A stretch of 37,449 bases of DNA from Calditrichia bacterium (lineage in GTDB: Bacteria; Calditrichota; Calditrichia; Calditrichales; Calditrichaceae). The position numbers and the translations under genes are program-made. The stretch lies in the NCBI GenBank assembly GCA_026983775.1, contig JALSTK010000148.1, forward strand, positions 1 through 37,449, read 5' to 3'. The notes under the pieces were generated by a model. It had not been told where the DNA came from. It did no database searches and saw nothing but the letters and a program-made list of their open reading frames with translations. This document shows positions 1 to 37,449 of this stretch, in pieces (positions within the stretch are counted from its first letter, which is position 1; each line of letters begins with the position of its first letter).

Positions 1-290
1 TCGCCACCCGGGTCGATGTTTGGATTCCCAATCAAGCTGGACCCGCCAAAGGACGGGCAGGCCACGACAAAGCCGGGCAGGCATGACAGTGTACGGCAGA
101 CTTGACACGAGGATAATGCCATGTGAAAACAGGTGTCATTCCCGTATAAACGGGAATCCAGGGATGCTCTCGCCATTCTGATGTGTGTTCTGGATGCCCG
201 GGCAGGTGGGAAATGACAAAAGAAAAACCGTGCTCGCTACGACAGGAGATCAGGGGATACCGTATGACTTGGGGACAGGGATACACTGAG
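1..290. repeat. Intergenic palindromic repeat cluster (MITE/REP-like)
   Basis: No gene is supported here. The stretch is GC-richer than the AT-rich bases that follow it. One unit runs from GTCATTCCC at 135 to GGGAAATGAC at 208-217, so its ends are imperfect inverted repeats bounded by GTCAT/ATGAC. Inside it lies a perfect 8-bp hairpin, ATTCCCGT (138-145) and ACGGGAAT (150-157). A second, degenerate unit lies at about 21-87: it contains GGATTCCC, two direct copies of CGGGCAGGC (54-62 and 74-82) and ends in GCATGAC. A third partial copy, CGGGCAGG, is at 199-206. The style matches the short palindromic intergenic repeats (ATTCCCG...CGGGAAT) scattered in many bacterial genomes. The 84-codon minus-strand reading frame through it is low-complexity repeat translation. 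Confidence 0.6.
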
Positions 291-354
291 AAGCTTTATT
301 CGGAAATTATTTTATTTTTATTGTTTTTTTTATTAATCTTATATACGGTATCCC
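254..354. repeat. 12-bp perfect inverted repeat upstream of the CGGC gene
   Basis: GGGATACCGTAT at 254-265 is repeated as its exact reverse complement at 343-354, with 77 bases between the arms. The interior from about 291 to 342 is very AT-rich. The right arm lies 28 bases before the start codon at 383, so it could be part of a regulatory site or the edge of a small repeat element. The sequence shows the symmetry only; a function is speculative. Confidence 0.4.
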
Positions 355-382
355 TCAAATGATAACCTGCTAAGGAGGTACA

Positions 383-829
383 ATGTCCAGAACTGTTAAA
401 ATCGGCATCATTATCTGTGATCGGTATCGCAGATGTGCAGGGGGAAAATGTTTCAGAGCCATGCGGGAGAAGGACGGTGCTTTTAACCGATATGCGGATC
501 GCGAGATCGAACTGGTCGGCTATACGACCTGTGACGGCTGTCCCGGAGGCAATGTGGAATATGCCGTGGATGAGATGAAGAAGAACGGAGCCGAAGTGAT
601 TCACCTGGCTACGGGATTAATCGTGGGCTATCCGCCCTGTCCCTATCTTCAGTATTTCCATGATTACATACATACCAGGTACGGATTGGAAGTTGTGTAT
701 GGTACCCATCCGATTCCCGAAAAATACAAAAAAATTCATGAACAATTGGGGACATGGAAAGAAACGCAATGGAAGGAAATACTTGAAGCAACCCTGAGCG
801 ACGAACAAACCCGCCTGGCTTACGATTAG
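383..829 (+). CDS. CGGC-domain protein
   Basis: A 148-residue soluble protein without signal peptide. It starts after a strong AAGGAGGT Shine-Dalgarno at about 373-380. Its cysteine layout is that of the CGGC domain family: C12, C18 and C23 in a C-x-R-Y-R-x-C segment near the N-terminus, then C50-D-G-C53-P-G-G, and C86 in a P-P-C-P stretch. The family is generally described as putative metal- or cofactor-binding, with no established reaction. Here the first glycine of the name-giving C-G-G-C is Asp. It is followed after 52 bases by an octaheme cytochrome on the same strand, so the two are probably co-transcribed and a redox or metal role is possible. That link is inference. Confidence 0.75.
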   Translation: MSRTVKIGIIICDRYRRCAGGKCFRAMREKDGAFNRYADREIELVGYTTCDGCPGGNVEYAVDEMKKNGAEVIHLATGLIVGYPPCPYLQYFHDYIHTRYGLEVVYGTHPIPEKYKKIHEQLGTWKETQWKEILEATLSDEQTRLAYD

Positions 830-881
830 AAACAGATTCGGCTCAAGAAGCTTTCTAAATGTTATAAAAGGAGTATGCGCC

Positions 882-2375
882 ATGGAAAAATCGGATCGTT
901 TTGTACGTTATTCTCTTTCTTTTTTATTGTTTTTTCTGGTGGGATTCGGCTTGGCTCAAAAGATGCCGTTGAGCAGCGAGACGGAAGAATGCATCGGTTG
1001 TCATGAAGTAATTCAACCGGGTCTGGTGCAGTCCTGGAGAGACGGCCGCCATTCCAAAATCACGCCGCAGGCAGCTTTTAAAAAAGAAAAGATCAAACGT
1101 CGCATTTCTTCGCAGCCAACCAATCCCGCACTACAAAAAGTGGTGGTCGGTTGTTATGAATGCCATGCGCTCAATGCCGATCAACATCCGGATACCTTTG
1201 AGCATAATGGTTATAAAATTCATACGGTGGTAAGTTCAAAGGATTGTGCCACCTGCCATGCCGAAGAAGCCGGCCAGTACGGCCATAATATCATGGCCCA
1301 TGCTTATGGGAATTTGGTGGATAATACGGTTTATCAGCAATTGATTAAGTCCGTCATTCGTCCGGCCTCTCAAACTGACCATGCCGGAAGCGATTTTTTA
1401 ACAATGGATGAATCCTGTCTGTACTGTCACGGCACAAAGGTAACGGTAAAAGGTATGGAAACCCGGGATACGGAATTCGGCGAGATGAAGTTTCCCGTAT
1501 TGACCGGATGGCCCAATCAGGGGGTAGGGCGTCTAAACCCGGATGGCAGTCTGGGCTCCTGCACCTCCTGTCATCCCCGTCATGATTTCTCCATTGAAAC
1601 GGCCCGCCAGCCGTATACGTGCAGCGAGTGTCATAAGGGTCCGGATGTGCCGGCCTATAAAGTATATTCGGTCAGTAAACACGGAAATATTTTTAAATCA
1701 CAAGGTAAAAAATTCAACCTGACTGCCGTGCCCTGGAAGATCGGCCAGGATTTTACAGCACCCACTTGCGCTACCTGCCATGCCAGTTTACTTACCGATT
1801 CGGAAGGCAATGTGATAGCGGAACGTACCCATCAATTTAACGATCGTTTGGCCTGGCGTCTATTAGGGGTTCCCTACGCTGTCCCCCATCCCAGGACACC
1901 GGAACTCTATAAAATAAGAAATTCGGCGGGATTACCTCTTACCGCGGACCTGGATGGTAGCCCGGCCTCTAAATTCTTAATTACTAAAGAAGAGCAGAAG
2001 AGAAGAAATGACAGGATGCAGAAAATTTGTTTAACCTGCCATAGCAGCGGTTGGGTAAAGAGACATTTCAAACGATTGGATAATACCATACAGTCCACCA
2101 ATGCTTTAACGCTCTCGGCTACAAAAATTATGTCCAAAATTTGGGAGAAGGGCTTAGCGGACCAGGGCAATATGTTCGATGAAGAGCCGGAACGGTTATG
2201 GACTTCGTTGTGGCTTTTTTATAATAATTCGACCCGTTTTGCTTCGGCAATGGCCGGTGGGGGAGATTACGGAGTCTTTGCTAACGGCCGCTATCAGGGT
2301 ACCGAACAGTTATTCAGGTTAAAAAGCTGGCTCGAACTTCATATACAGATGGCAAAAAAAGCTCAAAAAAAATAA
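882..2375 (+). CDS. Octaheme cytochrome c, hydroxylamine oxidoreductase-like
   Basis: A 497-residue exported protein. Its signal peptide (hydrophobic residues about 11-25, likely cut after G-L-A) is followed by eight C-x-x-C-H haem-binding motifs, starting at residues 37, 91, 122, 179, 227, 247, 296 and 383. Eight haems, the length of about 500 residues and the C-terminal helical tail after the last motif fit the HAO/octaheme family, which oxidises hydroxylamine or hydrazine or, in reductive members, reduces nitrite or hydroxylamine. In that family the fourth haem is usually catalytic, here C179-L-Y-C-H. Oxidative HAOs crosslink it to a C-terminal Tyr of a neighbouring subunit. Tyrosines are present in the tail (for example in G-G-D-Y-G-V and G-R-Y-Q), but I cannot tell by eye whether one is equivalent. 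The start has an AAAAGGAG ribosome site. The substrate is unknown. Confidence 0.72.
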   Translation: MEKSDRFVRYSLSFLLFFLVGFGLAQKMPLSSETEECIGCHEVIQPGLVQSWRDGRHSKITPQAAFKKEKIKRRISSQPTNPALQKVVVGCYECHALNADQHPDTFEHNGYKIHTVVSSKDCATCHAEEAGQYGHNIMAHAYGNLVDNTVYQQLIKSVIRPASQTDHAGSDFLTMDESCLYCHGTKVTVKGMETRDTEFGEMKFPVLTGWPNQGVGRLNPDGSLGSCTSCHPRHDFSIETARQPYTCSECHKGPDVPAYKVYSVSKHGNIFKSQGKKFNLTAVPWKIGQDFTAPTCATCHASLLTDSEGNVIAERTHQFNDRLAWRLLGVPYAVPHPRTPELYKIRNSAGLPLTADLDGSPASKFLITKEEQKRRNDRMQKICLTCHSSGWVKRHFKRLDNTIQSTNALTLSATKIMSKIWEKGLADQGNMFDEEPERLWTSLWLFYNNSTRFASAMAGGGDYGVFANGRYQGTEQLFRLKSWLELHIQMAKKAQKK

Positions 2376-2402
2376 CAAGATCGATATGGAATAGGGTGTC
2401 TT

Positions 2403-2435
2403 CGGGATGCTTAAAGCCCATAAGCGAGCATCCCG
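2403..2435. terminator. Hairpin between convergent cytochrome and recX genes
   Basis: CGGGATGCT (2403-2411) pairs perfectly with AGCATCCCG (2427-2435) around a 15-base loop. It lies between the stop of the octaheme cytochrome and the stop of recX, which face each other. Neither side has a clear T-run, so it may be a weak bidirectional terminator or another copy of a palindromic intergenic repeat. Confidence 0.4.
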
Positions 2436-2440
2436 CTCCA

Positions 2441-3064
2441 CTACTCTAGGTCACGAATAGAAAGTTGGCCGATGGTTTGCCAGCTAAATCCTTTTTGTTG
2501 CAGAAAGCGAATTAGTTTTTGACGTTTCTTTTGAGGTCCGCTATCCTTTAAAGTGGCCAGCTTTTTATTCATCTGTAGCCGGGCATTCTCAATCACTTGC
2601 CGATCGCTGTATATCTTTTGCAATAGATGCTCAATGTCTTCGGCGCGGGCTCCCTTTTGCAGTAAATTGTTTTTAATGCGCAACGGGCCGTTGTGCTTGA
2701 GGGTCATTTCATCTCTAATATAGCGTTCTATAAAATCGGAATCATTCAGATAATTCTGTTTCTGAATGATTTGCAAAGCCCGGTTAATTATCTCCTTTGC
2801 ATAAGCTTTTTGCCGTAATTTTCGTCGTAATTCTGCAGTAAGATGCGGCCGGCGACTCAGATAGCGGTATGCTTGATGGGTGCACTGCATAACTTCATCA
2901 TATTTCTGTATTTTTCGTAATTCGGCATCTGTAAATTCTTTCCCTCTTTGCAGGGTAAAATGGACCAAGGTGTCTTCGTGGATTGTGAATAAAAAAATAT
3001 CATCCGAATACAGATCATACAGGGCTTTTCGGCCTTTGTGTCGTTCGATTTTAGTGATTTTCAT
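2441..3064 (-). CDS. recX: Regulatory protein RecX
   Basis: A 207-residue basic, all-helical protein. It contains the RecX signature Y-L-S-R-R-P-H-L-T-A-E-L-R-R-K-L near residues 68-83, followed by the tandem three-helix repeats typical of the family, and K-G-F-S-W-Q-T-I near the C-terminus. RecX binds within RecA filaments and modulates strand exchange and ATP hydrolysis in the cytoplasm. In many bacteria recX lies directly downstream of recA. Here it is on the same strand but separated from recA by an intervening lipoprotein gene on the other strand, so it must have its own promoter in 3065-3193. A GA-rich stretch (AGAGGGA, about 3077-3083) upstream could serve as ribosome site, although spacing is long. 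Confidence 0.85.
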   Translation of the reverse strand: MKITKIERHKGRKALYDLYSDDIFLFTIHEDTLVHFTLQRGKEFTDAELRKIQKYDEVMQCTHQAYRYLSRRPHLTAELRRKLRQKAYAKEIINRALQIIQKQNYLNDSDFIERYIRDEMTLKHNGPLRIKNNLLQKGARAEDIEHLLQKIYSDRQVIENARLQMNKKLATLKDSGPQKKRQKLIRFLQQKGFSWQTIGQLSIRDLE

Positions 3065-3128
3065 CAGGCACCGGTTCCCTCTTTATAAATAGGTCATTTT
3101 CTAACTAAGTGTATTTTGTTGCTAATCA

Positions 3129-3157
3129 TTTTCATTTTTTTACGAATGTCCTAAGAT
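3129..3157 (+). promoter_or_regulatory. Possible sigma-70-like promoter of the lipoprotein gene
   Basis: TTTTCA (3129-3134) and TAAGAT (3152-3157) are separated by 17 bases, each matching four of six positions of the -35 and -10 consensus. The predicted transcript start near 3164 leaves a leader of about 30 bases with a GGAGGGGG ribosome site. The surrounding sequence is AT-rich, so chance matches are easy. Confidence 0.3.
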
Positions 3158-3193
3158 AATTGTCCAATCAATCAATTCTCTTAGGAGGGGGCT

Positions 3194-4621
3194 ATGTCCT
3201 ATTTCAAATTATTTACGGGTTTGTTATTTTCTTTGCTACTACTGTTTAGTTGTCAGCAGAAGGTTACAAACACAGACGATCAAAATCAACTGAATGCCGT
3301 AGTATCCGATCAGGCCGGGATCGGCTATCAGGTAAATGATCTCAATGCCACCAGCGATGAAATTCAATCGTTAACCGGTGACGAGCAATTTGTTGAGGAT
3401 CAGGGTGTTCCCGGGGTAAGTACCGTTAAGACTCTAAAAAAACGGGGCTTGGAACTGGTCCGCGCCGTACCGCAGCATATGCCGGATATACCCATCCTGG
3501 CAAAAGTAGCCGGAGATTCGTTGATCTTTTTTCAGGAAACCAATACGGGTGGTTTTGGAAAACGGGTTGCTCTCTATTATAATTTTGAAAGCGGTTTGGC
3601 CCGATATTACCAGGTTACCTTCCGATTCCCGGCAGGCAGAAACCTGCAATACGATTCGACCGAAGTTGTGGCAGACTTAAATAAAACTTTGGACAACGAC
3701 AGGGATGATAAATTGGTCAGCGTTTTTTCCTGGCAAAAATTCAAAGAGAGCTTCTTTGTGGATTCCATACGATCGGATATTGAGATAACCGACTACGAAG
3801 GAACGGAACCGACAGGTCTGACGGCTGTTTCGGATTCCTATTACAGCGGTGGGATGCGGCTTATCCATAAAAAGCAGACCGCAGAGATGCATCCCGATAA
3901 TTCCGGTACATTGCGTGAAGATTTCTATTACAAAGACGGTACGGATTCATACAACCGCTTCACTTTCCAATCCGATTATCAAGGAACCTTTGAGAAGAAA
4001 TACCGCAACGGTTTACTGGTTTCCGGAAGCTTTAATCAATTACGGGATGATAACCACGGTTCCTATAGCGAATTGATTGATTTTCCGGATGGCCGTACTC
4101 TGGATAAGATTACCAGGTCGGCGGAAGTCTGGCTTGAACTGCCGGATTCAACCTCCCATGCCGATTATCACCATGCCGTATATTTCAGCTCGGGTAAAGT
4201 AGACTCTTTACAGGCCACTCTCGTGGTTACTAAGAATGAGGGTGATAGAACCGGTACGCTCAATGTAAGTAAATCCAATGGCGCACACGGTACGATCAAA
4301 ACGGTTGTTACAGCCGAAGTCAAGACCCTAACCGGAAATTGGACAACCTGGAATAACTACTATATTCTGATCAGCGCAGAATACTATCTGGATGGTAGCG
4401 GCCATGTCCATTATGCGGTGTATAAAACGGAAGATGCCTATAATAACGGGGATGATCCGCTCCTGGTTGCTGATTATAACTTCGCCCCCGATCATAGCGG
4501 TAATGGCACGATTACTCATGGTGATACGAGCTACGATGTGACCTTCGATGAGAGTGGTCAGGGTACGATCAGCGATGGGCAACATAGCACGGATTTTAAT
4601 TTTTTCGCGAATGGAAAATGA
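3194..4621 (+). CDS. Unrecognised lipoprotein, beta-rich
   Basis: A 475-residue protein. Its N-terminus is a lipoprotein signal with lipobox L-F-S-C (Cys20), followed by an Asp/Asn-rich linker, so it should be lipid-anchored in the envelope. I do not recognise a family. Residues about 40-160 form a variable domain. From about residue 200 on the sequence alternates short Gly/Asp/Thr turns with aromatic strands (Y-Y-K-D-G-T, F-P-D-G-R-T, G-H-V-H-Y-A-V-Y), which suggests a long antiparallel beta structure. The last 50 residues are Asp/Gly/Thr/His-rich. A very strong TTAGGAGGGGG ribosome site supports the start. It stands alone between recX (divergent) and recA (convergent). Confidence 0.7.
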   Translation: MSYFKLFTGLLFSLLLLFSCQQKVTNTDDQNQLNAVVSDQAGIGYQVNDLNATSDEIQSLTGDEQFVEDQGVPGVSTVKTLKKRGLELVRAVPQHMPDIPILAKVAGDSLIFFQETNTGGFGKRVALYYNFESGLARYYQVTFRFPAGRNLQYDSTEVVADLNKTLDNDRDDKLVSVFSWQKFKESFFVDSIRSDIEITDYEGTEPTGLTAVSDSYYSGGMRLIHKKQTAEMHPDNSGTLREDFYYKDGTDSYNRFTFQSDYQGTFEKKYRNGLLVSGSFNQLRDDNHGSYSELIDFPDGRTLDKITRSAEVWLELPDSTSHADYHHAVYFSSGKVDSLQATLVVTKNEGDRTGTLNVSKSNGAHGTIKTVVTAEVKTLTGNWTTWNNYYILISAEYYLDGSGHVHYAVYKTEDAYNNGDDPLLVADYNFAPDHSGNGTITHGDTSYDVTFDESGQGTISDGQHSTDFNFFANGK

Positions 4622-4696
4622 GCCGGTAATACACAGATTATTTCCAAAAGAAAATTAACTTACTTCGATTCTCCGGGAATGTCGGATGTGAACGAT

Positions 4697-4732
4697 ACAT
4701 AGCGGCTTTAAAAGCCGCTATGTTAATTTTTA
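4697..4732 (+). terminator. Intrinsic terminator after the lipoprotein gene
   Basis: ACATAGCGGCT (4697-4707) pairs with AGCCGCTATGT (4713-4723) over 11 bp, with additional A-T pairs possible in the short TTAAA loop. On the + strand it is followed by TAATTTTTA, a usable U-tract, so it should end the lipoprotein transcript. The U-tract is also the last codons of the convergent recA. The hairpin may help stop recA transcription too, but on the minus strand there is no T-run after it. Confidence 0.65.
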
Positions 4733-5751
4733 GATTCCGCCTCTTCTTCCTCTCCGGGAATGAGTCCCAGTGCGACTCGTACTTTTTCTTCGATTTCTTT
4801 AAAGGTATCGGGATTTTCGGCTAAGAAGCGTTTGGCGTTTTCCCGGCCCTGTCCCAGACGGATATCCCCGTAAGAGAACCAGGTGCCGCTTTTTTGAATG
4901 ATGCGATGATTCACGGCATTGTCTAACACATCCCCCTCCTGGGAAATCCCGAGGGAGTACATGATATCGAATTCGGCATCCCGAAAGGGAGGAGCCAGTT
5001 TGTTCTTGACCACTTTAACTTTGGTGCGGTTGCCAACCATTTCCGCCGCTTCTTTGATGGTTGCGATACGACGGATGTCCAGGCGGATCGATGTGTAAAA
5101 TTTAAGTGCCCGTCCGCCGGTGGTCGTTTCCGGATTGCCGAACATGACGCCGATTTTTTCCCGAACCTGATTAATAAAAACCACGCTTGTATTGGATTTG
5201 CTGACTGTCCCGGTTAGTTTGCGTAAAGCCTGAGACATCAAGCGGGCTTGCAGCCCCATGTGTGAATCACCCATTTCCCCTTCGATTTCCGCCCTCGGCA
5301 CCAGAGCCGCTACGGAATCGATAACCACCACATCCAAAGCACCGCTGCGCACCAGAGTCTCTACAATTTCCAGAGCCTGTTCTCCGTTATCCGGCTGACT
5401 GACCAGCAGGTTAACCGTATCCACACCCAATTTCTTGGCATAAATCGGATCGAGCGCATGTTCGGCATCGATGAAAGCAGCCAGACCGCCCATCTTCTGT
5501 GCTTCGGCGATAATGTGCAAAGCCAGAGTTGTTTTCCCGGAAGATTCGGGGCCAAAAATTTCGGTGACACGACCCCTGGGGATGCCGCCGATGCCCAGAG
5601 CCGCATCTAAGGAAATGGAACCGGTCGGGATGACATCGACCTGCACCTTGGGCCGGTCTCCCAGACGCATGATGGAACCCTTGCCGAAATTTCGTTCAAT
5701 CTGGGAAACAGCAAGATCCACCGCTTTTGTTTTATCTTTCAAGTCAACCAT
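4723..5751 (-). CDS. recA: Recombinase RecA
   Basis: A 342-residue RecA of usual length. The Walker A motif G-P-E-S-S-G-K-T is at residues 67-74. The Walker B segment ([10 protein letters not shown]), the L1 loop region (G-E-M-G-D-S-H-M-G) and the L2 region ([18 protein letters not shown]) are all intact, and the C-terminus is acidic. It coats single-stranded DNA, catalyses strand exchange and stimulates LexA self-cleavage. It is the last gene of a minus-strand series pgsA-pgpA-cinA-thpR-recA. A 188-base gap precedes it, so it may also have its own promoter. I could not identify a LexA box in that gap. The start has an AAAGG ribosome site. Confidence 0.97.
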
Positions 5752-5939
5752 AAGAAAACCTTTTTAATTTATGTTAAGTAAAGTTAGAAAGAATCCGTTG
5801 GTTCACTGCATAGATCCCGGAACAGGAATGGTTTTCCCTTATACCACTTCACAGGGAAAGTGATCCCCATAGGCAAACCAATTACGGATCGGCATAAAAA
5901 CGATCGTACAGTAAAAAAGAATCTAATACTTAAATGCAA

Positions 5940-6509
5940 CTAGCGCAAAGAATATTTTTGAATCGGCGTGTATTGAGCTCCCCGGGGCCGAAGAATACTA
6001 CGCATCACAATTAACTCGCTAACCGGAAATTCCGTTTTTTGAAAAGGATACTGGTTTACAAAGGCAAATAATTCACTGAAATCCCGGGGAAATTTTACGC
6101 GCGCCATCGTCAAATGGGGAGAAAAACGCCGTTTCTCTTTTTCAAAACCCAGCGGTTCCAAATAATCCTCAATATCATTTTGGAGTCTAAACAACGGTTC
6201 ATGCGGCTGACTCTGTATGCCAAGCCAAAGTACTCTCGGTCGCCGTTCATTGGGAAAGCCTCCGAATTCGGATATGACGATGGAAAAGGGACGATAGTTT
6301 TTCGGTAGATCGAAAAGCCGGGCAATGACGGCATCGATCCTTTCTGCAGGTTGATTTCCTAAAAATTTAAGGGTGATATGCATGGCATTCGGATGGACCC
6401 ATTTTAATTGGGGAGCGAATGATTTTATGCGGGTCTGATATTGGACGATCTTTTCCCTCACTTCCTGGGGGATATCAATGGCTATAAAACTGCGAATTAT
6501 CTCGGACAT
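5940..6509 (-). CDS. thpR: RNA 2',3'-cyclic phosphodiesterase (2H family)
   Basis: A 189-residue protein of the LigT/ThpR 2H phosphoesterase family. The two catalytic H-x-T motifs are visible: H44-I-T46 (in H-I-T-L-K-F-L-G) and H132-L-T134 (in P-H-L-T-M-A-R). Family members hydrolyse RNA 2',3'-cyclic phosphate ends to 2'-phosphates and were first described as 2'-5' RNA ligases. It lies 30 bases downstream of cinA in the same operon. Cytoplasmic, with no signal sequence. Confidence 0.9.
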   Translation of the reverse strand: MSEIIRSFIAIDIPQEVREKIVQYQTRIKSFAPQLKWVHPNAMHITLKFLGNQPAERIDAVIARLFDLPKNYRPFSIVISEFGGFPNERRPRVLWLGIQSQPHEPLFRLQNDIEDYLEPLGFEKEKRRFSPHLTMARVKFPRDFSELFAFVNQYPFQKTEFPVSELIVMRSILRPRGAQYTPIQKYSLR

Positions 6510-6539
6510 AGTAGCCTGCCCTTTTTATCTTTTTTGCTT

Positions 6540-7787
6540 TTATTCGATATTCAGCAACAAGCGACGCAACAGTTCCATAGCGCTATTGGCGCCCCTTCTC
6601 TTATTGACCCGACGCTCCGAACCGAAATGGAACTCCTTTACGATCTCCTTATCTTTACAGCGAACCGCAATATAAGCCAGCCCTACAGGTTTCGTTTCGG
6701 TGGCACCACCCGGGCCGGCAATACCGGTGGTGGCCATGCTGCAATCACTGTGCATGAGCTGTTGAACACCGCGCACCATTTCAACGGCAGTTTGTTTACT
6801 TACGGCGCCGAATTTTTCCAGGGTGGATTTCTGCACATTGAGCAACTGCATCTTGCTTGCATTACTGTAGGTGACCAGGTCGCCTAAAAAATAGACGGAA
6901 CTACCGGGAATATTGGTCAATAAATCGCCGATAAGACCTCCGCTGAAGCTTTCGGCAACCGAAACGGTTAGTTTTTGTTCGCTGAGTAATTGTCCCAGAA
7001 CCTCTTCCAGCTCAATCTCCTGATCCGTAAAAATGTATTCGGAAATTTCTTCACGAATCAATTGCACCAAACGGTCCAATTTTTCAACTTCCCGCCTTTG
7101 TTCCGTGGTAATCCGGAAACGCAAATCCACACCGATCTGTCGTGGCAAAAAAGCGATCTGTATCTGAGGATACTTTTTTAGAATAGGATTGAGCCGCTGC
7201 AAAAGAAAGGACTCCGGAAAACCAATCGTTCTCAGCAATCGATTGTGCACAGGGATTAAATGAAGAGTCTTTTTAAGATCGTTTACAATGAACTCACGTA
7301 CCATATATTTCATTTCGTCCGGCACCCCGGGCATAAAATAGAAATGGCGTTTTTCCCTGCGAAAAATGAGCCCCGGTGCCGTTCCCCTCGGATTACGGAT
7401 GTAGGCATCACAAAGTGGGAGCAGGGCTTGCTGTTTATTGATTTCCGTAAGGGGTCGATCCCGTTCTTTTAAGAAACGTTTTACATCCTTCAGGACTTCG
7501 CTGTTGATGGCCATGCCCACATGAAAGAATTCACTAATGGTTTTTTTGGTGATGTCATCCGGCGTAGGACCCAAACCGCCGGTGATCAACACCACATCAG
7601 CCCGGGTGGAAGCGGTTTGTAATGCACGGAGTATCTCTTCCTGTTCATCGGCAATGGTTGTTACCCAGTGCACCGGCAGACCGATAGACATCAATTGCCT
7701 GGAAATGTAAGTTGCGTTGGTATTAACCGTGTAACCGGCCAATACCTCATTGCCGATAGATATAATTTCGGCTCTCTGTGGTTTCAT
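6540..7787 (-). CDS. cinA: CinA family protein (NMN deamidase / competence-damage type)
   Basis: A 415-residue, two-domain CinA. The N-terminal molybdopterin-binding-like domain has G-G-L-G-P-T-P-D-D near residues 69-77. The C-terminal PncC domain has A-E-S-F-S-G-G, then G-S-S-V-Y-F-L-G and T-G-I-A-G-P-G-G. PncC domains deamidate nicotinamide mononucleotide in NAD salvage, and the N-terminal domain of long CinA forms is linked to ADP-ribose hydrolysis. The usual A-E-S-C-T-G-G is A-E-S-F-S-G-G here; the Ser after Glu is kept. The start overlaps the pgpA stop by four bases (ATGA), indicating translational coupling. The cinA-(thpR)-recA neighbourhood is common in bacteria. Confidence 0.92.
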   Translation of the reverse strand: MKPQRAEIISIGNEVLAGYTVNTNATYISRQLMSIGLPVHWVTTIADEQEEILRALQTASTRADVVLITGGLGPTPDDITKKTISEFFHVGMAINSEVLKDVKRFLKERDRPLTEINKQQALLPLCDAYIRNPRGTAPGLIFRREKRHFYFMPGVPDEMKYMVREFIVNDLKKTLHLIPVHNRLLRTIGFPESFLLQRLNPILKKYPQIQIAFLPRQIGVDLRFRITTEQRREVEKLDRLVQLIREEISEYIFTDQEIELEEVLGQLLSEQKLTVSVAESFSGGLIGDLLTNIPGSSVYFLGDLVTYSNASKMQLLNVQKSTLEKFGAVSKQTAVEMVRGVQQLMHSDCSMATTGIAGPGGATETKPVGLAYIAVRCKDKEIVKEFHFGSERRVNKRRGANSAMELLRRLLLNIE

Positions 7788-8236
7788 GACAAAACTCCTG
7801 AAAGAAGAATGAGCCCTAAAATGCCCAGGGCATAAAGTCCGGCCAGAAAATCATCGACCATAATACCCCAACCTCCTTTTAATCTCTGGACATCGTCGAT
7901 GGGAAAGGGCTTCCAGATATCGAAGAGACGAAAAAACACAAAAGCCAGAGCATAAACCACAAGAGTATGAGGGACAAATAAGCAGGCGGTCCACTGGCCG
8001 ACTACTTCATCGATGACTACAATGGGTGGATCCGTACCGCGTTCCTTCTCGATAAAACCGGAACTCCAGACACCGAGCAGGAAAAAGAAGAGGATTAGTA
8101 GTATTTTGCTAACCGCATCCATGGGAATAAACCAGAACAGTAACAGACCTAAAAGAGCTCCTGCGGTACCGGGTGCTTTGGGTACGAAGCCGGCTCCCAG
8201 TGCCGTAGCGATTAGATAGTGAAAAAATCGAAGCAT
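7784..8236 (-). CDS. pgpA: Phosphatidylglycerophosphatase A
   Basis: A 150-residue membrane protein of the PgpA family. The hallmarks are P-K-A-P-G-T-A-G near the N-terminus, D-E-V-V-G-Q in the middle and G-G-W-G-I-M-V-D-D-F-L-A-G in the C-terminal third, between hydrophobic helices. It dephosphorylates phosphatidylglycerophosphate to phosphatidylglycerol in the inner membrane, the step after PgsA. The adjacent upstream gene is pgsA, so the two consecutive steps of phosphatidylglycerol synthesis are encoded together. An AAGGAA ribosome site sits at the pgsA stop, and the gene end overlaps cinA by four bases. Confidence 0.93.
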   Translation of the reverse strand: MLRFFHYLIATALGAGFVPKAPGTAGALLGLLLFWFIPMDAVSKILLILFFFLLGVWSSGFIEKERGTDPPIVVIDEVVGQWTACLFVPHTLVVYALAFVFFRLFDIWKPFPIDDVQRLKGGWGIMVDDFLAGLYALGILGLILLSGVLS

Positions 8237-8245
8237 GGATATTCC

Positions 8246-8854
8246 TTATTTTCTTCGCAGTAACAGGGCAAATCGTCGTGCCAGCTCACTGGCGTGAGAC
8301 CAGTTAACGATTAAGTACTGCAGGCCGCTGATCACGGTAAGCAAAGTGACCAGGGCCATGGTAATCGTTGTCCATAAATACCACGGTTGTGAAACCCGGT
8401 TCAGCTCAAGCGGCGGCAGCCGGGGTACATTGATGTAGATGAGCAGTAAAAAAGTAAAGGCCATCTGAATAAAGGTCTTCCACTTGGCAAACAGGCTGGT
8501 GATAATGGGCTTACCGATATAAAGGGCAAAAATGCGTAGTCCGGTCACGATGAAATCCCTGACCAGGACGGTAATGACCATCCACCAAAAAATATAATGC
8601 ATCCGGGCAAAGACAAACAGGGCCGTGGAAACCAGTAACTTATCGGCCAGAGGATCCATAAATTGCCCCCAGCGGGAAGTCATGTGGTAGCGCCTGGCTA
8701 CGAATCCGTCATACCAGTCCGTAAAAGAAGCCAGAAAATAGACAATGGTGGCAATAAACCGGTAGTAGGGATCATTGGTAATGATCAGAAAATAGAAGAC
8801 AGGCGTCAGAAAGATACGGATCAGAGTTAGCTGGTTCGGAATGGTATATTTCAT
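8246..8854 (-). CDS. pgsA: CDP-diacylglycerol-glycerol-3-phosphate phosphatidyltransferase
   Basis: A 202-residue integral membrane enzyme. The CDP-alcohol phosphatidyltransferase motif DG-x2-AR-x8-G-x3-D-x3-D is complete: D49-G50, A53-R54, G63, D67 and D71. It joins CDP-diacylglycerol and glycerol-3-phosphate to give phosphatidylglycerophosphate, the committed step to phosphatidylglycerol. Several hydrophobic segments follow the motif. It is the first gene of the minus-strand operon and lacks an obvious Shine-Dalgarno sequence. A candidate promoter lies about 110 bases upstream (8970-8999). Confidence 0.93.
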   Translation of the reverse strand: MKYTIPNQLTLIRIFLTPVFYFLIITNDPYYRFIATIVYFLASFTDWYDGFVARRYHMTSRWGQFMDPLADKLLVSTALFVFARMHYIFWWMVITVLVRDFIVTGLRIFALYIGKPIITSLFAKWKTFIQMAFTFLLLIYINVPRLPPLELNRVSQPWYLWTTITMALVTLLTVISGLQYLIVNWSHASELARRFALLLRRK

Positions 8855-8949
8855 AAACAGAACAATTTGTGGTTCAATTCAAATCAAATGATCCTTCCGT
8901 TTGACAGGTAGCGGGTTGAATTCGTGTCGGATCACTTTAACTATTTTTA

Positions 8950-8963
8950 TTAACTTAAGTTAA
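8950..8963. promoter_or_regulatory. 14-bp perfect palindrome at the predicted pgsA transcript start
   Basis: TTAACTTAAGTTAA is its own reverse complement. It covers approximately +1 to +14 of the transcript predicted from the minus-strand promoter at 8970-8999, a typical place for a repressor operator. A looser relative, TTATGTTAAGTAAA, lies at 5769-5782 just upstream of recA. AT-rich palindromes arise easily by chance, so this is only a candidate. Confidence 0.3.
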
Positions 8964-8969
8964 ACTAAA

Positions 8970-8999
8970 AATTTATCCTAAAAAGAAAATCAATTCAAG
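8970..8999 (-). promoter_or_regulatory. Candidate promoter of the pgsA-pgpA-cinA operon
   Basis: Read on the minus strand, CTTG (8999-8996) is followed after 20 bases by TAAATT (8975-8970) and then TT. In sigma-70 terms this is TTGAAT and TAAATT. The arrangement matches five other candidate promoters in this window. It leaves a leader of roughly 110 bases before pgsA. Confidence 0.4.
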
Positions 9000-9051
9000 A
9001 GCAGAAACGATTTGTTTTGAAAAATAGTTGGATCGGGACGGTTAAATGGTT

Positions 9052-9080
9052 TTGCATTCTGATGAGTCCCTCTTTAAATT
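9052..9080 (+). promoter_or_regulatory. Candidate promoter of the DUF512-der operon
   Basis: TTGCAT (9052-9057; TTTG at 9051-9054) and TAAATT (9075-9080) are separated by 17 bases. A transcript starting near 9087 would have a leader of about 24 bases. The -10 is identical to those proposed upstream of the TPR/Tol operon and aspS. Confidence 0.4.
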
Positions 9081-9110
9081 GCTGCTCTTATTGAAAAAAA
9101 GAGAATAAAG

Positions 9111-10412
9111 ATGGTTAACATTATCGAGGTTGCAGCGCAGGGAATCGGATCGGAACTGGGTATCCGTAGCGGCGACCGTCTTTTGAAAATAAACGGACAT
9201 GAAATAACCGATCGTCTGGACTATCGGTTCTATGTCTCCGAGGAGAAAGTTGATCTGTTGATCGAACGGAACGGCGAACAGATTCTATATGAGATTGAGA
9301 AAGAAGCGGACGACCAGTTGGGCTTGACTCTGGAAGAAATGAAATTAAAGGCTTGTGGGAATAACTGCGTTTTTTGTTTCGTCTATCAGAATCCTAGGGG
9401 AATGCGCAAACCGCTGTATTTTAAAGATGAAGATTATCGTTTTTCATTTCTTTATGGTCATTATGTTACCATGACTACCATGGGACAGAAAGATTTGCAG
9501 CGTATCGTAGAGCAGCGTTTAAGTCCGCTCTATGTTTCGGTTCATTCCACGGAAGAAAAAACGCGAAAATTGCTTCTCGGCATCAAACGGGACGATCATC
9601 TTTTGGAGAAAATCGATTTTTTGACCCGCAACGGGATTGAATTACATGCCCAGATTGTACTTTGCCCGGAAATCAATGACGGACCGATTTTCGATAAAAC
9701 CATCCATGATCTCAAGAAATTCTATCCGGGGATAAAATCGGTGGCTGTCGTTCCCCTGGGATTAACCCGTTACCGTGATCATCTAATGCCCATGCGTATG
9801 CACAGCAGGAAAGAACTTCGCGAAATGATCCGTTACACCAATGTTATGCGTCAGAAATTAAAAGATGAACTTGGAAATTATTTTATCTATCTGGCGGATG
9901 AATTTTTCATAAAAGCAAATTATCCCTTGCCGGACGCCTCTTATTATGATGAGTTTTATCAGATCGAGAACGGAGTCGGTGAATTTCGTGACCTGATCGA
10001 TCGATTCCATGAAGATGTACTTCCCTCGACCTGGGAAGTTCCGACGCAGATCACCTGGGTTACCGGAGAGCTGGCCGCTCGTCCTCTGCAGGAATCGATT
10101 ATCAACCCTTTGCGCCGAATCCCTAACCTGTCCATCGATCTGAGAACGGTGAAGAATGAATTTTATGGGCAGTCGATCCAGGTTTCCGGTCTGCTGGTCG
10201 GGCAGGATATATACGCTCAGCTTAAGAATACGGATTTGGGAGATCTGGTTTTACTCCCTCCCAGAGTATTGAATGATGAAGGCCTGTTTTTGGATGACTG
10301 GACGGTGGATAAACTCGAGGATAGGCTGGGGGTGCCTTGTCATGTGTATGCGGAACCGCTGAATAAGTTACAAGAGGTCACTTCCCGGGTACGCAGACGG
10401 AAAACCGCCTGA
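9111..10412 (+). CDS. DUF512 family radical-SAM-like protein with PDZ domain
   Basis: A 433-residue cytoplasmic protein. Residues 1 to about 70 form a PDZ-like domain (G-I-R-S-G-D-R-L-L-K-I-N-G). A canonical radical-SAM cysteine motif C82-x3-C86-x2-C89 follows, then the conserved R-G-M-R-K-P-L-Y-F-K-D-E-D-Y-R-F-S-F segment of the family. The C-terminal DUF512 domain includes V-T-G-E-L-A, N-E-F-Y-G and V-S-G-L-L-V-G-Q-D. The reaction catalysed is not known; the cysteines imply a [4Fe-4S] cluster and SAM chemistry. It ends 37 bases before der, a recurrent neighbourhood for this family that hints at a link to ribosome assembly. Confidence 0.88.
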   Translation: MVNIIEVAAQGIGSELGIRSGDRLLKINGHEITDRLDYRFYVSEEKVDLLIERNGEQILYEIEKEADDQLGLTLEEMKLKACGNNCVFCFVYQNPRGMRKPLYFKDEDYRFSFLYGHYVTMTTMGQKDLQRIVEQRLSPLYVSVHSTEEKTRKLLLGIKRDDHLLEKIDFLTRNGIELHAQIVLCPEINDGPIFDKTIHDLKKFYPGIKSVAVVPLGLTRYRDHLMPMRMHSRKELREMIRYTNVMRQKLKDELGNYFIYLADEFFIKANYPLPDASYYDEFYQIENGVGEFRDLIDRFHEDVLPSTWEVPTQITWVTGELAARPLQESIINPLRRIPNLSIDLRTVKNEFYGQSIQVSGLLVGQDIYAQLKNTDLGDLVLLPPRVLNDEGLFLDDWTVDKLEDRLGVPCHVYAEPLNKLQEVTSRVRRRKTA

Positions 10413-10449
10413 GCCGGGTAAAGAAACGTGGAAAGAGAGCAGTAAGTAT

Positions 10450-11766
10450 ATGGGCAAACCTGTTGTAGCCATTGTGGGTCGACCCAATGTTGGGAAATCC
10501 ACTTTATTCAACCGCTTAATCGGTAGACGGAAAGCGATTGTCGATGATGCGCCCGGAATCACCCGTGATCGGAATTATGATGCCGTGGAATGGAACGGCC
10601 AGGAATTCGAACTGATTGATACCGGAGGGTATTTACCCGAAGTACGTTCCCGTATGGATGAAGCGATCCGTGAACAGGTTGAGATCGCCCTGGAAGAATC
10701 GGATGTAATCCTCATGATAGTGGATGCCCGTACCGGAATTACCGATGTGGATGAGCGGATTGCTTCCATCCTGCGTAAAGACGCCAAAGAGGTTCTGTTG
10801 GTTGTGAATAAAGTGGATGATCAGAGAGATGACTGGGAAACCGGTCAGTTCTACAATCTGGGTTTGGGTGATCCCCAACCGGTTTCAGCCATGACGGGAC
10901 GGCAGAGCGGTGATTTGCTGGATCAGATTGTGCTGCGGCTTAAGAAATATAATACCTTACCCGAGGAAGAAGGGTTGATTAAATTGGCTGTGATCGGCCG
11001 GGAAAATGTGGGTAAGTCTTCGCTGGTCAATACTCTGCTCGATCAAACCCGTTCCATCGTTACAGATACTCCAGGCACAACCCGCGATCCCGTGGATTCG
11101 ATTCTGAATTACAAGGGAAAGAAGTATTTAATGATCGATACAGCCGGATTGAAGAAAAAGAAACGTATCCGTGAAAATGTCCTTTTTTACAGTAATCTGC
11201 GTACTTACCGAAGTATTAACCGGGCCGATGTGGTGATCTATATGATTGATATTAATGAAGGGCTGACCCGTCAGGATGTTTCGGTAATTGATGAAGCCGC
11301 CAGTCAGAAAAAAGGGGTGGTCCTGGTTTTGAACAAATGGGATCTGATCAAGGATAAGGAAAAGGCCTTTGCAACCTACCGTAAAGAGATCACCGAACGT
11401 CTGGGGCTATTACGCTATATCCCGCAAATTTATGTTTCCGTTTTGGACAAAGTAAGGTTGTACAAAATGCTCGATCTGGCTACGGAAGTCTATTTTGAAC
11501 GCCGGAAACGGATCCCCACTTCGGAATTAAATGATTTCTTCCTTCCCCTGATTCAGAAGAATAATCCTCCGGCTACAAAAGGCAAGGAAATTAAAATAAA
11601 CTATGTCACCCAGGTAAACAGCGCACCGCCGGTATTTGCCTTTTACAGCAATCATCCAAAGCTGATTGTCGAAAGCTATAAGCGTTTTCTGGAAAATCAA
11701 TTACGAAAAGAATATAAATTTAAAGGGGTTCCGGTTATCCTTTCTTTCCGGAAAAAGAATAAATGA
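10450..11766 (+). CDS. der: Ribosome-assembly GTPase Der (EngA)
   Basis: A 438-residue protein with two tandem GTPase domains. The first P-loop is G10-R-P-N-V-G-K-S-T, with D-T-G-G (G3) and N-K-V-D (G4). The second is G183-R-E-N-V-G-K-S-S, with D-T-A-G and N-K-W-D. A KH-like C-terminal domain follows, ending in a basic tail. Der is essential for 50S subunit maturation. The length is normal. Its stop overlaps the start of the next gene by four bases (ATGA), so the secreted metalloprotease behind it appears translationally coupled. Confidence 0.97.
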   Translation: MGKPVVAIVGRPNVGKSTLFNRLIGRRKAIVDDAPGITRDRNYDAVEWNGQEFELIDTGGYLPEVRSRMDEAIREQVEIALEESDVILMIVDARTGITDVDERIASILRKDAKEVLLVVNKVDDQRDDWETGQFYNLGLGDPQPVSAMTGRQSGDLLDQIVLRLKKYNTLPEEEGLIKLAVIGRENVGKSSLVNTLLDQTRSIVTDTPGTTRDPVDSILNYKGKKYLMIDTAGLKKKKRIRENVLFYSNLRTYRSINRADVVIYMIDINEGLTRQDVSVIDEAASQKKGVVLVLNKWDLIKDKEKAFATYRKEITERLGLLRYIPQIYVSVLDKVRLYKMLDLATEVYFERRKRIPTSELNDFFLPLIQKNNPPATKGKEIKINYVTQVNSAPPVFAFYSNHPKLIVESYKRFLENQLRKEYKFKGVPVILSFRKKNK

Positions 11767-13373
11767 TGCGCGCACTTGTTTTTCTTTTGGTTTTGTTGCA
11801 TCTGGCCACGGCCGGGGATACCGACCTTTCGCGGGTGGAGGCCTATATCCATCAACGTTTGAACATAACCACGGTCAGCCCCGCGCCTATGGGTACCTGC
11901 GGTTTCGAAGACCAGTTAAATCTGCGTACTCATTTTAGTCAATTACCGGCTCACCTCCAACGACTGGCCAAACAGCTCATTGTCAAACCGGTACGTCAGG
12001 ACTCCATGCTCAGCCCTAAAGGACATTTTATGCTTCATTACGATACCCTCGGATATCATGCCGTTCCTCTGGCGGACCAGAGCGGTAACGGTATCCCGGA
12101 CTATGTCGATTCGGCCGCGGTTTATCTGGAACATGCCTGGGATGTGGAAATTAACGAGCTGGGCTTTCATCCGCCCCCGGATGCACACGGCCGGCCCATT
12201 GATCACTATCCCGTTTATTTTACCAACTTCGGCTTTTACGGTGTGACCAACTTCGATCTGAAGGATGATATTTTAGAACTGCCCGGAAATAATTATCCAA
12301 GCTATCTGGAATTGAACAATGATTTCTATAACACGGGATTTTATACCACCGGTCTGGCAGCTATGAAGGTAACCTGTGCCCATGAATTCAATCATGCTAT
12401 CCAGCTCGGATATAATTTCAGGGTGGTGAACTACGGTTATCCGGATGTATTTTTTATGGAGATGACTTCTACCTGGCTGGAAGATTTTGTATATAATTCG
12501 GTTAATGATTATTATCAGTACTTAACCAATTTTTTCCCGCATATCGATCGCTATCCCTTTAATCAGGCCGATGGTAACTCCGAATATGCCAATTCTATTT
12601 ATCTGCACATGCTGGCCAAACTCTACGGACCCAAAATTGTCCCGGCCATCTGGCAAAAAATAAACGACTACCCTGCCGTGGATGCGATTAATGCCGCTTT
12701 AATGCAAAAGGGGTCCAACTTTGCCTTGAGCCAGAATCGCTATGCCGTCTGGGTCTATTTTACAGGTAATCGGGCCGATCCTCAAAAATTTTTTACGGAA
12801 GGGGCCCAATATCCGCAGATTTATCTCAATAGCGACATGGACAACCTGACTCAGTCCTTAACGCAATTGCATATGCGGCACGGAAAAACTTACGTGGATA
12901 AAAATTATATCTATGCGGCAAAAATAAGTGCTTCCTCAAACAACGGGTACTGTAACCATATAAATAACGGTCAGGCCAATCATGGTCCGGTTTCCTTTAA
13001 TCAGACTCAAATTTTTAATCAACGTCCCGATGTGCCGTTAATTATTGTTCTAACCAATCCAACGCAAGAGAGTATTAATGATATCACCTATAGTCTCAAT
13101 CTGGCACCTCTGGGCGTGGGATCGAATCCCATGCGGGTCAAAAATAAGGGAGATAAAATCACCTTTTACAATATGCCCCCGCGTTCCGTTCTTTCCGTCT
13201 TTACCGTGAATGGGCGCTTAGTGAGCAGGATTCGCAACGATCAGAATGATGTTCAGAATATCGAATGGGATTTGAGGGACCGTCTGGGTGGAACGTTGCA
13301 CAGCGGGGTTTACTTATATTATTTGAAATCCGGTGACGGATCCTATCCGGGAAAATTTACCCTTGTTCGCTAG
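11763..13373 (+). CDS. Secreted MXAN_6640-like zinc metalloprotease with C-terminal sorting-like domain
   Basis: A 536-residue exported protein (signal peptide ending A-T-A-G near residue 18). Its middle part has G-N-G-I-P-D-Y-V-D, then L-G-F-H-P-P-P-D and a Y-P-V-Y-F-T stretch. The zinc-binding H207-E-F-N-H211 follows, and an acidic E-M-T-S-T-W-L-E-D helix about 25 residues later could supply the third ligand. This order fits the MXAN_6640 family of putative metalloproteases. The last 60 residues resemble FlgD-Ig/T9SS type A C-terminal domains: V-N-G-R-L-V, W-D-L-R-D-R-L-G-G, S-G-V-Y-L-Y-Y-L, K-F-T-L-V-R. That suggests export through the outer membrane, although no secretion genes are in view. 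The substrate is unknown. Confidence 0.72.
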   Translation: MMRALVFLLVLLHLATAGDTDLSRVEAYIHQRLNITTVSPAPMGTCGFEDQLNLRTHFSQLPAHLQRLAKQLIVKPVRQDSMLSPKGHFMLHYDTLGYHAVPLADQSGNGIPDYVDSAAVYLEHAWDVEINELGFHPPPDAHGRPIDHYPVYFTNFGFYGVTNFDLKDDILELPGNNYPSYLELNNDFYNTGFYTTGLAAMKVTCAHEFNHAIQLGYNFRVVNYGYPDVFFMEMTSTWLEDFVYNSVNDYYQYLTNFFPHIDRYPFNQADGNSEYANSIYLHMLAKLYGPKIVPAIWQKINDYPAVDAINAALMQKGSNFALSQNRYAVWVYFTGNRADPQKFFTEGAQYPQIYLNSDMDNLTQSLTQLHMRHGKTYVDKNYIYAAKISASSNNGYCNHINNGQANHGPVSFNQTQIFNQRPDVPLIIVLTNPTQESINDITYSLNLAPLGVGSNPMRVKNKGDKITFYNMPPRSVLSVFTVNGRLVSRIRNDQNDVQNIEWDLRDRLGGTLHSGVYLYYLKSGDGSYPGKFTLVR

Positions 13374-13445
13374 GGGGCGATCTCATTCCGCACGTTAATA
13401 AACTACAGAGTCGATTTAATAGGGCGGCACAATAAAATAAGAACG

Positions 13446-14435
13446 ATGAGACCTTTTCGCTTAACTATATTCATACTGGTAGGGGTGCTGTATGCTTCAG
13501 CCTTTGGCAAAGATTGGATTGCACGCAGCATCGAATTGACCATTAATGGTCGCTTTGACCAAGCCCGCGCTCTTATCGAACCGTTTAAACTGCAAACGGA
13601 TTCTGCTCTGCAGGCCTATTTTTATGATGCCTCGGTACTCAATTCCAGAATGAGTTATCTGGAAAATGATAGAGACGGCAGGGCTTTTATCGAAGATCTG
13701 GATTCGGTGCTGGCCCTTAGCCAACGGTCGGTCGCTAAACATCGGATCGATCAGGCCCGCCTCTATTTTTACCGCGGAAGCGCGTTGGGATATAAGGCTT
13801 TCTACCAGGGAAAACACGGGCAATGGCTGGATGCACTCCGTAACGGTATGCGTTCCGTATCGGACCTGCACAAGGCGGTCGAGTTGGATAGCAGCTTATG
13901 GGATGCCTACCTGGGTATAGGAGTCTACCAATACTGGAAGAGTACCAAATTAAAATTTTTATTGTGGACTCCCTTTGTTTCCGACACCAGGGACAAAGGG
14001 ATTGAAAATATTCTCAAGGCCGTGAATCATCCCTGTTACAGTCAGTATATGGCCATGCACCAACTGGTCTATATTTTATTGAATTACGGTGATTTCGACC
14101 AGGCCTGGTATTACGCTCAAAAAGTGCGTGCCGCTTTCCCGGATAGTCCTTTTATGCGCTGGGCCTATGCCCATTCTTTATATAAAATGCATCGGAACAG
14201 ACAGGCCATAAGAGCGTATTCCCAAATTTTAGATTCCCTATCTATGGATAATCCCAACTGGTTGATTTGTCATCTGCGTTTGGCGGAACTGTTTTCCCGT
14301 CTGAAAGATAAAAAGGAATGTAAGAAACATCTTACGGTTATTTTCGGAGCAAACAAGGATTCCTATCCCCAGGGAATTTCCCGACGCGTGTGGGATAAAG
14401 CCGGGGAATTGGAAAAAAATTGTGCGCAGTATTAA
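13446..14435 (+). CDS. Exported TPR-repeat protein of unknown function
   Basis: A 329-residue protein with an N-terminal signal peptide (hydrophobic about residues 6-20, likely cut after A-F-G or A-S-A). The rest is helical with TPR-like units, for example near residues 25-60 (I-N-G-R-F-D-Q-A-R-A-L-I), 130-165, 200-230 (L-N-Y-G-D-F-D-Q-A-W-Y-Y-A-Q) and 240-290. TPR arrays are protein-binding scaffolds; the partner is not evident. It lies 72 bases after the metalloprotease on the same strand and before the parA promoter region. The ribosome site is weak. Confidence 0.6.
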   Translation: MRPFRLTIFILVGVLYASAFGKDWIARSIELTINGRFDQARALIEPFKLQTDSALQAYFYDASVLNSRMSYLENDRDGRAFIEDLDSVLALSQRSVAKHRIDQARLYFYRGSALGYKAFYQGKHGQWLDALRNGMRSVSDLHKAVELDSSLWDAYLGIGVYQYWKSTKLKFLLWTPFVSDTRDKGIENILKAVNHPCYSQYMAMHQLVYILLNYGDFDQAWYYAQKVRAAFPDSPFMRWAYAHSLYKMHRNRQAIRAYSQILDSLSMDNPNWLICHLRLAELFSRLKDKKECKKHLTVIFGANKDSYPQGISRRVWDKAGELEKNCAQY

Positions 14436-14476
14436 GTTGTATTCATATCCTTTGGTTGGGGAAGGCCGTGTTTCGC

Positions 14477-14505
14477 TTGATTTAAAACATTAAAAAATTT
14501 AACTT
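14477..14505 (+). promoter_or_regulatory. Candidate promoter of the parAB-bactofilin-ATP synthase cluster
   Basis: TTGATT (14477-14482) and TAACTT (14500-14505) are separated by 17 bases in the 123-base gap before parA. A start near 14512 gives a leader of about 47 bases. Downstream I see no other obvious promoter or terminator before the end of atpC, but internal promoters cannot be excluded. Confidence 0.38.
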
Positions 14506-14558
14506 ACTCGATTGATTTTATTGATAAATGAAAAACAGCTGAGGCGTAAAGCGAGTCA

Positions 14559-15326
14559 ATGGGAAAAATAATTGCTATTGCCAATCAAAAAGGCGGAGTC
14601 GGCAAAACTACCACGGCTATTAATTTGTCGAGCTGTCTGGCCGTAGCCGAAAAAAGCGTTCTACTGGTTGATGTGGATCCGCAGGCAAATGCAACCAGCG
14701 GACTGGGTATTGCGCCCGAAGAGGACAAACTTTCGTCTTATGAAATTATTCTGGATAATGAAGATGTACATCGGGCGATACAACCCACCAATGTGCCTCA
14801 TCTGGATATTCTTCCCTCACATATCCGGCTGGTGGGTGCGGAAGTAGAACTGGTTGACATTCCTTCCCGCGAACATCGCTTAAGGAAGCAACTGATCCGG
14901 ATTAAGAATCAGTACGATTTTGTGATCATCGATTGTCCGCCTTCTTTGGGTTTACTCACTCTCAACGCCTTAAGTGCTGCCGATTCGGTGATGATCCCCA
15001 TCCAATGTGAATATTATGCCCTGGAAGGGTTATCCCAGCTTTTAAATACGATTCATCTGGTACAAAAAAATCTGAATCATGATTTGACGGTGGAAGGGGT
15101 TCTGCTGACCATGTATGATTCCCGCCTTAATTTATGCAATCAGGTGGCTCAAGAAGTTCGCGAATATTTTAAGGAAAAGGTATATAAAACGGTTATTCAT
15201 CGTAATGTGCGTCTTGGTGAAGCACCCAGTTTCGGAAAACCGATCATTATGTATGATGCCGTCTGTATTGGCAGCCAAAATTATATTAGTCTGGCAGAGG
15301 AAGTAATTGGTGAAGAAAACAAATAG
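14559..15326 (+). CDS. parA: Chromosome-partitioning ATPase ParA (Soj)
   Basis: A 255-residue ParA/MinD-type ATPase. The deviant Walker A motif K11-G-G-V-G-K-T-T18, the Walker A' D-V-D-P-Q-A-N-A-T-S and the Walker B V-I-I-D-C-P-P-S-L-G are all present. The short N-terminus without HTH is the chromosomal Soj type. It binds DNA nonspecifically as an ATP dimer and is stimulated by ParB during origin segregation. The gene overlaps parB by 17-20 bases. Confidence 0.95.
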   Translation: MGKIIAIANQKGGVGKTTTAINLSSCLAVAEKSVLLVDVDPQANATSGLGIAPEEDKLSSYEIILDNEDVHRAIQPTNVPHLDILPSHIRLVGAEVELVDIPSREHRLRKQLIRIKNQYDFVIIDCPPSLGLLTLNALSAADSVMIPIQCEYYALEGLSQLLNTIHLVQKNLNHDLTVEGVLLTMYDSRLNLCNQVAQEVREYFKEKVYKTVIHRNVRLGEAPSFGKPIIMYDAVCIGSQNYISLAEEVIGEENK

Positions 15327-16176
15327 GCTTGGTCGGGGGCTAAGTGCTCTCATACCTGAAAGAGAAGATACCTTCCCGAACGGCAGTGGACAGTTATTTG
15401 AGATCGAAGTAGCCCTGATAAGAGCGAATCCTTTTCAACCCCGTCTTGATTTTGATCCGGTAGCCCTGGAAGAATTGAAACAATCGATTAAAGAAAAAGG
15501 GGTTATCCAGCCCATAACCGTTCGCAAAGTAGACGGCTATTACGAACTGATCGCCGGTGAGCGTCGCTTGCGGGCCGTTTCCGAATTGGGTCTGGATCGG
15601 GTTCCGGCTTATATAATTGAAGTGAACAGCAAGGAAGAGATGCTGGAACTGGCCATAATTGAAAACGTCCAAAGGGAAAAATTAAATCCTATCGAACAGG
15701 CCGCAGCTTACCAACGCCTGATCGACGAATGCAATCTGACTCAGGATGAAGTGGCCCGGAAGATCGGAAAAGAGCGTTCTACGGTTACCAATATCATACG
15801 TCTTTTGAAATTGCCCGCCCATATTCAGGAAAGTTTACAGCGAGATGAAATTAGTACCGGTCATGCCCGGGCGCTTCTCGCCGTGGAAGACGGGAAAGTC
15901 CGGGATGAAATATGGAAAAAAGTAGTAAAAAATAAGCTGTCGGTTCGCAAGACCGAACAGATGGTACAAAGCTGGTCGAATCAAGGCACGGAAAAGAAGG
16001 TATCCCGCCCCAAGCGTTCCGTTTTTATTAAGAAAGTGGAAGAGGATCTGCGGGAACTTCTGGGAACCAAAGTGGTATTACGTTCCAAAAAAGAAGGGGG
16101 TAGTATTGAAGTGGAATTTTACTCTCCCGAAGATTTAAATCGATTATTGGAAATATTCGAAAAACTTAAAGAATAA
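15307..16176 (+). CDS. parB: Chromosome-partitioning protein ParB (Spo0J)
   Basis: A protein of about 289 residues. The N-terminal ParB/Sulfiredoxin-like domain has N-P-F-Q-P-R, I-Q-P-I-T-V-R and the CTP-binding G-E-R-R-L-R-A box. E-N-V-Q-R-E and a helix-turn-helix (L-T-Q-D-E-V-A-R-K-I-G-K-E-R-S-T-V-T-N) follow, then a C-terminal dimerisation domain. It binds parS and spreads as a CTP clamp. The start is either TTG at 15307 or GTG at 15310. The GAGGAAG ribosome site at about 15297-15303 has better spacing to GTG 15310, so I favour that one. I saw no obvious parS-like palindrome in the window. Confidence 0.93.
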   Translation: MVKKTNRLGRGLSALIPEREDTFPNGSGQLFEIEVALIRANPFQPRLDFDPVALEELKQSIKEKGVIQPITVRKVDGYYELIAGERRLRAVSELGLDRVPAYIIEVNSKEEMLELAIIENVQREKLNPIEQAAAYQRLIDECNLTQDEVARKIGKERSTVTNIIRLLKLPAHIQESLQRDEISTGHARALLAVEDGKVRDEIWKKVVKNKLSVRKTEQMVQSWSNQGTEKKVSRPKRSVFIKKVEEDLRELLGTKVVLRSKKEGGSIEVEFYSPEDLNRLLEIFEKLKE

Positions 16177-16200
16177 TAAAGGTCGTTCGATAAAAGTCCT

Positions 16201-17010
16201 ATGGCTCATAAAAATTTAAAAGCAAAATATATATCTTTCATCATTGTTCCGGAAAAGGGGGGGGAACCCAGGAATTACCATATCCGGAAAAATTTGTTAC
16301 GTCTGGCTCTGGTCGGTGGGATTGTCTTGCTGGTGCTGATCATCATCGGAGCCTCTACCTACTGGAAAGTAGCCAGTCTGGCCCTTGAAAACAACAGCCT
16401 GCGCGAAGAGAATTTCAAGCTGAGCAAAAGTTTAGGACAGATGGAAAGTATCAAAGAAGAATTACAGGCGGTTAAAAGTTATCAAAAGAAACTGCGATCC
16501 TCACTGGACGGATATATTACCATTGATAAGTTAAAAGATACGGATTCCATTATGGCCCAAAAGATAAATTTTGCGGGAATGCCTACCGAAAAACGGGAAA
16601 CGATCTTTCGTAATATCCCTTCTATGATGCCTTTACAGGGCTTTATTGCCCGTGGTTTTGATGCCAGTTCACTCATCAATGAGGCTCATCTCGGAGTGGA
16701 TGTGGCCGCTCCTTCAGGATCCGCCGTAAAAGCTCCTGCCGATGGGGTGGTTATGTTCTCGGGATGGACGGTAGATGGCGGGAATGTACTGATTATTTAT
16801 CATGGCTACGGTTTTATGACTCTGTATAAACATAACGAACGAAATCTGGTGAATCGTTTGGAACGAGTAAACAAAGGGCAAGTCATTGCTCTTTCCGGGA
16901 ATACCGGTAAAATTACCTCCGGCCCTCATTTGCATATTGAGGTTTGGAAGGATGGACTGCCGGTCGACCCCCTGACCTATATAATGGAAACCAATAAATT
17001 ACATAGCTGA
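16201..17010 (+). CDS. Membrane-anchored M23 metallopeptidase
   Basis: A 269-residue protein: a basic N-terminus, one membrane helix (about residues 34-56), a short coiled coil (about 60-105), then an M23/LytM domain. The zinc ligands are complete: H163-L-G-V-D167 and H243-L-H245. Such enzymes cut peptide crosslinks of peptidoglycan in the periplasm. A bactofilin gene starts nine bases after its stop. M23 peptidase-bactofilin pairs set local cell-wall shape in other bacteria (for example the CcmA/Csd1 and LmdC-type systems), so a cell-shape role is likely. Confidence 0.88.
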   Translation: MAHKNLKAKYISFIIVPEKGGEPRNYHIRKNLLRLALVGGIVLLVLIIIGASTYWKVASLALENNSLREENFKLSKSLGQMESIKEELQAVKSYQKKLRSSLDGYITIDKLKDTDSIMAQKINFAGMPTEKRETIFRNIPSMMPLQGFIARGFDASSLINEAHLGVDVAAPSGSAVKAPADGVVMFSGWTVDGGNVLIIYHGYGFMTLYKHNERNLVNRLERVNKGQVIALSGNTGKITSGPHLHIEVWKDGLPVDPLTYIMETNKLHS

Positions 17011-17019
17011 GAGGAAATT

Positions 17020-17412
17020 GTGGGCTCAAAAGGAAATATTCCGGAAGTCAAGGGTTCTGAACTGAATCTGATTGGCAAAGGTACGTCTATAGATGGTGAT
17101 TTAACGGCCGAAAGCAGTATTCGGATCGATGGCCGAATCAAAGGCAAGGTTATCTGTAAAGGGACGCTGACCATTGGGGAAGGTGGGGAAATTGAGGGCG
17201 AAGTTGAAGCGCAGAATGCCATAGTCAGTGGCCGGATCAAGGGGAAGCTCTTTGTGAAACAGAAATTGGTCCTTGAAGGTACGTCCAAACTCGAAGGCGA
17301 ATTGCGTGCCTCCAAACTGATCGTCGACGAAGGTGCTACCTTTGACGGGGTTTCCGATATGGGTGGTAATAAATCGGCCCCTGAGACTCATACGGTGGAG
17401 AACGTGAAATAG
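17020..17412 (+). CDS. Bactofilin (polymer-forming cytoskeletal protein)
   Basis: A 130-residue bactofilin. The right-handed beta-helix core shows regular Gly/Ile/Val rungs such as G-T-S-I-D-G-D-L, I-D-G-R-I-K-G-K-V and V-S-G-R-I-K-G-K-L, flanked by short polar tails. It starts with GTG after GAGGAAA. Bactofilins polymerise without nucleotide at the inner face of the membrane and recruit wall enzymes. The adjacent M23 peptidase is the likely partner. It ends only three bases before the first ATP synthase-associated gene, an unusually tight junction. Confidence 0.92.
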   Translation: MGSKGNIPEVKGSELNLIGKGTSIDGDLTAESSIRIDGRIKGKVICKGTLTIGEGGEIEGEVEAQNAIVSGRIKGKLFVKQKLVLEGTSKLEGELRASKLIVDEGATFDGVSDMGGNKSAPETHTVENVK

Positions 17413-17415
17413 CTT

Positions 17416-17658
17416 TTGAGAAAAGAAAAGACACAGCTCGAAATCGCTAAGGCTTTTCAGAAAGCAGCGCCTTATCTAAGTATTGTGTATACGTTTTTCG
17501 GCAGTATTATTATTTTCGGCTATCTGGGATACTGGCTGGATGGGAAATGGAATAAAAGTCCGCTCTTTCTGATTATCGGTGTCTTTTTGGGTTTTGCCCT
17601 GGGAATGTATAACATGATAAGAGTGATTACCGAACTGGAGCGTAAAGATAAGGAATGA
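17416..17658 (+). CDS. AtpZ/AtpI family protein
   Basis: An 80-residue protein with two membrane helices (about residues 20-40 and 46-66) and the family's G-Y-L-G-Y-W-L-D-G-K-W turn between them. These small proteins precede ATP synthase operons and are linked to c-ring assembly or cation supply. The start is TTG; no ATG is available before the second helix. The preceding GGAGAACG is a plausible but distant ribosome site. The gene end overlaps the next gene by four bases. Confidence 0.82.
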   Translation: MRKEKTQLEIAKAFQKAAPYLSIVYTFFGSIIIFGYLGYWLDGKWNKSPLFLIIGVFLGFALGMYNMIRVITELERKDKE

Positions 17659-18038
17659 GCAGAAAGTTTTTTAGCGGCGTTCTGGTTATTTTAATTATCT
17701 ATATTTTAGCGGCCTGGGGGATGATCCAAATTGCGGCTTTGAATTCGGATCAGATTCAGGGAATTATATATTCGGGAATAATCGGTACGGTTAATATCGT
17801 TTTGGCCTATTTGATTATCCGAATTGCGATTTATAAAGATCAAAAAACGTTTTCCAAAATTTTTTTAGGCGGATTGGTGGCTCGGTTGTTATTGCTTTTT
17901 GTTTTTATATATCTGATTTTGAATTTTAGTAGTACGGATCGCTTTGTTTTTATCGGTTCATTGTTTATATTATACTTTATTTATCAAATCTGGGAAGTAT
18001 TAATCCTAAACAACAACGTTAAACGAGGAAGTAACTGA
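17655..18038 (+). CDS. Small four-helix membrane protein, ATP synthase subunit I-like
   Basis: A 127-residue, very hydrophobic protein with about four membrane helices (residues 7-27, 34-57, 68-90, 97-116) and few charged residues. It has no sharp motif, but size, topology and position between the AtpZ-like gene and atpB match the poorly conserved subunit-I-like proteins of ATP synthase operons. Its start overlaps the previous stop (ATGA), and atpB begins two bases after its own stop. Confidence 0.6.
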   Translation: MSRKFFSGVLVILIIYILAAWGMIQIAALNSDQIQGIIYSGIIGTVNIVLAYLIIRIAIYKDQKTFSKIFLGGLVARLLLLFVFIYLILNFSSTDRFVFIGSLFILYFIYQIWEVLILNNNVKRGSN

Positions 18039-18040
18039 GT

Positions 18041-18892
18041 ATGGCCCTGATCGAACATACGGCAGCAGCGGTTGATAGTGTAGCCGATAAGGGTGAAACA
18101 ATCGGAGGATGGATACAGCATCATCTGATCAATGGACCGGAGTGGCATATCCTTCCGGGGGTAAATATTCATCTGCCCCATTTTCCTCCTCTGCATTTTT
18201 TGGGAATGCGTATCGATTTGTCCATTACCAATCATGTGGTAATGCTATGGATTGCCGGTTTATCGTTGATTCTACTTTTTAAACTTTCCTTTAAGAAGAA
18301 TCAAATGATTCCCCGCGGGATCGGCAGTCTGCTGGAAATGCTGGTTATTTTTATCCGGGATGAGATCGGAATTGTAAATATGGGTGAGAAGGAGGGACGT
18401 CGCTTCACGCCCCTTTTGGTAACTTTTTTCTTTTTTATCCTATTAAGTAATCTGATGGGCCTGATCCCGTTGTTTTCCACACCGACGAGTAATATAAATG
18501 TTACCGGCGCTTTAGCCTTGGTGACCCTCGCTTCCACTCAATATTTCGGTATCAGGGAACAGGGACTCATCGGATATTATAAAAACTTAGTTCCCCACGG
18601 AGTGCCGATCTTGTTATGGCCATTGATGTTTGTAATTGAAATAATGGGAATTCTTGCCAAGCATGTGGCTTTGACCATTCGTCTATTTGCCAATATGGTT
18701 GCCGGTCATATTGTTTTGTTCGCTTTTTTAGGCTTGATTATCATCTTCAAAAGTTACTATGTTTCTCCCGTTTCAGTGGGATTTGGTATTTTTGTTTATT
18801 TTCTGGAGCTTTTGGTAGCCTTTATTCAGGCATACATCTTTACGGTTTTGTCCGCCCTGTTTATAGGCATGAGCGTTAATCCGGAACATTAA
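18041..18892 (+). CDS. atpB: ATP synthase Fo subunit a
   Basis: A 283-residue subunit a. The essential Arg214 lies in the family motif L-T-I-R-L-F-A-N-M-V-A-G-H, and N-L-M-G-L-I-P and the C-terminal F-I-Q-A-Y-I-F-T-V-L are also present. The first 50 residues form an extended His-rich N-terminus before the first helix. It provides the proton half-channels beside the c-ring. Confidence 0.96.
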   Translation: MALIEHTAAAVDSVADKGETIGGWIQHHLINGPEWHILPGVNIHLPHFPPLHFLGMRIDLSITNHVVMLWIAGLSLILLFKLSFKKNQMIPRGIGSLLEMLVIFIRDEIGIVNMGEKEGRRFTPLLVTFFFFILLSNLMGLIPLFSTPTSNINVTGALALVTLASTQYFGIREQGLIGYYKNLVPHGVPILLWPLMFVIEIMGILAKHVALTIRLFANMVAGHIVLFAFLGLIIIFKSYYVSPVSVGFGIFVYFLELLVAFIQAYIFTVLSALFIGMSVNPEH

Positions 18893-18943
18893 ATTTAAGG
18901 TTTATTAATTGGAAATCATTAATTATTCGAGGAGGTTTTAAGA

Positions 18944-19171
18944 ATGTGGTCATCAGCTTTAGCTTTTCTGGCAGCTGGAATAGGAGCGGGTTTGGTTTCA
19001 ATTGGCGCCGGTATCGGTATCGGCAGAATTGCGGCCTCGGCCATGGATGGAACAGCACGGCAGCCTGAGGCTACCGGTGCGATTCGTACTACCATGATTA
19101 TTGCCGCGGCCATGATTGAAGGTGTGGCCCTGTTTGGTGCGGTAATTTGTTTTATTTTAGCCAGTAAATAA
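18944..19171 (+). CDS. atpE: ATP synthase Fo subunit c
   Basis: A 75-residue hairpin of two membrane helices joined by the R-Q-P-E loop (residues 39-42). The ion-carrying carboxylate is Glu59 in A-M-I-E-G-V-A-L-F. The residue after it is Gly rather than the Ser/Thr of sodium-binding c-rings, and helix 1 lacks the matching Gln-rich pattern, so proton coupling is inferred. It has a strong GAGGAGG ribosome site, suiting the high copy number of this subunit. Confidence 0.95.
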   Translation: MWSSALAFLAAGIGAGLVSIGAGIGIGRIAASAMDGTARQPEATGAIRTTMIIAAAMIEGVALFGAVICFILASK

Positions 19172-19188
19172 TTAGTTAGGATAGCGAT

Positions 19189-19683
19189 ATGCTTCAATTA
19201 GAACCCGGAATGTTAGTCTGGGCATGGATAACATTTTTCTTCGTCCTGATTGTTCTGTCTAAGGTGGCTTTAAAACCTATTCTAAGCGCTATCGAGAATC
19301 GTGAGCAATCGATTCGCAATGATCTGGAACAGGCTCGGAAGCAGCACGATGAGGCGGAAGCTCTGCTTGAAAAACATCGTCAGATGATTGCCGGTGCAGA
19401 AGCAGAGGCCAGGAAGCTGATCAAGGAGAGCCAGACCATTGCCGAAAAAGCGCGTCAGGATATTATTGAGAAAGCCAGACAGGAATCGGGAAAGCTCTTG
19501 GATAGGGCCAGAGATGAGATTGAGCAGCAGAAGGAAAGCGCCCTGGCGTCTTTGCGTTCTGAAGTAGCCGATCTGGCTGTAGGAGCTGCCGAAAAGATCA
19601 TTTTGCATAACCTTGACAAGGAGAAGCAAAAGGTCGTGGTCGATGAATATTTAAAAACGATGCCCGGGACGTTAAAAAATTAA
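19189..19683 (+). CDS. atpF: ATP synthase Fo subunit b
   Basis: A 164-residue protein with one N-terminal membrane helix (residues 8-26), the usual K-P-I-L-S-A-I-E-N-R-E turn, then a long charged Ala/Glu/Arg-rich coiled coil to the end. It is the peripheral stalk linking subunit a to F1. Only one b gene is present, so a homodimer is expected. It starts 17 bases after atpE. Confidence 0.94.
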   Translation: MLQLEPGMLVWAWITFFFVLIVLSKVALKPILSAIENREQSIRNDLEQARKQHDEAEALLEKHRQMIAGAEAEARKLIKESQTIAEKARQDIIEKARQESGKLLDRARDEIEQQKESALASLRSEVADLAVGAAEKIILHNLDKEKQKVVVDEYLKTMPGTLKN

Positions 19684-19698
19684 CAAAGGATCAATCAT

Positions 19699-20232
19699 TT
19701 GAACCGAGTTGCAAAACGTTATGCCAAAGCGCTTTTCGAGCTGGCCATCGAGCAGAAAAAGCTTGATCGGATTTCAGAAGATATGGAACTGCTGCGCAGT
19801 GTATTGGCAAAAAGTGAAGATTTTGCAGTTATTCTAAGCAATCCACTGATTTCTGAGCAACAAAAATTGCAGGCTCTTTCCGGTGCTTTTGGTAAAGAGC
19901 TTCAGACTCTGTCGTTGAATTTTCTGGATTTGCTCACAGAAAAACGCCGCCTGAACCTGCTACCCGAAGTATTGGAAGCCTTCAAATTTTTTCTGCTTGA
20001 TCACGAAAATAAACTGGAGGGCGAAGTGGTTAGTGCCATTAAGCTTTCTTCGGATCAAATCGGTAAAATCCGCAGCCATGTGGAAGAATTGACCGGGAAA
20101 AAATTGGTTTTGGAAGAGCGGATCGATACACAGTTGATAGGTGGGTTTGTGGTAAAAGTTCAGGATATAGTGATCGATAATAGTATACGTTCCCATCTGG
20201 AGCGGCTTCGTGAACGATTAAGCGCTCGGTAA
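19699..20232 (+). CDS. atpH: ATP synthase F1 subunit delta
   Basis: A 177-residue OSCP/delta subunit with the N-terminal R-Y-A-K-A-L-F-E-L motif, F-L-D-L-L-T-E-K-R-R in the middle and I-D-T-Q-L-I-G-G-F-V-V-K in the C-terminal domain. It caps the alpha3-beta3 head and binds the b stalk. The start is TTG at 19699, eight bases after AAAGGA; the family motif begins right after it, so the start is secure. Confidence 0.94.
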   Translation: MNRVAKRYAKALFELAIEQKKLDRISEDMELLRSVLAKSEDFAVILSNPLISEQQKLQALSGAFGKELQTLSLNFLDLLTEKRRLNLLPEVLEAFKFFLLDHENKLEGEVVSAIKLSSDQIGKIRSHVEELTGKKLVLEERIDTQLIGGFVVKVQDIVIDNSIRSHLERLRERLSAR

Positions 20233-20254
20233 TTTTAAAAATGAGGTAAGGTAA

Positions 20255-21775
20255 ATGAGTACTGCAGTCAGGCCGGATGAAGTCTCTGCAATTCTGAAAA
20301 AACAGCTACAGGATTTTCATAAAGAAACCGATGTCTATGAGGTGGGTACTGTTTTGCAGGTGGGGGACGGTATTGCCCGCATCTATGGTTTGGAAAATGT
20401 GATGGCCGGAGAGCTGGTTGCTTTTCCCAATGATGTGATGGGCATGGTTCTCAATCTCGAAGAAGACAATGTCGGTGTTATCCTGTTTGGCGAAGATACA
20501 TTAATCAAAGAAGGTGACACTGTAAAACGGACCCAGAAGGTAGTGCAAATTCCCACCGGAGATGCTCTGATCGGCCGGGTCGTGAATCCCCTGGGGGTGC
20601 CTCTGGACGGCAAAGGAAAGGTGGAAACAAAAGAGTTTGCCCTGATGGAGCGTAAGGCCACCGGGGTAGTTACCCGCCAGCCGGTAAAAGAGCCGCTGGC
20701 TACCGGATTGAAAGCTATTGACTCCATGATTCCCATCGGGCGTGGTCAACGCGAATTGATTATCGGTGACCGGCAAACCGGAAAGACGGCCGTGGCGATC
20801 GATACGATTATTAACCAGAAGGGGCAGGACGTTATCTGTATTTATGTCGCTATCGGACAGAAAGCTTCCACCGTAGCAAAAGTTGTAAAAATTTTGGAAG
20901 AACACGGGGCTATGGAACATACTATCGTGGTGGCTGCCAGTGCCAGTGAACCGGCACCTCTGCAGTACATTGCTCCGTATGCCGGTGCTGCTATGGGGGA
21001 ATTCTTTCGTGACAGCGGGCGGCATGCCCTGGTTGTATACGATGATTTAACCAAACATGCCTGGGCCTACCGCGAGGTTTCGCTGCTATTGCGCAGACCG
21101 CCGGGTCGGGAGGCTTATCCCGGCGATGTATTCTATTTGCATTCCCGCTTACTGGAACGTGCCGCGAAACTCAATGATGAATTAGGCGGCGGATCTTTAA
21201 CAGCCTTGCCTATTATTGAAACCCAGGCCGGAGACGTTTCTGCTTATATTCCTACCAATGTAATATCTATTACGGACGGGCAAATATTTCTTGAATCGAA
21301 ATTGTTTTATTCCGGTGTACGTCCTGCCATTAATGTCGGTATTTCCGTCTCGCGTGTCGGTGGTAATGCCCAAATCAAAGCCATGAAGCAGGTGGCCGGA
21401 CGTTTGCGCCTGGATTTGGCTCAATACCGCGAAATGGAAGCCTTTGCCAAGTTCGGTTCGGACCTGGATGAAACGACGCAGCAGCAATTACGCCGCGGGG
21501 AACGTCTGGTAGAAATTCTGAAACAAGGGCAGTATGTTCCCATGTCTTTTGAAAAACAGATCGTAATTATCTACGCCGGAACCAACGGATTTCTGGATCA
21601 ACTACCTGTGGGTGTTTTGGGCCGTTTCGAAAAGGAATTACTGGAATATATGGAATTATCACACAGCGATATTTTAAATGAGATTGCCGAGAAAAAAATA
21701 ATCTCTGATGAATTGAAGGAAAAGCTCAATAAGGCTATGGAAAGTTTCGTTCAGAGTTTTAAGGTTGAGGAATAG
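20255..21775 (+). CDS. atpA: ATP synthase F1 subunit alpha
   Basis: A 506-residue alpha subunit. The Walker A motif G-D-R-Q-T-G-K-T is at about residues 171-178, followed by the conserved Y-D-D-L-T-K-H-A and the [11 protein letters not shown] stretch. It carries the noncatalytic nucleotide sites of F1. A GAGGTAAGG ribosome site supports the start. Length is normal and there are no insertions. Confidence 0.98.
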
Positions 21776-21777
21776 GA

Positions 21778-22647
21778 ATGGCAACTCTTCGTGAAATTCG
21801 GGATCGGATTTCCAGTGTAAAGAGCACGCAACAAATTACAAAAGCCATGAAAATGGTGGCTGCTGCCAAGTTGCGTAAAGCCCAGGAACATATTCTGGCC
21901 TTTCGTCCTTATTCGTTCGAAATGAGAAATCTGATCGCTCATCTTTCGGCCCGCTCTCCGGATGTGTCGGGCATTCCTCTTTTAGAACGCCGCCCGATGC
22001 AAAAAGTATTGACTGTGGTGGTAACGGCCGATCGGGGATTGTGCGGTGCATTCAATCATAATATTATTCGCCAGGCCGCCCAACGTGTAACCGAACTTTC
22101 TACTTCCGAAGTCTCTCTATATTTTGCAGGGAGAAAGGGTCTGGAATATTTCCAACACAGAGATTACACCATTCAGGGTCGGCAGATAAATTTCTTCAAT
22201 CATTTAAAGTTTGCGGATGCGGTACAATTATCCGATGAACTGGCTACTCTCTATATTAACAAAGAATTTGATCGGATTGAAATCATCTATAATGAATTCA
22301 AATCGGCTATCCGGCAAAATGTGGTCGTGGAACAATTTCTACCCTTTGTTCCCGACGAAGAATTGCTCGAGACTAAAAATCGGGTAGACTTTATTTATGA
22401 GCCGGATAAGGAAACGATTCTAAATTCCCTGATTCCAAAACATCTGCATGTTCAGATATGGCGAATATTATTGGAGAGCAATGCGGCCGAGCAGGGCGCG
22501 CGTATGACGGCCATGGAGAGCGCTACAGATAATGCCGATGAATTGATCGGCCATTTGACTCTTTATTATAACCGTTCCCGGCAAGCTGCGATTACCAAGG
22601 AGATATCGGAAATTGTCGGTGGTGCAGAGGCTTTAAAAGAAGATTAA
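21778..22647 (+). CDS. atpG: ATP synthase F1 subunit gamma
   Basis: A 289-residue gamma subunit with the N-terminal R-E-I-R-D-R-I-S-S-V-K-S-T-Q-Q-I-T-K-A-M-K-M-type helix, D-R-G-L-C-G-A-F-N in the globular part and the C-terminal helix (N-R-S-R-Q-A-A-I-T-K-E-I-S-E-I-V-G-G-A). It is the rotating shaft inside alpha3-beta3. It starts two bases after the atpA stop. Confidence 0.97.
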   Translation: MATLREIRDRISSVKSTQQITKAMKMVAAAKLRKAQEHILAFRPYSFEMRNLIAHLSARSPDVSGIPLLERRPMQKVLTVVVTADRGLCGAFNHNIIRQAAQRVTELSTSEVSLYFAGRKGLEYFQHRDYTIQGRQINFFNHLKFADAVQLSDELATLYINKEFDRIEIIYNEFKSAIRQNVVVEQFLPFVPDEELLETKNRVDFIYEPDKETILNSLIPKHLHVQIWRILLESNAAEQGARMTAMESATDNADELIGHLTLYYNRSRQAAITKEISEIVGGAEALKED

Positions 22648-22673
22648 CCAATTGTGATAAATAATAGGAATGA

Positions 22674-24074
<1,401 letters not shown>

Positions 24075-24143
24075 TCTGACGTTATTATTCATTTTTTATT
24101 CAAGTTTAGCTAAGGAAAGTCGAGCATATTTAAGGAATTAGAA

Positions 24144-24551
24144 ATGGTTTCTGATTTAACACTGGAAGTAGTTACACCTTTTGGTAAAGCCTATTCTAAT
24201 GAAATCATAAGCTGCACCATTCCCGGGGAAGAAGGCGAATTTCAGATATTAAAGGGTCATGCAGCTTTAATTTCGTTAGTGAGTATTGGGCCTGTTAAGG
24301 TTCAGGAATCAGATGGTAAAACAGTTTATATGGCTGTGGGTAGCGGTTATTGTGAAGTGAAGGATAATCGTGTCAGGGTAATGGTTGAATCGGCTGAGCT
24401 TGCTGAACAGATTGATACGGAGCGTGCCCGTAAAGCAAAGGAACGGGCGGAAAAGCGTTTGCAGGAACACAAACCTGATGTAGATATGGATCGAGCGAGA
24501 ATGGCTTTAGCCCGCGCTTTAAACCGGATGAAATTGACACAGCTTCGTTAA
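24144..24551 (+). CDS. atpC: ATP synthase F1 subunit epsilon
   Basis: A 135-residue epsilon subunit with the N-terminal beta-sandwich (E-V-V-T-P-F-G-K, G-E-E-G-E-F-Q-I-L-K-G-H-A) and a complete C-terminal two-helix domain rich in Arg/Ala/Glu. A full C-terminal domain usually allows inhibition of ATP hydrolysis. It is separated from atpD by 69 bases, the longest gap in the cluster, and closes it. No clear intrinsic terminator follows. Confidence 0.94.
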   Translation: MVSDLTLEVVTPFGKAYSNEIISCTIPGEEGEFQILKGHAALISLVSIGPVKVQESDGKTVYMAVGSGYCEVKDNRVRVMVESAELAEQIDTERARKAKERAEKRLQEHKPDVDMDRARMALARALNRMKLTQLR

Positions 24552-24622
24552 TTTTGTCCTATTTTAAAGCTTATTATCCGAAAAATTCCAACCGTTTGCC
24601 CAGTCTGATTTTACAAATAACC

Positions 24623-24650
24623 TTGACTAAGCCCAAAATAATGTTAAATT
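24623..24650 (+). promoter_or_regulatory. Candidate promoter of the TPR/TolQ-TolR operon
   Basis: TTGACT (24623-24628) and TAAATT (24645-24650) are separated by 16 bases. The -10 is preceded by TG one base upstream (TGTTAAATT), an extended -10 arrangement. A transcript from about 24657 has a leader of about 37 bases. Together with the terminator at 35425 this delimits a unit of about 10.8 kb. Confidence 0.5.
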
Positions 24651-24693
24651 TAGGAAAACAATAATTTAGGGTTAATAAAATTAGGTCATCGCT

Positions 24694-27309
24694 ATGAAAA
24701 CAAGAACCCGGTTCTTTCTTTTCTCCCTGATTTTTATCATTCTTTCCATTTCGGTGCATGCCAATCCGCAGAATGATGCGTATTACAATTCCGCTCTCAG
24801 AAGTTACGTCCAAAAGCTGGTTACCCAGTTTAATTTTAATTCGATTGACCGGGAGCGTTTTTTGGTGCAGCAGATCCGGATGATTAACGAGGAAATTAAA
24901 TCCAGAATAACGGGAATTAATAAAATTCGTGAGAATTATTTTGAACGTTTACAAACCCGGTTAAATGAAATCCGGGCCTTAAAGAAACGCTTACCTCCCG
25001 GCGGTTCCAGTTCGCTTCATGTTTTTATCAATGAATTGGAGAAAAAAATTCAGGATACAATCGATGGCGGTATCATTGATTTTAAACGGCAACGGGTCAT
25101 AGAAGATGCCGTTCAACTTCTACATATTGCCGAAGAAATGGTGCAAATGGATCCCAATGCCCGATTTGAACAGAACCCGCGTTTCGCAAGCCATTTCCAG
25201 AAGACAAAAGCGGAATTCATTCAATCTTTTGGCCAGAGCAAAGCATTCCGCCCCTCTTCTTCTTCATCTACCAGGGCACATCCTACTATTTTTGATGTTT
25301 ACAAGGAATGGAAACAGACCGAATTAGTGAAATATGAAGTTCGTCTGACCGATATTCAAATCATTAAAAGAAAACTTTTACGAAACGCTACCATGGCCGA
25401 AAAAGAACGTATGTTCAGGCGTGAACTGCGTCAGGCCGGAGAGGCTTTTAACTTTGGATTTTATGATCTTGCAGAACGGTCTTTCGCTGAAATAATGCAT
25501 GCTTATAAAAACTTCGGTAATTTGGATGATTGCTTGTTTTATGAAGGTGAATCCGATTTTCTGCTTGGCCGTTATCATGCCGCGCAGAAGGCATTTGAAC
25601 AATTTGTAGTGGAATATCCCAACTCTCCCTATGTTGCCCGGGTATATGCAAGATTGGTTGAAATGGCCTATCATTTTGATGACTTCAATCGTGTCCTGGT
25701 TACCTATAAACAGATGCAGACCGTCGTTCCTTCCAGTGATGAAAATCAGGATAAGGCGGCCCTGATGGCTGAAATAGCCGCCTTGCGCCTCGGAGATTTC
25801 GGCCGGGTAGCCGAATTGGCCTTTAAAATTCATAAGGACTCTCCATTTTACCGGGAATCCCGTTTTCTCATGGCCGAGGCCTATGCCGGTTCTAATCAAT
25901 TCGATGAATCGGAAAAAGTCTTTAAATCTCTGATCAAGGAAAAAGGCGTAGACCCCCAGTTCCGCTTTACCGTACTTTTAAAATTGGGCTACCTCAATTA
26001 TGATCAGGGCAAATATTATGATGCTCTTACATATTTTGATCAGATTGGTGGCTATTACGGCAATTATGACCGGGTACTGATCGGTTATGCTTGGACCTAT
26101 TATAAAATGGAATTGGCAAAAGATAAGTCCGAAAAAAGAGACTTTTCAACGGCGAAAAAGTATCTGGAAATTTTACTGGATAATTTTTACGGCTCCGATT
26201 ATTTATTGGAAGCAAGGGCCTTATTGGGATACATTAATCAGCTTGAAGAGAATCCCGAAGCTGCCATTAGCAATTATCAGTATGCTTTCAATGCCAAGGA
26301 AGTTAAGGACTTATCCGATAATTTTAATCGGGAACGGGATAAACTGCGGGAAATGATGTCTACCGCAGAACAACTAAAGGCCAAAGCTCTGGAAAAAAAT
26401 AACAAATCCGCTTTTTATAAAGCCGATGAGACCGGTAATAAAATACGTCATCCTTTGATTAAACTAAGTTATATGGATCTCAGTTCTACCGGCGCCGCTA
26501 CCGGCAGAGAGGTGACTAAATTAAAAAACCAATTGCAAGAACTGGATCGTCTAAAGTCCATTGCTCAAAAGCGGGGTAACAAGAGTGCTGTTAAACGCAT
26601 CGAGCGCTTGCAACTTAAAATCTATCGGGCCGTTAATTCGATCAAGCCTGAAAAAGAATCTCTCCTGGGATATAATTATTTTAACGATCAACCTTTGGCT
26701 CGTAAAGTAAGTGTTTTGGATAACAAAAACACCAAGGTCAGGGCTATACGGCAGGAAGCGGAAAAGCAACGCCAGGGAATTGCCGCCCAGCTGGTCGAGC
26801 TCGATTTCAAAATAAAAGATGCCAAAGCCCGCAAGAATTATCGGGAACTGGTTCAACTTGAACTTACGAAAGAACACTTGCAGGATTTGGCTAAAAAGGT
26901 TGATTTTTTAAGTACACAGGCTTATTCCGTCCGTACGGAAAAAACCAATATCAGGCTGGATCACTGGGCGGATTACGGAGCCTTCGGAATGACGGATGTT
27001 CGCTTTGCCTTAAAAAACAAAAAAGCGCAGCAGATTGCCGATTTTCAGAATCAGATTCAGGCCATAAACGATTTTCTCGAGCTGCGTAAAAAAAATATCG
27101 AGCATCAAATCGCCCAGATCAACGATGCCATCACTCTCATGACGCGCCGCGTCAGGGAGCAAGAGCGCATTCGTAAACGGGAAGAGCTGAAACGCCAGTT
27201 TGAGGAAACCTATTTTGATACACACGACACAGAACTGAACTATAACCAGAATCAAAACACTACGGAACCTCCGAAGATTAATGAGGAATCGAATCAACCG
27301 AAAAAATAG
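24694..27309 (+). CDS. Large exported TPR and coiled-coil protein
   Basis: An 871-residue protein with a signal peptide cut after S-V-H-A (about residue 23). Three parts are visible. Residues about 45-200 are charged helices, likely coiled coil. Residues about 245-520 are a TPR/YbgF-like array, with units containing A-E-R-S-F-A-E-I, Y-H-A-A-Q-K-A-F-E-Q-F-V-V-E-Y-P-N-S-P-Y and F-D-E-S-E-K-V-F-K-S-L. Residues about 590-850 are a second long coiled coil. The tail is Asn/Glu/Gln-rich. The Y-P-N-S-P-Y type of TPR is the one seen in CpoB/BamD-like periplasmic proteins. As first gene of an operon with TolQ/TolR and a TonB-like protein it is probably a periplasmic scaffold. No enzyme motif is seen. 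Confidence 0.7.
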   Translation: MKTRTRFFLFSLIFIILSISVHANPQNDAYYNSALRSYVQKLVTQFNFNSIDRERFLVQQIRMINEEIKSRITGINKIRENYFERLQTRLNEIRALKKRLPPGGSSSLHVFINELEKKIQDTIDGGIIDFKRQRVIEDAVQLLHIAEEMVQMDPNARFEQNPRFASHFQKTKAEFIQSFGQSKAFRPSSSSSTRAHPTIFDVYKEWKQTELVKYEVRLTDIQIIKRKLLRNATMAEKERMFRRELRQAGEAFNFGFYDLAERSFAEIMHAYKNFGNLDDCLFYEGESDFLLGRYHAAQKAFEQFVVEYPNSPYVARVYARLVEMAYHFDDFNRVLVTYKQMQTVVPSSDENQDKAALMAEIAALRLGDFGRVAELAFKIHKDSPFYRESRFLMAEAYAGSNQFDESEKVFKSLIKEKGVDPQFRFTVLLKLGYLNYDQGKYYDALTYFDQIGGYYGNYDRVLIGYAWTYYKMELAKDKSEKRDFSTAKKYLEILLDNFYGSDYLLEARALLGYINQLEENPEAAISNYQYAFNAKEVKDLSDNFNRERDKLREMMSTAEQLKAKALEKNNKSAFYKADETGNKIRHPLIKLSYMDLSSTGAATGREVTKLKNQLQELDRLKSIAQKRGNKSAVKRIERLQLKIYRAVNSIKPEKESLLGYNYFNDQPLARKVSVLDNKNTKVRAIRQEAEKQRQGIAAQLVELDFKIKDAKARKNYRELVQLELTKEHLQDLAKKVDFLSTQAYSVRTEKTNIRLDHWADYGAFGMTDVRFALKNKKAQQIADFQNQIQAINDFLELRKKNIEHQIAQINDAITLMTRRVREQERIRKREELKRQFEETYFDTHDTELNYNQNQNTTEPPKINEESNQPKK

Positions 27310-27354
27310 TATCGTAATTTAGTGGTCATCTAAGTAAAACTTGGAACTATTACC

Positions 27355-30300
27355 ATGCAAATGAGATTTTATTTCAAGAATATTTTAAAAATAATCCCAT
27401 TCCTGATTTTCTGGATGGTCCTAGAATCGAACGGAGTGGCTTTCGCTCAGACGGGATCGGGCTCGAAAGGTGTTGACACGCTTTTTAAAAAGCTGTCCAC
27501 CGAAGATCTGATTAAAATTCGAAAATACTATAATTCAAAGGTTCAGAAGCTTCGCAACCAGGAAGAAATGTACCGAACCGAAGGCATGGATTGGAGCCAA
27601 ACCTTTTTAAAGGAGAAGGGGTCCAAGGTCAAAGACCGGGATAAACTGTATATCCGGCTGGCCGAATTCTATATCGAAGATGCCGACCGCTATTATGACT
27701 CCCAGGTGGATCAGTATGATTCTTTGTATGCGATCTATGAGAAGAAGCAGGATCAATTCGATCGAAAAGAAATCGAGGTAGAACCGACTCCGCCCGAATT
27801 CCCTAAGCACGACTATTCAAAAGCCATCTCTTTTTATGACCAAATTCTAAACGAATATCCGGGAAGTCAATATGCTGATGATGCCCTGTACAGTAAAGCC
27901 TGGTTACTGGAAAAAATGGACCGGGGTGAAGAAAGCCGAAAAATTTATCGCGAAGTAATCGACAAATATCCGGATAGCCGTTTTGCGCCCGAATCTTATA
28001 TGCGCTTGGCGGAATATTATTTTTCCCCCCGGGAAGATAAAACGAGCGAAGAACAACAGGTGGTTGAATTGCGAAAAGCGATTCAGCTTTATAAAAATGT
28101 TCTTAAGTATCGTAATTCCAAAAGATACGACGAAGCCTTGTATAAATTGGGCTGGAGCTATTACAAGTTGGCCAGCCGGGATCCGAAATATTATAATGAC
28201 GCCATTACTTACTTTGTGATGGTTGCCGATGATATCGACCGTGCTCAGAAATTAGACCCCCAGGCTAAAATATCCAACTTTGACGTCAAAGATGAAGCCA
28301 TTCAGTATATCGGAATCAGCTTTACGGATGATGCCTATACCAAACACGGTGTGGATAGAGCCCGGCGCCTTATCGAACGTATCGGAGATCGTCCCTACGG
28401 ACCGGAAATTATTCAGGCTATGGGACGCACCTATCAGAAGATCGACGAACCGGCCAAGGCTATTTATGCTTATCAAACCTTGCTTGATATGTATCCCTAT
28501 TATCCCAGTGCACCTGAGATTCAACAGAATATCGTACAATCGCTCTTTGCTTTGGGAAAGGATGCCGATGCCTATCAAGCCCGAAAGAATCTTTACGAGA
28601 AATATAATTCCAAGTCGGATTGGTATGCCCGATTGGATAGCTCGGATACACCCGATAAGGTGAAATACCTGACTGCGGCCTACAAATACAGTGAAGAGGC
28701 TTTACGTACCAATATTTTGATCGATTTACAAAAGGCCGAAGAGTTGCAAGCCAGTAAAAAACCCGCCCGCTCCGAATATGAAAGTGTGGCCGATCTGTGC
28801 AAAACATACCTGACTTTATTTCCTGCCGATTCCAATGCCTATGATGTGAACTGGTCGTATGCCTATTTACTGGATAGTCGATTAGGACGATTTGAGGATG
28901 CCTTTAACGAATATATCCGGGTGAGCAATGACTATTCGGAAGATTCGCATCGGGAAGATGCTGCTCTGAACGCCGTCGGTGTGGCGGATACGTTGGTCAA
29001 ACTTAAATTTGGTAAAGAAGATACGCTCAAGAAGTTTAATCTGGCCGATGTTGCCAAACTCAGTCCGGAAGCACTTACACCCGAAGAAACCCGTCTCATC
29101 GAAGCGTACGACAATTATATTCGCCTGTTTCCTTCGGGTAAATATACGCCTAATTTCCTGGCTGCGGCCGGTGGTATCTATTATAATCACAAAAAATTTG
29201 CCGAAGCGAAGATATATTTTCAAACCCTGGTAAAACGGTTTCCGGGAGCCGAGCAGGAAAGCTTAGCTTTGCGTTCCATTATGGATTCCTATTTTGCTCT
29301 GGGCCGCTTTAAAGATTCGGAGATGATGGCAAAAAGAATTCTTAATGAACCCAATGTATCCCAGGAACAAAAGACATTTGCCATGCAGCGAATGGGCCAG
29401 GCCATATTTAAAAATGCCGAGTACCTGGAAGAGCAGGGTGATTATTTTACAGCCGCCAGTGAATTCTACCGGGTATTTACCGATGCTCCGGAAGAACCTA
29501 AAATTGTGGAAACAGCTCTTTTTCGTAGTGGACTGGATTATCAAAAAGCCAAAGACTGGTTAAGAGCGATTAGTGTATATGATACACTGGCCATTCATTA
29601 CCCGAAATCAAAGTTTTCACTTCCTGCTTTGCAGAATATGGCCGAAGATTACAAAGAACTGGATCGTTATGTGGATGCTGCCAAAGTCTATGAGCGTATA
29701 TTTACGGATTTCAGAAAAGATAAGAATGCCGATGCCGCCCTGTATAATGCCGGTTTCTACTATAAAAAAGGCAAAGATTGGGAAAATGCGATTCGTATCA
29801 ATAAAGAGTATATTCAACAATACCCGGATCAATCCTATGCCGTCGATCTCTTCTTTGCCAATGCGGACCTCTATCTGAAATTAAAGAATGAGGTAGAGGC
29901 GAATAAGATCTATCAGGAATTTGCCCAAAAATATCCGGACGATCCACGCACGGTAACCGCTTTTTATGAACGGGGTAATTATTATCTTGAAAACGGTCAA
30001 CCGGAACTGGCAAAAGCGGAATACAATAAAGCCATCCAGCGCAGCGAGAATTTCAAAAAACAGGGTAAGAATCCCAATGGTTATATTGCAGGCGAGGCAG
30101 TTAACAAACTGGCCGAAATTTTACATAAAGATTATGCTGCCATTCAGTTGAAGCAACCGCAAAGCAATATCAAGGCCAATCTGGCCCGTCTGAGAAATTT
30201 AATGGGACAATTAAATGACGCCTATAGTAAAGTGCTGTCCTTCGGTTCTCCCCGAAGTTTCGAAGCTACCTATGATATTGCCCGTTCCTATGAAGAGTTT

Positions 30301-32148
30301 GCAGCGAAATATGCCAACATGGAAGTTGATCCGAATTTACCGGCGGATAAGCAATTTGTAGAAAAGAAAAAAATAAACGATGCCGCCGCTGCTCTTTATG
30401 AGAAAGCAGTGGAGGAATATAAGCAGGTTGTGGATAAAATACCGGTGATTGCCGAGAAATTGGGTGTTGACATGAATGCCACTACACCCGATACGTTACT
30501 GACAATATCTGCGGAGGAAGATACTTCAGCCGAAATGAGTAATCAAATCAAGCGGGCCAAAGAGATGGATTCAACCAGGACGATGGCCCGAAAATGGTAT
30601 GCCAAAGCTAAAGATAAAATTTCCGAATTACTCTATACCGAGGCATCTCTGACCACTCAGAATGTGGAACGAGCCGTAGCTATCCAGGCACCGCAGAAAG
30701 ATCCGGTTCAGCGATTGATCTTTAAAAGAGCTGTTTTGGCAAAGGTTGCCGCTCCGGCGATTGCTCAAACTATAAAAGCCCATATTCGTAATATTGAGGA
30801 AGGAAAAAAATTAGGTCTTTCCAATAAATATATCGAAGAATCCAAACGGCAAATTTTATTGACTTCTAATTTAATGTCCACTGAATTTGAAAAATTATCT
30901 TATTCGGCCCTGGATCAATTCAGGAAGAAAATAGATGAAGTGAAAAAGCTGGTGGAAAAAGACTTTGGTGCAAAAAATGCCCAGGGACTCGATTATTACG
31001 CCCTGGATAATGATGCCAGCCAATTGATTGATTATATAAAGATTCTGGCGGAACAGACCATCACCGATTATACAAATACACTTAAGCTTGCCGACGAACA
31101 TGGAATTAAAAACGATTTGGTCAGCAATACCCAGGATCGTTTGTTACGCTTTGCCCTGGAAATAGGTAACCAGATGCAGGCACTGGCCGATTCGTCCAAG
31201 AATATGAGTGCCTATTATAAGACTCGTTTTGATAGCACACAAAACTATAATTATGACGATGCAACCGGTTTCTTCGAAAATTATTTTTATTCTTTAGGTG
31301 ATAATTCCAAAGAAATCATGGATCAGGCTTTTCAGGTGCAGCAGGAATATAATATTCATAGTTTATGGGCCAATAAGTTACTGCTGAAATTAATCGAATT
31401 GGATCCGGCCACATACTCCGCCAATGTGGAAAAAGAAAAGGTGGAAATATTCAGCGATCCGAGCTGGAAATATTCCACGACCTACTTTAAAGAGGTCTGG
31501 CCGAAACCTGAATTCGATGACAGTAACTGGAAAAAGGTGCGTATTGTACCCAGTTTCCAGAACCAGTTTGCAAAATGGAATGTGGATCCACAGGCCATCT
31601 GGGTCAACAATAGCCAGCAACCGGCAGCCGATTCTTTACAGTCGGATTCTACCCTGTCTACCGATAGTTTGCAAACGTCAGGTATGGCCGGTACCGATTC
31701 TACGGCTATATCGACCGATTCATTAGCCATGGGTTCACCGCTTTCATCGACGGATACCCTGGTCTTTTTCAGGAAAAATTTTGAATTGAAGGGGACTCCC
31801 CTCGGCGGCGCTATCTATATTACTGCAGATGAAGATTTCAGGATTTATCTGAATGGTGAATATCTGCTGGATGACAGCCTGAATAATTATTCTGTAGTGG
31901 ATTCATTGGATTATTATACATTTGATATTTTCCTTAAGAAAGGTAAGAATTTAATTGCGGTTGATGTGGAAGATAAGGACCTGACCGCAAAGGGTTTAAA
32001 ATTTTATGCATACTTTGAATTATTACCCGCGGATATTACGGCTGCGGCCGAAGAAAAAGCTAAAGTAAAAAAGGTATTTGTCGATCCTACGATATTAAGA
32101 AGGGTGAACATACTTAGCCGTAATCGCATATCCCTAAAACAGAGGTAA
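27355..32148 (+). CDS. Giant exported TPR protein with C-terminal beta domain
   Basis: A 1597-residue protein with a signal peptide (cleavage after V-A-F-A, about residue 31). From about residue 35 to 1000 it is a long TPR array with many copies of the Y-P-x-S-x-[YF]-A pattern (E-Y-P-G-S-Q-Y-A-D-D-A, K-Y-P-D-S-R-F-A, H-Y-P-K-S-K-F-S). Residues about 1000-1360 are helical without clear repeats. Residues about 1366-1570 look like a galactose-binding-type beta sandwich (F-D-D-S-N-W, then F-F-R-K-N-F-E-L and D-F-R-I-Y-L-N-G-E-Y). This domain is interrupted by a Ser/Asp/Thr-rich low-complexity segment at about 1420-1468. It starts 45 bases after the previous TPR gene. A second in-frame ATG lies two codons in. 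A structural periplasmic role is inferred; carbohydrate binding is possible. Confidence 0.7.
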   Translation: MQMRFYFKNILKIIPFLIFWMVLESNGVAFAQTGSGSKGVDTLFKKLSTEDLIKIRKYYNSKVQKLRNQEEMYRTEGMDWSQTFLKEKGSKVKDRDKLYIRLAEFYIEDADRYYDSQVDQYDSLYAIYEKKQDQFDRKEIEVEPTPPEFPKHDYSKAISFYDQILNEYPGSQYADDALYSKAWLLEKMDRGEESRKIYREVIDKYPDSRFAPESYMRLAEYYFSPREDKTSEEQQVVELRKAIQLYKNVLKYRNSKRYDEALYKLGWSYYKLASRDPKYYNDAITYFVMVADDIDRAQKLDPQAKISNFDVKDEAIQYIGISFTDDAYTKHGVDRARRLIERIGDRPYGPEIIQAMGRTYQKIDEPAKAIYAYQTLLDMYPYYPSAPEIQQNIVQSLFALGKDADAYQARKNLYEKYNSKSDWYARLDSSDTPDKVKYLTAAYKYSEEALRTNILIDLQKAEELQASKKPARSEYESVADLCKTYLTLFPADSNAYDVNWSYAYLLDSRLGRFEDAFNEYIRVSNDYSEDSHREDAALNAVGVADTLVKLKFGKEDTLKKFNLADVAKLSPEALTPEETRLIEAYDNYIRLFPSGKYTPNFLAAAGGIYYNHKKFAEAKIYFQTLVKRFPGAEQESLALRSIMDSYFALGRFKDSEMMAKRILNEPNVSQEQKTFAMQRMGQAIFKNAEYLEEQGDYFTAASEFYRVFTDAPEEPKIVETALFRSGLDYQKAKDWLRAISVYDTLAIHYPKSKFSLPALQNMAEDYKELDRYVDAAKVYERIFTDFRKDKNADAALYNAGFYYKKGKDWENAIRINKEYIQQYPDQSYAVDLFFANADLYLKLKNEVEANKIYQEFAQKYPDDPRTVTAFYERGNYYLENGQPELAKAEYNKAIQRSENFKKQGKNPNGYIAGEAVNKLAEILHKDYAAIQLKQPQSNIKANLARLRNLMGQLNDAYSKVLSFGSPRSFEATYDIARSYEEFAAKYANMEVDPNLPADKQFVEKKKINDAAAALYEKAVEEYKQVVDKIPVIAEKLGVDMNATTPDTLLTISAEEDTSAEMSNQIKRAKEMDSTRTMARKWYAKAKDKISELLYTEASLTTQNVERAVAIQAPQKDPVQRLIFKRAVLAKVAAPAIAQTIKAHIRNIEEGKKLGLSNKYIEESKRQILLTSNLMSTEFEKLSYSALDQFRKKIDEVKKLVEKDFGAKNAQGLDYYALDNDASQLIDYIKILAEQTITDYTNTLKLADEHGIKNDLVSNTQDRLLRFALEIGNQMQALADSSKNMSAYYKTRFDSTQNYNYDDATGFFENYFYSLGDNSKEIMDQAFQVQQEYNIHSLWANKLLLKLIELDPATYSANVEKEKVEIFSDPSWKYSTTYFKEVWPKPEFDDSNWKKVRIVPSFQNQFAKWNVDPQAIWVNNSQQPAADSLQSDSTLSTDSLQTSGMAGTDSTAISTDSLAMGSPLSSTDTLVFFRKNFELKGTPLGGAIYITADEDFRIYLNGEYLLDDSLNNYSVVDSLDYYTFDIFLKKGKNLIAVDVEDKDLTAKGLKFYAYFELLPADITAAAEEKAKVKKVFVDPTILRRVNILSRNRISLKQR

Positions 32149-32154
32149 ACCCGT

Positions 32155-32484
32155 ATGAAGCCTGTACATGTATTCAGTACAATGATTCTGTTTTTTTGTA
32201 TCATGTTCACGCATCCTCTGCTGGCCCAGAATGCAGACAGCACCCAGGCCGGTAATCAGCAGATTGTGGAATTGGGAGCTACGGAGATTAAGATTGCGAT
32301 CGAGGCTCCTCAGGTAAAACTATTCACCAACCGTATTAAACCCGAATTCGATGAAGTCAATCTGGATAAATCGTTTCGCGAAGAAATTATCGGTCAGGGT
32401 GAACAGTTAAAGTTTGAGAACAAAGCGAAAAGTACAAAACCCGAAATCATAGACATTTCAAAATTAATTAGTAAACTAAGGTAA
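32155..32484 (+). CDS. Small exported protein of unknown function
   Basis: A 109-residue protein. A signal peptide (hydrophobic residues about 7-22, cut after L-L-A) is followed by a mature part of about 85 residues, mostly extended and charged: E-I-K-I-A-I-E-A-P-Q-V, then K-P-E-F-D-E-V-N-L-D-K-S-F-R-E-E-I, ending in a short basic helix. I do not recognise a family. It starts six bases after the giant TPR gene and precedes the TolQ homologue by 34 bases, so it is probably a periplasmic component of the same machine. Confidence 0.6.
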   Translation: MKPVHVFSTMILFFCIMFTHPLLAQNADSTQAGNQQIVELGATEIKIAIEAPQVKLFTNRIKPEFDEVNLDKSFREEIIGQGEQLKFENKAKSTKPEIIDISKLISKLR

Positions 32485-32518
32485 AAGAACAAATTAATAC
32501 TTAAGGAGGGATTTATTC

Positions 32519-33175
32519 ATGTTCTTAGCCCAATTTGGTGAAGCTTTTAAACCTTCTACCGAAGGTTCTTTATTCATGTACACGATTGCGCTCTTTGGGG
32601 CTATTGCCATTGCCATTGCAATCGAACGTATTTACTATATTGTCATTCGTTCGAATGTAAATGCCGACAGGTTTATGGGTGAAATACGGAAACTCGTTGC
32701 CGGCGGGAATATGGAACGGGCCATTCAGCTCTGTGAACAGGGAAAACAAAAAGCTCTGCCTTTTGTTGTACTGCGGGGTTTGAAAAGAGCCAATGAGAGT
32801 GATGCTCTGGATTTCAGGGCTATTCAGAATGCGGTTGATGAAGGAACACTGGAAGTGATTCCGCGTTTAAAAGAACGTACGAATTATTTATCTATGCTTG
32901 CGAACGTTGCCACTCTAACCGGACTGATGGGTACGATTTATGGTCTGATCTTATCCTTCCAGGCTGTAGGTTCTCAGACCGTTTCGGAAGCCGATAAAAG
33001 CCGCTTGCTGGCCCAGGGTATTGCAGCCGCAATGAATACAACTATTTTTGGTCTAATGGTAGCTATTCCTACCCTAATCGTTTACACCTATGTGGTCAAT
33101 CGTACGACGAAGATTATTGATGAATTAGACGAACATCTCGTTAAATTAATTAACTTGATTACCGGCAACCGTTAA
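32519..33175 (+). CDS. MotA/TolQ/ExbB family proton-channel protein
   Basis: A 218-residue protein with the three membrane helices of the TolQ/ExbB family: residues about 19-40, then after a cytoplasmic loop the conserved pair at about 125-149 (L-A-N-V-A-T-L-T-G-L-M-G-T-I-Y-G-L) and 163-190 (A-M-N-T-T-I-F-G-L-M-V-A-I-P). These form the ring that surrounds a TolR/ExbD dimer and converts proton flow into movement. A strong TTAAGGAGGG ribosome site precedes it. Two TolR/ExbD genes follow directly. The TolQ, ExbB and AglR subtypes cannot be told apart by eye. Confidence 0.9.
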   Translation: MFLAQFGEAFKPSTEGSLFMYTIALFGAIAIAIAIERIYYIVIRSNVNADRFMGEIRKLVAGGNMERAIQLCEQGKQKALPFVVLRGLKRANESDALDFRAIQNAVDEGTLEVIPRLKERTNYLSMLANVATLTGLMGTIYGLILSFQAVGSQTVSEADKSRLLAQGIAAAMNTTIFGLMVAIPTLIVYTYVVNRTTKIIDELDEHLVKLINLITGNR

Positions 33176-33203
33176 TAAAATAAAAAACTGAAGGATGTGA
33201 TCC

Positions 33204-33758
33204 ATGGCTTTTAAACCTTCATTACGCAGTAACAATGAAGAAGTCGATATGGAATTGGACATCCGTCCGGTAATGAACCTGATGGTTGTTTTAATTCCGC
33301 TTCTTATCGCCAGTGCAGAATGGGTGAAGCTCAGTATTATTGAAATTAATGTCCCGCCTGCCAAAACAGCCGGAGTCGGATCGGGTGAATCGGATCAGCA
33401 ACAGGTAAAAGAAAAACAACTTCATCTGGGGCTCAAGATAGCGATCGCTCACGAAGGGATTACTATTGGTAATGCGGTGGCATTATTGGCTGGTGACAAC
33501 GCAGAAGGCCCTACGGTGGGGCTTACCGCGGACGGCAAATATGATTTTGCCAAATTGCGTGAAAAATTAATTGAACTAAAGAAAAAGGTTCTGGGTAAAG
33601 GTTTTGTAGATGAAAACAGGGCGGTGATTACCGCCTCGGCTGATATTCCCTATCAAACAATCATCGACGTGATGGATAATCTGCAAACTTATAAAGACGC
33701 CGAAGGGAACGTTAAACCGCTCTTCCCGGAAATCAATTTCAGTAAAATAATGGACTAA
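33204..33758 (+). CDS. ExbD/TolR family protein with Asn in place of the channel Asp
   Basis: A 184-residue protein with a short cytoplasmic N-terminus, one membrane helix (about residues 22-41) and a periplasmic domain. In ExbD/TolR the helix begins N-x-T-P-x-x-D, with Asp as the proton carrier. Here it reads D19-I-R-P-V-M-N25, so the carrier position is Asn and the preceding Asn position is Asp. The codon at residue 25 is AAC. The periplasmic part is longer than usual and has a Gly/Ser/Gln linker near residues 55-70. It shares the opening M-A-F-K-P-S with the next gene, suggesting an old duplication. It may be a non-conducting partner in a mixed dimer; that is inference. Confidence 0.85.
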   Translation: MAFKPSLRSNNEEVDMELDIRPVMNLMVVLIPLLIASAEWVKLSIIEINVPPAKTAGVGSGESDQQQVKEKQLHLGLKIAIAHEGITIGNAVALLAGDNAEGPTVGLTADGKYDFAKLREKLIELKKKVLGKGFVDENRAVITASADIPYQTIIDVMDNLQTYKDAEGNVKPLFPEINFSKIMD

Positions 33759-33782
33759 AAATGAAGATGGGGTAACTATTCC

Positions 33783-34268
33783 ATGGCTTTTAAACCATCT
33801 AAATCAAAGAGGAACCTCGGTAAAGAAGAGGGTACGCTGAATATGAACTCAATGATGGACATGATGACCATCATTTTGCTCTTCCTGTTAAAATCATTTT
33901 CTACCGAGGGGGCATTGGTAACACCTTCTCAGCAATTGCGGCTCCCTGTCTCCACGGCTGCGGAAAAAGCCAAAAAGCAGGTTAGCGTATCGATTGCCAA
34001 AGATGCATTACTGGTAAATGATGAGCCTCTTATTTCAACCAATGAAATTCCAAAAGATCAGATGTTGATTCCCGCTCTGGCCATGAAACTTTCGGACTAT
34101 GCCAAGCAAGAACGCGATCTTGAAGTAGAGGTAGGTAAAGTGTTTAACCATGAGATCATCATAGAAGGTGATGAAAAAATACCCTTTGAATTACTTTTTA
34201 AAGTTATGTTCACCTGTAGTAAATCCGATTTTTACAAGATGCGACTTTTAACGATTAAAAAAGGCTAA
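33783..34268 (+). CDS. ExbD/TolR family protein
   Basis: A 161-residue protein, the second TolR/ExbD of the operon. After a basic N-terminus the membrane helix starts N20-M-N-S-M-M-D26-M-M, so the proton-carrying Asp26 is present in the expected place. The periplasmic domain (about residues 60-161) carries a V-S-V-S-I-A-K-D-A-L-L-V-N-D strand pattern and ends F-E-L-L-F-K-V-M-F-T-C-S-K-S-D-F, close to family norms. It starts 24 bases after its paralogue. One TolQ with two different TolR proteins is also the composition of the AglRQS motor of Myxococcus. Confidence 0.88.
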   Translation: MAFKPSKSKRNLGKEEGTLNMNSMMDMMTIILLFLLKSFSTEGALVTPSQQLRLPVSTAAEKAKKQVSVSIAKDALLVNDEPLISTNEIPKDQMLIPALAMKLSDYAKQERDLEVEVGKVFNHEIIIEGDEKIPFELLFKVMFTCSKSDFYKMRLLTIKKG

Positions 34269-34307
34269 AAAAGTTAAAATCTGCAATTAAAAAAAGAGTA
34301 TAGAAAT

Positions 34308-35396
34308 ATGCCAAGTGCACAACAAACTAAAAAAGCTACCGATGGCGGTAAATACAGGCTCCGTGCTTTTCCCAAGGAGTTCGAGAGGAATTTCTGGGAA
34401 ACGGCGGATAAGAGGTACTACCTTATCCTCATTACATCGTTTATCGTTGTCTATGGAATCGTCATTTATCTGGCTAATGTTAAATACTCCAAAGAACAAT
34501 TGGAAAGCCAGATAAGACAGAAATATATCCAGAAATTTTATCAGGCTGAAATCATCACCGAAACACCTCCTGCCAAAGAAGAGCAGGGAACCGGTTTGGA
34601 AACGACTGCCCAGGAACAAAAGCCTCAGACGGATCAGCGGGCGCAAAGGGATCAGGGAAAGCGAGCCGAGGTGCGGGGCCAGTCTGCTGCAGAACGCCGT
34701 TCAGCTGCCAGGGCAAGGGCTGCGTCCAGAGCCAGACAACGGGCCTCTATGGAGCAGGCGGTAGCCGGTACAGGGGTTCTTGCTGAACTTTCGGCAAGTG
34801 GCGGTGGCGGCACCGGGGAGGCAGTCTACGATGCACTCGGTGAACAAGGTAAAACCGGAGGTATGGGCAATTTGGATCAGGTCCTGAACGGTGTCGGTGG
34901 CTTACAAAGCGCCTCTGCTTCCAGTCGCAGGTCGCAATTGGGTGCCCGTAAGTTAGGCGGCGGGACCGGAGCAGGTGAAGCCGGTATTGACGATTTGATT
35001 GAAGGGGGTATTGGTCCTACCGGTTCGGCCACTGTTGCCAGACGCGGAAATTTTACGATCAAATTTACCAAGGGTAATGTGAGCGGTCGTGCTTCAAAAC
35101 AAACCTCCCGTTCGGCGGAAGCGATTGGAAGAATCATCAATACGCATACCGACGCTATTATGAGTTGCTATAAAAAGGAAGCCCGTCTTAATCCCAATCT
35201 AAAGGGAAGTTTAACCGTTATCTTTACCATTCGCGCCAATGGCCGTGTTTCCAGGATACGTTTTGGAAATTCAACCCTCAGAAACAGAAAAATCGAAGCG
35301 TGTGTGAAAAGCCGTATCCGCAGTTGGCGCTTTGCGCCCATCAATCCTAAAGAGGGGGATGTCACCTTTAGACAAAAATTTATTTTCAGCAGTTAA
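34308..35396 (+). CDS. AgmX/TonB-like energy-transducer protein
   Basis: A 362-residue protein anchored by one membrane helix (residues about 38-57) after a cytoplasmic N-terminus. A long Gln/Arg/Ala-rich segment (about 85-150) and a Gly-rich segment (about 160-240) should span the periplasm. The last 95 residues form an AgmX/PglI-type TonB-like domain: I-N-T-H-T-D-A-I-M-S-C-Y, then L-K-G-S-L-T-V-I-F-T-I, G-R-V-S and I-E-A-C-V-K-S-R-I-R-S-W-R-F. The two cysteines typical of this tail are present and may pair. The domain order fits a protein that carries motion from the TolQ/TolR motor toward the outer membrane. It is the last gene before the terminator. Confidence 0.82.
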   Translation: MPSAQQTKKATDGGKYRLRAFPKEFERNFWETADKRYYLILITSFIVVYGIVIYLANVKYSKEQLESQIRQKYIQKFYQAEIITETPPAKEEQGTGLETTAQEQKPQTDQRAQRDQGKRAEVRGQSAAERRSAARARAASRARQRASMEQAVAGTGVLAELSASGGGGTGEAVYDALGEQGKTGGMGNLDQVLNGVGGLQSASASSRRSQLGARKLGGGTGAGEAGIDDLIEGGIGPTGSATVARRGNFTIKFTKGNVSGRASKQTSRSAEAIGRIINTHTDAIMSCYKKEARLNPNLKGSLTVIFTIRANGRVSRIRFGNSTLRNRKIEACVKSRIRSWRFAPINPKEGDVTFRQKFIFSS

Positions 35397-35424
35397 AAAT
35401 ATACTATGAATAAAATCTCTCAAG

Positions 35425-35449
35425 AAAGCCGCCCGGAGCGGCTTTTTTT
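35425..35449 (+). terminator. Intrinsic terminator of the TPR/Tol operon
   Basis: AAAGCCGC (35425-35432) pairs with GCGGCTTT (35438-35445) around the loop CCGGA, followed by T's to 35449. Stem, loop and T-run are all standard. It lies 29 bases after the AgmX-like gene. Confidence 0.85.
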
Positions 35450-35451
35450 GT

Positions 35452-35480
35452 TTGGAATACTTTCTTTAAATTTTTAAATT
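35452..35480 (+). promoter_or_regulatory. Candidate promoter of aspS
   Basis: TTGGAA (35452-35457; TTTG at 35451-35454) and TAAATT (35475-35480) are separated by 17 bases, immediately behind the terminator. The predicted transcript start near 35487 lies 25 bases before the TTG start at 35512. This is consistent with that start and not with an upstream TTG at 35479, which would fall in the -10 box. Confidence 0.45.
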
Positions 35481-35511
35481 GTGCCCCAATTTACTAACCG
35501 GAGATCCAATA

Positions 35512-37269
35512 TTGCTTAAACGTACCAAAACATGTGGAGAATTAAATTCACAACATATCGGCCAAAAAGTCGTTCTGAACGGATGGGTGAATAAGAGACG
35601 CAATCTGGGTGGTCTCATTTTCATTGATTTAAGGGATCGCTATGGCATGACCCAGGTTGTGTTCAATCCTGAGAACACACCGGTTTATAATTTAGCCAAA
35701 GGACTCCGGGCGGAGGATGTCGTCTCGGTAACAGGTATGGTTTCCGCCAGACCGGATGATGCGCTGAACAAAGATATGAAAACCGGCCAAATTGAAATCA
35801 GTGCCGCTCAGATTGAAATACTCAATAAAGCCAAAACCACTCCTTTTGAAATACGAGATGAAATCGATCTTAATGAAGAATTGCGTCTGACATACCGCTA
35901 TCTGGATTTACGCCGTCCGGGCCTGCAAAGGAATATAATATTACGCAGCAAAGTATATAAAACGGTAAGAAAATATTTTCATAAGCATGATTTTTTGGAA
36001 ATTGAAACCCCGATGCTGATGAAAAGCACTCCGGAAGGAGCGCGGGATTTTCTGGTACCCAGCAGGAATCATCCCGGCAAGTTTTATGCTTTACCCCAAT
36101 CACCGCAAACCTATAAACAATTATTGATGATCTCAGGATTCGATAAATATTTTCAGATCGTCAAATGTTTCCGGGATGAAGATTTACGTAAAGACCGGCA
36201 ACCGGAATTCACGCAAATTGATGTGGAAATGTCTTTCGTGGATGAGGAAGATGTAATGGAAACAGCCGACGGTTTGATCCTCTCGCTTTTCAGGGAAGTG
36301 GTGGATTATGAAATTCCTCAGCCTGTACCGAGGATGACCTTTCAACAGGCCTTTGAGCGCTATGGTACGGATAAACCCGATTTACGCTTCGGAATGGAAA
36401 TTAAAACGCTGAATACGGTCTTTAATGAATCCGATTTTCAGGTATTTCATACGGTGCTACAAAAACCGCAAGGCAGAATTGGGGCCGTTGTGGTTCGTAA
36501 CGGGGGGGCATTGAGTCGGAAAAAAATCGACCGGTTGATTGCCCGGTCTAAGGAGCTGGGTGCCAAAGGATTAGCTTATTTTAAATTTCAGCAAGGATCA
36601 CTTACGGCCGGGATTGCAAAATTTATCACGGAAAAAGAAGCGCAAAGGTTAAAGGAAGAACTTGAATTCCGGGAAAATGATCTGGTCCTCCTTGTGGCCG
36701 ATGACCAGAATATCACCTATCCCGTATTGGGACAATTGCGGCTGGAAATTGCGGAGCAGCTGCAGTTAATCGATCGAAACAGATATGAGTTTCTGTGGAT
36801 TACGGATTTTCCTCTCCTTGAATTCAATGAAGACGAAAACCGTTATGTAGCCAGACATCATCCCTTTACGAGTCCCAAAGCGCAGGATATAGATAAACTA
36901 CAGAACCATCCCGAACAAGCCCTGGCCCGTGCCTATGATTTGGTACTCAATGGGAATGAAATTGCCGGCGGCAGCATCCGCATCCATACAAAAGAATTAC
37001 AGGAAAAGATGTTTTCTGCCCTAAAGATCAGCTCCGAGGAGGCCGAGAATAAATTTGGTTTTCTAATGCGGGCGCTGGAATACGGTGCACCGCCTCATGG
37101 GGGTATTGCCTTCGGTCTGGATCGTCTGGTCATGTTTATGGTAGGAGCCGATTCCATCCGTGATGTGATCGCCTTTCCCAAAACGGCTTCGGCTTACTCT
37201 TTAATGGATGAAGCACCGTCCGTCGTTTCGTCTAAGCAGTTGGCAGAGTTGAAAATAAGGCTGATTTAA
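35512..37269 (+). CDS. aspS: Aspartyl-tRNA synthetase
   Basis: A 585-residue class II synthetase. It has the N-terminal OB-fold anticodon-binding domain (V-L-N-G-W-V-N-K-R-R), motif 2 (F-R-D-E-D-L-R-K-D-R-Q-P-E-F-T-Q), a bacterial GAD insertion and motif 3 (G-I-A-F-G-L-D-R-L-V-M). It charges tRNA with aspartate. The frame is open back to a TTG at 35479, but I choose the TTG at 35512. It has a GGAG ribosome site eight bases upstream, and the protein then opens L-K-R-T-K-T-C-G-E-L like other AspRS. Whether it also charges tRNA-Asn cannot be told here; asnS or gatCAB are not in the window. Confidence 0.95.
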   Translation: MLKRTKTCGELNSQHIGQKVVLNGWVNKRRNLGGLIFIDLRDRYGMTQVVFNPENTPVYNLAKGLRAEDVVSVTGMVSARPDDALNKDMKTGQIEISAAQIEILNKAKTTPFEIRDEIDLNEELRLTYRYLDLRRPGLQRNIILRSKVYKTVRKYFHKHDFLEIETPMLMKSTPEGARDFLVPSRNHPGKFYALPQSPQTYKQLLMISGFDKYFQIVKCFRDEDLRKDRQPEFTQIDVEMSFVDEEDVMETADGLILSLFREVVDYEIPQPVPRMTFQQAFERYGTDKPDLRFGMEIKTLNTVFNESDFQVFHTVLQKPQGRIGAVVVRNGGALSRKKIDRLIARSKELGAKGLAYFKFQQGSLTAGIAKFITEKEAQRLKEELEFRENDLVLLVADDQNITYPVLGQLRLEIAEQLQLIDRNRYEFLWITDFPLLEFNEDENRYVARHHPFTSPKAQDIDKLQNHPEQALARAYDLVLNGNEIAGGSIRIHTKELQEKMFSALKISSEEAENKFGFLMRALEYGAPPHGGIAFGLDRLVMFMVGADSIRDVIAFPKTASAYSLMDEAPSVVSSKQLAELKIRLI

Positions 37270-37305
37270 AAAAGGATTAAAGATAGATGATAAAACAAAT
37301 ATTTC

Positions 37306-37334
37306 TTGACAATTTTAATGATTTTTGTTAGCTT
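37306..37334 (+). promoter_or_regulatory. Candidate promoter of the last lipoprotein gene
   Basis: TTGACA (37306-37311) is a perfect -35. After 17 bases comes TAGCTT (37329-37334), preceded by TG one base upstream (TGTTAGCTT). The same extended layout is seen at 24623-24650. The leader would be about 39 bases with an AGGAGG ribosome site. Confidence 0.5.
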
Positions 37335-37379
37335 GCTCACAATAATTCTATTATCCAATCTAATCCAGGAGGCCATTGT

Positions 37380-37449
37380 ATGAAAAGTTTAAGAATCTTT
37401 CTCATCTTGCTTTTCGGTGTATCAACCATTTCCATAACCAGTTGCGGTT
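37380..37449 (+). CDS. Start of a lipoprotein gene, cut by the window end
   Basis: Only 23 codons are in the window. ATG at 37380 follows a perfect AGGAGG (37367-37372) with seven-base spacing. The product begins with a basic residue pair and a hydrophobic stretch, and reaches a lipobox I-T-S-C (Cys22) before the sequence ends. An envelope lipoprotein is therefore predicted; its function cannot be seen. Confidence 0.7.
   Translation, partial: MKSLRIFLILLFGVSTISITSCG

Follow-up and report, generated by a model that had tools for sequence, protein, structure and literature searches.

A conserved TPR-TolQ-TolR-TolR-AgmX operon of Calditrichota, a candidate trans-envelope force machine related to the Agl-Glt/Nfs core

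The window analyzed here, a 37,449-nucleotide contig of a Calditrichia bacterium (JALSTK010000148.1), carries between atpC and aspS an operon of seven open reading frames, all on one strand, for two very large TPR proteins (TPR1 and TPR2), a small exported protein (SmP), a TolQ, two TolR proteins and an AgmX-type transducer. We propose that the seven products probably make up a single trans-envelope force machine that is driven by protons, works in the manner of the Agl-Glt/Nfs core and acts on an outer-membrane or surface complex. The closest relative of the operon is that published seven-protein core. What had been an isolated guess is now a defined machine, spread through the phylum, for which cultured Fibrobacter succinogenes and Caldithrix supply a named homolog, and members that the literature has treated separately, as TonB-type transport genes, TPR "scaffold" proteins or vesicle proteins, are brought together.

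Organization, conservation and spread of the operon

The intergenic gaps measure, in operon order, 45, 6, 34, 28, 24 and 39 bp, and all seven frames lie where the preliminary description of this DNA had placed them. An intrinsic terminator had also been described, and a G+C hairpin with a U-run does lie ahead of aspS (~35422-35449, + strand, -14.6 kcal/mol, z -1.7); a second, terminator-like hairpin (24526-24559, + strand, 13 pairs, z -4.27), whose tail is U-rich, sits where atpC ends and closes the upstream ATP synthase operon, so that the unit is bracketed on both sides. As for the promoter-like site, weak 9/12 matches exist on the + strand within 24610-24650 (24623-24650 or 24610-24639), but such matches are not above chance in the region (33 found versus 24.8 expected, not significant), and the promoter is therefore unproven. 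Profile searches returned the protein families previously assigned (TPR, TPR, none known, MotA_ExbB, ExbD, ExbD and AgmX/PglI), and an N-terminal hydrophobic, signal-like segment is found in TPR1, TPR2 and SmP, with one transmembrane (TM) helix in each of TolR1, TolR2 and AgmX.

The order TPR1-TPR2-SmP-TolQ-TolR1-TolR2-AgmX does not vary among the 34 Calditrichota loci, and in 18 of them the entire operon is seen together with both flanking genes; such constancy argues against a chance arrangement. Of 40 Calditrichota genomes, 36 have the TolQ, and among near-complete genomes the figure is 23/23. The complete seven-gene operon recurs in a second phylum, and Fibrobacterota possess six of the seven genes, as TPR1-TPR2-TolQ-TolR1-TolR2-AgmX. 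The view that this is a self-contained, conserved operon is thus borne out in Calditrichota and in two further phyla. Profile matches are one-to-one (at locus L168, for example, the TPR2 profile gives the TPR2 gene a score of 175 and the TPR1 gene one of 21); beside the motor genes of four Fibrobacterota loci (L162, L163, L165 and L166), no clear TPR1 or TPR2 ortholog was found. In a TolQ tree, the operon TolQs from the three phyla fall together, but we give this no weight because support for the common node is 0.31 and the group takes in four Fibrobacterota sequences regarded as paralogs. A tblastn search with AgmX against a plasmid collection gave no match. The vertical-looking conservation next to aspS in two phyla is relevant to the origin of the Agl-Glt/Nfs core: a start in Gamma- or Deltaproteobacteria with later transfer to Fibrobacter would not readily explain it. 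This spread to other phyla, like the TolR1 and TPR2 features described below, was absent from the preliminary description.

Gene order, size and pI identify the Fibrobacter copy as FSU_2397-2403 of F. succinogenes, the paired masses being 83.87/83.84, 146.72/146.67, 23.02/23.06, 32.45/32.44, 18.24/18.24 and 32.45/32.452 kDa. Proteome and transcriptome studies have already recorded this version (PMC4619616, PMC6851124, PMC8092306). In print it is described as induced by cellulose and strongly expressed in the rumen, and the guesses offered at its role are a TonB cellodextrin importer and a vesicle locus. FSU_2400-2403 are up-regulated on cellulose (PMC6851124), FSU_2396 and FSU_2397 occur in an outer-membrane-vesicle complex, and the cluster is coexpressed (PMC6851124, PMC8092306).

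An asymmetric motor and its transducer

TolQ (32519-33175, + strand) matches MotA_ExbB (PF01618, 2.9e-24), and TolR1 (33204-33758, + strand) and TolR2 (33783-34268, + strand) both match ExbD (PF02472, 7.6e-13 and 1.3e-14, respectively). With the position of the pore Asp, which carries the proton, anchored to D23 of E. coli TolR and D25 of ExbD, TolR1 has Asn in 51 sequences, as in the window, Gly in 7 and Asp in none (n = 58), whereas TolR2 keeps the Asp in 56/56; the proton-carrying axle Asp is thus present in TolR2 and missing from TolR1. Glu176 of ExbB is absent from the operon TolQ, the window's included, whereas E. coli TolQ has that Glu, and the residues missing from the operon TolR1 and TolQ are kept by the same genome's own ExbB and ExbD. 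This loss of the Asp in TolR1 against its retention in TolR2, together with a TolQ without Glu176, is reported here for the first time, as is a TolQ::TolR1 fusion in some Fibrobacterota, next to which an unfused TolQ stands in the loci inspected.

The residue signature predicts a TolR1:TolR2 heterodimer with one acid. We infer that TolQ forms an inner-membrane pentamer enclosing such a heterodimer, in which the proton-accepting Asp would be on TolR2 only. Whether the two TolR-type partners AglQ and AglS heterodimerize is an open question in PMC9389320, on which the signature gives a sharp prediction. We advance only tentatively, and think rather doubtful, the stronger proposal that the envelope motor shared by Calditrichota, the neighboring phylum and Fibrobacterota belongs to an ancient class of its own, with 5:2 stoichiometry and an obligate TolR1:TolR2 heterodimer. 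Having a single ion-carrying acid, such a motor would advance by 72 rather than 36 degrees with each ion and would drive an outer-membrane TPR/glycan-binding complex in a directional, asymmetric way.

The AgmX-type transducer (34308-35396, + strand) begins with a cytoplasmic segment of ~35 residues containing an FPKEF motif, followed by its single TM helix, a long Gly/Ala/Ser-rich linker and a TonB-like C-terminal domain. The comparison with Agl-Glt proteins by profile holds in part: the AgmX/PglI C-terminal domain is recognized well above its cut-off (NF033768, 93.9 bits, cut-off 40), but the GltG equivalog is not reached (NF033760, 85.7 bits, cut-off 650, covering profile positions 320-645 only), and the GltJ profile matches weakly. 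The TM His by which TonB and TolA bind their motors is absent from the window AgmX and from the other AgmX sequences shown, except at locus L173. The TM helix would anchor AgmX at the motor, the flexible linker would carry motion across the peptidoglycan, and the TonB-like tip would engage the giant TPR proteins.

The TPR proteins and the likely output

Both TPR1 (24694-27309, + strand, 871 aa, with YbgF/CpoB-type repeats) and TPR2 (27355-32148, + strand, 1,597 aa) carry signal-like N-terminal segments, in agreement with their earlier description as an exported scaffold. TPR2 matches YbgF (125.9 bits, cut-off 90) and ends in a sugar-binding-type beta-sandwich, a new feature of the GH2/rhamnosidase, galactose-binding-like type (31429-32043, + strand, residues ~1359-1563): a profile relates it to rhamnosidase/GH2 sugar-binding domains (1.9e-6), the predicted fold agrees, and the sandwich carries a disordered Ser/Asp/Thr insert. 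Also new is a PorV-like outer-membrane barrel in Fibrobacter TPR1, whose N-terminus matches PorV/PorQ (NCBIfam PorV family, 7.6e-9); searches of that N-terminus against solved structures gave no match and against Pfam nothing useful. SmP (32155-32484, + strand, 109 aa) matches no known family, has the conserved core ExPQV..RI.PEF..V...KSF..E and is predicted to be mostly unstructured alone (pLDDT 65, pTM 0.19).

In the proposed machine, TPR1 and TPR2 would constitute the periplasmic/outer-membrane side, to which TPR2 would bring its glycan-binding-type domain and Fibrobacter TPR1 its barrel in the outer membrane, although the TPR proteins could also be a separate scaffold that is merely coexpressed with the motor. 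In Calditrichota, neither a TonB box nor a barrel was identified as a partner of the machine. Gene content, gene order, conservation, the residue signature and the domains are observed, and stoichiometry, contacts, the direction of force and the output are inferred from them. The likely output is the movement or repositioning of an outer-membrane or surface complex relative to the cell wall, in surface transport or envelope upkeep.

As had been noted, this is neither a standard Tol-Pal nor a TonB locus: the window contig has no match to the OmpA/Pal domain (PF00691) or to TolB_N, and there is no TonB-dependent receptor among the seven operon genes. The operon might nevertheless substitute for Tol-Pal in TolB-less Calditrichota, stabilizing the outer membrane and coupling constriction to division with CpoB/YbgF-like TPR partners, a reading that we find possible but rather unlikely. 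The YbgF matches of the TPR proteins speak for it, as do the near-universal presence of the operon in the phylum and its place among housekeeping genes. Full-length TolB is also absent from three Calditrichota genomes searched with the full TolB model (G000, G005 and G029), which have only propeller fragments; the window's own genome has no TolB_N match and only propeller fragments with TIGR02800. TolB_N matches in 16 Calditrichota genomes were rejected as TolB, being marginal (22-28 bits) and given the three genomes without the full-length protein. In Fibrobacterota, however, the operon coexists with a near-full-length TolB in 8/8 genomes sampled, so that a lost Tol-Pal system does not account for the operon in that phylum. 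Nor does a Pal gene neighbor the operon, and in F. succinogenes expression goes up on cellulose (PMC6851124).

A role in gliding or surface motility, as for Agl-Glt, is favored by the same motor count and transducer type; surface polysaccharides are moved by Agl-Glt/Nfs (PMC3858216), and TPR2 has a glycan-binding-type domain. Such a function seems improbable. According to PMC3169522, the motility-specific Glt parts (Group A) are confined to Myxococcales and Bdellovibrionales, and the core by itself does not suffice for motility. C. abyssi tumbles only occasionally and carries genes for flagella and type IV pili (PMC5317091). The window's own genome also carries flagellar genes.

Import across the outer membrane by a TonB-ExbB-ExbD system, published for F. 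succinogenes as a guess of cellodextrin uptake, draws on family-level similarity and on the cellulose induction of FSU_2400-2403 but is highly improbable: the operon lacks a receptor, AgmX lacks the TonB/TolA His, residues retained by the genome's own ExbB/ExbD are missing from TolR1 and TolQ, that genome has two other TonB-type loci, and the TPR genes are constant partners in an operon kept across a phylum of differing lifestyles. Cellodextrin import as a general function is rejected because the phylum conserving the operon includes C. abyssi, a non-cellulolytic peptide fermenter (PMC5317091). Nutrient import is thus not the likely output of the proposed force machine.

Relation to known systems

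The operon resembles Tol-Pal in its TolQ/TolR motor, TonB/TolA-like transducer and YbgF/CpoB-like TPR protein and differs from it in lacking TolB and Pal and in having two TolRs. The F. succinogenes cluster FSU_2396-2404 contains, by gene order and mass/pI, the orthologous operon, with an OmpA-family gene upstream; there, the PorV-like barrel is part of TPR1, the sugar-binding-type domain is missing from TPR2, and TolR1 has Gly where the window TolR1 has Asn. In the TPR-tolQ-tolR-tolR-vWA clusters of PVC bacteria (PMC12204202), a TPR gene, a TolQ and two differing TolRs likewise accompany a single-TM transducer, but that vWA protein carries an SHLS/His motor-binding motif, whose His AgmX lacks.

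The Agl-Glt/Nfs core comprises aglR, aglQ, aglS, gltG, gltC, gltD, gltE and one extra gene (Luciano 2011, PMC3169522; Wartel 2013, PMC3858216). It was described in 2011 and 2013 as a stand-alone seven-protein core of unknown function, found also in one Fibrobacteres genome; its occurrence in Calditrichota is not reported in those descriptions. Since this core and the Fibrobacter operon (PMC4619616, PMC6851124, PMC8092306) are both in the literature, the earlier suggestion that the motor is new is not supported as it was put. The Agl-like layout that had been recognized is indeed there, with one TolQ, two TolRs and AgmX in one operon, and both systems share a TonB-like transducer with an AgmX/PglI/GltG C-terminal domain, encoded in one operon in non-myxobacteria. 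Large TPR proteins are likewise found in both, a likeness of protein kind; NCBIfam searches returned no GltC, GltD or GltE model for the TPR proteins, whose TPR profile matches are generic. The core has three TPR proteins, against two and SmP here; the large N-terminal part of GltG is missing from AgmX; and AglQ and AglS are both described with the Asp (PMC9389320), whereas here TolR2 alone retains it.

Organization and distribution of the operon

The seven plus-strand ORFs of the preliminary description are present as described (24694-35396), with intergenic gaps of 45, 6, 34, 28, 24 and 39 bp from 5' to 3' that bear out its range of 6-45 bases. The upstream neighbor atpC (24144-24551) ends in a strong terminator-like hairpin (z -4.27), and the terminator claimed downstream was found as a G+C hairpin with a U-run, followed by aspS. 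The boundaries of a putative single transcription unit are thus well supported by sequence; the claimed promoter has no comparable support, its match being weak and such matches not being enriched in the region.

The gene order, whose conservation had been proposed as a check, is constant (TPR1-TPR2-SmP-TolQ-TolR1-TolR2-AgmX) in 34 Calditrichota loci, as far as contigs reach, and in 18 of these the complete operon is flanked by atpC and aspS. TolQ orthologs (66-88% identity) were detected in 36 of the 40 Calditrichota genomes, and none of the 23 near-complete genomes lacks one; the remaining motors encoded by these genomes share <36% identity with the operon TolQ. Among the four genomes with no TolQ ortholog detected, one contains fragments of TPR2 and, at a contig edge, of TolQ; the other three are 76-88% complete. 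In one Calditrichia MAG, AgmX and aspS are separated by a second AgmX-like gene with 26% identity (L082:13153-14121).

Profiles built from the Calditrichota loci detected all seven genes in a second small phylum (L079, L158-L161), where TolQ is present in 8/9 genomes and aspS adjoins the operon in L078-L080. Downstream of aspS, near the operon, L079 encodes a bacterial alpha-2-macroglobulin-type protein of 1838 aa with Ig-like domains (15109-20622). MAGs AUK261 (L051, titled Caldisericaceae) and HKST-UBA01 (L078, titled Bacteroidetes) have the operon and group with Calditrichota and the second phylum, respectively; both titles therefore seem to be mistaken. In Fibrobacterota, the order is TPR1-TPR2-TolQ-TolR1-TolR2-AgmX (L168-L171, L175, L176; partial or varied in L172 and L173), and a further group has TolQ, then a TolQ::TolR1 fusion of ~435 residues, TolR2 and AgmX (fusion loci L162-L167, L174, L083, L084). 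We have very little doubt that this conserved operon encodes one motor system.

Motor residues and other motors of the host

In alignments anchored on D23 of E. coli TolR and D25 of ExbD, all 56 TolR2 sequences have Asp. No TolR1 sequence does: 51 carry Asn and 7 carry Gly, the latter being the genus-Fibrobacter type and one fusion. These counts are of sequences, a few near-identical or duplicate, and not of independent events. Asp is present in the three ExbD paralogs of the host genome. At the position of ExbB Glu176, both E. coli proteins (TolQ and ExbB) and the host's two ExbBs have Glu, and the residue is non-acidic in every operon TolQ aligned. The TolQ::TolR1 fusion places TolR1 at the motor. 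An unfused TolQ lies directly upstream of the fusion gene in the fusion loci inspected; a 5:1:1 assembly would require such a copy, because a pentamer of fusions only would bring five TolR1 chains. Alternatively, a TolR2 homodimer could form the axle, with TolR1 as an accessory or wall anchor. Overall, we lean toward a proton-driven trans-envelope force machine acting on an outer-membrane or surface complex.

The host genome (4.03 Mb, 99.5% complete; the window is its contig C148) encodes four MotA/ExbB proteins, including the operon's TolQ. The second set is flagellar MotAB, and the fourth comprises TonB-like, ExbB and ExbD proteins. The remaining locus (L086:9131-14409, contig C139) encodes an S41-type protease, ExbB, two ExbDs, both with Asp, TonB, and diacylglycerol-kinase-like and YbgC-like thioesterase proteins, the protease, kinase and thioesterase being named by reading only; names in the two ExbB sets are partly by reading, and TonB C-termini by profile. 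An orphan second AgmX-type transducer of 311 aa (L182:7023-7955, contig C52; 62 bits against NF033768) has no dedicated motor. It adjoins a coaE-like gene and may share the operon's motor, as AglR is common to GltG and NfsG.

Envelope components and the Fibrobacter succinogenes counterpart

Most AgmX members conserve an FPKEF motif ahead of the TM helix. The TonB/TolA His is absent, and a long linker of low complexity is followed by an AgmX/PglI tip in which two Cys are conserved. SmP is exported and conserved (mean column identity 44%) and, alone, is predicted to be largely unstructured. A beta-sandwich interrupted by a disordered insert spans TPR2 residues ~1359-1563, and this C-terminal domain matches rhamnosidases in profile searches (3w5m, 1.9e-6; 6i60, 1.1e-4). 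A model of the last 503 residues (AlphaFold2 pLDDT 81) retrieved GH2 enzymes in Foldseek with probability 1.00 and low TM-scores, because only the beta-sandwich aligns; no catalytic domain was found beside it. The second phylum retains the domain, as do some Fibrobacterota (L173 and, with a weak match, L164); the genus-Fibrobacter-type TPR2s tested gave no match.

The L168 operon corresponds to FSU_2396-2398 and FSU_2400-2403 of F. succinogenes, an assignment based on gene order, mass and pI rather than on a sequence record. The computed and published (PMC4619616) masses are as follows: OmpA, 55.97 and 55.97 kDa (FSU_2396); TPR1, 83.87 and 83.84 (FSU_2397); TPR2, 146.72 and 146.67 (FSU_2398); TolQ, 23.02 and 23.06 (FSU_2400); TolR1, 32.45 and 32.44 (FSU_2401); TolR2, 18.24 and 18.24 (FSU_2402); and AgmX, 32.45 and 32.452 (FSU_2403). 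The proteins FSU_2396, 2397, 2398 and 2400-2403 are 1.2- to 1.73-fold up on cellulose (PMC6851124), a vesicle complex contains FSU_2396 and FSU_2397, and the FSU_2396-2404 cluster is highly expressed in sheep rumen (PMC8092306). The published interpretation makes FSU_2400-2403 a TonB importer and assigns the TPR proteins to a surface scaffold; the gene order shared by three phyla indicates that they are one unit. In FSU_2397-type TPR1s, the TPR repeats are fused to an N-terminal region resembling a PorV/PorQ outer-membrane barrel (L168:3633-4631 and orthologs; the scores, 33.9-35.6 bits, fall short of the curated cut-off, 90), which is consistent with the published recovery of Fibrobacter TPR1 from outer-membrane vesicles.

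Relation to Tol-Pal and Agl-Glt/Nfs

Full-length TolB was not found in three Calditrichota genomes tested nor in four of the second phylum, and TolB is nearly full-length in 8/8 Fibrobacterota genomes tested. The operon thus occurs with and without Tol-Pal and therefore, as originally proposed, cannot be classed simply as a Tol-Pal locus, although in Calditrichota it may act as a Tol-Pal substitute.

The Agl-Glt/Nfs core has been described as a stand-alone seven-protein system of unknown function, possibly a basal transport machinery (PMC3169522, PMC3858216). Because the operon has in common with it the layout of motor, transducer and TPR scaffold as well as the transducer domain, it would work similarly. 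Both Agl-Glt and Agl-Nfs drive the movement of surface polysaccharides (PMC3858216), and the glycan-binding-type domain of TPR2 would fit such movement; our confidence in any particular cellular output is low. However, the operon transducer fails the curated GltG cut-off, and the Asp reported for AglQ as well as AglS is missing from TolR1. Given these differences, in a comparison that covered the motor and transducer proteins, we report the operon as a variant of the Agl-Glt/Nfs core kind rather than a member.
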